From: Ignavibacteria bacterium
GTDB taxonomy: Bacteria > Bacteroidota > Ignavibacteria > UBA10030
NCBI GenBank assembly: GCA_016873805.1
Contig: VGVZ01000003.1
Location: 62,001 to 126,000, forward strand
Direction of reading: 5' to 3'
DNA: 64,000 bases
The notes beneath the pieces are model-generated. The model did no database searches. It had not been told where the DNA came from and worked only from the letters and a program-made list of their open reading frames with translations. A program made the position numbers and the translations under genes. This document shows, in pieces, positions 1 to 64,000 of the stretch (the first letter of the stretch is position 1; the number at the start of each line of letters is the position of its first letter).

Positions 1-467
1 GGCGTCTGCACGATTTCGAGTAGTCTGAGGGGCGGAACCGTCTGCGGAAAATGCATGCCCAGAACGCGTTCGGGTCGCGTGGCAGCCCGAGCAATCGCCG
101 TTACGCAGAGGGATGGAGTCGTGGTGGCGAGAATCGTTCCCGCTTTGGCATCCTGTGAGAGGTGCTTGAAAAGATCCTTCTTCGTTGTCAGATCCTCAAT
201 TGTCGCTTCGACGATGCATTCACAGACGCGAAGATCCGTCAGGTGGGTTCGCGGGTGGATGCGACTGAAGATTTCCCCCAGCGATTCCTGGATCAGCGAT
301 CCCTCTCGGACGCGGCGTTGGAGATCCGAGCGGATTTGTTCGAGGGCCCTCCGAAGGAGGGTATCGTTGATGTCGTAAAGGACCACATCGATGCCGGAAA
401 TAGCTGCTCGCTGCGCGAGCGCTGAACCAAGAGTTCCTGAGCCCACGATTCCAAGTTGTTTGGGCAT
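1..467 (-). CDS. 3-hydroxyacyl-CoA dehydrogenase, N-terminal part (truncated by window edge)
   Basis: The reverse strand is open from an ATG at 467 to the window edge, giving about 155 residues. The protein begins MPKQLGIVGSGTLGSALAQR, a Rossmann GxGxxG NAD-binding loop at residues 9-14, followed by an acidic strand end (VVLYDIN). Further on come VEATIEDLTTKKDLF and LGMHFPQTVPP, positioned as in 3-hydroxybutyryl-CoA / 3-hydroxyacyl-CoA dehydrogenases, which oxidise the 3-hydroxyacyl-CoA to 3-oxoacyl-CoA with NAD. A stop at 495-497 in the same frame limits the start, and no convincing ribosome binding site is visible. The C-terminal substrate domain is off the window, so a butyrate/PHB versus beta-oxidation role cannot be decided. 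It is divergent to glnE. Confidence 0.8.
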   Translation of the reverse strand, partial: MPKQLGIVGSGTLGSALAQRAAISGIDVVLYDINDTLLRRALEQIRSDLQRRVREGSLIQESLGEIFSRIHPRTHLTDLRVCECIVEATIEDLTTKKDLFKHLSQDAKAGTILATTTPSLCVTAIARAATRPERVLGMHFPQTVPPLRLLEIVQT

Positions 468-629
468 GCGGCCATGATCCGGGGAAAATGGGTATCAACG
501 AATGACCATGAGGTGCTGGCGGGGACCGAACTCATCGGTCACTGAATGTGCGAACGTACTGAATAGACCAGAAAAAAACAACCTCGGATCCGCATCCGAT
601 CAAATGAAAATGAGCCTCTTTTTTCATAC

Positions 630-635
630 TATAAT
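630..635 (+). promoter_or_regulatory. Possible -10 box for glnE
   Basis: TATAAT lies 8 bases before the glnE ATG, with no recognisable -35 box at the usual spacing. If used, the transcript would start at or next to the ATG, so glnE would be leaderless. That fits the lack of a Shine-Dalgarno sequence in front of this ATG. Sequence-only evidence. Confidence 0.3.
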
Positions 636-643
636 CGTGATCC

Positions 644-3526
644 ATGAAGACGCGCAAGAAGATAGCGAAGATTGATGCACTCGAATCAGGGATTTCCTCG
701 CTGGGGAGAATGGTCGCCTCAGCCGGGCTGTCTCCTCAGACCGTTCTCGCCGGCTATCAAGCCGATCTGAAAAACACGCCCGATCCTTCACGGGCTCTAA
801 CAAACTTCCTCAGGTACCTTGAATCGGGATTTTCCTCAAAGCTCCTCCGAGATTTTTCGGACCAGCGATTCCTCCAACAAATCATTCTGGAGCTGTTTGC
901 GCAATCCCAATATCTCGCCGACATTATGATCCGCGATCCTGAGCTCTTTGCCTGGCTGACGCTCGGAGGTGCGCTCAAGCAAGCCCGCGGCCGGGAAGAT
1001 CTCCTGAGAGAAGCCCGCGCGGTGATGGAACCGTTTGGGCGGGTCGAAAAGCAGCTCGATGCCTTGAAGCGGTTTCACCGGCGGCAGATTCTCCGTCTCG
1101 GGGCACGGGAAATCTTGAAGGAAGCTGATATCGATGCCATCACCGCCGAGCTTTCATCCCTTGCCGAAGCCGTGATCCAGGCCGTTTTGGAACTGAGCGA
1201 CGCGGGACTTCGTGCAGCAACCGGCTACGATGGTCCCAACACCCTCGCAGTCGTCGGACTCGGTAAATTGGGGGGGTGCGAGCTCAACTTCAGCTCGGAT
1301 GTTGATCTCATGTTTGTCTATGAAGGAGAGGGGGAATTCCACGCGCCCCAGGAACGCATTCACTCGCTCCATGAATACTATTCACGACTTTCAGAACTTC
1401 TTCTCCGGCGGATTACGGAGTCGACTCACGAGGGGCACCTCTATCGCGTCGACATGCGCCTTCGACCGGACGGCAACGTGGGTCCGATCGCGATGTCTCG
1501 TGTCTCGTACCGGCACTACTACGAAAGTCGTGGTGAGCTCTGGGAGCGTCAGATGCTGACGAAGGCCCGGGTCGTCGCGGGCAATCAGGAGACAGGCGAG
1601 AAGTTCCGCTCGGATATTCGGCCGTTTGTCTATCCGCGTACGCACCTTGAAGATCCGCGGCGGGTGATTTATGGAATCAAACGAAAGATCGAGCTGAAAG
1701 TCCAAGTGATCGAGAATGTGAAATTGGGAAGCGGCGGCATCAGGGACATCGAGTTTATCGTGCAGGCGCTTCAACTCTTGTACGGCGGTGTGCGTCCCGA
1801 ACTCGATTCGACGGGAACGCTGCAGACTCTTCAGCACGTCTGGAAGGCCGATCTGATCGGCGATGGGGATGTGAAAGATCTGTCCCAGGGTTATCAGTTT
1901 CTCAGGATGGTGGAACATCGTCTGCAACTGTTGATGGGAAGGCAGACGCATGCGTTGCCTCAATCGGTGGAGGAAATCTTCCTCCTTGCCAAACGACTCG
2001 GCTATCCCTCCACTGCCGCCTTCCGTCGCGAGCTTGATCGGCACCGTTCAAACGTTCGCCGGATTTTCGATCGATTCTTTCTTGAGGAGGAGGTCGAGGG
2101 CGTGAGAACCGTTGTCCAGGAACCGACGTTCGGGGTTCAAGACACATCGCTCCTCGCATTCGAAGAGTACGATGATGCATTGCGTCATACTAGGATTGTC
2201 AAGGAAGAATTATCGATCGGTGAGGACGATGAGATCCTTTCAACGATGCTGACGTTGCTGAAGTCCCAACGGGCACCCGATTGGGGATTGCGGAACTTCA
2301 TGGCTCTCTCCTCGACAAAGCTGATCAAGCGAAGTCTCCTCTACGCCATGGGCCATCCGAAGGTGTTCGAACTGATCCTCCTGATCTGCTCCCGGAGCAG
2401 CGCGATGACGATGACGCTTGTGGAAGAACCGCTCCTGTTCGAGACGCTCATCGGCCAGCCCGATGAATTCTTCAGGGAAGGTGTGTCATTCGAATATCTT
2501 AGAAAATCGGACATCCGGCGATACAAAGTCTTCAACGAGTTCAAGCTGTTGCTCCGCTTCTTGCTCGGGGAAATCACCATCCGGACCCTCACCCGAGGTC
2601 TGAGCGAACTGGCTTCCGATGTACTTTCGGAGATTTACGCTGAGCTCGTCGGGGAACGGTCTCGAAGAAACTTGTCGTCCAATCTGTGCTTCATCGGATT
2701 GGGATCGCTTGGGGGAAAAGAGATGACCTTCCGGTCGGACGCTGATGGAGTGTTTGTTGTCGGGATTCCAACCGTGAGGGACGAGGCTCGTGAGACGGAA
2801 AGGATCGCGAGGGATTTCATGACAAAGATGGACCAGATCGGTATCTACGCCGTCGATTTGCGTCTGAGGCCCGAAGGGAAGAGTTCGCCGATCATGAGCG
2901 ATTCCGACTACCTGTATCAGTACCTCACGGCGCGTGCGTCTCTCTGGGAGCGCCAGACCCTGACGAAAGCGCGTTTCGTATTCGGCGACCGAGATCTGTG
3001 GAAGCAACTGAATGAGATGATAGAGCAATGGGTGTACGCGGTGCCACTCCCTCCAGGTTGGATATCGGAGGCCCGATCGATGCGCAATCGATTGGCCGCT
3101 ACTCGGTCGCGCGCGCGCGATCACAACGCCGACTTGAAGGTAGATCGTGGGGGTATCGTCGACATCGAATACGTCGCACAAATCATGCAGCTGAAGCATG
3201 GGGGAGAGAAGACGAATCTCCGGAATCCCAACACGTTTGAACTGATCGAAATACTGACGGCGTCCGGTCTTTCCCCCGATGTTGATTTTCCGAGACTCCT
3301 GGAGAACCTGGAATTCCTGCGGCGGCTCGAGACAACGGTCAAAATCAACGCGGAGACCGGCGGATATGTTCTTCCGGGATCAGGGCCGGCCGCGGCCGCC
3401 GTCGCTGCCGGGATGGGCTTTTCCACGACGGATGAACTCAAACGTACGATCGATCGTATCCGGGACGAAAACCGAATGATGTATGACGCAGTGATCACCT
3501 CACTCGAAAACGGGAGGGTTGATTGA
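644..3526 (+). CDS. glnE: Bifunctional glutamine synthetase adenylyltransferase/deadenylase
   Basis: 960 residues, the normal size of GlnE, which attaches AMP to and removes AMP from glutamine synthetase in response to nitrogen status. Two nucleotidyltransferase domains are visible. The N-terminal (adenylyl-removing) motif GLGKLGGCELNFSSDVDLMF is near residue 205. The C-terminal (adenylyl-transferring) motif GLGSLGGKEMTFRSDAD is near residue 685 and has Ser where GKLGG is usual. Both keep the metal-binding DxD pair. Each is followed by a conserved RLRPEG/RLRPDG strand and a GGIRDIE / GGIVDIE segment. The start is the first ATG of the frame; no Shine-Dalgarno is seen. The stop overlaps the next start by 4 bases (TTGA), indicating translational coupling. 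No glnB or glnA is nearby. Confidence 0.95.
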   Translation: MKTRKKIAKIDALESGISSLGRMVASAGLSPQTVLAGYQADLKNTPDPSRALTNFLRYLESGFSSKLLRDFSDQRFLQQIILELFAQSQYLADIMIRDPELFAWLTLGGALKQARGREDLLREARAVMEPFGRVEKQLDALKRFHRRQILRLGAREILKEADIDAITAELSSLAEAVIQAVLELSDAGLRAATGYDGPNTLAVVGLGKLGGCELNFSSDVDLMFVYEGEGEFHAPQERIHSLHEYYSRLSELLLRRITESTHEGHLYRVDMRLRPDGNVGPIAMSRVSYRHYYESRGELWERQMLTKARVVAGNQETGEKFRSDIRPFVYPRTHLEDPRRVIYGIKRKIELKVQVIENVKLGSGGIRDIEFIVQALQLLYGGVRPELDSTGTLQTLQHVWKADLIGDGDVKDLSQGYQFLRMVEHRLQLLMGRQTHALPQSVEEIFLLAKRLGYPSTAAFRRELDRHRSNVRRIFDRFFLEEEVEGVRTVVQEPTFGVQDTSLLAFEEYDDALRHTRIVKEELSIGEDDEILSTMLTLLKSQRAPDWGLRNFMALSSTKLIKRSLLYAMGHPKVFELILLICSRSSAMTMTLVEEPLLFETLIGQPDEFFREGVSFEYLRKSDIRRYKVFNEFKLLLRFLLGEITIRTLTRGLSELASDVLSEIYAELVGERSRRNLSSNLCFIGLGSLGGKEMTFRSDADGVFVVGIPTVRDEARETERIARDFMTKMDQIGIYAVDLRLRPEGKSSPIMSDSDYLYQYLTARASLWERQTLTKARFVFGDRDLWKQLNEMIEQWVYAVPLPPGWISEARSMRNRLAATRSRARDHNADLKVDRGGIVDIEYVAQIMQLKHGGEKTNLRNPNTFELIEILTASGLSPDVDFPRLLENLEFLRRLETTVKINAETGGYVLPGSGPAAAAVAAGMGFSTTDELKRTIDRIRDENRMMYDAVITSLENGRVD

Positions 3527-5355
3527 AAGCTTCCGTTCGTTCGTCTCATCTCCCCTCGCTTGCTGCCGGCGCGATTGCCTGTGTCGCATATCTTGCGACG
3601 ATGAATCGAACGGTCACGTTTATCGACAGCGGAGAGCTCGCGGCGGTCGCCTCAACGCTTGGTGTCGCGCATCCGACGGGATATCCCCTCTTCACCCTCC
3701 TCGGACGGATCGCTGCGCTCGTCCCGCTGGGTGGTGAGGAGATCTATCGACTCAATCTCCTCTCTGCAATCCTTGTCGCGATTTCGGTATCCCTGTTTGC
3801 CAGACTGATCATGACCATTGATGCTGCCCCTCACGTCTTTCCGGCGGCACGGAAGACGAGAACATCATTGCCTCGATACGCGGAATTTGCAGCGGTGTTC
3901 GGTGCTTCCCTTTCTTTCGGATTCGTCTCGACGGTATGGGCTCAGTCGGTCGCCGTCGAAGTCTATGCGCTCCATCTCTTTTTCCTCGTTCTCATCCTGT
4001 TTCTCTTCATCAAAGGCATTGAAGCGCAACACTCCTCTCCACGAACGCTGAGTCGTGAATTGCTGCTGGGGTCGTATCTCCTCGGTTTGAGTTTTTCGAA
4101 TCATTTCACCACGATTCTGGTTGTTCCGGGTGTGGCAGCATTGCTGGTGATGTCATTCGGATGGAAGTCCGATACGCGCCGGCGCCTCGTCCAAATGGTT
4201 CCGCTCTTCCTTCTCGGTCTGTCGACCTATCTCTACCTGCCGATACGTTCGGCCTCACGACCGCTTCTCGACTGGGGATTCACGAATGAGTTCGGTCGCC
4301 TGATCTGGCACATTTCCGGCAAACAGTACCGAAGCTGGATCTTCTCGGGAGTTGAGAGCGCTTCGCGACAGGCCAAATACTTCGTCAGCAATCTGCCCGG
4401 CGAATTTCATCTCGTTGTGCTTGGTCTGGCGCTCATCGGACTTGCGCTGATCGTGTACCGGACTCCTCGCCTTGCTGTGATTCTGGTCCTCCTGTTTTTG
4501 GTCTGTGTCGGATATGCCATCAACTACGATATCCATGACATCGATTCATATTTTTTGCTCGCGTATGTTGTTCTTTCCATTTGCGTCGCGGTTGGAATCA
4601 GGGGACTTCTTGAATACGTTCACCGGAAACGAACTCATCTGCTCGTCGTCGCGGTGGTGTTGGTTGCCTTGGGCACTCCGACCGTGCAGTGGTATGCCAA
4701 CAGGAGGGGGGTGGATGAATCAGAAAACCGGCTTGTTCACGACTACACACTCACGATCCTCAACCAGCTGAAGCAAGACGCGCTGGTGATCAGTTATCAG
4801 TGGGATTATTTTGTCTCGGCAGCGTTGTACTTCCAGCACGTTCGCGGAATTCGCCCTGATGTGACGATCATCGACAAAGAGCTGCTGCGCCGCTCGTGGT
4901 ATTTTAAGCAAGTGGAATCGATCGCCCCATCGGTCGTGCATCGTTCGCAAGAGAGAATCGATGCCTTTTTGCGCGAGCTGTATAAGTTCGAGCACGATAT
5001 CCCATACAGTCCGCAGATCATCGAATCTCGATTCGTTGAAATGATCAACGATCTGATTGACCAAGGAACGAAAGATCGCCCTGTCTATGTCGGGCCGGAA
5101 ATCGAGCTGAATCTCGGGGGGCAGTACGAGCGGGTGCCGGAGGGGCTTCTCCTCCGACTCTTGTTGCCAGGGGAAAGAGGCGAATTTCAAGCACCCGAAT
5201 GGCCTATTGTTCCCCCCCCCAACCCGGATGACCCGGCTGACGCTGGGTTTGCTGCGGCAATACGCTATCATGTCCACTCTCGTCGCGGAGGAGTTCCTTC
5301 GCAAGGGGGACCATGTGAAGGCACGAGAGTGGGCAGAACGGGCTCTTGGCCATGA
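3523..5355 (+). CDS. DUF2723 (TMEM260-like, GT117) polytopic membrane protein, frameshifted near its C-terminus
   Basis: 610 residues in the read frame, beginning at a TTG that overlaps the glnE stop and follows GGGAGGG at 3512-3518. The N-terminus carries the DUF2723 signature: a membrane segment, then FIDSGELAAVASTLGVAHP and a TGYPLF loop. About ten further hydrophobic segments follow to about residue 390, and then a soluble C-terminal part. DUF2723 proteins are predicted inner-membrane glycosyltransferases of the GT-C type; the vertebrate relative TMEM260 is an O-mannosyltransferase. The last ~45 residues look like out-of-frame sequence rich in Pro, Gly and Arg. A C9 run at 5212-5220 marks the probable shift, and the intact protein would continue in the +1 frame to 5407. 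Substrate unknown. Confidence 0.85.
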   Translation: MKASVRSSHLPSLAAGAIACVAYLATMNRTVTFIDSGELAAVASTLGVAHPTGYPLFTLLGRIAALVPLGGEEIYRLNLLSAILVAISVSLFARLIMTIDAAPHVFPAARKTRTSLPRYAEFAAVFGASLSFGFVSTVWAQSVAVEVYALHLFFLVLILFLFIKGIEAQHSSPRTLSRELLLGSYLLGLSFSNHFTTILVVPGVAALLVMSFGWKSDTRRRLVQMVPLFLLGLSTYLYLPIRSASRPLLDWGFTNEFGRLIWHISGKQYRSWIFSGVESASRQAKYFVSNLPGEFHLVVLGLALIGLALIVYRTPRLAVILVLLFLVCVGYAINYDIHDIDSYFLLAYVVLSICVAVGIRGLLEYVHRKRTHLLVVAVVLVALGTPTVQWYANRRGVDESENRLVHDYTLTILNQLKQDALVISYQWDYFVSAALYFQHVRGIRPDVTIIDKELLRRSWYFKQVESIAPSVVHRSQERIDAFLRELYKFEHDIPYSPQIIESRFVEMINDLIDQGTKDRPVYVGPEIELNLGGQYERVPEGLLLRLLLPGERGEFQAPEWPIVPPPNPDDPADAGFAAAIRYHVHSRRGGVPSQGGPCEGTRVGRTGSWP

Positions 5356-5407
5356 TCCGGGCTTCCTTCCTGCCCAGCGCCTCCTCAAAAGTGTCAGTTC
5401 TCGGTAG
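5207..5407 (+). other. Displaced C-terminal end of the DUF2723 protein (+1 frame)
   Basis: This frame overlaps the end of the preceding gene. It encodes LGLLRQYAIMSTLVAEEFLR followed by KGDHVKAREWAERALGHDPG, which reads as one TPR-like helical hairpin and ends naturally at 5407. Such a tail is expected at the end of DUF2723 proteins, while the tail in the main frame is not protein-like. Removing one C from the run at 5212-5220 would join the two frames. It is therefore most likely the true C-terminus, separated by a sequencing error or a slippage mutation. Confidence 0.6.
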
Positions 5408-5454
5408 AGCGCCAGATTCCGGAAGCTGGAAGTGAATTTTTCTCGGATCCGGCG

Positions 5455-5484
5455 TTGACTCTCTGGGAAATATTTTCGTAATTG
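5455..5484 (+). promoter_or_regulatory. Candidate promoter for the tRNA-rpmG-secE-nusG transcript
   Basis: TTGACT at 5455-5460 is followed after 18 bases by TAATTG. The -35 box is good and the -10 box weak. It lies about 160 bases before the first tRNA, in the only gap (5408-5640) where this long transcript could begin. The rest of the gap holds nothing else recognisable. Confidence 0.35.
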
Positions 5485-5640
5485 AATGCCTGGCGAAAAC
5501 TCCCGGTTGAGATTTTACCCCGTTTTTGCGGACTCAGGTCGGCGACGTGATTGAGTCAGCGAGGGTGTAATCTGTGCCAGGAGCGCGTGTGCGCGGTCGT
5601 TTGAGTTGAGGACGGAACGAGGGAGCAGTTTTGTCGACAT

Positions 5641-5713
5641 GCTGGCGTAGCTCAGTTGGTAGAGCAGCTGACTTGTAATCAGCAGGTCACCAGTTCAAGT
5701 CTGGTCGCCAGCT
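5641..5713 (+). tRNA. tRNA-Thr (anticodon TGT)
   Basis: A 73-nt cloverleaf. The acceptor GCTGGCG pairs with CGCCAGC. Anticodon stem GCTGA/TCAGC carries loop CTTGTAA, so the anticodon is TGT and it reads ACA. The T-loop is TTCAAGT. CCA is not encoded. First of a Thr-Tyr-Gly-Thr array, the same order as the tRNA array before tufB in Escherichia coli. Confidence 0.97.
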
Positions 5714-5730
5714 CGAAAGGAACTGTGAAG

Positions 5731-5813
5731 GGGCAGGTAGCGAAGCGGTCAAACGCAACAGACTGTAAATCTGTCGGCTCATGCCTTCGGAGGTTCGAAT
5801 CCTTCCCTGCCCA
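5731..5813 (+). tRNA. tRNA-Tyr (anticodon GTA)
   Basis: An 83-nt class II tRNA. The acceptor GGGCAGG pairs with CCTGCCC. Anticodon stem ACAGA/TCTGT holds loop CTGTAAA, anticodon GTA. A long variable arm (CGGCTCATGCCTTCG region) and T-loop TTCGAAT are present. CCA is not encoded. Confidence 0.97.
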
Positions 5814-5852
5814 CACCGAAAGTCCTGCGTCAGAAGGACTCGGCGTTGACAT

Positions 5853-5925
5853 GCGGGAGTAACTCAGTTGGTAGAGTCACAGCCTTCCAAGCTGTTGGTC
5901 GCGGGTTCGAGTCCCGTCTCCCGCT
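5853..5925 (+). tRNA. tRNA-Gly (anticodon TCC)
   Basis: A 73-nt cloverleaf. The acceptor GCGGGAG pairs with CTCCCGC. Anticodon stem CAGC/GCTG carries loop CTTCCAA, anticodon TCC, reading GGA. T-stem GCGGG/CCCGT surrounds loop TTCGAGT. CCA is not encoded. Confidence 0.97.
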
Positions 5926-5946
5926 CTGAGAATCGAAGATTGAATA

Positions 5947-5976
5947 TTGAAAGTTCTGGATCACACTCAATATAGA
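5947..5976 (+). promoter_or_regulatory. Candidate internal promoter before tRNA-Thr(GGT)
   Basis: TTGAAA at 5947-5952, 18 bases, then TATAGA at 5971-5976, in an AT-rich gap of 79 bases between tRNA-Gly and tRNA-Thr. A start near 5983 would lie just before the tRNA. It could give a second entry point for tRNA-Thr and rpmG. Sequence-only evidence. Confidence 0.35.
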
Positions 5977-6004
5977 ATTGTCGATTTCAACTGTTCGAAG
6001 TTCT

Positions 6005-6077
<73 letters not shown>

Positions 6078-6126
6078 CGAAGAAAGAAACGACGACGGTA
6101 CTCAATTTTCTACGGAGATTCACACT

Positions 6127-6276
6127 GTGCGCGAGCAAATCACTCTGGAATGTACGAGCTGCAAACGCCGCAACTATTCGACGATGAAGAACAAGAAGAA
6201 ACATCCCGGTCGAATCGAACACAAGAAGTACTGCCCCTGGTGTAACAAACGTACACCTCACAAGGAGACCAAATAG
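6127..6276 (+). CDS. rpmG: 50S ribosomal protein L33
   Basis: 49 residues from a GTG start with GGAG about 10 bases upstream. The sequence [17 protein letters not shown] ... [12 protein letters not shown] matches L33 of the large subunit. Both CxxC pairs (CTSC and CPWC) are present, so this is the zinc-binding (C+) form. It stands where tuf is found in many bacteria, between the Thr tRNA and the Trp tRNA upstream of secE. Confidence 0.95.
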
Positions 6277-6292
6277 CTCTCGCGCGTGAACT

Positions 6293-6365
<73 letters not shown>

Positions 6366-6416
6366 CTGAGCCGTCCAAATCACCATCCACGTTTCGACAG
6401 CAAGAATTGAAACGAC

Positions 6417-6599
6417 ATGAAAGAAAAGATTATCAATTACTTTCAGGACATCGCGAAGGAAATGCAGAAGGTCACGTGGCCGACGCGAGAAGAACTCGCG
6501 GAGTCGACGAAGATCGTGATCGTTGTGACACTCATCATCGCGTTGTTCACCTGGGTCGTTGACACTGCATTGAGCGAGGCGCTGAAAGCAATCCTCTAA
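6417..6599 (+). CDS. secE: Preprotein translocase subunit SecE
   Basis: 60 residues, the short single-span form of SecE, which clamps SecY in the inner-membrane SecYEG channel. It has an amphipathic N-terminal helix, the conserved KVTWPTREEL motif at residues 18-27, and one membrane segment (IVIVVTLIIALFTWVV). nusG follows 27 bases later, the normal pairing. Confidence 0.95.
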   Translation: MKEKIINYFQDIAKEMQKVTWPTREELAESTKIVIVVTLIIALFTWVVDTALSEALKAIL

Positions 6600-6626
6600 C
6601 CAATTCCACGAAGAAACGAGTCAAGC

Positions 6627-7160
6627 TTGGAAAAGCGTTGGTACGTCGTCCGGACATATTCCGGGCACGAAGCAAAAGTAAAGTCATCTCTTGAGAGCGA
6701 AGTCGCACGACTCGGTCTCGAAGAGCGGATCTCCGCCGTGTTGATCCCGTCGGAAAAGGTCGTCGAGGTCAAGGGCGGCAAGAAAAAGACGCGGGTGAAA
6801 AACTTCTTTCCGGGATACGTGCTCGTGGAGATGGTGATCGACAAAGAGACGACGCATATCGTGCTCGAGACGCCGTCCGTGCTTGGCTTTGTACCGGACA
6901 AGAACAATCCCGCTCCGTTGCAGCCTGACGAGGTGCGACGTCTGATTGGCACGATGGAAGAACGAGAAGATGTCGAATTGGTTGAAGTCCCGTTTCGCGT
7001 TGGGGATCCGGTAAAAGTGATCGACGGTCCGTTCAACAATTTTACAGGATTCGTTCAGGAGATCAGCCCGGAGAAGATGAAGATCAAGGTCATGGTCAGC
7101 ATCTTCGGTCGGAAGACACCGGTTGAGCTGGACTTCATACAGGTTGAAGTAGAAAAGTAA
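6627..7160 (+). CDS. nusG: Transcription termination/antitermination factor NusG
   Basis: 177 residues from a TTG start. The NGN domain (KRWYVVRTYSGHEAKVKSSL) binds RNA polymerase. The C-terminal KOW domain contains GDPVKVIDGPFNNFTGFVQE near residues 129-148 and contacts Rho or ribosomal protein S10. The length is standard for bacterial NusG. It lies directly before rplK as usual. Confidence 0.97.
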   Translation: MEKRWYVVRTYSGHEAKVKSSLESEVARLGLEERISAVLIPSEKVVEVKGGKKKTRVKNFFPGYVLVEMVIDKETTHIVLETPSVLGFVPDKNNPAPLQPDEVRRLIGTMEEREDVELVEVPFRVGDPVKVIDGPFNNFTGFVQEISPEKMKIKVMVSIFGRKTPVELDFIQVEVEK

Positions 7161-7189
7161 TATTGATGCAACTATAAAGGTATGTCGCA

Positions 7190-7615
7190 ATGGCAAAAAA
7201 AGTCGTCGGCTTTATCAAACTGCAGATTCCCGCCGGTCAGGCCAATCCAGCCCCGCCGGTTGGGCCCGCCCTCGGTCAGAAGGGGGTCAATATTATGGAA
7301 TTCTGCAAGCAGTTCAACGCGAAGACGAAGGATCAGCAAGGATTGATCATCCCGGTCGTGATCACCGTCTACAGTGACAAGTCGTTTACCTTCATCACGA
7401 AGACGCCGCCGGCGGCGACGTTGATTCTGCGGGCCACAAAGCTGGAAAAGGGCTCCGGAGAGCCGAACCGGACGAAGGTCGGCACGATTACCCGCAAGCA
7501 GGTTCGCGAAATTGCCGAATTGAAGATGCCTGATCTCAACGCCGGATCTGTTGAAGCCGCGATGAGTATGGTCGCCGGAACTGCCCGTTCCATGGGCGTG
7601 ACGGTCGAAGAGTAA
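7190..7615 (+). CDS. rplK: 50S ribosomal protein L11
   Basis: 141 residues, the full family length. The N-terminal signature [20 protein letters not shown] and the C-terminal rRNA-binding [11 protein letters not shown] end are intact. L11 binds 23S rRNA at the GTPase-associated centre together with L10 and L7/L12. The spacing to rplA is 30 bases. Confidence 0.97.
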
Positions 7616-7645
7616 TGTCCCAATAACATTCTGAGATTGTTTGTC

Positions 7646-8347
7646 ATGAGGAAGCACAGTAAGCGTTTCAGAGAAGTCTCCAAGAAAGTTGACGCGAAGA
7701 AACTCTTCTCGATCGAGGAGGCCGTTCGGCACGTCAAGGAAGGCGCCACCGCGAAGTTTGGCGAGACCGTTGACATCGCCGTGCGGCTGGGCGTCGATCC
7801 CAAGAAGGCGGATCAGGCGATCCGCGGCACGGTTTCTCTTCCACACGGGCTGGGCAAAACCGTGCGCGTGCTCGCCATCGCGAAACCGCCGAAGGACGAG
7901 GAGGCAAAAGCTGCTGGAGCCGACCATGCCGGTTTCACGGAGTTCATCGAAAAGATCAAAGGCGGATGGACCGATGTCGACGTCATCATCGCAACGCCCG
8001 ATTCAATGGGTGAGCTGGGAAAGCTCGGCAAGATTCTGGGACCGCGAGGGTTGATGCCGAATCCAAAGAGCGGCACGGTGACGATGGAAATCGGAACGGC
8101 GGTAAAGGAAGTGAAGGCGGGAAAGATTGAATTCCGCGTCGACAAGGCGGGCATCGTTCATGCGGCGATCGGCAAGGCGAACTTTGAAGATGCCAAGCTT
8201 GTCGAGAACATCCGATCATTCCTGAGCACCGTGATTCGCTTGAAACCGACGACGGCGAAGGGCCAATACGTGAAGAGCATCGCGATTTCGTCTACGATGG
8301 GCCCTGGTGTCCGCATCGACAAGAATGAAATCGCCGGCGTCGTCTAG
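7646..8347 (+). CDS. rplA: 50S ribosomal protein L1
   Basis: 233 residues from ATG at 7646; a TTG three codons earlier is possible but less likely. The two-domain L1 fold is recognisable from GTVSLPHGLGKTVRV and the GPRGLMPNPKSGTV signature near residue 132. L1 forms the mobile stalk at the ribosomal E site and in many bacteria represses the L11-L1 operon. It is followed by an unusual 300-base gap with a dispersed repeat. Confidence 0.97.
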   Translation: MRKHSKRFREVSKKVDAKKLFSIEEAVRHVKEGATAKFGETVDIAVRLGVDPKKADQAIRGTVSLPHGLGKTVRVLAIAKPPKDEEAKAAGADHAGFTEFIEKIKGGWTDVDVIIATPDSMGELGKLGKILGPRGLMPNPKSGTVTMEIGTAVKEVKAGKIEFRVDKAGIVHAAIGKANFEDAKLVENIRSFLSTVIRLKPTTAKGQYVKSIAISSTMGPGVRIDKNEIAGVV

Positions 8348-8372
8348 CAGGGCGTTGAAGAACGAGGCCCAA

Positions 8373-8499
8373 TGTCATTCTGAATCCCGCTGTTTATTAG
8401 CGGGATGAAGAATCTGGCTCATAAAGCGAGATTCTTCAGTCGCTTCCCTGCCTGCGTGTAGTAGTACACTGCGGCAGGCAGGGCTCCTTCAGAATGACA
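8373..8499. repeat. Palindromic REP/MITE-like element between rplA and rplJ
   Basis: 127 bases bounded by perfect 12-bp inverted ends, TGTCATTCTGAA (8373-8384) and TTCAGAATGACA (8488-8499). Three perfect stem-loops sit inside: CCCGCT/AGCGGG (8386-8404), GAAGAATCT/AGATTCTTC (8407-8437) and CCCTGCCTGC/GCAGGCAGGG (8446-8483). No coding frame. I know similar 'GTCATTCTGA ... GAAGAATCT' palindromes as frequent intergenic repeats in FCB and related genomes; copy number here cannot be seen because this is the only copy in the window. Confidence 0.8.
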
Positions 8500-8589
8500 G
8501 AAAAAAACTTTCTAGACCAATTTGACATTACGCACTCAACACATAACTCACTTCATTACACTTGATGCCTCGACGACCGTCTGAGGGCT

Positions 8590-8632
8590 TCTCATCAGGT
8601 GAGAGGAAGTTCACGCAGCAGGATCGCGTGAA
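8590..8632 (+). promoter_or_regulatory. Structured rplJ leader (possible L10 autoregulation site)
   Basis: Two adjacent hairpins sit directly before rplJ: TCTCA/TGAGA (8590-8604) and TTCACGC/GCGTGAA (8610-8632). In many bacteria the L10-(L7/L12) complex binds a structured leader here to repress rplJL. The assignment is by position and structure only. Confidence 0.4.
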
Positions 8633-8648
8633 AGGGTAGAGGTACACA

Positions 8649-9170
8649 ATGAACCGTACAGAAAAGGAAGCCGTCGTTGCCGAAGTATCGGAGAAGATTT
8701 CTCGGGCAACCGGTTTGTACTTTGCTGACTTCAGAGGATTGACTGTGGCTGAGGAAACGGAACTCCGACGTGAATTCCGGAAATCAGGCATAGACTATCA
8801 GGTCGTGAAGAATACACTCGCAAAGCGTGCGCTCCAGAGCAGCGAACAGTACGACCGGGTCGCGGAGAAACTGGTAGGTCCGACAGGAATCGTCTTTGCA
8901 TACGATGATTCGGTGGCGCCGGCGAAGATCATCAAGAAGTTCTCGGACAAGACCGGGAAGTTCAAGTTGAAAGCTGCCGTTGTCGAGAAGCAGGTGTACG
9001 ACGGATCGCAGCTCGGCCAGCTCGCGTCGGTGCCAAGCAAGCCGGAGCTGATGGCCTCCATTCTCGGCAGTCTTCAGTCCCCGATATCGGGGATCGTCGG
9101 TGCGCTCAACGCCGTCATGCGTGACTTGGTCAGCGTTGTGGATGCCATCGAGAAGAAAAAGGCCGCGTGA
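8649..9170 (+). CDS. rplJ: 50S ribosomal protein L10
   Basis: 173 residues, normal for L10, which anchors L7/L12 dimers to the ribosomal stalk. Conserved parts are the N-terminal globular domain ([20 protein letters not shown], residues 19-38), [11 protein letters not shown], and a C-terminal helix ending in DAIEKKKAA that carries the L12 sites. The start ATG follows AGGGTAGAGG. Confidence 0.96.
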
Positions 9171-9205
9171 GTGAATCTGATTATTTTATTCTAAGGAGAA
9201 ACACA

Positions 9206-9586
9206 ATGTCAGCAGTTCAGGAAATCGTTGAAAAGATTGAAAAGCTTACGTTGCTCGAGGCGGCCGAACTGAAGAAGGCGCTTGAGGAGAAGTTCGGTGT
9301 GACCGCCGCAGCCCCCGTTGTCATGGCGGGTGCCATGCCCGGCGGCGGTGCTGCTGCACCCGCGGCCGAAGAGCAAACTGAATTCAACGTCGAGTTGAAG
9401 AATGCCGGCGCGCAGAAGATCAACGTCATTAAGGTGGTGCGAGCGGCGACAGGTTTGGGTTTGAAAGAGGCAAAAGACCTGGTTGACGGAGCACCAAAGG
9501 TGGTCAAAGAAGGGCTGTCAAAGGCTGAAGCTGAGCAGCTCAAGAAAGAACTCGAAGAAGCAGGAGCACAAGTCGAACTGAAGTAA
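9206..9586 (+). CDS. rplL: 50S ribosomal protein L7/L12
   Basis: 126 residues from ATG at 9206, with AAGGAG at 9193-9198. An N-terminal dimerisation segment ([20 protein letters not shown]) and an Ala/Gly-rich hinge lead to the C-terminal factor-binding domain ([20 protein letters not shown]). The domain recruits EF-Tu, EF-G and other GTPases. An earlier in-frame GTG at 9167 is rejected because it overlaps rplJ and lacks a site. Confidence 0.97.
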
Positions 9587-9612
9587 AGTTGGACGACGGT
9601 TGCTTCTGATCC

Positions 9613-9706
9613 TCCTGTGTGCCGATGGCAGACAGGATTCGAACAGCAAACGCACATGGAGAGCCGACGACTGAACTTCCCTCGGGGAAGGAATCAAGCG
9701 TCGGCT
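9613..9706 (+). promoter_or_regulatory. Double stem-loop between rplL and rpoB (processing or attenuation site)
   Basis: The 261-base gap contains two hairpins. The first pairs TCCTGT..TGCC with GGCA..ACAGGA (9613-9637). The second has an outer stem AGCCGACG/CGTCGGCT (9662-9669 with 9699-9706) and an inner stem CTTCCC/GGGAAG (9676-9690). No T-run follows, so neither is a simple terminator. In Escherichia coli the same gap holds an attenuator and an RNase III site; equivalence here is inference. Confidence 0.5.
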
Positions 9707-9847
9707 TCCACACTATTCAGGAAGTCATCTTCGCCGGGCCGAAATTCAGTCAAAACAAGTGAAAATCGAACATCCGTTCTGCTCGATGAACGTTCGGCCA
9801 TATCACTACCCGGGGAACCCAAATCATCACATAGAGGAGTGGTTGCA

Positions 9848-12800
9848 TTGAAGAACCAATCCGGCGGTACAAACGGTCGGCTTTCGTTCGGCAAGATTCA
9901 ATCGGTGGTTGAAATGCCGGACCTGCTGAATGTCCAAATCGATTCGTTTGAGAAGTTTCTTCAGCCCAACATCCATCCCAAGCGGAGAAAGAAGACCGGC
10001 CTTCAGCAGGTCTTCGAAATGAATTTCCCGATCATGGATGCGCGGGAAAACTTCCTCTTGGAATTCGTGGAGTACTATGTCGAGAAGCAGAAGTACTCCA
10101 TCGTCGAGTGTCAGGAACGCGGTCTGACATTCGCCGTCCCGCTCAAAGCAAAGCTCCGCCTTTCGTCGAAGAAAGAGGGGAGCAAGGAATTTTCCGACAC
10201 GGTCGAACAGGAAGTGTATCTCGGAAATCTTCCTGCGATGACTGAACGCGGAACGTTCATTATCAACGGCGCCGAGCGCGTCGTAGTGAGTCAGCTCCAT
10301 CGCTCTCCCGGCGTATTCTTCAGCGAATCGAAACACCCGAATGGAACAATGATGTACTCTGCACGCATCATTCCGTTCCGCGGCTCGTGGGTTGAGTTTT
10401 CAACCGACATCAACAACGTGATGTATGCATACATCGATCTGAAGAAGAAATTTCCCGTTACGACGCTTCTCCGGGCCCTCGGCTACTCGACCGACGACGA
10501 AATCCTCGGACTGTTTGATCTCGTCGAAGAGGCCGATCTCTCCAAAGTCAATCTCAAAGACTACATCGATCGCACGATTTGCAGCGACGTGTTTGACCGG
10601 AAGACGGGCGAAATTTTCATCACAAAGGATGCAAAGCTCACCGAGGAGCATATCAAGCAGATCAAGAAGTCGGAGATCAAGAAAATCCGTTTTCTGAAGA
10701 CGGAGGCAACGGTCGAGAGTTCGGTTATTGCCAACACCATCCTTCGCGATGCCGCTCGCTCGGAAGAAGATGCACTGGAAACCATCTATCGCCAACTGCG
10801 ATCCGGCGATGCGCCAGATCTCGACACGGCAAAGAATCTGATCGATCGTTTGTTCTTCAATCCGAAGCGCTACGATCTGGGGGATGTGGGCCGACATCGT
10901 TTGAATTCAAAACTCAATCTCTCCATCTCGGCCGACGTCACAACGCTGACCAAAGACGATATTGTCGCGATTGTCCGATATCTGATGGATCTGAAACAGG
11001 GAAAGAAGACGGTCGACGACATCGATCACCTCGGCAATCGCCGCGTACGGACGGTAGGCGAGCAGCTTGCCCAGCAATTCAACATCGGACTTTCGCGCAT
11101 GACCCGGACGATCCGAGAGCGAATGAATCTTCGTGACAGCGAATCGATTACGCCTCAGGATCTCGTGAATGCGCGTACAATCACAAGTGTGATCAATGCG
11201 TTCTTTGGAACCAATCAGCTGTCGCAGTTCATGGATCAGACGAACCCGCTGGCAGAGATGACGCACAAACGGCGAGTGTCGGCTCTCGGCCCCGGCGGAT
11301 TGACACGCGAACGCGCGGGATTCGAAGTCCGCGACGTCCACTACACGCACTATGGACGGCTGTGTCCAATTGAGACTCCCGAAGGACCAAACATCGGTCT
11401 GATTTCCTCACTCTGCATTCACGCGCGGATCAATGATTTCGGATTCATCGAAACGCCGTACCGCACGGTGAAAGGAGGAAAGGTCTCGGAGGAAATCGAA
11501 TTTCTCACAGCCGAGCAGGAAGATCTCGTGGTGATCGCGCAGGCGAATGCGCAAATCGACGATCGCTGGAAGTTTGTCGAAGACAAGATCAAAACCCGAA
11601 GCGAAAGCGAATACCAGCTGTCCGAGCCTGAGAAGGTCAACTACATGGACGTCGCTCCGAATCAGATCGTGAGCGCAGCGGCAGCGATGATTCCGTTTCT
11701 CGAGCATGATGATGCGAACCGCGCGCTGATGGGCTCAAACATGCAGCGCCAGGCGGTTCCGCTCCTTCGGCCGGAATCCCCTATCGTGGGGACAGGTCTC
11801 GAAGAAAAGGTAGCCAGGGATTCCCGAACGCTGATTCTCGCCGAACGCAGCGGCGTCGTCGAGTCGGTTTCCGCCGGCGGCATCATTGTGGAATATGACA
11901 TCGATGAAAACAGTGCCGAAGCGATCGTGAGCTTTGAAGACAAGCGACGGGTCCAATACAATCTCACAAAATTTCTTCGAACCAATCAAGATACGACCAT
12001 CAACCAGAAACCGGTGGTTGTGGCAGGTCAGAGAATCCGGAAAGGAGATGTTCTGGCCGACGGCTGCGCGACGCAGAACGGCGAACTCGCTCTGGGCCGA
12101 AACGTGCTGGTGGCCTTCATGCCCTGGCGCGGGTATAACTTCGAAGATGCAATCGTCGTCAGCGAGCGAATCGCAGCTGAGGATGTGTACACGTCGATCC
12201 ATATCGAAGAGTTCGAGCTCCAGGTTCGCGATACCAAACGCGGCGAAGAAGAACTGACGCGCGAAATCCCGAACGTGAGCGAAGAAGCAACCAAGGATCT
12301 CGATGAAAACGGCATCGTACGGGTCGGCGCCGAGGTGAATGAGGGCGATATCCTCATCGGCAAGATCACACCGAAAGGTGAAACCGATCCAACCCCCGAA
12401 GAAAAACTCCTCAAGGCGATTTTTGGCGAGAAAGCGGGCGATGTCAAGGATGCGTCGCTCAAAGCGCCTCCGGGATTGAAAGGCATCGTGATTGCCACAA
12501 AACTCTTCAGCCGGAAGAAGAAAGACACAGAGAGTAAGCGCGAGGACAAGAAGAAGCTCGAGGCCCTCGATCGCTCCCGTCGAAAAGATATCCAGGACTT
12601 GCAGGCAAAGCTGTCGAAGAAGCTTGATGCGCTCCTGAACGGCGAGAAATCGGCCGGCATTCGCGACAAGGACGGCAACGTGGCGATCCGAAGCGGAACT
12701 TCGCTCAAAGAAGATTCCTTCCAGACCTTCGAGGATATCGACCGCCTCGATTTCGATCAGGACTGGGTCGAAGATCGCCGCAAGAACAACCTAATCTCCA

Positions 12801-13624
12801 AGATACACGAAAATTACCGACACAAGATGGCGGAGATCGAGGAACTGTACCGCCACCAGAAGAACAAGGTTCAGCTCGGTGATGAGCTGGCGCCGGGCAT
12901 CGTGCAACTTGCAAAGGTGTACGTCGCGAAGAAACGCAAACTCGCGGTCGGCGACAAGATGGCGGGACGACATGGAAACAAAGGCGTGGTATCGACCATC
13001 GTGCCGGTTGAAGATATGCCGTTTCTCCCCGATGGAACGCCGGTGGATATCGTCCTGAATCCTCTTGGCGTCCCTTCACGAATGAATCTCGGTCAGCTGT
13101 TTGAAGTGGCATTGGGTTGGGCGGGAGCAGTTCTCGGAACCAAATATTCGACGCCGATCTTTGATGGGGCGACGTGGGACGAAGTGCAGGCCGAATTGAA
13201 GAAGGCGGGCTTGCACGAGAACTCCAAGACGGTTCTCCACGACGGAAGGACAGGTGAGCCGTTCGATCAGGAAGTCACCGTCGGCCAGCTCTATATGATG
13301 AAGCTGTCACACCTCGTGGACGACAAAATTCACGCACGCTCGATTGGCCCATACTCGTTGATTACACAACAGCCGCTCGGTGGAAAGGCTCAGTTCGGTG
13401 GTCAGCGATTCGGTGAGATGGAAGTCTGGGCGCTTGAGGGCTACGGCGCTTCTCACGTGCTTCAGGAAATCCTCACCGTCAAGTCTGACGACGTTCTGGG
13501 TCGAGCAAAGGTTTATGAGGCGATTGTCAAGGGAGACAATCTGCCGGAGCCGAATGTCCCGGAATCCTTCAACGTTCTCGTTCGAGAACTGCAGGGACTT
13601 GGCCTGGAAGTCAAGATCGACTGA
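9848..13624 (+). CDS. rpoB: DNA-directed RNA polymerase subunit beta
   Basis: 1258 residues from TTG at 9848, which has AGAGGAG 8 bases upstream; the frame is open to 9617, but those upstream residues do not resemble RpoB. It forms half of the polymerase active-site cleft with RpoC. The rifampicin region reads [20 protein letters not shown] then VSALGPGGL, with the residues equivalent to D516, H526 and S531 of E. coli in wild-type form, so rifampicin sensitivity is expected. The C-terminal signature [20 protein letters not shown] is intact. An FCB-type charged insertion ([20 protein letters not shown]) lies near residue 895. Confidence 0.97.
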
Positions 13625-13666
13625 CAGGCGCGGACATTATCATTTTTGAACTCTGGAGGTAGTCAC

Positions 13667-17965
<4,299 letters not shown>

Positions 17966-18003
17966 CGACCGGTGGGATTTGTGCAAATAGTAGTGCAAGG
18001 TGA

Positions 18004-18032
18004 TTGACATTGTTGATGATAAGTGCTATCTT
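18004..18032 (+). promoter_or_regulatory. Promoter of the str operon (rpsL-rpsG-fusA-tuf)
   Basis: A perfect TTGACA at 18004-18009, a 17-base spacer, and TATCTT at 18027-18032, inside the 119-base rpoC-rpsL gap. A start near 18039 leaves a 45-base leader. The -10 region also fits the Bacteroidota TAnnTTT pattern. Confidence 0.75.
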
Positions 18033-18084
18033 TATAAGCTTTTTTTCATACAGAATCGTCACACAGGAAATGGAGTCAAGCTGA

Positions 18085-18459
18085 TTGCCGACCATTAATC
18101 AACTAGTGCGGAACAGTCGCGAGAGGGTGTTTTGGAAGAGCAAGTCTCCCGCGCTGCAGCAGAGCCCGCAGAAGCGGGGAGTCTGCACACGAGTATATAC
18201 GACGACACCGAAGAAACCCAATTCGGCGCTTCGAAAGGTGGCGCGCGTTCGGCTCGTGAGTGGCATCGAAGTGACTGCGTACATTCCGGGAGAGGGACAC
18301 AATCTCCAGGAGCACTCGATCGTTCTGATTCGCGGGGGAAGAGTGAAAGATCTCCCAGGCGTGCGATATCACATCATTCGGGGGACGCTTGATACTCAAG
18401 GTGTGCAAGATCGCAAGCAGGGTCGGTCCAAGTATGGGGCCAAACGTCCAAAGGCGTAA
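18085..18459 (+). CDS. rpsL: 30S ribosomal protein S12
   Basis: 124 residues from a TTG start ([13 protein letters not shown]) with TGGAG upstream. S12 lies at the decoding centre. The two streptomycin-determining loops, [12 protein letters not shown] near residue 42 and [13 protein letters not shown] near residue 87, have the wild-type lysines, so sensitivity is expected. First gene of the str operon. Confidence 0.97.
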
Positions 18460-18476
18460 TCAAGGTTAGTTCGAGC

Positions 18477-18944
18477 ATGAGAAAGAAGAGAGCTACAAAA
18501 CGGTATACATCTCCCGATCCAAAGTTTCAGGATGTTCTTGTTGCGCGGTTTGTCAATTCCCTCCTGAAGCGGGGGAAGAAACAGACGGCGCGTCAGATCC
18601 TCTATTCGGCGTTCGATCTGATCGAAGAGAAGACGAAAAACGCTCCTCTCGATGTATTCAAGAAAGCTGTACATAATGCATCTCCGCTGCTGGAAGTGCG
18701 TGCACGTAGAGTAGGTGGTGCTACCTATCAAGTACCCACAGAAGTTCGTCCCGAGCGGCGAACCGCTCTTGCAATCCGATGGCTTATCAACTACGCCAAT
18801 GAACGCTCGGATAAGTCGATGTCCCAGAAGCTCGCGGCTGAGCTGATGGCTGCTGCCGCCGGCGAAGGTGGGGCAATCAAGAAGCGCGAAGATGTGCACC
18901 GAATGGCCGAAGCCAACAAGGCGTTCGCCCATTTCCGGTGGTAG
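18477..18944 (+). CDS. rpsG: 30S ribosomal protein S7
   Basis: 155 residues, starting MRKKRATKR with a basic N-terminal arm that contacts 16S rRNA, and containing the hairpin GGATYQVPTEVRPERRTALA typical of S7. S7 starts assembly of the 30S head and in many bacteria represses its own operon. It lies 17 bases after rpsL and about 100 bases before fusA. Confidence 0.97.
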   Translation: MRKKRATKRYTSPDPKFQDVLVARFVNSLLKRGKKQTARQILYSAFDLIEEKTKNAPLDVFKKAVHNASPLLEVRARRVGGATYQVPTEVRPERRTALAIRWLINYANERSDKSMSQKLAAELMAAAAGEGGAIKKREDVHRMAEANKAFAHFRW

Positions 18945-19048
18945 TCCGAATCAGAGTGTCATTTCAAAACCCAAGAACATCGTACCGAGAATCATGAAGG
19001 GAGGAGCCCTGTCCTCTTGAGAGGATGAGGGTGTGCGGAGATTTTTCT

Positions 19049-21154
19049 ATGCCTCGCGAATACTCATTAGATAAAACCCGGAACATCGGCATCATGGCCC
19101 ACATCGATGCGGGGAAGACGACGACGACAGAGCGCATTCTGTTCTACACCGGTCGCCTCCATCGAATGGGAGAGGTCCATGATGGTGCCGCGACGATGGA
19201 CTGGATGGAACAGGAAAAAGAGCGAGGCATTACCATCACAAGCGCTGCGACAACATGTTTCTGGCAGGATCATCGCATCAATATCATCGACACACCAGGA
19301 CACGTCGACTTCACGATTGAAGTCGAACGATCGCTGCGGGTTCTTGACGGCGCGGTGGCGCTTTTCTGTTCCGTTGGCGGTGTGGAACCACAGTCAGAGA
19401 CCGTCTGGCGACAGGCCGACAAGTACGGCGTGCCGCGCATTGCGTTCGTCAACAAGATGGACCGGGCTGGCGCAGATTTCCTTGGTGTGGTCGAAATGAT
19501 GAAGGTCCGCCTGTCGGCGAATGCCGTCCCGATTCAACTGCCGGTCGGCGAAGGAGAAATGTTCGCGGGGATTATCGACCTCATCACGATGAAAGCAAAG
19601 ATGTACATCGAGGGCACCCAGGGGACGGAATGGACGGATCTGGAAATTCCCGATTCCCTCAAGGCCCGAGCAAACGAATATCGTATGAAGATGCTTGAGG
19701 CCGTCGCCGATGAGGATGATTCGCTCCTCGAGAAATATCTCGAAGGCAAAGTAATCTCAGCCGATGAAATCAAGAAGGTGTTGAGGCGTGCCACGCTCAA
19801 AGTGAGTATCGTGCCGGTGCTATGCGGATCGTCGTTCAAGAACAAAGGTGTTCAGCTTCTCCTGGATGGCGTGCTCGACTATCTCCCAAGTCCGCTGGAC
19901 CTTTCGAATGGCGAGATTCACGGACACCATGCCCGGCGAAGCGATGATGTGATCCGGAAGGTCAACGACACAGAGAAGTTTACTGCTCTCGCGTTCAAGA
20001 TCGTCACCGATCCGTTCGTCGGACGATTGACGTATTTCAGAGTGTATACCGGTTCCTTGAAAGCCGGATCGTACGTGGTGAACTCGACGACCGACCGCAA
20101 GGAGAGGATCGGCCGGCTTCTCCGAATGCACGCGAATCATCGCGAGGATGTCACAGAGGTGTACGCGGGAGATATCGCGGCGGCCATCGGCTTGAAGGCG
20201 ACGAAAACCGGCGATACCCTGTGCGACGAAAGTGATCCGATTGTGCTTGAGAAGATGGTCTTCCCCGAACCGGTCATCGATGTCGCCATTGAGCCGAAAA
20301 CCAAGGCGGATCAGGAGAAGCTCAGCGAGGCGCTTCAGAAGCTCGCGGAGGAAGATCCCACCTTTCGCATTTCCACAAACGAAGAGACCGGACAGACCAT
20401 CATCAGCGGCATGGGCGAACTTCATCTCGAGATCATCATTGATCGCATGAAGCGCGAATTCAAAGTGAGCGCCAACGTTGGTCGTCCACAGGTCGCCTAT
20501 AGGGAAACCATCACCAAGAAAGTGACGGCACACGGACGTTTCGTACGTCAATCCGGCGGACGCGGTCAGTACGGACATGTCGTGATCGAGATGGAGCCGA
20601 ACGAGAAGGGAAAAGGCTTCGAATTCGAAAACGCGATCGTCGGCGGTGTGGTGCCGAGAGAGTATATCAGGCCGACAGAGGAAGGAATCATCGAGGCGAT
20701 GAAGAACGGCGTTCTGGCCGGTTACCCTGTCGAGGATCTGAAAGTGAAGCTGTTCGACGGATCGTACCACGAAGTGGATTCGTCCGAAATGGCGTTCAAG
20801 ATTGCGGGATCGATGGCGTTCAAGGAAGGTGCGTCGAAAGCATCACCCGTCCTGCTCGAACCGATCATGGCTGTCGAAGTGGTGACGCCCGAGGAATACC
20901 TCGGCGACGTGATGGGAGACTTGAATTCCCGTCGCGGAAAGATCGAAGGAATGACTCCGCGCAAGGATGCGCAAGTGGTCAAAGCGATGGTTCCCCTCGC
21001 GGAGATGTTTGGTTATGCGACCCACCTTCGGTCGATGACGCAAGGTCGAGCATTGTATACCATGCAGTTCTCACACTACGAACCGACACCGAAACAGATT
21101 TCAGATCAGATTATTGAGAAAGTGCGGGGGAAAGAGGCTGTCCCTGCTTCGTAA
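19049..21154 (+). CDS. fusA: Translation elongation factor G
   Basis: 701 residues from ATG at 19049 with GCGGAG 8 bases upstream. EF-G uses GTP to translocate tRNA and mRNA. G1 [13 protein letters not shown] (residue ~17), G2 [11 protein letters not shown]3 DTPGH and G4 NKMD are intact. Domain IV carries [16 protein letters not shown] single canonical copy in the str operon. A small hairpin (CCTCT/AGAGG) sits just before its ribosome binding site. Confidence 0.97.
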
Positions 21155-21203
21155 GAACGTAGTTATTTCTAGATCCCAGATCTAACCAAAAGGAGATCCG
21201 TCA

Positions 21204-22415
21204 ATGGCAAAAGAAAGATTTGACCGTAGCAAGCCACACGTGAACGTCGGAACAATCGGTCACGTCGATCACGGCAAGACCACATTGACTGCGGCTATTA
21301 CCATGGTGCTGGCCAAGAAAGGCTTGTCTGAAATCCGGACATTCGATTCGATTGACAATGCCCCAGAAGAGAAAGCTCGTGGTATCACCATTGCAACCGC
21401 ACACGTCGAATACGCGACCGAGAATCGCCACTATGCGCACGTTGACTGTCCGGGTCACGCCGACTACATCAAGAATATGATCACGGGAGCCGCCCAGATG
21501 GACGGCGCGATCCTCGTGGTTGCCGCGACGGATGGTCCGATGCCGCAGACACGCGAGCATATTCTGCTGGCCCGACAGGTTGGCGTTCCCCGCATCGTCG
21601 TGTTTATGAATAAGGTTGATGCAGTTGACGATCCCGAGCTTCTCGATCTCGTGGAGCTCGAGCTTCGCGATTTGCTCAAAAAGTACGAATTCCCGGGAGA
21701 TGACATCCCGATCATTCGCGGATCGGCATTGAAGGCGATGGAAGCCGCCCTGCGTCCCGATGTAAAGATTGATGATCCGGCGTTCGGATGCATCATGGAG
21801 CTGATGGGTGCGGTGGACAGCTACGTGCCAATTCCGCAGCGCGACGTCGATAAGCCGTTCTTGATGCCGGTCGAAGACGTCTTCTCGATCACTGGGAGAG
21901 GCACAGTCGGCACGGGTCGCGTGGAACGAGGTCGTGCGAAAGTCGGTGACGAAGTCGAGGTCATCGGTCTCGGTGCTCACAAGAAGACCGTGATTACCGG
22001 AGCCGAGATGTTTCGGAAGGAACTGGACGAAGTTGTGGCGGGCGACAATGCCGGTCTTCTTCTCCGGGGCGTCGACAAGACCGATCTTGAACGCGGAATG
22101 GTTATTGCAAAACCGTCATCCATTACGCCGCACAAGAAATTCACGGCCCAGGTGTACGTGCTGAAGAAAGAAGAAGGTGGACGTCACACACCGTTCCTCA
22201 ACGGGTATCGTCCTCAGTTCTACTTCAGAACAACCGACGTGACGGGAGTCGTAACGCTTCCCCAGGGAGTTGAAATGGTTATGCCCGGTGACAACCTGGA
22301 CGCGATCAACATCGATCTGATTTCCACGATCGCGATGGAAGAGGGACTTCGCTTCGCCATCCGCGAAGGCGGTCGGACGGTCGGTGCCGGAGTCGTCTCA
22401 AAGATCCTTGAATAA
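21204..22415 (+). CDS. tuf: Translation elongation factor Tu
   Basis: 403 residues, preceded by AAAAGGAG. EF-Tu delivers aminoacyl-tRNA to the ribosome. GTPase motifs [17 protein letters not shown] and NKVDAVDD are intact, and the C-terminal barrel ends [11 protein letters not shown]. It contains a slightly extended GTPase-domain loop ([20 protein letters not shown]) of the longer EF-Tu type. This is the only tuf in the window; the usual second site next to secE has none. Confidence 0.98.
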
Positions 22416-22425
22416 ACCCTCGCGA

Positions 22426-22451
22426 GCCCCCGATCCATCATGGTCGGGGGC
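22426..22451 (+). other. GC-rich hairpin between tuf and rpsJ
   Basis: GCCCCCGA (22426-22433) pairs perfectly with TCGGGGGC (22444-22451) across a 10-base loop. No T-run follows, so it is probably a processing or pause element at the str/S10 border, or a Rho-related end, rather than an intrinsic terminator. Confidence 0.5.
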
Positions 22452-22493
22452 ACTGCGACGTAACCGCAGGCCTTGTCATACAAGGAGGCTTCA

Positions 22494-22802
22494 TTGGCTG
22501 GACAGAAGATACGCATCAAGCTGAAGTCGTACGATCACAACCTGATCGACAAATCGGCGGAAAAGATCATCAAAACAGTGAAGTCGACCGGTGCGGTGGT
22601 ATCAGGTCCGATTCCGTTGCCGACCAAGCGTTCGGTCTACACGGTGAATCGGTCTCCGCACGTCGATAAGAAATCGAGAGAACAGTTCGAGACGCGGTCG
22701 CACAAACGGCTGATCGATATTCTGAACTCGACGTCAAAGACGGTCGATTCGCTGATGAAGCTGGAGCTTCCTGCCGGTGTAGATGTTGAAATTAAGGTCT
22801 AG
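22494..22802 (+). CDS. rpsJ: 30S ribosomal protein S10
   Basis: 102 residues from TTG at 22494, placed 5 bases after a strong AAGGAGG; the earlier in-frame start at 22473 lies upstream of that site and is rejected. The S10 signature [20 protein letters not shown] is near residues 37-56. S10 (NusE) also links NusG to the ribosome. First gene of the S10 operon. Confidence 0.96.
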
Positions 22803-22831
22803 TGACTGCAGACACGGTGTGGGCGGTGGTG

Positions 22832-22847
22832 CGGACGAGCTCGTCCG
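22832..22847. other. 16-bp perfect palindrome in the rpsJ-rplC spacer
   Basis: CGGACGAGCTCGTCCG is a loop-free perfect inverted repeat in a 99-base gap that is long for this operon, where most gaps are 10-30 bases. In RNA it would fold as a small hairpin ahead of rplC. The L4-binding S10 leader of Escherichia coli lies before rpsJ instead, so its role here is unknown. Confidence 0.4.
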
Positions 22848-22901
22848 GCGGCCGGGGCATCGATGTGCGGGCGCACAAGGAGATCATAAGGAGTACAAAT
22901 C

Positions 22902-23528
22902 GTGAGCGGTATCTTAGGCAAGAAGATTGGAATGACGAGTCTCTTCGATGAGAGCGGAGAAGCGATTCCGTGTACGATCATCGAAGCCGGACCTTGCTAT
23001 GTGACACAGGTGAAGACGGCAGATCGTGATGGATACGATGCTGTTCAGCTTGGTTTTGACGAGGTCAAAGAGACGCGAATCAACAAGCCTCTTCGGGGTC
23101 ATCTCGCGCGAGCGGGTGTCAAAGCACTCCGGCTCATCCGGGAATTCCGTGACTTCAACGGGGCGGAACTCAAGCCGGGAGCTGAAGTCCGGGTGGATGT
23201 TTTCCAGCAGGGCGACGTTGTGGATGTCACCGGTCGCTCAAAGGGACGGGGGTTCCAGGGAGTTGTCAAGCGCCATCATTTCGGCGGAGTCGGGATGACC
23301 ACGCACGGACAATCTGATCGCGTTCGTGCCCCCGGGTCGATCAGTGCAAGCTCGTACCCGTCACGCGTCTTCAAAGGAACACGCATGGGCGGAAGAATGG
23401 GACACTCGAGAGTTACGGTGAAAAACCTCAAGGTCGTCAAAGTCATCTCGGAATCAAATCTCCTGATCGTGAAGGGATCGGTTCCCGGGGCGATCAACAG
23501 CTACGTAGAGGTCGTGAAGCAGCGCTAA
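22902..23528 (+). CDS. rplC: 50S ribosomal protein L3
   Basis: 208 residues from a GTG start with AAGGAG upstream. It has [20 protein letters not shown] at the N-terminus and the peptidyl-transferase-approaching loop with [20 protein letters not shown] near residues 126-145. It is one of the first proteins to bind 23S rRNA. Confidence 0.97.
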
Positions 23529-23556
23529 CAATGTTTGAGACTCAGGAAAGACCGCG

Positions 23557-24186
23557 ATGCAAATAGACGTGCTTATGACAAACGGGTCACCCAGCGGAGA
23601 GAAGGTCACGCTGGATCCTTCAATTTTTGGAATTGAACCGAACGATCACGCGATCTACCAGGATGTTCGTTCGATTCTGGCGCACCAGCGTCAGGGAACT
23701 CACAAAGTGAAGCCGCGCAACGAAGTTCGAGGCGGCGGGAAGAAACCGTACCGACAGAAAAAAACCGGCCGCGCGCGCGCGGGTACGACGCGATCCCCGC
23801 TGTGGGTCGGCGGAGGCTCGATTTTCGGCCCGACGCCCCACGAGTACAACCTGAAGCTTCCGCGAAAGATGAAGCGACTTGCCCGCAAGTCCGCGCTCAG
23901 CTATAAGGCGAAGGATGCCGCCATTGTTGTCGTCGAAGATTTTTCCGTCGGCGGGCCGAAAACCCGGGAAGTCGCGGGAATTCTCAAGGCCCTTTCGCTT
24001 CACAAGAAAAAAACACTCATGCTCATGCCGGCTGCGAACGAGCCGTTGCTTAAATCGGGACGGAACATCGCGAAGCTCCTCATCCAGATCGCTGACAAGG
24101 CTTCGACGTACGACATTCTGAACAATCAGGTGCTCCTGATTCAAAAGAGTGCGATTCCGGTCCTTGAGAATTCACTTAAGAATTAA
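23557..24186 (+). CDS. rplD: 50S ribosomal protein L4
   Basis: 209 residues. The extended loop rich in Arg and Gly (NEVRGGGKKPYRQKKTGRAR, residues ~50-69) lines the exit tunnel; it is followed by GTTRSPLWVGGGSIFGP. The C-terminal half is the globular Rossmann-like domain. In gamma-proteobacteria L4 represses the S10 operon; nothing in this sequence tests that. Confidence 0.97.
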   Translation: MQIDVLMTNGSPSGEKVTLDPSIFGIEPNDHAIYQDVRSILAHQRQGTHKVKPRNEVRGGGKKPYRQKKTGRARAGTTRSPLWVGGGSIFGPTPHEYNLKLPRKMKRLARKSALSYKAKDAAIVVVEDFSVGGPKTREVAGILKALSLHKKKTLMLMPAANEPLLKSGRNIAKLLIQIADKASTYDILNNQVLLIQKSAIPVLENSLKN

Positions 24187-24196
24187 GGTGTAGATC

Positions 24197-24487
24197 ATGG
24201 GCTCATTGCTGAGACGACCAATCCTGACCGAAAAGATGAACATCCTCAAGGATGTGCGGCAATATGCGTTTGAGGTTCCACACGACGCCAACAAAATCGA
24301 AATCGCGAGAGAAATCGAGAAGAAGTTTAAGGTCAAGGTGGAGAGCATCCGCACGCAGAAAGTGAAAGGAAAACACAAGACGCAGTTTCGGCGAAGCGGT
24401 CGGTTCGAAGGACGAACACGCTCCTGGAAGAAGGCGATCGTCACCTTGAAAGAAGGAGATGTAATCGATCTCCTCGAGAACGTTTAG
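24197..24487 (+). CDS. rplW: 50S ribosomal protein L23
   Basis: 96 residues. RRPILTEKMNILKD and VRQYAFEVPHDANKIEIARE mark the L23 fold, which surrounds the tunnel exit and docks trigger factor and SRP. The KGKHKTQFRRSGRFEGRTRS stretch is the tunnel-facing loop. It lies 10 bases after rplD. Confidence 0.96.
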   Translation: MGSLLRRPILTEKMNILKDVRQYAFEVPHDANKIEIAREIEKKFKVKVESIRTQKVKGKHKTQFRRSGRFEGRTRSWKKAIVTLKEGDVIDLLENV

Positions 24488-24502
24488 GGAGGTATCTGAA
24501 TC

Positions 24503-25336
24503 ATGGGAATTCGTAACCTACGTCCGGTCACCCCCTCCACGCGGTTCTATTCTGTTTCCTCGTTCGACGAGATCACGAAGAAGAAGGCAGAGAAGTCGTT
24601 GTTGACACCGCGTAAAGGATCAGGCGGACGAAACAACACGGGAAGGATCACGTCTCGCCATCGCGGCGGCGGACACAAACGTCGATATCGCGTGATCGAT
24701 TTCAAGCGTGATCGCCACGACATCGAATGCAAAGTGATTGCCATTGAATACGATCCCAACCGGTCGTGCCGCATCGCCCTCGTGCAGTATGTCGACGGCC
24801 AGAAACGATACATTCTGGCTCCGGATGGCGTGAAGGTCGGTTCGAAGCTTGTCGCCGGTATGAATGTCGATCCCGATGTCGGGAATGCGATGCCGCTGCG
24901 CAACGTCCCTGTCGGCACCTTCGTGCATAATGTGGAAATGAGGCCGGGAAAAGGGGGCCAGGTCGGTCGGAGCGCGGGCAATTCGTTACAGTTGATGGCA
25001 AAAGAGGGTGAATATGCGACCCTGAAGCTCCCCTCGGGCGAAGTGCGAAAGTTCCGTCAGGATTGTTTTGCGACCGTTGGCGTTGTCGGCAACACGGACC
25101 ACGAAAATCTCAGTCTCGGGAAGGCCGGACGATCGCGCTGGCTTGGGATCCGACCACAAACGCGAGGAATGGCCATGAACCCGGTCGACCATCCGATGGG
25201 CGGCGGCGAGGGACGCTCGAAGAGCGGCGGCGGCTGGCAACATCCGGTCTCGCCTTGGGGTCTGTACGCAAAGGGTCAGAAGACACGTCGTCGTCGGTTG
25301 CAGTCCAGCCAGTACATCGTCAAGAGAAAGAAGTAA
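24503..25336 (+). CDS. rplB: 50S ribosomal protein L2
   Basis: 277 residues, standard length. The OB-fold and SH3-like domains are followed by the conserved [20 protein letters not shown] segment near residues 227-246, whose His is close to the peptidyl-transferase centre. The start ATG follows GGGAGG. Confidence 0.98.
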
Positions 25337-25372
25337 CACTATCCACACTCCTCACACCGTAAAGAAGAGCAT

Positions 25373-25660
25373 ATGAGTCGTTCACTGAAGAAGGGCCCCT
25401 ACATCGACGAGAAGCTGAGCGCGAAGGTGCAGGTCCTCAACAAGACGAATCAGAAAAGGGTCATCAAGACCTGGTCACGGGCATGCACGGTTATTCCGGA
25501 CTTCGTCGGGCACACGTTTGCCGTTCACAATGGAAACAAGTTCGTTCCTGTGTATATCACTGAGGCAATGGTCGGTCACAAGCTCGGCGAGTTTGCACCG
25601 ACTCGGATCTTTCGTGGTCATCCCGGACTGAAATCGGAGAAGGCGACCTCATCGGCATAG
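25373..25660 (+). CDS. rpsS: 30S ribosomal protein S19
   Basis: 95 residues. [15 protein letters not shown] and the C-terminal [17 protein letters not shown] signature are typical of S19, which pairs with S13 in the 30S head. Standard S10-operon position. Confidence 0.97.
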
Positions 25661-25687
25661 TGAACAGCGCAAAAAGGAATGAATGAT

Positions 25688-26191
25688 ATGGAAGCTCGTG
25701 CAATCAACAGATATGTCGGAACGTCCCCGCGAAAAATGCGGCTGGTGATCGACCTCATTCGGGGAATGGATGTCGAACACGCGTTGACCGTACTGCACTT
25801 TTCGCCCAAGCATGCGGCAAGGACTGCAGAGTTGGTTCTCCGGTCCGCGATTTCGAACCTTCAGAACAAAGATGATTCGGGGAGAATCGATTCGGCAAAC
25901 GTGTATGTGAAAGAAGCGTACGTCAACGGAGGTCCGGTGGTAAAACGGATTTCGCCGGCTCCGATGGGTCGCGCGTACAGAATTCGGAAGCGGTCGAACC
26001 ACATCACGATCGTGGTTGCTCAGCGGGAGACGCCGGCCGAGAAAGCCCAACCGAAGTCGAAGGCGAAGGCAGCTGAGGCGGTTGCTGAGCCCCCGGTGGA
26101 AAAAGCGAAGAGAGCACCAAAGGCATCAAAGGCGGCACCAAAGACAAAGAAAACAACAACACGCAAGAAGAAAGCTTCTTCTTCACGCTAA
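25688..26191 (+). CDS. rplV: 50S ribosomal protein L22 with long basic C-terminal tail
   Basis: 167 residues from ATG at 25688, which is 9 bases after AAGGA; an ATG at 25679 is too close to that site. Residues 1-110 are a normal L22 core (YVGTSPRKMRLVIDLIRGMD; PMGRAYRIRKRSNHITIVV). A tail of about 55 residues follows, almost only Lys, Ala, Pro, Thr and Arg (KAKRAPKASKAAPKTKKTTT), resembling histone H1 tails. The tail would lie on the ribosome surface near the exit tunnel. Confidence 0.95.
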   Translation: MEARAINRYVGTSPRKMRLVIDLIRGMDVEHALTVLHFSPKHAARTAELVLRSAISNLQNKDDSGRIDSANVYVKEAYVNGGPVVKRISPAPMGRAYRIRKRSNHITIVVAQRETPAEKAQPKSKAKAAEAVAEPPVEKAKRAPKASKAAPKTKKTTTRKKKASSSR

Positions 26192-26203
26192 TCGGAGGAA
26201 CTC

Positions 26204-26842
26204 TTGGGTCAGAAAACTAATCCGTTGGGATTTCGTCTTGGGGTATCGCGATCGTGGGATTCGAACTGGTACGACGAGCGCGGATTTTCAGCGAAGCTCC
26301 AGGAAGATATGATGGTCCGGAACTACATCCGCAACCGTCTGAGAAAGGCGGGGATTTCCCGTCTCCAAATCGACAGAACGCCGAAACGCGCGGTCATTAC
26401 CATCCACACCTCGCGCCCCGGTATCGTCATAGGTAAGAGCGGTAAAGAAATCGCCCAACTTGAAGAAGAATTGAAGAAGCTGACATCCAAAGAGGTCAAA
26501 ATTCTGATCCACGAAATTAAGCGACCTGAACTCGATGCCTACCTCGTCGCGGAATCGATCGCGAGTCAGTTGGAGGGACGCATTTCGTTCCGACGGGCGA
26601 TGAAGCAATCGATCACGCAGGCGATTCGGATGGGAGCCGAAGGAGTTCGCGTGATGTGTGCGGGTCGGCTTGGCGGTGCCGAAATCGCGCGAACCGAGCA
26701 ATACAAAGAGGGACGCATCCCGCTTCAGACGATTCGCGCGGACATCGACTATGCAACATCGACTGCGCGGACGATCTATGGGGCGATCGGTGTAAAGGTG
26801 TGGATCTGCAAAGGTGAGATTCTGGGTGCTCCCAGTCGCTAA
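26204..26842 (+). CDS. rpsC: 30S ribosomal protein S3
   Basis: 212 residues from a TTG start after GGAGGAA. GQKTNPLGFRLG opens the protein; the KH domain has RPGIVIGKSGKEI near residue 68. The C-terminal part contains GAEGVRVMCAGRLGGAEIAR. S3 lies at the mRNA entry site. Confidence 0.97.
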   Translation: MGQKTNPLGFRLGVSRSWDSNWYDERGFSAKLQEDMMVRNYIRNRLRKAGISRLQIDRTPKRAVITIHTSRPGIVIGKSGKEIAQLEEELKKLTSKEVKILIHEIKRPELDAYLVAESIASQLEGRISFRRAMKQSITQAIRMGAEGVRVMCAGRLGGAEIARTEQYKEGRIPLQTIRADIDYATSTARTIYGAIGVKVWICKGEILGAPSR

Positions 26843-26861
26843 GAGAAGGAGTTGGTAGCTC

Positions 26862-27281
26862 ATGTTAATGCCAAAGAGAGTGAAGTTTCGAAAGGCCCAG
26901 CGGGGTCGCACGCGCGGAAAGGCGACACGCGGCAATACCGTCGCCTTCGGCGACTACGGCTTGAAGGCCATCGAACCGGGCTGGATTACCCAGCGACAGA
27001 TCGAGGCCTCCCGCGTGGCACTCACCCGCATGATGAAGCGCGAAGGGAAAGTCTGGATTCGGATCTTCCCCGATAAGCCGGTCACCAAGAAGCCGGCGGA
27101 GACCCGTATGGGGAGCGGAAAGGGCGCTCCGGAATTTTGGGTCGCCGTAATCAAGCCGGGTCGCGTCCTCTTCGAGTTGGGTGGAGTCACCAAAGAGGTT
27201 GCGGCAGAAGCGTTTCGGCTCGCGATGCACAAGCTCCCGCTGCGGACAAAGTTCGTGACACGCGTGGATATGGAAGACTAA
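26862..27281 (+). CDS. rplP: 50S ribosomal protein L16
   Basis: 139 residues from ATG at 26862 with AAGGAG upstream; a second ATG two codons later (26868) is an alternative. [20 protein letters not shown] and the [19 protein letters not shown] signature are conserved. L16 positions tRNA in the A site. Confidence 0.97.
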
Positions 27282-27302
27282 TTACGCAAGGCGATCGACA
27301 TC

Positions 27303-27560
27303 ATGAAACCATTTGAACTGAGAGAGCTTTCCGACGCGGAGTTGCTCAAGAGAATCCAGGAGGAAGAAGAGAGTCTCTCCAACCTGAGATTTCAAAAGGT
27401 GCTGAGCCAGCTCGAAAACCCGATGAAGTTGCGGCTGATCCGGAAGGACATTGCACGGATGCGCACCATTCTGCGGGAACGTCAGCTGAAGTCAGCCCCC
27501 GAAAAGAAAGGCGCCCAGACTGCGGCACCTGAGGGTGCGTCACCCAATCCATCGAAGTAA
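27303..27560 (+). CDS. rpmC: 50S ribosomal protein L29
   Basis: 85 residues, longer than the usual 60-70. The coiled-coil core has [20 protein letters not shown] and [15 protein letters not shown]; the last 20 residues are a low-complexity Ala/Pro/Lys tail. L29 sits beside L23 at the tunnel exit. Confidence 0.95.
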
Positions 27561-27577
27561 TCAGCCAAGGTGAGGAA

Positions 27578-27871
27578 TTGTCGTCACACATGAATACAGA
27601 ACACACAGCAGCCACGCCGATCCGGAATCGACGAAAGACTCGAGTCGGACGAGTAATCAGCAACAAGATGGACAAGAGCATCGTAGTGGCCATCGAAACG
27701 CGCACGCCGCATCCGATCTATAAGAAGTATCATCGTCGAACGTCGACGTTGATGGCGCACGATGAGAAACGTGAGGCGGGCATCGGAGATCTTGTGAAGG
27801 TGATGGAAACGCGTCCCCTCAGCAAGCAGAAACGATGGCGTCTCATCGCAGTCGTCGAAAAGGCAAAGTAA
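27578..27871 (+). CDS. rpsQ: 30S ribosomal protein S17
   Basis: 97 residues if translation starts at TTG 27578, 93 from ATG 27590; the Shine-Dalgarno AAGGTGAGG fits both imperfectly. The OB-fold signature [20 protein letters not shown] and [20 protein letters not shown] identify S17, an early 16S rRNA binder. Confidence 0.94.
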
Positions 27872-27895
27872 CGGAGTGGATCACAGGAGCCGATC

Positions 27896-28264
27896 ATGAT
27901 TCAGGAAGAAACCAATCTCGTCGTGGCGGATAATTCGGGTGCGAAACGGATCCGTTGTATCCGAGTCCTCGGCGGTCACGACAAGCGCTATGCGACGGTG
28001 GGCGATCTTATCGTCGTCGCCGTGAAAAGCGCGATCCCCGGAGCCCCTGTGAAGAAGGGAGACGTCTCCCGGGCCGTTGTGGTTCGCACGAAGAAAGAAA
28101 TCCAACGGAAAGACGGATCATTCATCCGCTTTGATGAAAACGCCGCCGTTCTCCTCAATAATCAGGGAGAGCCGCGTGGGACCCGCATCTTCGGTCCCGT
28201 TGCACGCGAGCTTCGCGAACGTCAGTACATGAAAATCATCTCACTCGCGCCTGAAGTACTCTAA
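27896..28264 (+). CDS. rplN: 50S ribosomal protein L14
   Basis: 122 residues. [20 protein letters not shown] and the signature near residue 60 ([20 protein letters not shown]) are typical of L14, which forms an intersubunit bridge. First gene of the spc group; spacing of 24 bases to rpsQ shows no break. Confidence 0.97.
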
Positions 28265-28279
28265 GGGAATTGAAGATCT

Positions 28280-28603
28280 ATGCATGTGCACAAAAACGAT
28301 ATCGTGAAGGTCATTGCCGGGAACTTCCTCGGGAAGCAGGGAAAGGTGCTGAAAGTGTTTCCCGACAAAAACCGGCTCATCATCGAGAATGTTAATCTCG
28401 TCAAGCGACACACGCGCCCGAGTCAGAAGAATCCTCAGGGGGGTGTGGTCCAGAAAGAAGCTTCAATCAACGCCTCGAACGTCGTCGTGATCTGCCCGAA
28501 ATGCAGCGAGCCGACACGCACGGGTTCGGCGCACGTCACAGACACCGTGAGCAAACGCAAGAAGAAGATGCGTGTCTGCAAGAACTGCAAGGAGATGTTC
28601 TAA
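28280..28603 (+). CDS. rplX: 50S ribosomal protein L24
   Basis: 107 residues. The KOW motif [20 protein letters not shown] opens the protein. A C-terminal four-cysteine site ([12 protein letters not shown] ... CKNCKEMF) makes this the zinc-ribbon variety of L24. L24 is an assembly initiator of the 50S subunit. Confidence 0.96.
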
Positions 28604-28614
28604 GGATAGAAGGT

Positions 28615-29292
28615 ATGGCCAAAGACAAAGCACCGAAAAAAGGGAAAAAGGCGGAAGGGACTGCTGAGACGTCGTCCAAGCGCGACGGCGGGACCGTGGA
28701 GAAGGGTGTTCCGGCACGATTGTTCGAGATGTACAAGAAGGACGTTGTCCCGGCAATGATGAAGCGGTTCGACTACGCGAACGTCATGCAGGTCCCGAAA
28801 CTCGAGAAGATTTCGCTCAACATGGGCGTGGGGGATGCCGCACAGGATCCCAAGCTGCTCGATATCGCTGTTCGCGAACTCGAGACGATCACAGGCCAGA
28901 AAGTGGCGATCACGCGATCTAAGAAAGCAATCTCGAATTTCAAACTGAGAGAGAACGTTCCCATCGGCTGTCGAGTGACGCTCCGCCGGGCGCACATGTA
29001 CGAGTTCCTGGATCGGTTGATCAATGTAGCTATCCCGCGTGTTCGCGATTTCCGAGGTGTCTCCGACAAGTCATTTGACGGTCGCGGGAATTACACGCTC
29101 GGCATCAAAGAACAGATCGTGTTTACAGAGATCGACGTCGACAAAGTGACGCGGATTACAGGGCTCGACATCACAATCGTCACGACGGCAAAAACCGATC
29201 TCGAGGCATACGAGCTTCTGAAGATGCTCGGGATGCCGTTTGTGAAGCGACAAGAGATTCTCACCGAAGAGATAGCCACCACTGCAAACTAA
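28615..29292 (+). CDS. rplE: 50S ribosomal protein L5 with basic N-terminal extension
   Basis: 225 residues from ATG at 28615, 11 bases after rplX. The first ~32 residues ([20 protein letters not shown]...) are a Lys/Ala-rich extension absent from most L5 proteins. The core shows [15 protein letters not shown] and the 5S-rRNA-binding [20 protein letters not shown] signature. L5 contacts 5S rRNA and the P-site tRNA. Confidence 0.95.
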
Positions 29293-29306
29293 CGAGGAGT
29301 AGCTGC

Positions 29307-29492
29307 TTGGCACGCTTAGCAATGAGAGTGAAGGCGAAACGAACGCCAAAGTACAAAGTACGACAACACAATCGATGTGGCATCTGCGGCCGATCCCGGG
29401 CGTACTATCGGAAGTTCGGTATCTGTCGGATCTGTCTCCGCAACCTCGCGCTCGAAGGCAAGATCCCCGGACTGAAGAAGGCCAGCTGGTAG
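29307..29492 (+). CDS. rpsN: 30S ribosomal protein S14, zinc-binding type
   Basis: 61 residues from a TTG start after GAGGAG, the short type Z form. CGIC near residue 24 and CRIC near residue 40 form the zinc site, with [20 protein letters not shown] as signature. Located between rplE and rpsH as expected. The N-terminus ([12 protein letters not shown]) is a slight variant of the usual MAKKSLI. Confidence 0.96.
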
Positions 29493-29526
29493 CATCGACT
29501 CAACATTTTTGAGGAGCACGTATTCA

Positions 29527-29922
29527 ATGCCTGTTACTGATCCCATCGCAGATTTTCTGACGCGCATTCGCAATGCCGCGAAGGCGAAGCACAAAACCGT
29601 CGATATCCCAGCGTCGAATCTCAAGAAATTGATTGCCCAGATCCTGGTCGATCAAAAGTTTATCGCGGGATTCACGCTCCTTGAGGATAGCAAGCAGGGA
29701 ATCCTTCGAGTTCAGCTGAAGTACTATGAAGGGCGGCCGGTGATCCAGGGCCTGCGGCGCGTCAGCAGACCGGGAATTCGTCGATACCGAGGGAAAGACA
29801 GCCTGCCACGCGTGAAAGGCGGACTTGGAATCGCAATCGTGTCGACTTCGAAGGGTGTCATGACAGATGTTCAGGCAAGAAAGAATAATGTGGGCGGCGA
29901 GGTGCTCGCCTACGTTTGGTAA
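29527..29922 (+). CDS. rpsH: 30S ribosomal protein S8
   Basis: 131 residues from ATG at 29527, with GAGGAG 10 bases before it. [20 protein letters not shown] and the C-terminal [18 protein letters not shown] signature identify S8, which binds 16S helix 21 and represses the spc operon in Escherichia coli. Confidence 0.97.
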
Positions 29923-29954
29923 GCCGTACCAGGATCTGATGAGGAGTAACCACC

Positions 29955-30503
29955 GTGTCAAGAATCGGTCGTAAACCTGTCCAAATCGCAAAAGGAATTA
30001 CTGTCACCCAGGAGAGCGGAATCCTGAAGGTCAAAGGACCCAAGGGCGAGCTCTCCACCGTCCCGCACCGCCTGATCGGCGTCGACATCAAGGGACAAGA
30101 GATCGTGCTGACTCGTCATTCGGATGAGAAATTCAGCAAATCCCTTCATGGTCTGTGGCGAGCGCTGATTCAGAACATGGTCACGGGCGTCAGTGAGGGA
30201 TTCAGTCGCAAGTTGGAGATCGTTGGTGTCGGATATCGCGCGGAAATGAAGGGAAAGAAACTCCATCTCCAGGTCGGCTATTCCCATCCGATCCTGTTTT
30301 CGCCGCCCGACGGCGTGAAGATCGAGACTCCGACGCAAACGAGTATCCTCGTGAGCGGCATCGACAAGCAACTCGTGGGACTCGTTGCATCGAAAATCCG
30401 CTCCTTCAGACCCCCCGAGCCGTACAAAGGAAAGGGGATCAAGTACGAAGGTGAATATATCCGACGCAAGGCAGGGAAAGCGGCGGCAACAGGTGCCAAG
30501 TAG
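29955..30503 (+). CDS. rplF: 50S ribosomal protein L6
   Basis: 182 residues from a GTG start after GAGGAG. SRIGRKPVQIAKGITVTQES begins the first of two duplicated domains; the C-terminal signature PPEPYKGKGIKYEGEYIRRK is intact. L6 lies at the factor-binding site near the sarcin-ricin loop. Confidence 0.97.
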   Translation: MSRIGRKPVQIAKGITVTQESGILKVKGPKGELSTVPHRLIGVDIKGQEIVLTRHSDEKFSKSLHGLWRALIQNMVTGVSEGFSRKLEIVGVGYRAEMKGKKLHLQVGYSHPILFSPPDGVKIETPTQTSILVSGIDKQLVGLVASKIRSFRPPEPYKGKGIKYEGEYIRRKAGKAAATGAK

Positions 30504-30540
30504 CGCGCCACACGCGTAGAGCTATCAGAAGGAACATGCA

Positions 30541-30909
30541 ATGATTCTCCAGAAAAAAGTTGAACGCCGGATCAAGAAGCGGATCCGGATCAAAAAGAAC
30601 ATCACCGGAACGCCTCAGCGACCGCGTCTGACGGTCTATCGGAGTCTGAAACACGTTTACGCGATGATCATCGACGACACGAGCGGCAGGACGCTTGTGG
30701 AGGCCTCGACACTCTCGAAGGATCTTCGCGACAGAATCAAAGAGACTTCGGCCCGCATGGATGCCTGCAAGCTGATTGGAAAGGCGGCGGCAGAACGGGC
30801 GCTTCAGAAGAACATCACCGAGGTTGTGTTCGACCGCAACGGCTTTCTCTATCACGGCCGTGTCAAAGCGGTGGCTGACGGCGCACGCGAAGGCGGACTG
30901 AAATTCTAA
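30541..30909 (+). CDS. rplR: 50S ribosomal protein L18
   Basis: 122 residues. The conserved [20 protein letters not shown] strand pair and the [19 protein letters not shown] end mark L18, which with L5 binds 5S rRNA. Confidence 0.97.
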
Positions 30910-30940
30910 TTCTCGTCGTTTTCATCAACACCAAGAGCAT

Positions 30941-31447
30941 ATGTCAAAAATCAAAGCTGGCGAACTCGAACTCAAAGAACGACTCGTTCACATCAATCGC
31001 GTCGCGAAGGTTGTTAAAGGCGGACGGCGGTTCAGTTTCAACGCCGTTGTGGTTGTTGGCGACGGCAACGGCCACGTAGGAATCGGCCTGGGAAAAGCCA
31101 ATGAAGTTACTGACGCCATCGCGAAGGGTGTTGACGATGCCAAAAAGAATGTCGTGAAGGTTCCCGTGTACAAGGGGACGATTCCTCACGAAGTCATCGG
31201 CAAATACGGAGCAGGAAAGATCTTGCTGAAGCCGGCGTCTCCCGGTACCGGATGCATCGCCGGAGGAGGGGTGCGTGCCGTTCTCGAATCCGCAGGGATC
31301 AAAGACGTTTTGACCAAGCAGATGGGATCGTCAAATCCGCACAACGTCGTGAAGGCGACGATGAAGGCCCTGCTGATGCTTGCCGATCCACTGTCGGTTG
31401 CCCAGCGTCGAGGAATGAAGCTCAACGAATTGTTTCAACAGAATTGA
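30941..31447 (+). CDS. rpsE: 30S ribosomal protein S5
   Basis: 168 residues. The dsRNA-binding-like domain ([20 protein letters not shown]) with the signature [20 protein letters not shown] is near residues 43-62. S5 supports decoding fidelity and mRNA entry. Confidence 0.97.
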
Positions 31448-31459
31448 GTGTGAATCACC

Positions 31460-31648
31460 ATGGCAGAACCCAAGAAGATCAAGATCACCCAGACTCGCAG
31501 CATCATCGATCAATTGGAGAAAACGAAACGTACCATCAAAGCACTGGGACTTGGGCGTCCGCGTCGATCGGTGGTGAAGGTCGACACGCCCCAGATTCGC
31601 GGCATGGTGCGTGTGGTTCGACACATTGTGAAGGTCGAAGAAGTCTGA
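31460..31648 (+). CDS. rpmD: 50S ribosomal protein L30
   Basis: 62 residues. KIKITQTRSIIDQLEKTKRT and LGLGRPRRSVVKVDTPQIRG are typical of L30. Its presence helps separate this genome from lineages lacking rpmD. Confidence 0.96.
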   Translation: MAEPKKIKITQTRSIIDQLEKTKRTIKALGLGRPRRSVVKVDTPQIRGMVRVVRHIVKVEEV

Positions 31649-31688
31649 GTTGAAGCTGGTGAAGTCACCCGAAAGAGGAACCAACGAA

Positions 31689-32156
31689 ATGGCCAAAGAT
31701 ATTCTCAGCAATCTTACACCCGCCGCCGGCTCGCGCAAGAAAACGAAACGGATTGGTCGGGGCCAGGGATCCGGACACGGCAGGACCGCGACCAAGGGGC
31801 ACAAAGGCGCCCGGTCACGTTCCGGTCACAAGTTCAAAATCTGGTTTGAGGGGGGACAGATGCCCCTGACGCGTCGTGTGCCGAAGTATGGGTTTACCTC
31901 GCGCAACCGGATCGATACGCAGATCGTCAATGTGGAAACGCTGGAAAAACTTGCCGAAGCGAAAAAGATCGGCGGCGCCGCAGTGACACCGGAACTCCTC
32001 TTCAACGTCGGTGCCATCGCCAAGAAGAACATTCCCGTCAAAATTCTCGGCAACGGCGCATTGAAGTCAAAGTTGGAAGTCTCGGCTCACGCGTTCAGCA
32101 AGTCAGCAGTGGCAAAGATCGAAGCAGCAGGCGGAACGGTTACACTTCTCTCTTAA
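31689..32156 (+). CDS. rplO: 50S ribosomal protein L15
   Basis: 155 residues from ATG at 31689 after AGAGGAA. The glycine-rich N-terminal tail (RIGRGQGSGHGRTATKGHKG) threads into 23S rRNA; the C-terminal domain ends in IEAAGGTVTLLS. Directly upstream of secY as in most bacteria. Confidence 0.96.
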   Translation: MAKDILSNLTPAAGSRKKTKRIGRGQGSGHGRTATKGHKGARSRSGHKFKIWFEGGQMPLTRRVPKYGFTSRNRIDTQIVNVETLEKLAEAKKIGGAAVTPELLFNVGAIAKKNIPVKILGNGALKSKLEVSAHAFSKSAVAKIEAAGGTVTLLS

Positions 32157-32168
32157 CGCTAGGATCTT

Positions 32169-33494
32169 ATGAGCAAGCTTACTGAAACCTTTCAGAATAT
32201 TTTCAAGATTCAGGAACTGCGCGATCGGTTGTTTTTCACCGCAGCGCTGCTCGTGGTGGTCCGGATTGGATCGCACATCACGCTCCCCGGCGTCGACGCG
32301 AAGCTGTTGGCGGACACGATCCGAACCTCTTCAGAGGGAACGCTGTTCGGTTTGTACGATCTGTTCGTGGGAGGCGCATTCAGCAATGCGGCGGTTTTTG
32401 CTCTCGGCATTATGCCGTACATCAGCGCCTCGATCGTGATCCAGCTTCTTGGCGCCGTTGTCCCGTACTTCCAGAAGCTCCAGAAGGAGGGGGAGGACGG
32501 ACGGAAGAAGATAACGCAATACACCCGATACGGAACGGTCTTTATTTCGTTGTTGCAGGGGAGCGGCGTTGTCGTGAAGCTGCTCAACACGAACACGCCC
32601 GGTGGACCGATCGTCCCCATCGAAGTCCAGGGCTTCGGATTCGCGTTCAGCACTGTGCTGTTTCTGACGGCAGGGACCGTATTTATGATGTGGCTTGGTG
32701 AACAAATCACTGAACGCGGCGTTGGGAACGGGATCTCGTTGATCATCTTTATCGGAATCATCGCTCGCTTCCCGACTTCAGTGATCGATGAGTTCATGAT
32801 CGCTCAGAACTTCATCGTCGAGTTGGTGATCCTCGCGCTGATGGGACTCGTCGTTGCCGCTGTCGTCCTGGTGACACAGGGAACGCGTCGGATTCCGGTT
32901 CAGTATGCCAAGCGCGTGGTCGGCCGAAAAGTCTATGGCGGTGTCACGCAGTACATTCCGCTCCGGGTGAATACCGCCGGCGTGATGCCGATCATCTTTG
33001 CGCAGGCCATTATGTTTGTCCCGAGTGTCATCTTCTCGTTCTTTCCCGAGAGTGATTTTGTTGCCGAGCTGAACGCAAATTGGTTCAGCTACGATTCGTG
33101 GTTCTATTCGATCGTCTACGGCTTGATGATTATCTTCTTCACCTATTTCTATACGGCCATCGCCTTCAATCCGAAGGACGTCGCCGACAACATGAAAAAG
33201 CAAGGCGGCTTCATTCCTGGGATCAGACCCGGAGCCCACACGTCTGAATTCGTGGACAATATTCTGACGAAGATTACGCTCCCCGGTTCGATCTTTCTGG
33301 CCGTTGTGGCGATCCTTCCGACGGTCATGATCAAGATGGGCGTGACGCCGAGTTTTGCACAGTTCTTTGGCGGCACAAGTTTGTTGATCTGTGTTGGTGT
33401 CGCACTTGATACGCTCCAGCAGGTGGAGTCGCACCTTCTCATGCGTCATTACGACGGATTCATGAAGAGCGGCAAACTGCGAGGCCGGCGCTAG
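32169..33494 (+). CDS. secY: Preprotein translocase subunit SecY
   Basis: 441 residues with ten hydrophobic segments, the pore of the Sec translocon in the inner membrane. Signatures are the plug/TM2 region (LFVGGAFSNAAVFALGIMPY) and TM4-5 (GERG-type ITERGVGNGISLIIFIGI). The cytosolic loop NPKDVADNMKKQGGFIPGIR is near residue 333. It supplies the Sec step for the secreted proteins encoded downstream. adk, often next, is missing here. Confidence 0.97.
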   Translation: MSKLTETFQNIFKIQELRDRLFFTAALLVVVRIGSHITLPGVDAKLLADTIRTSSEGTLFGLYDLFVGGAFSNAAVFALGIMPYISASIVIQLLGAVVPYFQKLQKEGEDGRKKITQYTRYGTVFISLLQGSGVVVKLLNTNTPGGPIVPIEVQGFGFAFSTVLFLTAGTVFMMWLGEQITERGVGNGISLIIFIGIIARFPTSVIDEFMIAQNFIVELVILALMGLVVAAVVLVTQGTRRIPVQYAKRVVGRKVYGGVTQYIPLRVNTAGVMPIIFAQAIMFVPSVIFSFFPESDFVAELNANWFSYDSWFYSIVYGLMIIFFTYFYTAIAFNPKDVADNMKKQGGFIPGIRPGAHTSEFVDNILTKITLPGSIFLAVVAILPTVMIKMGVTPSFAQFFGGTSLLICVGVALDTLQQVESHLLMRHYDGFMKSGKLRGRR

Positions 33495-33511
33495 AATGCA
33501 GTAGAGCGACC

Positions 33512-34270
33512 ATGGTCTGGATCAAAACGAAACGCGAAATTGATGTGATCCAAGAGAGCTCGAGGATTGTCGCGGAAGTGTTGCGGCTTGTCGGCGCGCA
33601 TGTCAGGCCAGGAGTGACGACGCTGGAGCTTGATCAGCTCGCGGAAGAGTACATCCGGGCAAATGACGCGCAGCCGGCGTTCAAAGGGTACGGTTCTCTG
33701 AAAACAAATCAGTTTCCTGCAACGCTCTGCACGTCGGTGGACGAAGAAGTTGTTCATGGAATTCCGTCGAAACGCACATTGCGAGAGGGTGAGATTCTCT
33801 CCGTCGATGTCGGCGTGAAGAAGAACGGATACTTCGGCGATGGAGCGAAATCGTTTGCCGTCGGTCACATATCGGCCGACAAACAGCGGCTCCTGAGAGT
33901 GACGGAAGAATCGCTGTATCGGGGGATCGAGCAGGCGGTCGCAGGCAAGATGGTTCATGACATCTCGGCTGCCGTTCAGGAGCATGTGGAGCGGAACGGG
34001 TTTTCAGTCGTCCGCGAACTCGTTGGTCACGGCATTGGCAAAGAACTTCACGAAGAGCCGCAGATCCCAAACTTCGGGAAAGCCGGAACGGGGATGAAGC
34101 TGAAGGAGGGGATGACGCTCGCGGTAGAACCGATGGTGAATCTCGGCGACTGGCGAGTGAGAGTGGCGGCGGACGGCTGGACGGTCATCACGGAAGATGG
34201 ATCACCGTCGGCCCATTTTGAACATACAGTCGCCATCGTGGATGGCAAACCGGAGATCCTTACGCAATAG
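33512..34270 (+). CDS. map: Methionine aminopeptidase, type I
   Basis: 252 residues. It removes the initiator methionine from nascent proteins. The five metal ligands can be placed: Asp in SVDVGVKKNGYFGDGAKSF (two Asp), His in GHGIGKELHEEP, Glu in VEPMVN and Glu in HFEHTVAI. There is no N-terminal zinc-finger extension. It follows secY by 17 bases. Confidence 0.97.
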   Translation: MVWIKTKREIDVIQESSRIVAEVLRLVGAHVRPGVTTLELDQLAEEYIRANDAQPAFKGYGSLKTNQFPATLCTSVDEEVVHGIPSKRTLREGEILSVDVGVKKNGYFGDGAKSFAVGHISADKQRLLRVTEESLYRGIEQAVAGKMVHDISAAVQEHVERNGFSVVRELVGHGIGKELHEEPQIPNFGKAGTGMKLKEGMTLAVEPMVNLGDWRVRVAADGWTVITEDGSPSAHFEHTVAIVDGKPEILTQ

Positions 34271-34278
34271 ACTGAACT

Positions 34279-34497
34279 ATGGCGAAACAAGGTCCAATCA
34301 AAGTAGACGGAGTCATTACGGAAACACTGCCGAATGCCTCTTTTCGGGTGAAGTTGGACAACGGTGTGGAGATTCTGGCGCACATCTCTGGAAAAATGAG
34401 AATGCATTTTATCAAGATACTGGTTGGTGACAGGGTGACGGTCGAGATGTCGCCGTATGATCTCACCAAAGGCCGCATCACCTACCGGTACAAATAG
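34279..34497 (+). CDS. infA: Translation initiation factor IF-1
   Basis: 72 residues, the exact family length. A single OB-fold with [40 protein letters not shown] and [15 protein letters not shown]. It binds the ribosomal A site during initiation. It follows map by 8 bases. Confidence 0.98.
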
Positions 34498-34515
34498 TCG
34501 AACGCGGGTGCAAGC

Positions 34516-34629
34516 ATGAAAGTACGATCGTCAATCAAGAAACTGTGCGAAAACTGCAAGGTCATCCGGCGCAAGAATGTCGTTCGGGTGATCTGCAAGA
34601 ATCCCAAGCACAAACAGCGGCAGGGATAG
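34516..34629 (+). CDS. rpmJ: 50S ribosomal protein L36
   Basis: 37 residues, [20 protein letters not shown] followed by [17 protein letters not shown]. The CxxC...C...H zinc site is complete, so it is the C+ type. The gene is short but fits perfectly between infA and rpsM. Confidence 0.97.
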
Positions 34630-34663
34630 TCGCTGAGAAACAAAGAGCAAGGAGAACAAGACA

Positions 34664-35047
34664 TTGGCTCGAATAGCTGGCATTGATATTCCCAAGAACA
34701 AGCGTGTCGAAGTCGCGCTCACGTACATTTACGGAATCGGACGGACCACTTCTCAGCAGATTCTGGAAGAGGCGGGCGTCGATCTCAACAAGCGAGTCGC
34801 TTCGTTGAGCGATGACGAAGTTTCAAAGATCCGGTCGATCATCCAGACAGACTACAAAGTTGAGGGGTCGCTCCGATCCGAGGTGCAGATGAACATCAAG
34901 CGGCTGATGGATATCGGCTGCTACCGCGGATTGCGGCACCGCAAAGGATTGCCGGTCAACGGACAGCGGACGCGAACCAACGCCCGGACGCGTAAAGGGA
35001 AGAGGAAGACTGTCGCGGGCAAGAAGAAAGCGGCAGAGAAGAAGTAA
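34664..35047 (+). CDS. rpsM: 30S ribosomal protein S13
   Basis: 127 residues from TTG at 34664 after [26 protein letters not shown] and the signature [20 protein letters not shown] near residue 91 identify S13, which bridges to the 50S subunit. A Lys-rich tail ([18 protein letters not shown]) closes it. Confidence 0.97.
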
Positions 35048-35106
35048 TGTGTCGTCGGCCGTGTTCGGCCGATCATTTTGGGATTCGTGTGTAAAGGAGA
35101 AACGAC

Positions 35107-35505
35107 GTGGCAAAGCAGACCGCAGCGCCGGTTACCAAGAAAAAGAAGAAAGTGCACGTTGATGTGAACGGGAAGGCCTTCGTGAAGGCGACCTTCAACA
35201 ACGTGATCGTCACTCTGACCGATACGTACGGCAACGTGATTGCATGGTCCTCGGCTGGAAAGAACGGATTCAAAGGTTCGCGCAAGAACACCCCGTATGC
35301 GGCCCAGGTTTCGGCCGAAGCAGCTGCCAAAGAGGCATATGATTTGGGATTGCGAAGGGTGGAAGTGTTCATCAAGGGGCCGGGCTCGGGACGAGAGGCC
35401 GCTGTTCGGTCGCTCCAGACTGCAGGCCTTGAAGTGACGATGATCCGGGACATCACGCCGATCCCGCACAACGGGTGTCGGCCGCCGAAGCGTCGAAGAG
35501 TCTGA
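35107..35505 (+). CDS. rpsK: 30S ribosomal protein S11
   Basis: 132 residues from a GTG start after AAAGGAG. The signature [20 protein letters not shown] is near residues 96-115; the C-terminus [10 protein letters not shown] is invariant. The first 15 residues are a Lys-rich extension. Confidence 0.97.
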
Positions 35506-35550
35506 CATCCGCGAACAAGAGTTTACTCAGATACTCACCAAAGGAGAACG

Positions 35551-36180
35551 ATGGCAAGATACATTGATGCCAATTGCAAACTGTGCCGACGGGAACGACA
35601 GAAGCTCTTCCTGAAAGGCACGAAGTGCTACACCGAAAAATGTCCGCTCGAAAAGAGGAACTATCCTCCGGGAGAGCACGGGCAGGGACGCCGTTCCAAG
35701 ATCTCGGAGTACGGTGTCCAGCTTCGTGAGAAGCAGAAAGTGCGCCGGATGTACGGACTGGCGGAGCAGCAATTCCGCAACTATTTTGAGCGGGCATTGA
35801 AGCAGACCGGTCGAACGGGCGAAACGTTGGTGAAGACTCTCGAGCGTCGGTTCGACAACGTACTGTACCGGCTGGGCCTGGCGCCGTCGCGCAAATCTGC
35901 CCGTCAGCTGATTCTTCATCGTCACGTGATGGTGAACAATCGCATCGTGGATATCCCCTCATACCTGCTGAATGCGGGAGATGTGATTCAGATTCGTGAG
36001 AAGAGCAAGAAGTTGGATGTTATCCACGAATCGATGAAGAGGATGAAAGATACGGCGATGCTGCCGTGGCTCAGTCTCGATAAGGCGACCTTGTCGGGGA
36101 CTTTCCTCCAGATTCCCGAGCGTGCCGACGTTCCGTTGAATGCGAACGAACAGCTCATCGTTGAGTTGTACTCCAAGTAG
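35551..36180 (+). CDS. rpsD: 30S ribosomal protein S4, zinc-binding form
   Basis: 209 residues after AAAGGAG. The N-terminus has a four-cysteine site (C9, C12, C26, C31 region: NCKLCRRE ... KCYTEKCPLEKR), making it the C+ form. The S4 RNA-binding domain contains LERRFDNVLYRLGLAPSRKS near residue 95. S4 starts assembly of the 30S body and represses the alpha operon in Escherichia coli. Confidence 0.97.
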   Translation: MARYIDANCKLCRRERQKLFLKGTKCYTEKCPLEKRNYPPGEHGQGRRSKISEYGVQLREKQKVRRMYGLAEQQFRNYFERALKQTGRTGETLVKTLERRFDNVLYRLGLAPSRKSARQLILHRHVMVNNRIVDIPSYLLNAGDVIQIREKSKKLDVIHESMKRMKDTAMLPWLSLDKATLSGTFLQIPERADVPLNANEQLIVELYSK

Positions 36181-36227
36181 TTGTCCGCGACGTTTGTGCC
36201 TGACAGGCACGGGACGCGGAACGTGAA

Positions 36228-36255
36228 TTGCATTGACACTATCACAACCTATTAT
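36228..36255 (+). promoter_or_regulatory. Candidate internal promoter for rpoA-rplQ-engB
   Basis: TTGCAT at 36228-36233, a 16-base spacer and TATTAT at 36250-36255. The rpsD-rpoA gap (106 bases) also has hairpins GTGCCT/AGGCAC (36196-36210) and CCCCGT/ACGGGG (36257-36274); the latter ends just before the rpoA ribosome binding site. Sequence-only evidence. Confidence 0.4.
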
Positions 36256-36286
36256 GCCCCGTTGATCGACGGGGGGAAGGACATCC

Positions 36287-37276
36287 ATGAGTAATTCCTT
36301 TGTTCAAATGCCGGAGAAGATTGAACTCGATGAATCTTCCAAGAGCGGAACCTTCGGCCGGTTTACCGTTCAGCCGCTTGAGAAGGGATTCGGCGTGACG
36401 ATTGGAAACTCATTCCGGCGAGTCTTGTTGTCGTCGCTCCATGGGACGGCGATCACGGCAATCCGTGTGGATGGTATTCATCATGAATTCTCCACCATTA
36501 AAGGCGTGGTCGAGGATGTGACAGACCTCGTTCTGAATTTGAAGCAGGTTCGCATCAGACCGATATCGAAGAAAGCCACAAAGGTTAGTATTCGCGCAAA
36601 AGGACCCGGCAAGATTTCCGCGGGGACATTGCAGGATGCTTCCCCCGAGCTTGAAATCCTGAATCCGGAACTTCATCTGGCGACGTTGAACAAAGAAGCA
36701 GACTTCGAACTCGAGATGCGGCTCGGTCGTGGAAAAGGGTACGCGACCGCAGAAGAAAACAAATCGCCTGATCATCCATTGGGAACGATTGCGGTCGATT
36801 CGATCTTCACGCCGATTCGAAACGTGCGGTATTTCGTGGAGCCCACGCGTGTCGGCGGTCAGACTGACTACGAGAAACTTATCCTCGAAATCGAGACCGA
36901 TGGATCGATCACTCCGGAAGACGCGCTCACGCACGCAGGAAAGATTCTCCGGGATCATATTCAGCTGTTCATCGATCTCTCCGTAGAGCCCGAAGCAGAG
37001 AAAGAGGAGACGGAGTTGGACGCGGAAGTGGCCCGGATTCGGAAGCATCTTCTGACGAACGTCGATGAGCTCGAGCTTTCCGTCAGATCTCACAACTGCC
37101 TGCGCAGCGCCAATATCAGAACACTCGCCGATCTCGTGCGCAGGGATGAATCCGAGCTTCTCAAGTTCAGAAATTTCGGAAGAAAGTCCCTCGCCGAGCT
37201 CGCTCAGATCATTGAGGAAAAGGGACTCACCTTCGGTATGGATGTCGACAAGTACTTGAAGGATGGATTAGAATAA
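36287..37276 (+). CDS. rpoA: DNA-directed RNA polymerase subunit alpha
   Basis: 329 residues. The N-terminal assembly domain has FGVTIGNSFRRVLLSSLHGT near residue 37. The flexible linker follows residue ~235. The C-terminal DNA/activator-binding domain shows ELELSVRSHNCLRSANIRTL and FRNFGRKSLAEL. The ribosome binding site is GGAAGGA. Confidence 0.98.
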   Translation: MSNSFVQMPEKIELDESSKSGTFGRFTVQPLEKGFGVTIGNSFRRVLLSSLHGTAITAIRVDGIHHEFSTIKGVVEDVTDLVLNLKQVRIRPISKKATKVSIRAKGPGKISAGTLQDASPELEILNPELHLATLNKEADFELEMRLGRGKGYATAEENKSPDHPLGTIAVDSIFTPIRNVRYFVEPTRVGGQTDYEKLILEIETDGSITPEDALTHAGKILRDHIQLFIDLSVEPEAEKEETELDAEVARIRKHLLTNVDELELSVRSHNCLRSANIRTLADLVRRDESELLKFRNFGRKSLAELAQIIEEKGLTFGMDVDKYLKDGLE

Positions 37277-37297
37277 CGACATTGAAGGAACAGATTC

Positions 37298-37852
37298 ATG
37301 CGTCATCTCAAGTCAGGTAGAAAGTTAGGCCGCACGCGAAGCCATCGAAAGGCAACGTTGTCATCGCTCAGCACTGCAGTCATCGCTCACAAGCGGATCA
37401 CGACGACGCTCGCGAAGGCGAAAGAGACTCGAACGGTCGTCGAGAAGTTGGTGACGCGCGCGAAGCGAGCCGTGGCTTCTGAGGGAGAAGGGCAGACAAA
37501 GAATGTCCATGCGCGCCGGGAAGTGTTTTCCTTCCTTCGTGATCGCAAGGCAGTGACGACCTTGTTCAACGACATCGCCCCAAAGGTGGCCAGCAGACCG
37601 GGCGGATACACTCGGGTGGTCAAATTGGGACAACGTCGGGGTGATGGAGCGCAGCTCGCGCTTCTCGAATTTGTTGATTTCAATGTTGGTCAGTCCAAGA
37701 CCACGAAAACCCAGCCAAAAGCCGCAAAATCTGCGCAACGCAAAAAAGCCTCCAAGAAACCGGCCGTCAAGGCCGAAGCTGCTGCGGCAACCGAGGAGGC
37801 AGCATCACCGCAGGCCGAAGAACATACGGAATCAGAGACGAAAAAAGACTAG
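37298..37852 (+). CDS. rplQ: 50S ribosomal protein L17 with long C-terminal tail
   Basis: 184 residues, against the usual ~120. The core (MRHLKSGRKLGRTRSHRKAT to ALLEFVDFNV) ends near residue 129. The remaining ~55 residues are a Lys/Ala/Glu-rich tail whose first half is basic (KAAKSAQRKKASKKPAVKAE) and end is acidic (EEHTESETKKD). Last gene of the ribosomal block. Confidence 0.96.
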   Translation: MRHLKSGRKLGRTRSHRKATLSSLSTAVIAHKRITTTLAKAKETRTVVEKLVTRAKRAVASEGEGQTKNVHARREVFSFLRDRKAVTTLFNDIAPKVASRPGGYTRVVKLGQRRGDGAQLALLEFVDFNVGQSKTTKTQPKAAKSAQRKKASKKPAVKAEAAAATEEAASPQAEEHTESETKKD

Positions 37853-37909
37853 AGCGTTCGTTGGGTCGGTGATAGACGTTTCTTTTGAACAACGAAGAGG
37901 TACTGGCAT

Positions 37910-38539
37910 ATGCTCAAAATACATTCGGCTGAATTCCTTCAGGGCGTCACAGATCTCCGCCGGCTTCCCAAGAACGAGCTCCGAGAAGTCCTGTTCATCG
38001 GACGCTCGAACGTCGGGAAATCCACACTCCTGAACAAACTCTGCAATCGGCGAAATCTCGCACGCTCCAGCTCGACACCCGGAAAGACGAGGGAAATCAA
38101 CTATTATCTCATCAACAACGAATTGTATTTCGTTGATTTGCCCGGATACGGCTATGCAAAAGTTCCGGAGCAGATGCGCGCAGGATGGAAGAAGCTGATC
38201 GAGGAATTCCTCAAGCGGGGATTCCCCATCACGCTCGCCATCCAACTCATCGACGCGCGTCAGGATCCCACGCCGCTCGATCTCATGATGATGGACTGGC
38301 TCGAATACTATGAGGTTCCCTACTTGCTTGTCCTGACGAAGTCAGATAAGCTTCCGGTCAGCAAGCTCGGCAAACAAGTCGACGCATACAAAGTGAGGTT
38401 TGAAAAGAATCTCTCCGAAGGATTCTGCAGCGGCATCGTTCCATTCTCGAGCGTTTCGGGCGATGGGCGAAATGATCTGTTGAAGATCGTCAATGGTCAT
38501 CTCAAGAATTCCGGAGGCCGGCAGAAGGAAGCGGTCTAG
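37910..38539 (+). CDS. engB: Ribosome biogenesis GTP-binding protein EngB/YsxC
   Basis: 209 residues. A TRAFAC GTPase needed for late 50S assembly. G1 GRSNVGKSTL near residue 31, G2 region SSTPGKTR, G3 DLPGYGYAK and G4 TKSDK are all intact. GAAGAGG precedes the ATG. It is followed by an intrinsic terminator, which closes the ribosomal transcript. Confidence 0.96.
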   Translation: MLKIHSAEFLQGVTDLRRLPKNELREVLFIGRSNVGKSTLLNKLCNRRNLARSSSTPGKTREINYYLINNELYFVDLPGYGYAKVPEQMRAGWKKLIEEFLKRGFPITLAIQLIDARQDPTPLDLMMMDWLEYYEVPYLLVLTKSDKLPVSKLGKQVDAYKVRFEKNLSEGFCSGIVPFSSVSGDGRNDLLKIVNGHLKNSGGRQKEAV

Positions 38540-38562
38540 ATCAGTCCAACGTGACATTCAGC

Positions 38563-38592
38563 AAAGCTCCGCATCGCAGTGGGGCTTTTTGC
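38563..38592 (+). terminator. Intrinsic terminator after engB
   Basis: AAAGCTCC (38563-38570) pairs with GGGGCTTT (38581-38588, one G-T pair) over a 10-base loop. TTGCTTTTT follows. It lies 24 bases after the engB stop. Confidence 0.7.
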
Positions 38593-38715
38593 TTTTTGGA
38601 CGTGAGGAACATCCTGCTCAAGTGCGAGAGAGTGCCGCCAAATGCTCTCTCGCACCGGCGAAAGCATTTCCATTGCCTTCCACCTTTCCACGCACAGTGA
38701 AGTCCCTTCTCTTCG

Positions 38716-38744
38716 TTGACTTTCACCGGGTAAAGTGATACTAT
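38716..38744 (+). promoter_or_regulatory. Promoter of the aminotransferase-serA operon
   Basis: TTGACT at 38716-38721, exactly 17 bases, then TACTAT at 38739-38744 followed by TG. It lies about 40 bases before the chosen start, downstream of the engB terminator. Confidence 0.65.
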
Positions 38745-38787
38745 TGGGCGAATCAAAATGACCTTCATGCCCGCATACGGAGCAGCC

Positions 38788-39918
38788 GTGAAGAAACGTC
38801 TCTTTACACCTGGACCGACACCCATTCCGGAGTCCGTCCTGCTGAAGATGTCCGAGCCGATCATCCATCACAGGAATCCCGAGTTTCAGGAAATCCTCAC
38901 GAGGATGCATGACAACCTGAAGTATCTGTTCCAGACGGACCATCCGGTTGTTGCATTGACGTGCTCCGGCACCGGCGGTGTCGAGGCGACGTTCGTCAGT
39001 CTCTTTTCACCGGGCGACACGATTATCTCCGTGAACAACGGCAAGTTCGGGGAGCGATGGGTGAGAATGCCGAGGACATTCGGACTCGAGGTTGAAGAAA
39101 TCGCGATTCCTTGGGGATCCGCGCCCACCGTCGAGCAGATTCTTGATGCCCTGAAGCGCAGGCCCGAAGCGAAAGCGGTGTACCTCACTCAGAGTGAAAC
39201 GTCGACCGGAACGGCAACGGACGTCAAGGCCATCGCCGCGGCCGTGAACGAAGAATATGACGCGCTGGTGTGCGTCGACGGTATCTCGGCGGTTGGAGCA
39301 ATGGAACTAAGATTCGATGAATGGGGCATCGATGTCTGCATCACCGGTTCGCAGAAGGGTCTCATGGTTCCGCCCGGGCTGGCATTCGTGGCGGTCAGCG
39401 CACGCGCAATTGCGGCGATGGAACGTTCCACCATGCCGAGGTTCTATCTCGATCTGGGGCGAGCGCTGAAATCATACAAGGCAAATGACACACCGTGGAC
39501 TCCGGCAATCACCCTGTTGATCGGCGTGGATGTATCACTCCGGCTGATCCGAGAAGAGGGTCTCGAGAAGGTGTGGGAGCGACATACGCGCCTCTCGAAT
39601 GCGGTCCGTGCCGGAGTGTCCGGCATGGGCCTCCGTTTGTTTTCGCAGAATCCGTCAAACGCGGTTACGGCTGTCTGGATGCCTGAGGGGATTGATTGGA
39701 AGGCATTCAATCGCGTCCTGAAGCACGATCACGGGATAACGATTGCCGGGGGACAGGATAGCTTCGCCGGCAAGTTGTTTCGCATATCGCATCTCGGCTA
39801 CTATGACGATCTCGACGTCATCGCAGTGATCTCGGCAATCGAAAAATCGTTCGTCGCATGTGGCTATCAATTTGAAGTCGGTTCCGGGTTATCAAGCGCG
39901 CAAGCGTTGCTGGTTTGA
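38788..39918 (+). CDS. Class V aminotransferase (alanine/serine-glyoxylate aminotransferase family)
   Basis: 376 residues from GTG at 38788, which has GGAG 5 bases upstream; in-frame ATGs at 38758 and 38767 lack such a site but cannot be excluded. KKRLFTPGPTPIPESVLLKM at the N-terminus and the PLP-lysine context TGSQKGLMVPPGLAF near residue 190 are typical of the AGAT / serine-pyruvate family (fold type I, class V). These enzymes use alanine or serine with glyoxylate or pyruvate. Pairing with serA suggests a role in serine formation, possibly as the phosphoserine transaminase in place of SerC. That substrate is inferred, not shown. Confidence 0.88.
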   Translation: MKKRLFTPGPTPIPESVLLKMSEPIIHHRNPEFQEILTRMHDNLKYLFQTDHPVVALTCSGTGGVEATFVSLFSPGDTIISVNNGKFGERWVRMPRTFGLEVEEIAIPWGSAPTVEQILDALKRRPEAKAVYLTQSETSTGTATDVKAIAAAVNEEYDALVCVDGISAVGAMELRFDEWGIDVCITGSQKGLMVPPGLAFVAVSARAIAAMERSTMPRFYLDLGRALKSYKANDTPWTPAITLLIGVDVSLRLIREEGLEKVWERHTRLSNAVRAGVSGMGLRLFSQNPSNAVTAVWMPEGIDWKAFNRVLKHDHGITIAGGQDSFAGKLFRISHLGYYDDLDVIAVISAIEKSFVACGYQFEVGSGLSSAQALLV

Positions 39919-39945
39919 CAAACCGAACCGAACGGAGAAGGAATC

Positions 39946-41535
39946 GTGCCCTCATCCCCCAAAATCCTCCTTACCGACCGAGTTGAGGCCGTCTGCGCGG
40001 AAATCTTGACGCGGGAAGGTTTTCAGGTCGATATCCACAAAGATGCCGATCCGGCACGCCTTTTTGATGTCATTGGCGAGTACGACGGCTTGGTCGTGAG
40101 AAGCGTGACGCGGGTCACATCAGAATTGCTGAATCGGGCTCTATCGCTCAAGGTGATCGGAAGGGCCGGAGCCGGAGTAGACACGATTGACGTAACAGCC
40201 GCCACCCGACGGGGCATTTTGGTCATGAATACCCCTGGGGGAAACACCGTTTCCACGGCTGAACATACGATGTCTCTACTCCTGTCAATGGCTCGAAACA
40301 TCCCTCAGGCCTGCGGTTCCATGAGAGAAGGGAAATGGGAGCGAAGCAGGTTCCTCGGGACGGAGCTGTGTGGGAAGACTCTCGGAATCGTCGGTTTGGG
40401 AAAAATCGGCCGGGAGGTCGCCAAGCGATGCCAGGCCTTCGAGATGACCGTTATCGGGTGCGATCCTGTTCTTTCAGCCGAGGTTGCTTCCAAGTTTGGA
40501 ATCGAGCTGGTCGCTCTTGAAGAGCTTCTCAATCGGTCAGATTTCATTACGATTCACGCTCCTCTCAATGACGAGACGCGGGGCCTCATCGGAAGGAAAC
40601 AGATTGAGCTCTGCAAAGATGGCGTCCGGTTCGTCAATTGCGCCCGCGGCGGTATCGTGGAGGAACAAGCGCTTCTCGAAGCGCTGGAGAGCGGAAAGGT
40701 CGCTAGTGCGGCACTCGACGTGTTCTCGACGGAACCCCCTTCGCACAATCCGCTGGTTCATCATCCTAGGGTTGTCGTGACTCCACATCTCGGTGCATCG
40801 ACAGAAGAGGCACAAGAGAAAGTGGCGAGACAGATCGCCGAACAAATTGCAGACTTCTTTCACGGCAGGCGGATCACCGGAGCGGTGAATGGAGAAGTTC
40901 TGGGAATGGCGTTGAGCGAGGATGTGCAGCCCTATGCGCGATTGGCTGAACATATCGGGCGATTTCTCGCTCAGGTGGTGAACGGATCTCTCAAGCAGGT
41001 GACGGTGGCCTGTAAAGGGAGCGTCCTGGCTCGTTCATCCGAGCTCATCGTTTCCTCGACGATGAAAGGCGTGCTCGCCCAGTTCCTCTCGGAACCGGTC
41101 AACCTGGTGAATGTCCGAGCGATTGCGAAGGAGATCGGTATTACGGTCGTCGCGTCTCAGGAAGATGCTGCGAAACCGTATGCGAACCTTCTTGAGATTG
41201 AATATGTTACAGACAGGGAGGCACGAAAGGCAGGAGGAACGGTATTCAATGGCTCGCTGATCCGGATAGTTCAAATCGACGGCTATCACGTCGAGATCGT
41301 ACCGGAAGGGTATTTGCTGATCTACGAGAACGTCGATCGACCGGGAATGCTCGCGCAGATGGGGACGATTCTCGCGTGTGAGAACATCAACATTGCAGGC
41401 CTCTCGCTGGGGAGGACCGTTCCGGGCGAGCGCGCATTGACTATCATGAGCATCGATTCGAAGATTCCGGACGGGATCCTAGGCAGATTGCGGCAAGTGG
41501 AGGGGATTTCGAATCTGAAGTTTGTGTTCCTTTGA
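39946..41535 (+). CDS. serA: D-3-phosphoglycerate dehydrogenase
   Basis: 529 residues from GTG after GGAGAAGG. It catalyses the first step of serine synthesis, 3-phosphoglycerate to 3-phosphohydroxypyruvate with NAD. The NAD loop GLGKIGREVAKR is near residue 149. Catalytic Arg (NCARGG), Glu and His (TPHLGAST) lie in order. It is the long form: an allosteric substrate-binding domain from ~320 and a C-terminal ACT domain (YENVDRPGMLAQMGTILACE), the usual site of serine feedback inhibition. 27 bases after the aminotransferase. Confidence 0.97.
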   Translation: MPSSPKILLTDRVEAVCAEILTREGFQVDIHKDADPARLFDVIGEYDGLVVRSVTRVTSELLNRALSLKVIGRAGAGVDTIDVTAATRRGILVMNTPGGNTVSTAEHTMSLLLSMARNIPQACGSMREGKWERSRFLGTELCGKTLGIVGLGKIGREVAKRCQAFEMTVIGCDPVLSAEVASKFGIELVALEELLNRSDFITIHAPLNDETRGLIGRKQIELCKDGVRFVNCARGGIVEEQALLEALESGKVASAALDVFSTEPPSHNPLVHHPRVVVTPHLGASTEEAQEKVARQIAEQIADFFHGRRITGAVNGEVLGMALSEDVQPYARLAEHIGRFLAQVVNGSLKQVTVACKGSVLARSSELIVSSTMKGVLAQFLSEPVNLVNVRAIAKEIGITVVASQEDAAKPYANLLEIEYVTDREARKAGGTVFNGSLIRIVQIDGYHVEIVPEGYLLIYENVDRPGMLAQMGTILACENINIAGLSLGRTVPGERALTIMSIDSKIPDGILGRLRQVEGISNLKFVFL

Positions 41536-41712
41536 TACTCCGGTAGCGGGGTGTCGATTTAATTTCTCTTAAGTTACGTGATGCGGAACTCGAAAGAGAC
41601 GATCTTGATATATAAGTCTCTCATTTCAGGGGGCTTAGAGGCATCATCGACGTGAGGCTTCTGGTTGTCAGGGTGGGAGATCCGGATTGCGGAGCTGCAA
41701 CTCCATGGAAAC

Positions 41713-41741
41713 TTGACAAAAAGCCTTATGTGTTCTATATT
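41713..41741 (+). promoter_or_regulatory. Promoter of TonB/T9SS cassette A
   Basis: A perfect TTGACA at 41713-41718, 17 bases, then TATATT at 41736-41741 followed by TG. The predicted start near 41748 leaves a leader of about 300 bases before the receptor gene. The stretch 41536-41712 before it contains no gene; a short ACTCCG/CGGGGT hairpin just after serA could be a weak terminator. Confidence 0.75.
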
Positions 41742-41781
41742 TGACTCGAAGTGCTTCACGCTATCTGTTTATAGTTCGGAG

Positions 41782-41791
41782 GGAGGTGATC
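41782..41791 (+). promoter_or_regulatory. Extended anti-16S element in the leader of cassette A, without a start codon
   Basis: GGAGGTGATC is complementary to the last bases of a standard 16S rRNA 3' end (GATCACCTCC), far beyond a normal Shine-Dalgarno. No ATG, GTG or TTG stands at a usable distance, and the real start is 259 bases further on. The leader of cassette B has the same motif (50397-50409), followed in both by CTGRG and GCGCGCG. Confidence 0.5.
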
Positions 41792-42049
41792 TGAGAGCGC
41801 GCGGTATCCAGAGCGCCGACGTATGAGTTTGTGAACGCTTCGCGGTAGATGTATCCATTGGCCAAGCAACCTGCTTCCGTAGTCTGCTTTGCGCTTGAGC
41901 GAGTAGTAATGTGCGGAGTGCTCGTTGGGTTGAGGAATGACGCAGCATCGCGGTCAATCCTCGGGTGCTACTCATTCTGGCCAATCCTTCTGTTTGTAGA
42001 AACCTCTGTACAATCAATTCAACTCATATCCATCAAAGAGGAGGTAGAT

Positions 42050-45000
42050 ATGCTTCGTAACCTCTTGATTACTACCACTCTGTTGCTCGTTTTCCCAGTG
42101 CTCCTTTTTGCCCAGGACGGTAAGCTCCGTGGCAAAGTCACAGACAGGGAGTCCGGAGATCCTCTGATCGGGGCGAACGTGGTGATAGATGGTACAAGTC
42201 TGGGTGCATCGACAGACATCAGCGGTGAATATGTCATCCTGGCTGTGCCGCCGGGCACCTATGCGGTGAAGGTCTCGTACATCGGCTACTCGCCGGTCAC
42301 GATCTCCAACATCCGGGTCGGTGCAAACCTGACGGTCAGGCAGGATTTTGCTTTGTCGACCACGGCTATCGCGGTTGAGGCCGTTGAAATCGTGGCCGAT
42401 CGTCCCCTGATTCAGAGAAACACGACGAATACGGTCCGAGTGACGACCCAGGAGAATATTAAGAACCTCCCGTTCCGCGGGCTTCAGAATATCATCGCCT
42501 TGGAGGCCGGTGTTGTTCAGCAGAACGGAAACCTGTATGTCCGCGGCGGCCGCTCGGGTGAAGTGGCATACTTTGTTGACGGCGCAGGCGTCACAAACCC
42601 GATTTTCAACAGCGAAAACGTCAGTGTTATTCAGGAAGCGGTCGAAGAACTCCAGCTCCAAGCCGGCGGATATACGGCGGAACTGGGCGGTTCGAACGCC
42701 GGTATCGCACGGACAACGATGCGATCAGGCGGCAGTTCCTTCACCGGCAGTATTGACTACCAGACTGACGACTTTGCGAAGCCGGGCGAGGAGTTTTTGG
42801 GTACGACATCGCGTGGCTATCGGAACGCTGTTGTCACCGTCGGTGGCCCGCTGCCGTTTGCAAAGAACGTGAAGTTATTCTTTGCCGGTCAGCACAACTA
42901 CGTCCGCAATCGTCAGGCCATTCTCATCGAACCCTTCAAATTCGAGAACCTCTTGAGCGACGTGAATGATGCGAGAGGGGCAGGGCAACCGTTGCCGGGT
43001 CCAATCGAATTCAAGCGCAACTATCTCTACAATAACTATGGCATGACCAATACGTTTCAGGGAACCGTGCTATGGGATTTGGCGCCGTTCAAGCTCAAGG
43101 CGACCGCAAGCTACGATTTCTTTGAGCGTCCCTCTGGTGGTCAGTGGCCGACAGCATTGCGATTTTATTTCAACCAGGGCCGGAACCTGATGCAGGAGAC
43201 GGGAACGTATTTTGGCAACGTCAGATTGACCCACGTGATCAATCCGACCACGTTCTATGAAATCGGCGTGTGGGGACAGCTGCGTTCGTTCCGTTCCTAT
43301 GATCCTGACTTCGGCGACGACTGGAAGTTGTATGCGGACAGCACTGCGAACGCCGACAAGGGATTCACAGGGTTCCGCGCGAAATATCGCGGCCCGAACA
43401 ATTACAGCATTATCAATGCGTTCACGATCCAGCATGAAAACTCCCCGAACAACTCGTACAGCAAGAACGAGCAGATGTCGCTCGGATTCTCCGCTGACCT
43501 CACCTCCCAGCTCGACAAAAACTGGGAATTGAAAGCCGGCGGCAGGTTGGAATCATGGACGGTCCGCAACTGGGCAATCAGCGACATTTCCTCTTACATG
43601 CGGTTCGCGTTTGGTGAGGATGGGAAGAGCGTCCGGACGTTCACCGACGCGCAAGAGCGGAGAATTCGGCTTGCGCAGCGCGGCGTCATCAACCACTACG
43701 GCTTCGATGTGGATGGAAACAAGGTCGATAGCGGCGTCGATGCTCCTCCGCAGCCGATGTTTGCCTCGGCATATGTCCAGAATCGGTTCGAGTACGATGA
43801 CCTGATTCTGAACCTCGGTGTTCGGTTCGAGTATTTCGATACCGATCACAAATCGTTCAGCGATCCGAACAGCCTGAAGAATGCAAACTTCAGCGCTGAC
43901 TTCGATCCAAACCTTGACGTGATTAACGAGCAAGCCCTCGTTGGCGTGGATCCGTTCCAGCTCGTTCTTCCGCGGGTCAGCTTCTCGTTCCCGGTCACAG
44001 ACAAGACCGTGTTCTACGCGCAGTACGGCAAGTACGCTCAGATGCCCTCGTTGAACCAACTCTACGTCGGCACGGCGACTTTGAGCCGCTCGGTCAGCCC
44101 GATCACTCGTGGAAATGCCTTCTTGACGCCGGTTGGGTTCTTCATGAAGCCAGAGCGCACCACGCAGTACGAAATGGGTATCCGTCAGCTGCTGAGCGAC
44201 AACTTTGCATTTACCGTCAGTGGGTTCTACAAGGATCTTAAGGACCAGCTGAATGTTCGTCTCTATGCTCCGGAAGGCACGCGACTCTTCATCTCGTACC
44301 TGAACGAGGACTTTGGTACGACGAAAGGCGTCGAGTTGACCCTCGAACTGCGTCGGACGAACCGACTCGCCGCAAAGGTGAACTACACGCTCTCCGATGC
44401 GCAGGGAACGGGCTCCGATCCTCGTTCGGCTCAAGGCGCGATCGAGCAGAATATCGGTCGACCGATCAGCATCATTGCTCCGCTTGCGTTCAATCAGGCT
44501 CATCGCGGATCGATCATGCTTGACTATCGCTTTGCGAAAGGGGACGGCGGACCAATTCTTGAAGGCCTTGGAGCCAACGTTCTCCTGACCTTCAATAGCG
44601 GCCACAATTACACACGGGTAAAGGAACCGACCGAACTCGGTCAGTCGAATCCCTGGGACGTCGGAGTCGAGAACATGAACGATCCTCGCTCCAGCTTCCC
44701 GGTTGAGCCGCTGAACAATTCGACGACTCCTTGGATCTTCAATGTGGATCTCAATCTCAGTAAGATGTTCTATCTTGGTGATGTGAATCTCGAGTTCTAC
44801 GTGAACGTACTGAATCTCTTCAACTCGAAGCAGATTCTGAACGTCTATCCGACCACTGGTACTGCGCAGGATGACGGATGGCTGACGAGCCCGCTCGCGG
44901 CTCCGTTTGCCGCAGATCCGCAGTATGTCGCATTCTATAAGGCGATCAATCAGGACAATCGCTGGGCCTATATGGGTGCGGGACGCGGTCAGGTTGGCAC

Positions 45001-45055
45001 CGACATTTACGGTGCTCCCCGTCAGATTCGGGTCGGATTGAAACTGGAAATGTAA
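42050..45055 (+). CDS. TonB-dependent outer-membrane receptor with carboxypeptidase-regulatory-like domain (cassette A)
   Basis: 1001 residues from ATG at 42050 behind AGAGGAGG; the longer open frame from 41849 is leader sequence. A signal peptide (LLITTTLLLVFPVLLFAQ) is followed by a CarboxypepD_reg-like beta domain (residues ~23-105, KLRGKVTDRESGDPLIGANV). A plug domain comes next (RGLQNIIALEAGVVQQNGNL, YVRGGRSGEVAYFVDGAG), then a 22-strand-type barrel ending RQIRVGLKLEM. The layout is that of SusC-like or CirA-like importers powered by TonB-ExbBD. No susD gene follows; instead a T9SS cargo and a PorV-like gene do. Substrate unknown. Confidence 0.92.
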   Translation: MLRNLLITTTLLLVFPVLLFAQDGKLRGKVTDRESGDPLIGANVVIDGTSLGASTDISGEYVILAVPPGTYAVKVSYIGYSPVTISNIRVGANLTVRQDFALSTTAIAVEAVEIVADRPLIQRNTTNTVRVTTQENIKNLPFRGLQNIIALEAGVVQQNGNLYVRGGRSGEVAYFVDGAGVTNPIFNSENVSVIQEAVEELQLQAGGYTAELGGSNAGIARTTMRSGGSSFTGSIDYQTDDFAKPGEEFLGTTSRGYRNAVVTVGGPLPFAKNVKLFFAGQHNYVRNRQAILIEPFKFENLLSDVNDARGAGQPLPGPIEFKRNYLYNNYGMTNTFQGTVLWDLAPFKLKATASYDFFERPSGGQWPTALRFYFNQGRNLMQETGTYFGNVRLTHVINPTTFYEIGVWGQLRSFRSYDPDFGDDWKLYADSTANADKGFTGFRAKYRGPNNYSIINAFTIQHENSPNNSYSKNEQMSLGFSADLTSQLDKNWELKAGGRLESWTVRNWAISDISSYMRFAFGEDGKSVRTFTDAQERRIRLAQRGVINHYGFDVDGNKVDSGVDAPPQPMFASAYVQNRFEYDDLILNLGVRFEYFDTDHKSFSDPNSLKNANFSADFDPNLDVINEQALVGVDPFQLVLPRVSFSFPVTDKTVFYAQYGKYAQMPSLNQLYVGTATLSRSVSPITRGNAFLTPVGFFMKPERTTQYEMGIRQLLSDNFAFTVSGFYKDLKDQLNVRLYAPEGTRLFISYLNEDFGTTKGVELTLELRRTNRLAAKVNYTLSDAQGTGSDPRSAQGAIEQNIGRPISIIAPLAFNQAHRGSIMLDYRFAKGDGGPILEGLGANVLLTFNSGHNYTRVKEPTELGQSNPWDVGVENMNDPRSSFPVEPLNNSTTPWIFNVDLNLSKMFYLGDVNLEFYVNVLNLFNSKQILNVYPTTGTAQDDGWLTSPLAAPFAADPQYVAFYKAINQDNRWAYMGAGRGQVGTDIYGAPRQIRVGLKLEM

Positions 45056-45159
45056 TTCGGAGGATCGCAGACGAATTGTCGTCTCCGATCGTTCGGCACG
45101 TCCACACATAGAACGGTTGAAGATCCTGAACTTGAATTAACCTCAGAGGAGTTTTCAAT

Positions 45160-48100
45160 ATGAAGAAACCGAATATCAAACTCGTGATCCTGTTAGGCAC
45201 GCTGCTCGCCTTTATGTTTGCGTTCGCGAGCGCAGCCGAAGGTCCCGAGAAGACCAAGCGAGTTGATACGAAGCAGGGACTGACCAAGACGTCGGGAACA
45301 CCCCTCTACCAGGTATTGAACATCAACAATATCCGGACATGGGCCCGCGCCGACGGTTCGTCCAACCACTCCCCTCAAGGGGATGATGGCGGCTACTATC
45401 CTCGCGGTGCGAAGTGGGTGATCTACCAGGATGGATTTGTCTGGGGCGGCAAGGCATATTTGAATGCCGCGCTCACTCAGCCTCATGCAAGTCAACTCAT
45501 TCGCGTGGGCGGTGGTACCTACAACCAAGGAACACGCGAAGGTGCCATCGTGGGTACGGGAGCTGCTGCAGTTCCCGAAAACAGACAGCTCGATCTCGTT
45601 CGGATGTTTAAGATCCGACGCGACTACTATACCATGAGCGATGTTGAACTGACGAGGGATGCATCCGATTACTATGAGATTCCAATCTCCGATGTGACGG
45701 AATCCCAGAAAGCGGCGGTCAAGGCGTTGTACGATCTTGACTGGAAGCAATGGCCGGTGTCCAAAGGTGCGCCGTACATCGAACGAAACGGCACGCCGGG
45801 GTACCAGGCTCCCCCCGCATTCAGTGCGACATTTACGGTAAACAACCTGATATCGGGCAATTATGATGAGCCCGGTTTCGCAGGCGGAGATCCGAGCTCC
45901 CCTGCGGATCAGGTCATCTGGACGGTATACAATGATCTCGAGCCGGCAGCAGTTCAGGGCTTCGCTGGTTCTGATCCGTTGGGCCTCGAGGTTCAGATGA
46001 CCCTGTGGGGATACAAGCGCACGGACGCCATGGGTAATCTCTACTTCAAGCGCTTCCGCTTCATCAACAAGGGAGGCGTCACGACAACCGGTACGACGAA
46101 GGGCTCCTTCTGGATCGACAGTATGTATGTCGCCCAGTGGTCCGATCCCGACGTCGGCTCGTTCGGCGATGACCTGGCCGGTTGCGATACCACACTGAGT
46201 CTGGGATATGCCTACAATGGCAATGCGATCGACGCTGAGTTCCGGAAGTTCAACCTTCCTCCTCCGGCCGTGGGATACGATTTTCTCCAGGGCCCGATCG
46301 TCAGGGGTGCCGCAACCGATGTCGGCATCTTCGACATGAAGAAGAGGACAGGTTTCAAGAATCTTCCGATGACCTCGTTTGCGTACTTCTCCGCCGGTAG
46401 TGGAATCTCCGATCCTCCGTTCTCCTATGAAGGAGGTCTTCGGTGGTGGAGAATGCTCCAGGGCTATGTTCCTGATGCTTCAACCGCGGCATGGCGACTC
46501 TATCCCTTCCCGCCGGGAATGACCCCGAACAAGTTCCCCCTCTCGGGTGATCCCGTACGGAGGACTGGATTCATCGATGGTCTTGGTCAGACGTTTTCGT
46601 TTGCGCCCGGCGATCGCCGAATCGTCCTCAATAGCGGTCCATTTACCCTCGCTCCCGGTGACACGCAGGAAGTCGTCGTCGGAACAGTGGCGGGACTTGG
46701 TTCCGACCGGTTGAGTTCGATCGCGGTCATGAAGTTCAACGATCGCTTCGTGCAGAACACCTACGACGCGCTCTTCCAGGTCGCGAAGGCACCGGCCGCG
46801 CCGGATGTCAAGATCGCGGAACTCGATGGCGAGGTCATTCTCGAATGGGGTTCGAACCTCGATCGCGTCAAACTGACTGAAGAGACCATCAGCCAACCGG
46901 GTGCGTACAAGTTCGAAGGGTACAATATCTACCAGCTCCCGAGTTCATCTTCGAGGCTTTCCGAGGGAACACTCGTGGCGACCTACGACTTGACCACGGA
47001 TCCGACGGTTGTTCTGGATGAGCAGTTTGACCAGAAGTCCGGTCAGATTCTCCAGCTGCCCGTTCAGTTCGGTACGAACAGCGGCATCGTTCGTTACTTC
47101 CAGTTCAAGCGGGATTATGTTCGCGACATCGACAAACTGAACAACGGCCAGGAATACTACTACGCGGTGACAGCGTACAGCGTTGCCACGGTCCCTGGAT
47201 TCCTCCCGTCTGCACTCGAATCTGATCCTCTGGTGTTTACGGCACGACCGAAGGTTCCATTCGGCAAGGTCATTTCGATCAGCATGGGAGATACGCTGAA
47301 AGCCACCAAGACCGGTGTCAGCGACGGCGCGGTTCGCCCAATCGTTGTCAATCCCCTTGCCGGGACGGGCGACACCTATGAAGTCACGTTCAAAGACGCA
47401 GGTGGTGGAAGCACAACCTGGAGTCTCACGAACAAGACCAAGGGTAAAACCGTTCTCACAGATCAGACCAATCAGTCCGGCGACGAGAACTACAAGCTCG
47501 TCGAGGGGGGTATCTTCCTGAAGGTGGAAGGACCTCCTCCGGGGATGAAGGATTGGGATATTCCGAACGGTGCCCGGCGCTTCACCTGGGCGGATGGATG
47601 GACCGGCTTTGAAGGGTTCGAAGGGACCATCGGCTGGAACGAGCCGGCATACTACTTTGGCAGTATTCCGGAAAGGACGGTCAAGGCGCACGAGCTGAAG
47701 AACGTCCTGATCAAGCTTGCTGCGGCAAGTTCCGGTACCGCAACGAATCCAAATGCGGGGAACAATCCGTATGGCGGTTGGGATGTCAACAATCCGGGTG
47801 CTGATCCCAACTTCTCGTACGCGTATCGTTTTCTGAGAGGTGCCACCGCAGCTCCGGCACGTCCAGAGTTCGCGCCGTATATCGTGAACGCCACGTCGGG
47901 CTATCCGTATCAGGACTACAAGCGTGGTGTGCCATTTTCCGCGTGGGATGTGGAAGCAAATCCGCCGGTGCGGCTTGCTGTCGCAATCCATGAAAACAAC
48001 GTCGCCGCTGGACTGGTCGACGGTAAATGGTGGCCGCCTGCGAACGGGACGGGTGTGACACAGTCAACTGTGCGTGATATGGTCTTCATTATGAATACGC

Positions 48101-48648
48101 CATACACCGGTGCCACACCGGACCCCGCCATCACATCGAAGAACATGCTGACTCAAGGTTTGCCCATCATGTATTGGCTCGGCGTCAATCGCCGCGGCGG
48201 CGCAGATTTCTCCGCCGGCGACGAATTCCTGATTCTCGCGAATCATGTGAATACACCGACGACCAAGTTCACATACACCGTTCCTGCGCCGCAGGCCGGT
48301 GCCGAGGTCGAGAAGATGTCGGCGGGCAAGGTCGGCGTGTTCCCGAATCCATACTACGCTTTCAACGCGGCTGAGACCAACAGACTGGTTCGATTCGTCA
48401 CCTTCAACAACCTTCCGCAGGTTGCCACGGTGCGAGTCTTCAACCTCGCTGGACAGCTTGTGAGAACACTGAGGAAGGATGATGCGTCACAATTCCTGCG
48501 CTGGGATTTGACGAATGAAAACAACTTCCCCGTCGCAAGCGGAATGTACATCGTTCATATCGAGCTCACCTTCTCCGATGGCTCCACCAGCACGAAGGTG
48601 CTGAAGCTGGGTGTCATCCAGGAGCAGGAAGTGCTCGATGTGTTCTAA
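45160..48648 (+). CDS. Large secreted protein with T9SS type A C-terminal sorting domain (cassette A)
   Basis: 1162 residues after AGAGGAG. A signal peptide (residues 1-26) leads to a long N-terminal region of no family I recognise. A fibronectin-III-like region lies at ~545-690 (PDVKIAELDGEVILEWGSNL; FEGYNIYQLP). From ~1058 comes the type A sorting domain: VGVFPNPYYAFN, VRVFNLAGQLVRTL, LRWDLTNENNFPVASGMYIV, ending LKLGVIQEQEVLDVF. Such a domain directs export through the type IX system and surface attachment. It lies 104 bases after the receptor and 34 before the PorV-like gene. I infer a surface partner of the receptor; no enzymatic motif is visible. Confidence 0.88.
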   Translation: MKKPNIKLVILLGTLLAFMFAFASAAEGPEKTKRVDTKQGLTKTSGTPLYQVLNINNIRTWARADGSSNHSPQGDDGGYYPRGAKWVIYQDGFVWGGKAYLNAALTQPHASQLIRVGGGTYNQGTREGAIVGTGAAAVPENRQLDLVRMFKIRRDYYTMSDVELTRDASDYYEIPISDVTESQKAAVKALYDLDWKQWPVSKGAPYIERNGTPGYQAPPAFSATFTVNNLISGNYDEPGFAGGDPSSPADQVIWTVYNDLEPAAVQGFAGSDPLGLEVQMTLWGYKRTDAMGNLYFKRFRFINKGGVTTTGTTKGSFWIDSMYVAQWSDPDVGSFGDDLAGCDTTLSLGYAYNGNAIDAEFRKFNLPPPAVGYDFLQGPIVRGAATDVGIFDMKKRTGFKNLPMTSFAYFSAGSGISDPPFSYEGGLRWWRMLQGYVPDASTAAWRLYPFPPGMTPNKFPLSGDPVRRTGFIDGLGQTFSFAPGDRRIVLNSGPFTLAPGDTQEVVVGTVAGLGSDRLSSIAVMKFNDRFVQNTYDALFQVAKAPAAPDVKIAELDGEVILEWGSNLDRVKLTEETISQPGAYKFEGYNIYQLPSSSSRLSEGTLVATYDLTTDPTVVLDEQFDQKSGQILQLPVQFGTNSGIVRYFQFKRDYVRDIDKLNNGQEYYYAVTAYSVATVPGFLPSALESDPLVFTARPKVPFGKVISISMGDTLKATKTGVSDGAVRPIVVNPLAGTGDTYEVTFKDAGGGSTTWSLTNKTKGKTVLTDQTNQSGDENYKLVEGGIFLKVEGPPPGMKDWDIPNGARRFTWADGWTGFEGFEGTIGWNEPAYYFGSIPERTVKAHELKNVLIKLAAASSGTATNPNAGNNPYGGWDVNNPGADPNFSYAYRFLRGATAAPARPEFAPYIVNATSGYPYQDYKRGVPFSAWDVEANPPVRLAVAIHENNVAAGLVDGKWWPPANGTGVTQSTVRDMVFIMNTPYTGATPDPAITSKNMLTQGLPIMYWLGVNRRGGADFSAGDEFLILANHVNTPTTKFTYTVPAPQAGAEVEKMSAGKVGVFPNPYYAFNAAETNRLVRFVTFNNLPQVATVRVFNLAGQLVRTLRKDDASQFLRWDLTNENNFPVASGMYIVHIELTFSDGSTSTKVLKLGVIQEQEVLDVF
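48085..48173. repeat. 89-bp exact repeat, copy in cassette A
   Basis: Identical to 56687-56775. It sits within a ~300-bp tract (47935-48240) that matches the other cargo gene at about 95%, with nearly every difference at third codon positions, while neighbouring parts of the two genes differ much more. Consistent with recent gene conversion. Confidence 0.85.
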
Positions 48649-48682
48649 GTGCTCTCAAAACTGCCAATAAGGAGACAAGAAT

Positions 48683-49723
48683 ATGAAACAACGACTCTTT
48701 ATCAGCGGTCTGTTGCTCTGCATTCTGATGCTTGCCGCACTTGGAACACTCGAGGCACAGAGCAAGAGAATCGGTACAGCGACCGCTACTGAACTCCTGA
48801 TCCCCATCGGCGCGAGAGACCTCGCACGAGGAGGATCGTCTATCGCGGATTCCCGCGGCATTGAAGCCGTGCACTGGAATCCCGCGGGCCTTGGCCGGAT
48901 GGAACATGCGGCTGAGGGAATGTTTTCCTCGATGACGTACATCGCCGATATCGGAGTGAACTTCGGCGGCGTCGCAGCCTCGTTCAGCGGCTTCGGTGTC
49001 GTCGGATTCACGGTGAAATCGCTCGACTTCGGCGATATTCCACTCACGACAGAATCGGATCCTGAGGGAACGTCCGGACGGCTCTATTCGCCGGCGTTCG
49101 TCACCATCGGCCTGAGCTATGCCAGGTCCCTCACCGATGCGATCTCTGCCGGTGGAACGGTAAAAATCGTGTCCGAACAGATCGACCGAGCCTCGGCGTC
49201 TGGATTTGCCCTCGATTTCGGCGTGCAATACAATAAGCTCGCCGGTATCAACGGACTGCACCTTGGCGTGGCCGTGAAGAATATCGGTCCCCAATTGCAG
49301 TTTGATGGACCGGGACTTCTGCGAAATGCGCGATCCAGTGATGGTGACCGCCCCGAGCAGAAGTTCAAGTCTGAGGCAGGATCATTCGAGCTCCCGTCCG
49401 TTGTGGAAATCGGCCTCGCGTACGATGCGACGCTCACCGACAATCTGGTGGGAACCGTATCGGGGTCATTCACCAACAACAACCTCTATACCGACGAATA
49501 CCGGGTAGGAGGTGAGCTGGGCTTTGATCTCGGATCCGTGAAGCTCTTCGGTCGGGCCGGACTCGGTATGGCTCCGCAAGTCGATACGAATATCTTCGGC
49601 GCATCCTTCGGCGCGGGAATATTCTACGCGGCTCCCGGAATCAACCTGACGGTTGACTATGCCTACAGAAACGTCGACTTCTTTGACGCAAATTCGGTCA
49701 TTTCTGTGAAGATTGGATTCTAG
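48683..49723 (+). CDS. PorV/PorQ-family outer-membrane protein (cassette A)
   Basis: 346 residues after AAGGAG. A signal peptide ends at LGTLEAQ. The mature start has RIGTATATELLIPIGARDLA followed by EAVHWNPAGLGRM, the PorV/UPF0164-like signature of FadL-type barrels, and the end is a barrel strand (NSVISVKIGF). PorV is the T9SS shuttle that binds cargo sorting domains at the translocon and brings them to the attachment complex; PorQ has a related role. Encoded directly after a sorting-domain protein, it may be a dedicated escort for it. That pairing is inference. Confidence 0.87.
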   Translation: MKQRLFISGLLLCILMLAALGTLEAQSKRIGTATATELLIPIGARDLARGGSSIADSRGIEAVHWNPAGLGRMEHAAEGMFSSMTYIADIGVNFGGVAASFSGFGVVGFTVKSLDFGDIPLTTESDPEGTSGRLYSPAFVTIGLSYARSLTDAISAGGTVKIVSEQIDRASASGFALDFGVQYNKLAGINGLHLGVAVKNIGPQLQFDGPGLLRNARSSDGDRPEQKFKSEAGSFELPSVVEIGLAYDATLTDNLVGTVSGSFTNNNLYTDEYRVGGELGFDLGSVKLFGRAGLGMAPQVDTNIFGASFGAGIFYAAPGINLTVDYAYRNVDFFDANSVISVKIGF

Positions 49724-49752
49724 CGTCTGAGCAGTCTGAAGAATGCTCCAAG

Positions 49753-49788
49753 AAGGCCGGTTCAGATGATGAGCCGGCCTTTCTTTTT
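49753..49788 (+). terminator. Intrinsic terminator after cassette A
   Basis: AAGGCCGGTTCA (49753-49764) pairs with TGAGCCGGCCTT (49770-49781) over a 5-base loop, a 12-bp stem with one G-T pair, followed by TCTTTTT. It separates the two cassettes transcriptionally. Confidence 0.88.
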
Positions 49789-49913
49789 CCCGGCGGGGAT
49801 GAACAAAGTGCTCCGGCTCCCGCTTGTATCCGCAGGCACAATTGCTGTTTCAGAGGTCGAGCCAACCCTATTGAATTCTCCTGCGAATAAGTCTCAATTA
49901 TTGAAAAAAGTCC

Positions 49914-49942
49914 TTGACAAGAATTGCGCTTCGAGGTATATT
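49914..49942 (+). promoter_or_regulatory. Promoter of TonB/T9SS cassette B
   Basis: A perfect TTGACA at 49914-49919, 17 bases, TATATT at 49937-49942. It has the same boxes and spacing as the cassette A promoter. A start near 49949 gives an unusually long leader of about 690 bases. Within 49949-50637 I see no gene: only short chance frames. Confidence 0.72.
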
Positions 49943-50396
49943 CGCAAGCCGCAAGATCTCTCGGTATCCTTCCACAGTTCCGCAACCGATAGACCGGGAA
50001 ACTGAAGTCGATGCGGCACCATGCCACACTCCAGGCCGTCGCGCACCCGCGACGCTAGACTTACCGATAAGCTCCGTTCTGCCGAGCAACGCTCCGCAGG
50101 ACCAATTGACAACTGAAAACCGCAAACGGTGTGGATGCTTTTTCAATCCCATCTTGATGCGGTCCGTTTGCTGATATGGATTGCTCAACAATTTATCGCG
50201 AAGCCGACAGATGGAGAGCGTCACTGGTGTTGCTCTCACGGTTGTTCCTTTTTCGTTGTCGTTAGCGGATCCGGGTCACGGGATCTGACTCTCTCGACAT
50301 CGCGTCATCATAGCCGCCACGTAAGCAGAATCGACGAACTCACGCTTTCTCAACGATCATTTTCGCTGCGAGTTGATCTATTTCCATTTGCACATT

Positions 50397-50409
50397 GAAA
50401 GGAGGTGAT
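50397..50409 (+). promoter_or_regulatory. Extended anti-16S element in the leader of cassette B, without a start codon
   Basis: GAAAGGAGGTGAT is a 13-base perfect complement of a standard 16S rRNA 3' end (ATCACCTCCTTTC). No usual start codon follows at 4-12 bases. The true start is 228 bases away and has its own GGAGGAGG. It matches the motif at 41782 and is followed by the same CTG and GCGCGCG context. Confidence 0.5.
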
Positions 50410-50637
50410 ATCTGGGCGCGCGAAATCTGCGGGCCGAATGGGGAGACTTGCGATTGATTTGTCGTTCGTTTTCTGGTTGAGGGAAATGGGAGTGTACGAT
50501 GGGAAGGGATGGAGGGCGGCGGCGGGGCGTTCGTTGGATCGACGGAAGAATCCAATCACAGTTGCTCATTCCCTCGCAGGTAGTATCCGATCACTTCTAG
50601 TGTAATCAACACACATCCATCTCTGGAGGAGGTAGAT

Positions 50638-53600
50638 ATGCACCGTAACCTCTTGATTACTATCATCATTCTATTGCTCGTTGTGCCCGCGCTCCTGTTC
50701 GCTCAGGATGGAAAGATCCGCGGCAAAGTTACGGATCGGGAGACAGGAGATCCTCTCATCGGGGCGAACGTAGTGATAGATGGTACAAGTCTGGGCGCAT
50801 CGACAGACATCAATGGGGAATACACGATTCTGACAGTGCCGCCCGGTACGTATGCAGTAAAAGTTTCGTACATCGGCTATGCGTCGGTGACGATCTCGAA
50901 CGTTCGCGTGAGTTCGAATATCACGACGACGCAGGATTTCCTCGTTTCATCGACAGCGATTCAGGTCGACGCCGTGGAAATCGTTGCCGAACGACCGTTG
51001 ATTCAGCGCAACACGACGAACACGATTCGCATGACGACGCAGGAGAACATCAAGAACCTCCCGTTCCGTGGACTGCAGAATATCGTGGCGTTAAACGCCG
51101 GCGTTGTTCAACAGGATGGAATTCTCTACGTCCGTGGCGGCCGCTCGGGTGAAGTGGCATACTTCATCGACGGAGCAACCGCAACAAACCCCTTGTTCAA
51201 TTCCGAAGCGATTTCCCCAATTCAGGAAGCCATCGAAGAAATCCAGTTGCAATCGGGCGGATACACAGCGGAGTTCGGTGGGGCCAATTCGGGGATCGTG
51301 CGGACAACCGCGCGCACCGGCGGCAAGACATTTCAGGCAACGGTCGATTATCAGACAGACGATTTCGCCAAGATGGGGAGTCAGTTCCTCGATACCTCCC
51401 CTCGCGGCTATCGCAATGCCGTCGTCACGCTCGGGGGACCGGTCCCGATGATGTCTGCCATGCGTTTCTTCGTTGCCGGCCAGCACAACTACTTGCGCAA
51501 TCGGAATCACATGTACCTGGTGCCGTTCAGATTCGACAGTCTCGTCACGGACGGCTATGACAACCGTCCGATCGGCACGCGGCTGCCGGGTCCGGTGGAG
51601 TTTCAAGAAAATGCACTTCCCGGGAATACCCGACAGGAAAACACTCTCCAGACGACCCTGCTGTGGGATGCCAATCCGGTAAAGGTTCGATTTACGGGAA
51701 GCTACGCGCAGATCGTTTCGCCGGGAGGCAAATCATGGCCGACTGCTCTCAACAGCTATTTCCGAAAGAGGAATACCGAGAGCACGACGAACAACACATT
51801 CGGAAGTCTGCGAATCACGCACGTTCTCTCTCCGACGACATTCTATGAAGTCGGACTTTCATATCTCGATCGAAGCGCAAAGACGATTGATCCCGCCTTC
51901 GGTGATGACTGGAGACTCTATGTCGATAGCGTAGAGGCGTTCAATCGAGGGTACGTGACCAACGGGACGACCGGATGGCGAAGCCGATTCACAGGGCCAA
52001 CCTCGTACAGTGTGATCAATGCGTTCTCATTCACGCATGAGAATGCACCGATCAATTCGTACAGCAAAAGCTCGCAGACCAATATGGGCCTCACCGTCGA
52101 TCTCACCTCCCAGATCACCTCGAACTGGGAATTGAAAGTCGGCGGCCGTCTGGATGCCTGGTCGATGCGCTCCTTCTACGTTGGCGATATCGCCACGCTC
52201 AATACGTTCCTCGATGGAGCCGGAGCAAAGTATGATCGTGCGAAGCTCGATGCCGATCCGGCTCTGATGAGAGAGTACAAAGTGTACGCCGATCGCAGGG
52301 GATCGATGAACAACTACGGGTACGATGTGTTCGGCGATAAGCTTGACGATGGTCCGGAAGGTCCGCGCAAGCCAATGTTCGCCTCCGCGTACTTCCAGAA
52401 CAAGTTCGAGTTCAGCGACCTCGTGCTGAACCTCGGACTGCGGTATGAGTATCTCGATGTCAACAACATCACCGTCGCGGACTATGTCAGCCCTGACTGG
52501 GACTACGCGCTGAACTATTTCAAGACTGATGATATGCTGGTCGAGACCGATCCGTTCAACATGCTCCTGCCGCGTATCAGCTTTTCGTTCCCCGTAACCG
52601 AGAAGACGGTCTTCTATGCGATGTACGGGAAGTATGCGCAGTTCCCCGATCTGAACCGATTGTACGATGGGAACGGATATTTCGCCTCACGCATCAGCCC
52701 GGTGAGTCGCGTCGGCTATACCATCGCCGCCGCCCCTGCCGGCACGGGATTTTTGGCGAAGCCTGAGCGCACAACCCAGTACGAAGCCGGATTCCGTCAG
52801 ACCGTGGGGGACAACGCAGCATTCACGATCAGCGGATTCTACAAAGATATCAAGGATCTGCTCCAAATCCGTCGCGTAACAAATGCGCTGGGCGTTCCAA
52901 TCTTCGCCGCGTACGGCAACGAAGATTTTGCCACGACCAAAGGTATCGAGTTGACGCTTGAACTCCGCAGGATCAATCGCCTCATGGCACGGCTGCACTA
53001 CACGCTCTCTGATGCCCGTGGCACTGGCTCAAATGCCATGTCGTCACGTGTTGCGGTGAGTGACCAGTCGGATGTCCGCTTCCCGAACTTCATCTACCAG
53101 CTCGACTTCAACCAGGGCCATGTGGGAACCGTCATGGTTGACTATCGCTGGGCGAAGGGAGACGGCGGTCCGCTCGTGGAAGGTCTGGGTTTCAACTGCC
53201 TCGTCACGTTCAATAGCGGTCACAACTACACACGAATTCTCGAGCCACAGAACCTCGGTCAGGCAAGCCCCTGGAACATTGGTGTCCGGCCGTTGATCGA
53301 TGCCCGCACGAGGAATCCAATTGAACCTGTGAACAGCTCATCGACACCCTGGGTGTTCAACGTCGACTTGAACATCAACAAGGTCTTCTACTTTGACGAT
53401 TTCAATGTTGAATTGTACGTCAACGTGTTGAACCTCTTCGACACGAAGCAGATCATCAACGTCTTCCCGAACACGGGAACGGCGCAGGATGACGCATGGC
53501 TGCGAAGCCCGCTTGCTGCTTCGTTCCTTGCGATTCCCGGCTATGCCGAATTTTACAAAGCGATCAACATCGACAACCGGCATGCCTACATCGGCGCGAC

Positions 53601-53661
53601 AGGGAATGATCTCTTCGGCACTCCGAGACAGATTCGCGTTGGGGTAAAGGTCGAACTCTAG
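50638..53661 (+). CDS. TonB-dependent outer-membrane receptor with carboxypeptidase-regulatory-like domain (cassette B)
   Basis: 1007 residues, paralogous to the receptor at 42050 over its whole length. ATG follows GGAGGAGG. Signal peptide (LLITIIILLLVVPALLFAQ), CarboxypepD_reg-like domain (KIRGKVTDRETGDPLIGANV), plug (RGLQNIVALNAGVVQQDGIL, YVRGGRSGEVAYFIDGAT) and barrel ending RQIRVGVKVEL. The promoter-proximal ends are nearly identical to copy A (75 bp with six differences at 50746-50820), while the barrel loops diverge strongly, as expected if the two import or bind different ligands. Confidence 0.92.
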   Translation: MHRNLLITIIILLLVVPALLFAQDGKIRGKVTDRETGDPLIGANVVIDGTSLGASTDINGEYTILTVPPGTYAVKVSYIGYASVTISNVRVSSNITTTQDFLVSSTAIQVDAVEIVAERPLIQRNTTNTIRMTTQENIKNLPFRGLQNIVALNAGVVQQDGILYVRGGRSGEVAYFIDGATATNPLFNSEAISPIQEAIEEIQLQSGGYTAEFGGANSGIVRTTARTGGKTFQATVDYQTDDFAKMGSQFLDTSPRGYRNAVVTLGGPVPMMSAMRFFVAGQHNYLRNRNHMYLVPFRFDSLVTDGYDNRPIGTRLPGPVEFQENALPGNTRQENTLQTTLLWDANPVKVRFTGSYAQIVSPGGKSWPTALNSYFRKRNTESTTNNTFGSLRITHVLSPTTFYEVGLSYLDRSAKTIDPAFGDDWRLYVDSVEAFNRGYVTNGTTGWRSRFTGPTSYSVINAFSFTHENAPINSYSKSSQTNMGLTVDLTSQITSNWELKVGGRLDAWSMRSFYVGDIATLNTFLDGAGAKYDRAKLDADPALMREYKVYADRRGSMNNYGYDVFGDKLDDGPEGPRKPMFASAYFQNKFEFSDLVLNLGLRYEYLDVNNITVADYVSPDWDYALNYFKTDDMLVETDPFNMLLPRISFSFPVTEKTVFYAMYGKYAQFPDLNRLYDGNGYFASRISPVSRVGYTIAAAPAGTGFLAKPERTTQYEAGFRQTVGDNAAFTISGFYKDIKDLLQIRRVTNALGVPIFAAYGNEDFATTKGIELTLELRRINRLMARLHYTLSDARGTGSNAMSSRVAVSDQSDVRFPNFIYQLDFNQGHVGTVMVDYRWAKGDGGPLVEGLGFNCLVTFNSGHNYTRILEPQNLGQASPWNIGVRPLIDARTRNPIEPVNSSSTPWVFNVDLNINKVFYFDDFNVELYVNVLNLFDTKQIINVFPNTGTAQDDAWLRSPLAASFLAIPGYAEFYKAINIDNRHAYIGATGNDLFGTPRQIRVGVKVEL

Positions 53662-53743
53662 TTGGTGAGCGGCCGCGTGTGAACGACGCGGCCAGTGAAG
53701 TTCATTGATTGAAACTAACTCGATCAACGTAAGGAGTTTTCCT

Positions 53744-56700
53744 ATGTCCAAAACAATTCATCGATTTCCTCTTGTGGCTGCCGTGCTCTGTTTGCTGCTC
53801 GCAGGATCGGTCTCGTTGAGTGCGAAGGACCCTGACAAGAGCGGTACCGAAAAGAAGCAGTCTCTTGCCAAAGGAGCCGCATACAATACGAAGTATGCCG
53901 TACTCAACATCAGCAATCTATCGACCTTTCACAGGTACGATGGATTGTCAAACCATTCTCCTGCGTCGGACAACGGCCTTTACTATCCCAAGTTCACCTC
54001 GTGGGCAATCTATGAGGATGGACTGATGTGGGGCGCCAAGGCCTACACCAACGCGGCAAAGACGAGTCCAGCACCGCTCAATCAATTGATACGCGTCGGC
54101 GGTTCTCACTACCGGTGCGGCACACAGGCCGGTCGGCTTATCGGAACCGGCGCCAGTGCGGTCGGGGACGACCCGAACGGTCCCCTCGTCCGTGCCTTCC
54201 GAATTCGCCGGGACTACTTCACAATGGACCCGGAGGAGCTTCGGAAAGATGCTGCGAACGTCTACGAAATACCGGTCATTCAGGTAACCGATGTGCTCAT
54301 GGCGGAAGTTCTGGCCCAGTACGAAAAGGATTGGAAAGACTGGCCGGTTGCCTACGGCGCACCATACATCGAGCGGAACGGAGTCCCGGGTTACCAGGCT
54401 CCGAAAGCGTTCAGCGCGGCCTTCAACGCTGATAGTCTCATCTCGGGCAATTATGATGAACCGGGAATCGCCGGCAGCGACCCAAATTCCCCTGCCGACC
54501 AGGTCATCTGGATGGTCTTCAACGACCTCAGCAGAGCGCTCACCACGGCTCTCAATGGTTCCGAGCCGATGGGTCTGGAAGTCCAGAAGACACTTTGGGG
54601 CTACAAGCGCTCCGACGCGTTGGGCAATCTCTACTTCCAACGATACAAACTCATCAATAAGGGTGGGGTTGATGTCAGCGGAACAGGAACGAAGGGCTTC
54701 TTCTGGCTCGACAGCATGTACGTCGCGCAATGGTCCGATCCCGATCTCGGCGGAGCAGGAGATGACCTGATCGGTTGCGACACCGTGCTCAGCGTGGGCT
54801 TCGTGTACAACGGTGTTCCAATCGACCTCGAGTATCAGAAATACCGTCTCCCGCCCCCATCCTCAGGCTATGACTTCCTCGCCGGCCCAATGGTGGCTTC
54901 ACCGGGAGGCAGAGCCGTGTTTGATATGAAATATCGGGATGGGTACAAGAATCTCGGCATGACGGGATTCTCCTGGTTCTCTGCCGGAGCGGCGATATCA
55001 GATCCTCCGTCCGCGTATGCGACCGGAACGATCAGGTGGTACAAGATGCTTCGGGGGTATGCTCCTGTCGATGGAGCTGACAGCTACTATCCCTGGCATC
55101 CTGCATATCTCCCGGCAGGTCCCTTCCCGCTTTCCGGAGATCCTGTGACCGGAAAAGGGTACGTTGACGGTTTGGGGACGACCTACTCGTTTGCCCCGGG
55201 CGATCGACGCTTGAACCTTGCGTCAGGACCATTCAATCTCGCCCCCGGCGACACGCAGGAAGTCACCGTCGGCGTGGTGGTTGGTCTCGGTTCCGACAGA
55301 ATCTCGAGCGTGGCAGTGTTGAAGTTCAACGATCGGTTCGCGCAGAATACGTTCGATGCTCTCTTCGCTGTCACGAAACCTCCGGTCGCACCGGATGTCA
55401 AGATTGCAGAGCTGGATGGCCAGGTGGTTCTGGAATGGGGCTCGAATCTCCAGCGAGTCAGCGACATCGAGACCCGGGTTGGGAATCCCGGTGCCTACAA
55501 GTTCGAAGGGTACAACGTCTACCAATTCCCGACCGCCGGATCGTCCTTGAAGGATGCGAAACGCCTTGCGACGTTCGATCTTCCGACCGATCCTGCCGTC
55601 GTTCTCGATGAGCAGTTCGACGCGAATTCTGGGCTTGTTCTCTTCAAGCCGGTTCAATTCGGAACGAATAGCGGAATCACGCGGTATTTCAAACTCGACA
55701 AAGACTACATCCGAGATCTCCCGAGGCTGTACAATGGCCAGGATTACTATGTTGCAGTCACGGCCTATGCAGTTGCTACGGTACCGGGATTTCTCCCGTC
55801 CGTGCTGGAATCAAGTCCGACGGTTCTGGCAGTCCGTCCGCAGGTTCCGTTCGGAAAGGTGCTTTCGATCGGGTCCGGTGATACTCTGAAGTTCACGAAG
55901 GTTGGAACCAGCGATGGTGTTGTTCGACCGATCGTGGTCAATCCGCTGGCCGGGACCGGCGATACGTACGAAGTGACGTTCCAGCCGATCGCAGGGAGTG
56001 CCAACACGAGCTGGACGCTGAAGAACAAGACGAAGAACACGACGCTTCTTTCCGGCGAGACCAATCAATCCGGGGACGGCAACTACAAGATGGTGGAAGG
56101 CGGTATCTTCCTGAAGGTTGAGGGACCACCACCCGGAATGAAAGACTGGTCCATTCCAAACGGTTCTCGGCGCTTCACCTGGGCAGATGGATGGACCGGC
56201 TTTGAAGGTTTCGAAGGGACCATCGGCTGGAACGAACCGGCATACTACTTTGGCAGTATTCCGGAAAAGACGGTCAAGGCGCATGAGTTGAAGAACGTTC
56301 TGATCAAGCTCGCCGAAGCACAGTCGCACACATCATCCAATCCGGCATCGGGAACTGGAAATCCGTATGGCGGCTGGGATGTCGACAATCCGGGCGCTGA
56401 TCCGAATTTCTCCTATGCTTACCGCTTCGTGAGAGGCGTTGCGGTTGGTGGTACTGCCGCGCGTCCGGAGTTTGCTCCATATATTATCAACAGAGCGAGC
56501 GGATATCCGTATCAGGATTACAAGCGAGGGGTGCCATTCTCCGCCTGGGATGTGGAAGCGAATCCGCCAGTGCGGCTTGCTGTCGCAATCCATGAAAACA
56601 ACGTCGCAGCTGGACTGGTCGATGGCAAATGGTGGCCGCCTGCGAATGGGACGGGTGTGACACAGTCAACGGTGCGTGATATGGTGTTCATTATGAATAC

Positions 56701-57241
56701 GCCATACACCGGTGCCACACCGGACCCCGCCATCACATCGAAGAACATGCTGACTCAAGGTTTGCCCATCATGTACTGGCTCGGCGTGAATCGCCGCGGC
56801 GGCGCAAATTTCTCCGCCGGCGATGAGTTCCTCATCCTCGCCAATCACGTCAACACGACGGCCACGGTATTCAACTATACGGTTCCTGCGCCGGCGACAT
56901 CAGCAGAGCATCAGATTGCCAGCGCGAATGAGCTCGGCGTGTTTCCGAATCCGTACTATGCCTCAAATCCCGCAGAGACGAACAGGTTCGGCAGATTCGT
57001 CACATTTAACAATTTGCCGAAGAAGGCGACAATCAGAATCTTCAACGTTGCCGGTCATATGGTCACGACACTCGAGAAGGACGACAACTCGCAATTCTTC
57101 CGGTGGAACCTGACCAACAGGTACAACTTCCCGGTGGCGAGCGGAATGTATGTTGCGTTCGTTGACATGCCGGAACTCGGCATCACGAAGATGCTGAAGC
57201 TGGCTATTATCCAAGAGCAAGAACTCCTGGATGTCTACTAG
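53744..57241 (+). CDS. Large secreted protein with T9SS type A C-terminal sorting domain (cassette B)
   Basis: 1165 residues from ATG at 53744, 7 bases after AAGGAG. Paralogue of the protein at 45160 with the same order: signal peptide, unknown N-terminal region (YAVLNISNLSTFHRYDGLSN), FN3-like region (PDVKIAELDGQVVLEWGSNL) and sorting domain from ~1063 (LGVFPNPYYASNP to LLDVY). Some patches are almost identical at DNA level to copy A and others differ. It lies 82 bases after its receptor and 39 before its PorV-like gene. Function unknown; probably surface-exposed partner of the receptor. Confidence 0.88.
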   Translation: MSKTIHRFPLVAAVLCLLLAGSVSLSAKDPDKSGTEKKQSLAKGAAYNTKYAVLNISNLSTFHRYDGLSNHSPASDNGLYYPKFTSWAIYEDGLMWGAKAYTNAAKTSPAPLNQLIRVGGSHYRCGTQAGRLIGTGASAVGDDPNGPLVRAFRIRRDYFTMDPEELRKDAANVYEIPVIQVTDVLMAEVLAQYEKDWKDWPVAYGAPYIERNGVPGYQAPKAFSAAFNADSLISGNYDEPGIAGSDPNSPADQVIWMVFNDLSRALTTALNGSEPMGLEVQKTLWGYKRSDALGNLYFQRYKLINKGGVDVSGTGTKGFFWLDSMYVAQWSDPDLGGAGDDLIGCDTVLSVGFVYNGVPIDLEYQKYRLPPPSSGYDFLAGPMVASPGGRAVFDMKYRDGYKNLGMTGFSWFSAGAAISDPPSAYATGTIRWYKMLRGYAPVDGADSYYPWHPAYLPAGPFPLSGDPVTGKGYVDGLGTTYSFAPGDRRLNLASGPFNLAPGDTQEVTVGVVVGLGSDRISSVAVLKFNDRFAQNTFDALFAVTKPPVAPDVKIAELDGQVVLEWGSNLQRVSDIETRVGNPGAYKFEGYNVYQFPTAGSSLKDAKRLATFDLPTDPAVVLDEQFDANSGLVLFKPVQFGTNSGITRYFKLDKDYIRDLPRLYNGQDYYVAVTAYAVATVPGFLPSVLESSPTVLAVRPQVPFGKVLSIGSGDTLKFTKVGTSDGVVRPIVVNPLAGTGDTYEVTFQPIAGSANTSWTLKNKTKNTTLLSGETNQSGDGNYKMVEGGIFLKVEGPPPGMKDWSIPNGSRRFTWADGWTGFEGFEGTIGWNEPAYYFGSIPEKTVKAHELKNVLIKLAEAQSHTSSNPASGTGNPYGGWDVDNPGADPNFSYAYRFVRGVAVGGTAARPEFAPYIINRASGYPYQDYKRGVPFSAWDVEANPPVRLAVAIHENNVAAGLVDGKWWPPANGTGVTQSTVRDMVFIMNTPYTGATPDPAITSKNMLTQGLPIMYWLGVNRRGGANFSAGDEFLILANHVNTTATVFNYTVPAPATSAEHQIASANELGVFPNPYYASNPAETNRFGRFVTFNNLPKKATIRIFNVAGHMVTTLEKDDNSQFFRWNLTNRYNFPVASGMYVAFVDMPELGITKMLKLAIIQEQELLDVY
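56687..56775. repeat. 89-bp exact repeat, copy in cassette B
   Basis: Identical to 48085-48173. A second nearly identical patch pairs 47586-47697 with 56176-56287 (about five differences in 112 bases). Confidence 0.85.
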
Positions 57242-57280
57242 TCATTCTCACATCCAAAGAATGAACAAGGAGAAATTGAA

Positions 57281-58327
57281 ATGAATAACAGGTTTCTTAA
57301 TTATCTTGCGGTGGCCTGTCTGATTCTCGCTCTTGGCATTCAAACCGGCGAAGCGCAGAATAAGAGGATAGGGACAGCCGCAGCATCGGAACTGCTTGTT
57401 CCCATCGGTGCCCGTGATTTTGCCATGGGAGGTGCATCAATCTCCACGGCAAAAGGTGTCGAGGCGATTCACTGGAATCCGGCGGGGCTGGGCCGAATCG
57501 GCTATTCCGCCGAGGGAATGTTCTCGACGATGAGCTACATCGGTGATATCGGTGTGAACTACGGCGCCGTTGGTGCACACTTCAGCGGTATCGGAAGTAT
57601 CGGCATCAGCGTCAAAACTCTGGATTTCGGTGATATCAAGCTCACAACGCATGACGATCCGGAAGGAAAGGGTGGACGTCTGTTTTCACCGACCTACGCA
57701 ACCATCGGCTTCACGTATGCTCGCGATCTCACCGACGCGATCTCGGTCGGGACCTCCGTGAAGGTCATCTCCGAGCAAATCGACCGCGTCTCAGCAACCG
57801 GATTCGCGATTGATTTCGGCGTTCAATATACAGGTCTCGCCGGTGTCCGGGGTCTGGGCGTCGGAGTTGCCGTGAAGAACATCGGACCGCAGATGAAGTT
57901 CGACGGACCGGGTCTTCTCCGCAGTGGGACGGCGAGCGGCGAGCGCCGACCCGAACAGAAATACGTGATCGATGCCGCGTCATTCGAACTCCCTTCACTG
58001 ATTGAGATCGGATTGTCCTACGGCGGCGCTTTCGAGGACAACCTGAAGTATTCGATGAACAGCTCGTTCACGAACAATAACCTGTACTACGACGAGTACC
58101 GACTTGGAGGGGAAGTCGGATACACGATCGAAGATCTGTCACTGTTCGGTCGCGCCGGTATGGCGATGACGCCACAAGCAGAGGAAAAGGAGAATATTTT
58201 CGGACCGACATTCGGTTTTGGTATTCACTATACCATGACCGGCATGAGTGTCTCCCTTGACTTTGCGTATCGGCAGGTCGAATTCTTCGACGCCAACCAG
58301 GTGATCTCGGTGAAGATCGGGTTCTAG
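57281..58327 (+). CDS. PorV/PorQ-family outer-membrane protein (cassette B)
   Basis: 348 residues after AAGGAG. Paralogue of the protein at 48683: signal peptide ending GEAQ, RIGTAAASELLVPIGARDFA, EAIHWNPAGLGRI and a final barrel strand NQVISVKIGF. The repeated-barrel glycine pattern and final aromatic residue are typical of outer-membrane proteins. Last gene of cassette B; two hairpins follow. Confidence 0.87.
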   Translation: MNNRFLNYLAVACLILALGIQTGEAQNKRIGTAAASELLVPIGARDFAMGGASISTAKGVEAIHWNPAGLGRIGYSAEGMFSTMSYIGDIGVNYGAVGAHFSGIGSIGISVKTLDFGDIKLTTHDDPEGKGGRLFSPTYATIGFTYARDLTDAISVGTSVKVISEQIDRVSATGFAIDFGVQYTGLAGVRGLGVGVAVKNIGPQMKFDGPGLLRSGTASGERRPEQKYVIDAASFELPSLIEIGLSYGGAFEDNLKYSMNSSFTNNNLYYDEYRLGGEVGYTIEDLSLFGRAGMAMTPQAEEKENIFGPTFGFGIHYTMTGMSVSLDFAYRQVEFFDANQVISVKIGF

Positions 58328-58340
58328 TACCCTGATCATC

Positions 58341-58372
58341 CCTCTCCATCGATGCTGTTTCGTGTGGAGAGG
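58341..58372 (+). other. Stem-loop after cassette B
   Basis: CCTCTCCA (58341-58348) pairs with TGGAGAGG (58365-58372), with an outer CCTGA/TCAGG extension. No T-run, so it may stabilise the 3' end upstream of the terminator at 58396. Confidence 0.55.
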
Positions 58373-58395
58373 TCGTCAGGATGAATGAGGTACAG

Positions 58396-58430
58396 AGAGG
58401 CTGTCCGGATGTCTTGGACAGCCTCTTTCT
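58396..58430 (+). terminator. Intrinsic terminator after cassette B
   Basis: AGAGGCTGTCC (58396-58406) pairs perfectly with GGACAGCCTCT (58416-58426), followed by TTTCTTT. It lies 70 bases after the PorV-like stop. It also shows that the frame opening at 58381 is not the start of the next gene. Confidence 0.88.
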
Positions 58431-58542
58431 TTACAACCCGTGTGGCAATTCTGGGAAAAGAACGTTACACTATCTCACGATGTCTCCCAACGCTTTCCTC
58501 CCATGCATTGAGCTCAATCTCATCAATCAATTCGATGGACGT

Positions 58543-60897
58543 ATGATTCGCACTCTGTTTCTCTCGTTGTCACTCTTTTTTTTCACCCTGTCACCGTCAC
58601 TCCGCGCACAGTCTGTTGGTCCTCAGCAGGAGTCGCATGATTTCTACTCCCTGGGCCTAGAACTCTCGAGCACGCTGAATGTGTTGATGATTTCCCTGCA
58701 ACCGGGCTACGAGGATTTCTCTGCTCTGGCCTATTTCAAAATGGGGCGGGGAGCGAAAGTCATGAGTGCGTACGTTACGAACGGGGAGGCGGGGAACAGC
58801 GATGCCGGCTATGAGTATCCGAGCATCCTTGCCGCCACTCGGAGGCAGGAAGCGTCTCACGCATTGAAAACATTAGGGATTGAGCACAATTTCCTCGCGT
58901 TTGTCGGAATTGAAGCTGTTCACGATTCGGCGCGTCTGGAGACCTTGTGGCCCGCCGACTCCCTCCGGATGAAACTTGCCCGATTGATATCGGGATTCAA
59001 ACCGGATCTCCTCATTCTAACCGGAGACTATGAACTCGGGAACTCCAGCATCAGGTGGAAGACGGTGCGCCGCGTCCTGCTCGAAGCGGTCTCGAGCCTC
59101 CAGCCGCCAAAGCAAACTTCAGCATTACGGTCCGCAATACCACAATTCCCCTATTGGTCAGTGGGACGCGTTGTCTGTGATGACGGTCAGGCACGAGGCG
59201 TGAAAATCCCGGTTGGTGCTAGACATCTAAGATCAAACAAGACGTATGAGGAAATCGCTGAGACGGCGGCCGGGCACTATGCCTCGCTGCGCTTTCAGCG
59301 CGCGATGTGGAATGTGAATTCCTCGCGGACTTACTCCGTCATCTCTCCAAAGAACTCACCCGCCCTCAGCGCGATGGATCAAGGGCTGTCGCCCAAGCTC
59401 TCTCAGACCTACGAATCACTTGGCTCTCGTATCAAGTCGCTTGCCGCGACACTCCAGAAGATCCCGAAAGGGAGAAGCGTGCCGAAGTCTGAACGAGCGG
59501 CGCTGCTGAAGAGTATTGTGGCCCTCATTGACGAAGTCGATTCTGCTCTCTCCAATGTGAACCAGCTGAGCGCGGCCGAACGGAAAACGATTCTCGGTTG
59601 GAAAGGAGATCTGGAAGCCCTGCGGGCTGCCCTGCTTGGCGTTTCCTTGCGCTACTCTCTGAGCGAGCGCATTCTCACAAACGTCCAGTTGACGTACCTG
59701 ATGATCGACTCGATCAGCGGTCTTTCGAGGAGCGGGACAACCGAGATCTTTTTTCCCGGAGTGGATCATGGGTGGATTGTCAATGAGTGGACCGAAAAAC
59801 GACTCCCGCTTGAGGTCGGGACTGCGTATCGCCTGCTTTCTCCCAAGAGCGTCGTCTACAATCATCCCGATCATCAGTTTGGTACTCAAAACCCGTCGCT
59901 GGAGAATCCTTTCCTCTTTTTCATCATCCATCGTTCAGCGGCGAGAGAATCGACATTTGTCTATCGATCGGCGGTGGACATCAAGTTTGCGCCGCGCTTC
60001 AACGTGGAAGTGCTGAGGCCAATCGTCTACGCGGTCGACTCGGAGGTCGTGCCAGTCCGATTGACCAACAACTCTCGTGACGGCGTCTTCGATGAATACG
60101 GAGTGAGCGAACCGAATGCGAGTTCGAACAAAGTGGCCTTCCGGCTATCGAACAAAGGTGACTCGCGCCTGGATACGCTGTTCCTGACCTGGAAAGAACT
60201 GCCCGAGGAGGGATCTCACATCATCCCGATCAAGATCAAGGATGAATCGGTTGGGGGTATTGTCGTCCGGCGATTTGAGGTTGCCACCGGAGACGCGAAG
60301 AACGTCGGACTCATGAGCCCTTACGAGAGTGGTCCCACCGAGGAGACTCTCCGGCGTCTCAAGCTCAGAATTCGGCGAATCTCGCTGGCATCGGAATCGC
60401 TCGCAGATATCCCTGATCTCGATGTCCTCATCGTCGATCATCGCGCCTTGACGTTTCGGCAGATTTCTCCAGAACAACGACGCTCGATCGAGAACAGGGT
60501 GCGAAGCGGTCTCCATCTCGTCGTCCTCACGCAAGATGCCTCGGTGTGGAACCGGTCACCGTTGGTCGATGGAATATCGCTCCTGCGCGTTGAAGGGAAC
60601 GATGAAAAAACCGAGGTGGCGTATGAGCCCGACCATCCCTTCATGATGCGTCCAAACAAGCTGACCGACGAAGACTGGAATAATTGGATTTATGAACGGA
60701 CGCTGAACGGTGTGGATGTCCGAAGTCTCGACGGCGCCCTGACCGCGGTTGCCCGCAGTTCGGAAGGCAATCCTTACATCCTGACGAAGGGTTTCGGCTC
60801 AGGAAAAGTCACCTATGTCAATCTCTCTCTCCATCATCAGTTCATCAATATTCATGATGGTGCGATGAGAATTCTCGCGAATGTGATTTTCAACTAA
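58543..60897 (+). CDS. Exported PIG-L/LmbE-fold protein with lost catalytic motif
   Basis: 784 residues from ATG at 58543, which begins a clear signal peptide (MIRTLFLSLSLFFFTLSPSL-RAQ); the open frame reaches 58381 but contains a terminator there. Residues ~45-190 align with PIG-L zinc deacetylases in pattern (VLMISLQPGYEDFSALAYF, then KVMSAYVTNGEAGNSDAGYE). The zinc motif AHPDDE is replaced by LQPGYED, and the HPDH motif expected after LLILTGDY is absent, so it should not be an active deacetylase. The remaining ~550 residues include a beta-sandwich-like part and a C-terminal segment ending with a GATase-like VTYVNLSLHHQF. Function unknown; likely periplasmic or outer-membrane associated. 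Confidence 0.7.
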   Translation: MIRTLFLSLSLFFFTLSPSLRAQSVGPQQESHDFYSLGLELSSTLNVLMISLQPGYEDFSALAYFKMGRGAKVMSAYVTNGEAGNSDAGYEYPSILAATRRQEASHALKTLGIEHNFLAFVGIEAVHDSARLETLWPADSLRMKLARLISGFKPDLLILTGDYELGNSSIRWKTVRRVLLEAVSSLQPPKQTSALRSAIPQFPYWSVGRVVCDDGQARGVKIPVGARHLRSNKTYEEIAETAAGHYASLRFQRAMWNVNSSRTYSVISPKNSPALSAMDQGLSPKLSQTYESLGSRIKSLAATLQKIPKGRSVPKSERAALLKSIVALIDEVDSALSNVNQLSAAERKTILGWKGDLEALRAALLGVSLRYSLSERILTNVQLTYLMIDSISGLSRSGTTEIFFPGVDHGWIVNEWTEKRLPLEVGTAYRLLSPKSVVYNHPDHQFGTQNPSLENPFLFFIIHRSAARESTFVYRSAVDIKFAPRFNVEVLRPIVYAVDSEVVPVRLTNNSRDGVFDEYGVSEPNASSNKVAFRLSNKGDSRLDTLFLTWKELPEEGSHIIPIKIKDESVGGIVVRRFEVATGDAKNVGLMSPYESGPTEETLRRLKLRIRRISLASESLADIPDLDVLIVDHRALTFRQISPEQRRSIENRVRSGLHLVVLTQDASVWNRSPLVDGISLLRVEGNDEKTEVAYEPDHPFMMRPNKLTDEDWNNWIYERTLNGVDVRSLDGALTAVARSSEGNPYILTKGFGSGKVTYVNLSLHHQFINIHDGAMRILANVIFN

Positions 60898-60919
60898 GCA
60901 TACTCAAAGGATCACGATC

Positions 60920-62290
60920 ATGCGAACGCACGCACTCCTTGCTCTCATCCTCACCGTCGCTCTTGCGGGCTCGCTCGAGGCGCAACGCCTCGAACCGTCG
61001 GCCTCGTTTGTCGCAAGTGTCGATCTGTCCCGATTCAGGTACGATGAGACAAAGACGTACATCGAAATCTACTATGGATTCTATCCTCGTCTCATCACAT
61101 ATGGATTCATGAATGGACAGTATGAGGGTGCAATCTTTCTGACGACGAAGATGACGAACAAGGAGACCGGCGAGAGAGTCATCGACAACACATCGGTCAT
61201 ACCGCTCTCGGTACGAGATACGTCAGCCGGAGCGAACAGAAATCTCCTGGTGTCACAGTCGGGATACGCGATCCCGTTTGGCGAGTATTCACTGGAAGTT
61301 GTTGTCGTCGATTCGATTGCGCCGGCTCGGAGAGACTCTGTCACGCTGGATGTCGTTGCCCGTGCGAATGGAGGAGGAATGTGGGCGAGCGATCCGGAGC
61401 TCTGTTCCCAGATTGTCGCTTCGACCAACACGGGAGATCCGTTCTACAAGAACTCGCTTGAAGTCGTGCCCAACCCCACATTGGTGTACGGGGTCATGAC
61501 GTACCCGGTTCTCTTCTACTATTACGAGTTGTATGGTGTCCCCAGCGACAGGAACCTGAAGCTAAAAGCGTCCATCGTGGATGGCACGGGAAAGGTTGTA
61601 CGCGAAGCCGAAAAAGAGAAAACGTACGGCGCGAGCAACGTCGTTGAAGTGGGAACGATGAATGTGTCGGCCCTTGAGTCGGGGAAGTACATCTTCCGGT
61701 GCACGATTCAGGATGCGGCGGGAGAAGTGCGGACAACCTCCGAGAAGGCGTTTTTCGTCTTCAATCCCCACATCAGAACTGTGGCCGTGACCGATGCGGC
61801 TGTCATCGAGACCCAGCTCGCCGGCTTGAGTTCTGATGAGCTCGCCGATGAATTCCGGAAATGTCAGTATATCGCCACCGATCAGCATGTAAAGCTCTTT
61901 GCGCAGCTCACCAAGTCCGATGCCCAGAAGCAGTTCCTCGCTCAATTCTGGGTCGACGCGGAAAAGGGTATCCAGGGCAAGCCGCCCATCAAGCGTCACC
62001 TTTATCTCCAGCGGGTCGCGGTGGCGCAACAGCGATTCAGTGCATTCTCGAAAGAAGGTTGGCGGACGGATCGAGGCCGAGTGCTCATTCTCTTCGGTGA
62101 ACCAGACCAGATCGACAGATTCCCGAGCTCCGAATCTGCTAAACCTCATGAGATCTGGAACTACTACCAGTTGGAGAACGGAGTGGAATTCGTCTTTGTC
62201 GATCGCTCGGGATTCGGTGAATATGTCCAGGTCCATTCCTCCAAGAGAGGCGAATTGCGGGACGAGCAATGGCAGCGTTACTTGTACTAA
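60920..62290 (+). CDS. GWxTD domain-containing protein
   Basis: 456 residues after AAAGGA. A signal peptide (residues 1-20, ending GSLEAQ) precedes a beta-rich N-terminal half (residues ~25-290). The C-terminal GWxTD domain is near residues 360-456, with GWRTDRGRVLILFGEPDQID and IWNYYQLENGVEFVFVDRSG. GWxTD proteins are typical of FCB-group genomes, exported and without a settled function. It lies 22 bases after the PIG-L-fold gene and overlaps the next start by 22 bases, so the three form an operon. Confidence 0.87.
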   Translation: MRTHALLALILTVALAGSLEAQRLEPSASFVASVDLSRFRYDETKTYIEIYYGFYPRLITYGFMNGQYEGAIFLTTKMTNKETGERVIDNTSVIPLSVRDTSAGANRNLLVSQSGYAIPFGEYSLEVVVVDSIAPARRDSVTLDVVARANGGGMWASDPELCSQIVASTNTGDPFYKNSLEVVPNPTLVYGVMTYPVLFYYYELYGVPSDRNLKLKASIVDGTGKVVREAEKEKTYGASNVVEVGTMNVSALESGKYIFRCTIQDAAGEVRTTSEKAFFVFNPHIRTVAVTDAAVIETQLAGLSSDELADEFRKCQYIATDQHVKLFAQLTKSDAQKQFLAQFWVDAEKGIQGKPPIKRHLYLQRVAVAQQRFSAFSKEGWRTDRGRVLILFGEPDQIDRFPSSESAKPHEIWNYYQLENGVEFVFVDRSGFGEYVQVHSSKRGELRDEQWQRYLY

Positions 62291-63168
62291 TCTGTCTGGT
62301 GATCCCTTCAATTCTCCGCGCTCAGCCGTCACGAGAAGATCAGCTGATCGTGGAGAAGTATTCGTTTGGTGATTTCACGGACGCGTACCGAATTCTCATC
62401 CACGTACAGAAGTGGGTTTATATCGCCGATCGCGCCCAGCACCGGATTCTTCTGTTCCGTGATGGTCAGACCGATCCAACGACAATCGGCGGATATGGCT
62501 GGAGTCCATCGAGCTTTGATACACCTTCCGGGATCGCCACCGACGGCCTCAACATCTACGTTGCAGACTACGGAAATCATCGAATCCAGCGCTTCGATCG
62601 GACGTTGAGCTTAATCTCCTCATTCTCCACACGGGAGTCGGATAATCGACAGGCGCGCTTCGGATATCCTACCGGAGTTGCTCTCTCCAACCAAGGTGAT
62701 CTCTTTATTCTGGATAGTGAAAACGTGAGAGTTGTCCGTTTCTCGCCGCGATCTCTTCCGCTCGGATCCTTCGGAGAGATCGAAACAAGAGCTCGTCGGC
62801 TGGTCAAGCCGCTGAAGATCGGCGTATCGCAGACCGACCGCATCTATGTTCTCGAGCCGAATCGCCTCGTTGAATACGATCCTGCGGGTAACTTTCTCCG
62901 CACAATCGGAGAGGGAATTCTCACCGATGCGAGGAGTTTTGTCATCGGGACCGAGACGTTTCTCGTTGTCGAGCCATGGACGCTAGTCGTCTTTGACGGC
63001 AGGGGGATGATGCAGAGACAAATCTCACGAGATATGATTGCTGCTGAGCGCCCCGTCGGTGAATTCGCCGACGCCGCGATTGTGGAAGCGCAGTTCTATC
63101 TTCTCAGCCGTCATCGAGTTCACGTTTTCGATCTGGCCGATATCGTACGGGGATCGAGCAGGGAATGA
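62269..63168 (+). CDS. NHL-repeat beta-propeller protein, exported
   Basis: 299 residues from ATG at 62269, overlapping the GWxTD gene. A short signal peptide (MAALLVLICLVIPSILRA) is followed by repeated propeller blades: YIADRAQHRILLF, TPSGIATDGLNIYVADYGNH then RIQRFD, YPTGVALSNQGDLFILDSEN. This is the NHL/6-bladed pattern used for protein or ligand contacts, not catalysis. With its neighbours it may form an envelope complex; that is inference from operon structure. Confidence 0.82.
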   Translation: MAALLVLICLVIPSILRAQPSREDQLIVEKYSFGDFTDAYRILIHVQKWVYIADRAQHRILLFRDGQTDPTTIGGYGWSPSSFDTPSGIATDGLNIYVADYGNHRIQRFDRTLSLISSFSTRESDNRQARFGYPTGVALSNQGDLFILDSENVRVVRFSPRSLPLGSFGEIETRARRLVKPLKIGVSQTDRIYVLEPNRLVEYDPAGNFLRTIGEGILTDARSFVIGTETFLVVEPWTLVVFDGRGMMQRQISRDMIAAERPVGEFADAAIVEAQFYLLSRHRVHVFDLADIVRGSSRE

Positions 63169-63201
63169 CAAGACAGAACGACTCCAGCGGGGAGAGACGG
63201 C

Positions 63202-63230
63202 TTGACATTGAGTCCCTTTTGCTCTATTTT
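63202..63230 (+). promoter_or_regulatory. Promoter of ssb
   Basis: TTGACA at 63202-63207, 17 bases, TATTTT at 63225-63230, giving a start near 63237 and a leader of about 55 bases. The ribosome binding site is GGGAGGAAG before 63292. Confidence 0.72.
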
Positions 63231-63291
63231 CGATTCACTCCCCTAAGCTAAATCCAACTGATATTAACGTAATTGTGGGAGGAAGACCTCT

Positions 63292-63711
63292 ATGGCAACC
63301 CGGAGCGTAAACAAGGTCATTCTGATCGGCAATCTCGGCAAGGATCCCGAGCTGAGGTATACGAACAGCGGCGTGGCCGTCGCGACATTCAGTCTGGCTA
63401 CAAATGAGTCGTGGAAAGACCAGGATGGGAACGTTCAGGAGCGGACCCAGTGGCACAACATCGTTGCGTGGTCACGGCTGGCCGAAATCTGCGGGGAGTA
63501 TCTGAAGAAAGGATCAAAGATCTATCTCGAAGGTCGACTGCAGCATCGAAACTACGATGACAAGAACGGGGTGAAGCGCTATGTCACCGAGGTCGTGCTC
63601 AACGAGATGGTGATGCTGGACAGCAAGGGAGCATCAGGGCCGGCCGATACCCCACAGAGCGGCCCCGCTTCTGACGGACCGCCCGACAAAGGCAACGATT
63701 TACCCTTCTGA
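63292..63711 (+). CDS. ssb: Single-stranded DNA-binding protein
   Basis: 139 residues. The OB-fold begins [20 protein letters not shown] and includes [20 protein letters not shown] near residue 48. A short disordered linker leads to the acidic tip GNDLPF, the recruitment site for replication and repair partners. It protects single-stranded DNA in the cytoplasm. Confidence 0.97.
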
Positions 63712-63723
63712 GCAGACTTCAGG

Positions 63724-63767
63724 CCCCGATTCCGCTCGATGTTCCCATGGGAGTCGGGGTTTATCTT
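63724..63767 (+). terminator. Intrinsic terminator after ssb
   Basis: CCCCGATTCC (63724-63733) pairs with GGAGTCGGGG (63750-63759, one G-T pair), followed by TTTATCTT. It lies just after the ssb stop. Confidence 0.7.
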
Positions 63768-63783
63768 ATCTATTGGGACGAAC

Positions 63784-64000
63784 ATGAATCGCGTGAACAT
63801 CTCTACCCTTCTTCTCCTCATTCCCGTTGCCCTGCTTTCCGTTGCTAGCCTTTGCGCGGCGTCGAAAGAGCCGGTGCGAGGGCGAAACGGGATGGTTGTT
63901 TCCGCGGAAGCACATGCCTCGCAGGTAGGAGTTGACATCCTCAAGCAGGGGGGCAATGCCGTCGATGCAGCCGTCGCGGTCGGCTTCGCTCTGGCCGTCA
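63784..64000 (+). CDS. ggt: Gamma-glutamyltranspeptidase, N-terminal part (cut by window edge)
   Basis: The frame opens at ATG 63784 and runs off the window after 72 residues. A signal peptide (LLLLIPVALLSVASLCAA) precedes GRNGMVVSAEAHASQVGVDI and LKQGGNAVDAAVAVGFALAV, the N-terminal signature of periplasmic gamma-glutamyltransferases (glutathione hydrolases). The catalytic Thr at the subunit junction lies outside, so activity cannot be judged. Confidence 0.9.
   Translation, partial: MNRVNISTLLLLIPVALLSVASLCAASKEPVRGRNGMVVSAEAHASQVGVDILKQGGNAVDAAVAVGFALAV

Follow-up and report, generated by a model that had tools for sequence, protein, structure and literature searches.

The structured element between rplA and rplJ is very probably a decayed copy of a MITE, placed at the CTAG at the end of rplA by an IS5/IS1182-type transposase acting in trans; its hairpins would be a passenger, and the insertion is in all likelihood neutral, or close to it. 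This reading rests on multiple copies that share their ends, on target duplications, on relatives in which the site is empty and on an intact leader. The insertion itself is unremarkable. Of more interest is the nesting; the layered build of the family is a variant worth a systematic survey, and it suggests how hairpin repeats may spread for which no dedicated transposase is known.

The insertion and its site

The window, the whole stretch of 64,000 nucleotides analysed, corresponds to C3:62001-126000 of the source genome (G000; 3.2 Mb in 60 contigs). The open frame of rplA (L1; 7646..8347, + strand) was matched in 57 of the 61 genomes searched with it, at 66-81% identity in relatives, and adjoins that of rplJ (L10; 8649..9170, +) in all 30 loci examined, namely our own and those of 29 relatives.

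An earlier note had described, between these genes, perfect 12-bp inverted ends enclosing three perfect hairpins with stems of 6, 9 and 10 bp. The inverted ends (8373-8384 and 8488-8499) are perfect as described, and three hairpins lie within 8373-8499, their stems measuring 7-8, 10 and 10 bp instead. The predicted RNA fold of 8368-8510 has an energy of -74.7 kcal/mol, compared to a shuffle mean of -36.1 (z -10.8), and none of 200 shuffles was as stable. The limits of 8373-8499 hold for the inner palindrome, not for the insertion. Comparison of 16 copies in the genome reveals that this palindrome is the core of a larger insertion of 164 bp (8348..8511, +), flanked by CTAG at 8344..8347 and at 8512..8515. 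The left CTAG contains the rplA stop codon (TAG, 8345-8347, +). The earlier note had missed where the insertion really ends, its terminal repeats, and the duplication of the target at the stop codon.

The left terminal inverted repeat, CAGGGCGTTGAAGAAC (8348..8363), differs from the family at two positions. On the right only a remnant (8500..8511) is left, about 12 bp shorter than in copy C31 and others, from which we surmise that the window copy is probably immobile. Inside these ends a left TGTC-tagged REP-like unit (8373..8415, +), with its own hairpin at 8385-8405, is followed by a right, inverted unit (8429..8499, -). The middle hairpin (8406..8438, +) consists of the facing tails of both units, and a dispersed palindrome, CCTGCCTGC...GCAGGCAGG, is inserted in the right one (8447..8482).

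The earlier note had proposed looking for an empty site in close relatives, and the site between rplA and rplJ is indeed empty in all 29 examined. The gap between the two genes is 80-229 nt in these relatives (median 101) and 301 nt here, or 133 nt once the element and one CTAG are removed. Neither the terminal repeat (at most three mismatches) nor the GAAGAATCT tail (at most one) was found at the 29 sites; isolated fragments are the tag in L138 (two mismatches or fewer) and CCTGCCTGC in L137 (one or fewer).

Downstream of the insertion lies the conserved leader before rplJ, a candidate L10 leader (8528..8648, +) recognized by comparison with relatives and comprising a TTACGCACTC box and a GATGCC...GGGCTTCTCATC hairpin. 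The box, at 8528-8537 in the spacer, is conserved as TTACG(C/G)ACT in 28 of the 29 relatives, and GCTTCTC in all 29. The leader hairpin is predicted identically with and without the element. A search of Rfam with 6300-10300 (E <= 1) returned tRNA only and no L10 leader; assignment to a known RNA family was therefore rejected, and the conservation of the leader hairpin rests on the relatives rather than on an Rfam family.

The MITE family and its candidate partner

The count of copies proposed earlier gave 18 matches to the 127-bp core in its own genome at E <= 1.1e-10, self included, several of them partial or variant. Sixteen copies of 61-196 bp, that of the window included, could be delimited by their CAGGKTGTTGAAAAA-like terminal repeats. 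In 12 of the 16 the flanking 4-mers are identical on both sides and of the form NTAN (CTAG, TTAG, CTAA, CTAT or ATAG); they are unequal in C8_124, C15, C49 and C31. MITEs are expected to have terminal inverted repeats of 15-30 bp, a target duplication, and several copies of 70-300 bp at unrelated sites. All of this was found here: the repeats are common to the family (the right one truncated in the window copy), CTAG stands on both sides of the window copy, and the delimited copies are dispersed, 14 of the 16 sites being intergenic according to a simple codon-usage predictor. Among the options offered earlier, a mobile MITE tolerated at this place is the one that the copy number, varied flanks, target duplications and empty sites bear out.

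Eight copies of 176-196 bp possess three hairpins, the third being different in C31. Among the shorter copies, one of 140 bp lacks hairpin 3, one of 125 bp has a single unit, four of 94-95 bp have a single hairpin, and one of 61 bp has no palindrome at all. These seven short forms have flanking 4-mers of their own, exact in five, which indicates that it is the terminal repeats that move, with the palindrome as a passenger. Judged by eye, some of the seven could have arisen by deletion between the direct repeats AGAAT/ATTCT. When the element was searched together with its ends (up to eight candidates scored per genome), 36 of 100 genomes, our own included, gave a match at E <= 0.001, those elsewhere being to parts of the element. 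With the CAGGNTGTTGAAAAA ends alone 34 of 100 genomes matched, compared to two in the control. A literature search, thin on subscription journals, found no description of this MITE. The same genome contains a second MITE-like family with GAGGTTGTCCAAAAAGG ends and a related palindrome (L011, L012, L016 and L078); no target duplications are visible beside these ends.

The terminus of the MITE is nearly identical to CAGG(T/A)TGCTGAAAAA, the terminus of a set of insertion-sequence ends. Eight contig ends carry CTAGCAGG(T/A)TGCTGAAAAA, with 127 bases left to the end of the contig, as is expected where a multi-copy insertion sequence breaks the assembly. All eight are at CTAG, where the search pattern specified YTAR and allowed three mismatches in all. 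One type of contig end runs into a frame starting MRGRDQKQ. In the relative G011 a 78% match to the end is continued by a fragment with matches to IS1182 (3.9e-24), IS5 (3.7e-17) and DUF772 (8.2e-19); its IS1182 and IS5_4 scores lie below the curated NCBIfam whole-protein cut-offs, and it scores above the cut-off for PF05598. This fragment is the only candidate transposase sequence found with matching ends. Twelve plasmid relatives were among the matches listed, and all five named ones are called IS5 family. A search of the assembled contigs of our genome with the G011 fragment gave no match, no complete partner insertion sequence was seen among them, and the sole DUF772 match, on C22 and thus on another contig than that of the window, has no such ends nearby. 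Taken together, the insertion-sequence ends point to a putative partner transposase of IS5/IS1182 type, the gene for which would lie between CAGGTTGCTGAAAAA and CAGGATGCTGAAAAA ends.

The family resembles bacterial MITEs mobilised by IS5/IS1182-type insertion sequences in its terminal inverted repeats, lack of coding capacity, high copy number, short target duplications, and ends shared with insertion sequences of the same genome. It differs in the nested REP-like dimer and in the absence of the partner transposase from this assembly.

REP-like units and nested palindromes

Each half of the inner palindrome reads TGTC-ATTCT-GA-(hairpin)-GA-AGAAT-CT, and the halves are mutually inverted. Within the phylum, 49 of 198 genomes, our own included, contain the pattern GTCATTCTGA(N14-40)GAAGAATC, with up to 78 occurrences per genome; the reversed control has no match in the table of these 198 genomes. 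Thirty-five units were taken from 30 loci fetched from this search. T or C precedes GTC in 34 of them and 13 have a CCA-type tail. An inverted partner lies within 150 nt of 18 units (control stretch: 2), leaving 17 without, and a perfect inner stem of at least 5 bp is present in nine (shuffles: 13/1750) and missing from 26. Among the units of L082-L112, 18 of 31 have an inner stem of at least 6 bp, with 13 different arms (shuffles: 7/3100), from which it appears that the hairpin is kept there while its sequence changes. A strict form of the unit also turned up in records from two named lineages, one genome of Melioribacteraceae and one of Candidatus Kerfeldbacteria; viral contigs gave no exact match to one such form. 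At L112:4780-7100, in Melioribacteraceae, repeated copies of the unit were seen by eye with a long transposase-like open frame between them, and L159 (G103) contains near-identical double-tagged units in tight series.

The closest comparison is with the CGTC REPs (Di Nocera et al. 2013, PMC3733652), as far as the available text of that paper describes them. The units share with these the CGTC/TGTC tag (TGTC here), a stem starting AT, a CCA-like tail in some units, an arrangement in dimers, and the want of a known dedicated transposase. Where CGTC REPs have an uninterrupted stem of 8-9 bp and a loop of 4-5, the stem here, ATTCT/AGAAT, is broken by GA/GA, after which comes a second hairpin of variable sequence. 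The loops are of other sizes as well, the tail of the window copy is CT and not CCA, the tags of the dimer point outward, and the units sit inside MITEs. Since tag, AT start and occasional tail agree while stem, loop and tail differ, we would class the unit, on its sequence, as CGTC-like and not as a member of the CGTC REPs. In its available text, the 2013 survey (PMC3733652) found no dedicated transposase and left the mode of movement of these repeats open.

Sixteen of the 66 paired palindrome copies with enough flank have a significant inverted repeat outside; the other 50, among them the truncated window copy, do not. Typed by eye, the outer repeats are of the CAGG type in eight copies of our own genome and two of G013, of the GAGGTTGTCC type in four of our own, and of a type of its own in each of L092 and L165. 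By this typing, terminal repeats of at least four kinds enclose the units. An earlier example of a MITE that carries a REP is QMITE2 of Coxiella, according to the portion of the report available (PMC5896051); that REP is of GTAG type, the direct repeats are of 7-11 nt, and the lineage is another one.

The palindrome that forms hairpin 3 is present in 32 of 100 genomes, our own included, and in several loci (L096, L100, L108-L110) it stands without a nearby tag. Of the 11 copies that have a right unit, nine carry it at GTCGCTTC^GCTCC, its centre being of three kinds, and C31 has another palindrome at nearly this position. The empty form of the site, GTCGCTTCGCTCC, is present exactly in copy C5_168854 and also at L102 in a relative. 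We tentatively suggest, as a possibility that is rather less than even, that REP-like units lacking their own transposase spread inside the MITEs of several insertion sequences, and that further palindromes insert at the hairpin tips as landing sites, which would give rise to nested mosaics. With units between at least four types of transposon ends and target duplications in the family of the window copy, hitch-hiking is a testable answer to how such repeats move. An IS200-like transposase gene on C24 (L176:1090-2230) is surrounded by clustered palindromes of the CCTGCCTGC...GCAGGCAGG and GGCGTCGGTT types.

Other readings and the target at the rplA stop

The inner palindrome might have been inserted alone, for instance by a Y1 (IS200/REP-type) transposase, with flanking repeats arising by chance. 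The majority of palindrome copies, with their lack of significant outer repeats, would fit this, and so would the seven Y1 matches in the genome, the weakest of which, on contig C23 (L016), has a palindrome copy about 460 bp away. However, the other six Y1 loci were inspected and gave only one mismatched tag, and the left end and CTAG duplication of the window copy match those of 15 other elements; we regard insertion of the palindrome alone as very unlikely. Still harder to credit is a native regulator of the ribosomal operon, to which the strong structure and the position between rplA and the rplJ leader might otherwise point. The earlier note held that an element unique and conserved in position across the phylum would indicate such a regulator. 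Neither is so: this genome has further copies at places unrelated to the operon, every relative examined has an empty site, and the native regulator was rejected.

The earlier suggestions that the element uncouples rplKA from rplJL, or ends or protects the upstream message, found no support: there is no terminator-like site, the predicted leader is unchanged and the position is not conserved. No intrinsic terminator (a GC-rich hairpin and U run) occurs in the element on either strand, and this candidate was rejected. There is perhaps a small chance that the MITE has since been put to use, its RNA protecting the 3′ end of rplKA or being cut there (e.g. by RNase III), so that rplKA is partly separated from rplJL. 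The very stable predicted RNA in a transcribed spacer is consistent with this, and effects of MITEs on adjacent mRNAs are described in the available part of PMC3733652. Against it are the recent arrival of the element, which none of the other 29 loci examined carries, the decay already affecting its terminal repeats, and a predicted leader that is left unaffected, with no site resembling a terminator.

We favour insertion of a MITE by a transposase acting in trans. An IS5/IS1182-type enzyme would have recognized the CAGGKTGTTGAAAAA ends and inserted the element into CTAG at the end of rplA; duplication of these 4 bp would have kept the stop codon. The passenger would have consisted of two REP-like units joined as a dimer, one of which had taken up another palindrome close to the tip of its hairpin, and the loss of about 12 bp at the right end would have come later. 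The outcome would be 168 nt of structured untranslated RNA added between rplA and the rplJ leader.

Stop codons are duplicated by four of the 16 MITE copies, and three of the eight insertion-sequence flanks end a well-scoring frame at its stop. CTAG is scarce in this genome, with 72 sites in 264 kb (L224-L233 and the window), 23 of which are at predicted stop codons; for all YTAR sites the number is 46 of 364 (same simple codon-usage predictor). Special targeting of stop codons was rejected because this background suffices: both kinds of end fall on stops through the availability of CTAG and YTAR there. The scarcity of CTAG, the presence of about one third of these sites at predicted stops, and the restoration of the stop by the duplication provide a route by which an essential ribosomal operon could take up such an element unharmed.

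Follow-up and report, generated by a model that had tools for sequence, protein, structure and literature searches.

Why should a TonB-dependent receptor, a T9SS cargo and a PorV-family barrel be encoded together, in the same order, twice over and side by side? We examined this question in a window of 64,000 nucleotides from an Ignavibacteria bacterium (the whole stretch of DNA that was analysed), which holds two paralogous cassettes of 7.7 kb each, both with the receptor gene (T) in front, the cargo gene (C) in the middle and the barrel gene (V) behind. An earlier note on this DNA had described two such paralogous three-gene cassettes with similar gaps and the same type of promoter, and the open reading frames, gaps and hexamers confirmed that description. 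The genes and candidate regulatory sites lie as follows.

41713..41741, + strand: promoter-like site of cassette 1, TTGACA-17-TATATT, 11/12 consensus
41782..41803, + strand: leader motif GGAGGTGAT-N6-GCGCGCG of cassette 1, common to both cassettes
42050..45055, + strand: T1, TonB-dependent receptor, 1001 aa, with signal peptide, CarboxypepD_reg, Plug and TonB-receptor barrel (open reading frame and domain models)
45160..48648, + strand: C1, T9SS cargo, 1162 aa, with a Sec signal peptide and without a lipobox cysteine (open reading frame, TIGR04183)
48683..49723, + strand: V1, PorV-family barrel, 346 aa, predicted FadL fold (NF033709, structure match)
49752..49782, + strand: intrinsic-terminator-like hairpin 3' of V1
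49914..49942, + strand: promoter-like site of cassette 2, TTGACA-17-TATATT, 11/12 consensus
50401..50422, + strand: leader motif GGAGGTGAT-N6-GCGCGCG of cassette 2, common to both cassettes
50638..53661, + strand: T2, TonB-dependent receptor, 1007 aa (open reading frame and domain models)
53744..57241, + strand: C2, T9SS cargo, about 1165 aa (open reading frame, TIGR04183)
57281..58327, + strand: V2, PorV-family barrel, 348 aa (open reading frame, NF033709)

All six open reading frames were intact at the positions that the earlier note gave, with T1 starting at an ATG behind AAAGAGGAGGTAGAT and the C2 start taken as the best ATG, at 53744 (the mechanical open reading frame opens at a TTG at 53705). 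Between the two copies, protein identity was 60% for T, 68% for C and 61% for V. The gaps between T and C measured 104 and 82 nt in cassettes 1 and 2, and those between C and V 34 and 39 nt. The hexamers of the two promoter-like sites were identical, and these sites are a consensus match only. The leader motif occurred twice in the window, once per cassette, where none was expected, and it was not seen in the loci examined from other genomes. A recent duplication of the cassettes was considered and rejected, since, apart from a homogenised stretch of C, the copies have diverged by 30-40%. Within that stretch, third-position identity between C1 and C2 reached 0.72-0.92 in three of the four 50-codon windows, compared with 0.3-0.6 elsewhere, a pattern that points to probable gene conversion.

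The receptors T1 and T2 both carry CarboxypepD_reg, Plug and TonB barrel domains. Calling them SusC-like, as the earlier note did, proved too strong: they scored 67.0 and 74.0 bits with the SusC/RagA model TIGR04056, mostly from their N-terminal part, against a cut-off of 368 bits, and the receptors of other triads scored 39-57 bits. The triad may work like SusCD; because T falls below the curated SusC model, it does not hold that the triad is SusCD, and the hinge-and-lid mechanism of SusC cannot simply be transferred to it. The remark that SusD is missing from the locus stood. No SusD is encoded within the window, and the only one found in the genome lies elsewhere (genome coordinate C1:189698), adjoining another receptor of SusC size.

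The second part of the original description, a T9SS cargo of about 1160 residues beside a PorV-family barrel, was borne out by matches to TIGR04183 and to NCBIfam PorV_fam. With TIGR04183 (cut-off 23 bits), C1 scored 31.3 bits and C2 22.1 bits as a protein and 24.4 bits in the genome scan. V1 and V2 scored 130.8 and 137.2 bits with NF033709, well over its cut-off of 90 bits. The equivalog models for PorV or PorQ proper, NF033710 and NF033711, gave only 47-52 bits against 250 and 69-81 bits against 220, placing V in the family and outside both named proteins. The V1 model showed a predicted 14-strand FadL fold whose best solved match was PorV (8gl6_F, E 1.7e-12). Some genes of the V family are solitary. 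The source genome encodes a T9SS, with SprA, PorU (994 bits) and a true PorV (281 bits) all over their cut-offs.

For the cargo we relied on an AlphaFold2 model of C1 (pLDDT 87.7), which together with the sequence comparisons delimits the following parts.

45295..46779, + strand: predicted N-terminal beta-supersandwich domain of C1, aa 46-540 (structure match of the model)
47578..48177, + strand: module of C1, aa ~807-1006, largely homogenised with C2 (third-position identity)
48328..48618, + strand: V-linked sorting domain (CTD) of C1, 89.1 bits with the V-linked CTD model
48616..48645, + strand: tail of C1, IQEQEVLDVF, beyond the canonical CTD end, with a terminal aromatic residue
56933..57214, + strand: V-linked sorting domain (CTD) of C2, 94.1 bits with the V-linked CTD model
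57209..57238, + strand: tail of C2, IQEQELLDVY, with a terminal aromatic residue

The predicted fold of the N-terminal half of C1 matched dextran dextrinase (Z 18.7) and glucodextranase (Z 17.8) among solved structures, so that this domain models as a beta-supersandwich of the kind found in sugar-active enzymes; a search of the cargo sequence profile against solved structures returned nothing useful. A supersandwich fold in common does not in itself demonstrate sugar binding. At the other end of the protein, the predicted fold of the CTD resembled those of PorZ (Z 12.0) and PorU (Z 10.3), identifying it as a C-terminal Ig-like sorting domain. The end of the tail was unordered in the model.

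We found that the CTD of C sets these cargos apart. All 54 V-linked CTDs were separated from 38 other T9SS sorting domains by a single split with zero errors, and in three held-out genomes, which were not used in building the V-linked CTD model, each of the 12 strong hits (>=70 bits) was immediately followed by a V gene. The V-linked CTD also occurs in a few cargos that lack an adjoining V. Homologues of the cargo that carry a canonical CTD had no genuine V beside them, and no T either where the flank could be checked. Canonical type A domains end at the KKMxLxK strand, whereas V-linked cargos of the window type continue past it for about 10 residues, up to a final F or Y; canonical cargos of the same genome end in K, R or Q. 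Of 114 V-linked cargos, 104 had F, Y or W as their last residue. Among homologues not linked to V the number was 3 of 16 (Fisher p 2e-9), and among canonical cargos it was 0 of 29 (Fisher p 4e-22). Neither the type B CTD model TIGR04131 nor the PorP/SprF model TIGR03519 appeared among the profile hits of C and V. The role of private escort that the earlier note assigned to the barrel thus gained strong new support from a CTD class and a tail that both track V, and on these comparisons the pairing of C with V is well supported by genetics. We rejected the aromatic tail as a general element for recognition by V, since other triads of the same genome have the V-linked CTD and lack the tail.

The triad extends far beyond this locus. 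Among the 140 distinct homologues of the cargo, 112 stand between a T immediately upstream and a V immediately downstream. Where enough flanking sequence was available, T adjoined the cargo in 121 of 136 homologues and V in 114 of 130, so the cargo family does not occur mostly away from TonB receptors, a finding that the earlier note had said would count against its reading. T and V were present or absent together: 112 loci had both, 2 had T only and 1, a doubtful case, had V only. In five genomes, most PorV-family genes besides true PorV sat in such operons, whose cargos range from about 600 to 1300 residues. The triad is a widespread operon class found in many Bacteroidota and neighbouring phyla, with several copies per genome; the duplication seen at first was real, and the picture of one locus was too narrow. 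Stygiobacter electus, a cultured relative, is among the holders. None of the homologous loci showed a natural fusion between any of the three genes. All 60 genomes searched, every triad holder among them, encode SprA; its presence was rejected as a discriminator, since members of the class that lack window-type triads carry it as well.

Lack of co-evolution among the three genes, which would also have counted against the proposal, was not observed either. The T, C and V trees agreed (Mantel 0.82-0.90), and in genomes with two triads T and V were congruent in 268 of 271 comparisons, C and T less often, in 211 of 250. The lower agreement between C and T fits recombination of the C-proximal module of the cargo. 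Operon linkage and shared ancestry can yield congruent trees without contact.

These data bear on three other explanations. C could be a surface protein, for example an adhesin or a glycan binder, that its cognate carrier V anchors, with T merely an operon-mate that works alone. The link between CTD and V is far better documented than any link between T and C, PorU and PorV pair as cargo and barrel with no T involved, and the C and T trees conflict more than those of T and V; yet T is found in nearly every triad and is lost together with V, and the T and V trees are almost always congruent within genomes. We regard this explanation as unlikely, though worth keeping in view. If V were instead a FadL-type small-ligand channel working on its own, uninvolved with C, in an operon that groups several uptake functions, it would be left unexplained why the CTD of C predicts the presence of V. 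FadL proteins are transporters and V has the predicted FadL fold, but among solved structures PorV, rather than FadL, is its nearest relative, making this a very improbable account.

C might also be an ordinary type A cargo of the general PorV/PorU pathway, with V as a redundant helper. The genome does encode PorU and true PorV, and C1 does exceed the cut-off of the type A model. Its CTD can nevertheless be told apart without error from the canonical type A domains that this genome encodes, and a genuine adjoining V is missing where a homologue carries a canonical CTD, so we consider this explanation quite improbable. Taken as a whole, the reading in which V privately carries and anchors C, and C binds ligand at the surface in partnership with T, appears to us reasonably probable. 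The part of C as a lid or ligand-binding partner is supported only indirectly, by linkage to T and by an N-terminal domain like those of sugar-active enzymes.

According to this preferred reading, each cassette would encode one surface machine. C would pass first through Sec and next through the T9SS translocon, from which V, as a dedicated carrier, would take it by means of the distinct kind of sorting domain; in the subclass seen in the window, the conserved tail of about 10 residues ending in F or Y would also serve this transfer. V would keep the CTD bound, much as PorQ does with PorZ, and so hold C on the surface; PorU would not cleave C, which would be neither set free nor attached to LPS. 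We infer stable anchoring of C by V and contact between C and T, placing C beside the receptor, where its supersandwich domain would act as a capture module or lid and feed a ligand, most likely a glycan, to T for TonB-driven import. The tandem copies would then be paralogous machines of diverged specificity.

Several known systems resemble parts of this arrangement. Like SusC-SusD of Bacteroidota, it has a TonB receptor with an N-terminal carboxypeptidase-regulatory domain, an adjacently encoded large surface protein that is probably ligand-binding, and many paralogues; unlike SusC-SusD, its receptor is far under the SusC cut-off, its surface protein is a T9SS cargo without a lipobox or SusD match, and a PorV-family barrel is added. 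In Flavobacterium johnsoniae, type B CTD cargos have a cognate PorP/SprF shuttle whose gene lies directly 3' of the cargo gene (PMC12618676). The two share an own PorV-like barrel gene after the cargo, pairing by CTD class and a CTD that is probably uncut and barrel-anchored, whereas the triad has a type A-like CTD, a barrel of the PorV/PorQ family and a leading TonB receptor. The CTDs of PorZ and PorU are uncut and stay bound to their barrels (PMC10202324). The PorZ-PorQ and PorU-PorV attachment complex is alike in its partner barrel of the PorV/PorQ family and in the predicted CTD fold, but family searches found neither PorZ nor PorU bodies in C, and V is under the cut-offs of both the PorV and PorQ equivalogs. 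In BamG-BamH, a FadL-family barrel holds a surface protein via a conserved terminal peptide; BamH, unlike C, is a lipoprotein of the BAM complex and is held through its N-terminus (PMC12578637). The Rhodothermus marinus plasmid pRMAR01 (NC_013502.1) carries an annotated TonB-dependent receptor, hypothetical protein and PorV/PorQ family protein in the same order, differing in a distant cargo with a CTD of canonical length.

A short search of the open-access literature found no description of the T-C-V operon; the literature has PorV serving every type A domain. Whether the triads form an uptake complex parallel to SusCD and widespread across the FCB group, with a T9SS-delivered capture subunit and a private PorV-family barrel beside a TonB receptor, its own CTD class and several copies per genome, seems to us evenly balanced. 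If true, T9SS cargos would not be just released or LPS-linked enzymes: one class would serve as built-in subunits of uptake machines driven by TonB, and each such cargo would have a PorV-like carrier to itself. The cognate-shuttle principle, so far demonstrated with type B domains and SprF barrels, would then extend to type A-like domains, and a testable role would be at hand for the many PorV/PorQ family proteins without an assignment and for many SusD-less TonB receptors of Ignavibacteria and neighbours such as Gemmatimonadota.

The six genes that the earlier note had assigned to two tandem cassettes were all found intact and in place in an ORF check of the window. By Pfam and NCBIfam, each cassette encodes a TonB-dependent receptor (T; CarboxypepD_reg and Plug), a cargo of ~1160 residues with a T9SS type A-like C-terminal sorting domain (C; CTD) and a PorV_fam barrel (V), an operon that we call a triad. 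The copies share 60% (T), 68% (C) and 61% (V) identity.

42050-49723, + strand: cassette 1 (T1, C1, V1)
50638-58327, + strand: cassette 2 (T2, C2, V2)
41782-41803 and 50401-50422: GGAGGTGAT-N6-GCGCGCG, a leader motif that each cassette carries downstream of its promoter and ahead of the T start
58381-60897: gene for an 838-residue PIG-L deacetylase-domain protein, directly behind cassette 2

An identical promoter-like site precedes both cassettes, with leaders of ~300 and ~700 nt; the leader motif was absent from the fetched loci of relatives. A terminator-like hairpin lies 3' of V1, and no terminator-like site was found between cassette 2 and the PIG-L gene, into which read-through from the triad may occur.

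Window-type triads are widespread. Among 296 genomes of the phylum, 85 had matches to a two-cargo profile, and scanning genome contigs gave more than 540 cargo relatives, including records named Gemmatimonas/Gemmatimonadaceae, KSB1, Latescibacterota, Handelsmanbacteria and Delongbacteria; the closest named relatives are Ignavibacteria. Among 140 distinct cargo ORFs in fetched loci, which are not independent and were labelled with purpose-built profiles, 112 were flanked by co-oriented genes, T on the 5' side and V on the 3' side, and 11 had neither, the remainder lying mostly at contig ends. The proposed pairing of cargo and TonB receptor thus held, T adjoining 121 of 136 homologues with enough flank and V 114 of 130 (one V, at L132, is a weak, distant match and probably spurious). 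Many loci share the block serA - T - C - V - PIG-L - GWxTD - NHL - ssb, within which the window's triad is doubled. An aminotransferase ahead of serA also keeps its order in many Ignavibacteria loci (window 38758-63711). A distant T-C-V operon lies on Rhodothermus marinus plasmid pRMAR01, which raises the possibility that operons of this class pass from one replicon to another.

The kind of sorting domain goes with the presence of V. A tree of 92 CTDs separated 54 from cargos with V directly downstream (V-linked) from 38 others with none misplaced (support 0.92); the others were PorU, 5 canonical neighbours, 29 canonical cargos of the window's genome, which thus supplies most canonical CTDs, and only three unlinked triad-cargo homologues. 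Held-out CTD profiles concurred, with 27/27 class I domains favouring the class II model and 27/27 in the converse. When a profile built without any sequence of three genomes (the window's own, G298 and G304) was run against them, 12 of 12 matches of at least 70 bits lay directly upstream of a PorV-family gene, versus 1 of 6 at 40-50 bits. Triad-cargo homologues with canonical CTDs have no genuine neighbouring V, and no T where the contig permits a check. They are a natural swap experiment, in which the body is kept, the CTD differs, and T and V are gone.

Window-type cargos also extend ~10 residues beyond the canonical end (consensus LK-L-A-I-I-Q-E-Q-Q-I-L-D-x-F/Y). A terminal F, Y or W was present in 104/114 V-linked cargos, 3/16 unlinked homologues and 0/29 canonical cargos. 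Modelled alone, C1 shows no order in its final four residues, as expected of a peptide needing a partner. Other triads lack this tail, which is therefore a trait of the window-type subclass.

The three trees, whose agreement the earlier note had proposed to test, do agree, with distance correlations of 0.82 (T-C), 0.90 (T-V) and 0.82 (C-V) across 102 complete triads from 95 genomes. Since host phylogeny alone could yield such correlations, two-triad genomes were taken as the control. Within them, agreement was found in 268/271 (T-V), 211/250 (T-C) and 252/307 (C-V) comparisons; partner swaps reached these values 10 times in 500, which for seven genomes is close to the floor. Strong splits conflicted in 1/58 cases for T-V and 13/58 for T-C; recombination is more frequent in C. 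Between C1 and C2, the DNA for residues 807-1006 is in large part nearly identical, while the rest of C has diverged. The region before the CTD (about residues 800-1040) looks dissimilar between the window cargo and close relatives (L059, L064, L071), which suggests module exchange.

Residues 46-540 of the C1 model (mean pLDDT 87.7) resemble the beta-supersandwich domain found in sugar-active enzymes, with Z scores of 18.7 to dextran dextrinase (rmsd 3.3 over 255) and 17.8 to glucodextranase, and a glycan could be the ligand. The C1 sorting domain resembles that of PorZ, at Z 12.0 and an rmsd of 2.2 over 94, and that of PorU, at Z 10.3. The V1 model (pLDDT 87.6) best matched PorV of the T9SS translocon (8gl6_F, E 1.7e-12), with FadL second. 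The description of T as SusC-like went too far: T is a TonB-dependent receptor that scores 67-74 bits against a SusC cut-off of 368, mostly from its N-terminal domains, and a profile of 28 T proteins gave only short or weak matches to solved structures. The single SusD in the window's genome (3.2 Mb, 99% complete) adjoins a different receptor; a SusCD-type pair therefore coexists with triads.

Tracing PorV-family genes in five genomes regardless of cargo type, we found T-C-V to be their commonest setting besides the true PorU-PorV pair, which was confirmed in the window's genome. Cargos ranged from ~600 to 1300 residues, the smaller ones matching the window cargo little outside the sorting domain. 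Besides the two in the window, its genome holds three triads (contigs 31, 13 and 1), and a further relative is divided between contigs 6 and 51. A ~741-residue T9SS cargo gene is nearly identical on both contigs (L225, contig 51; L230, contig 6), and this repeat probably broke the assembly of a sixth system, ordered cargo - canonical cargo - unknown - receptor - PorV-family.

Type A cargos exit the SprA translocon on PorV (PMC10994853), and type B cargos on cognate SprF barrels encoded beside them (PMC12618676). SprA was present in 60/60 genomes searched, including all triad genomes among them, the sole record without it being a plasmid. Same-class genomes without a window-type triad (G027, G059, G043 and others) also carry SprA over the cut-off. 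PorZ and PorU retain their sorting domains, held by PorQ and PorV, and protection by the cognate barrel is the suggested cause (PMC10202324); in the BamG-BamH pair, a conserved peptide at the terminus of the surface protein is what the FadL-family barrel holds (PMC12578637). Most simply, V would both carry and anchor C, and T, V and C would be in contact as one surface unit in which C, perhaps as a lid, captures ligand for T.
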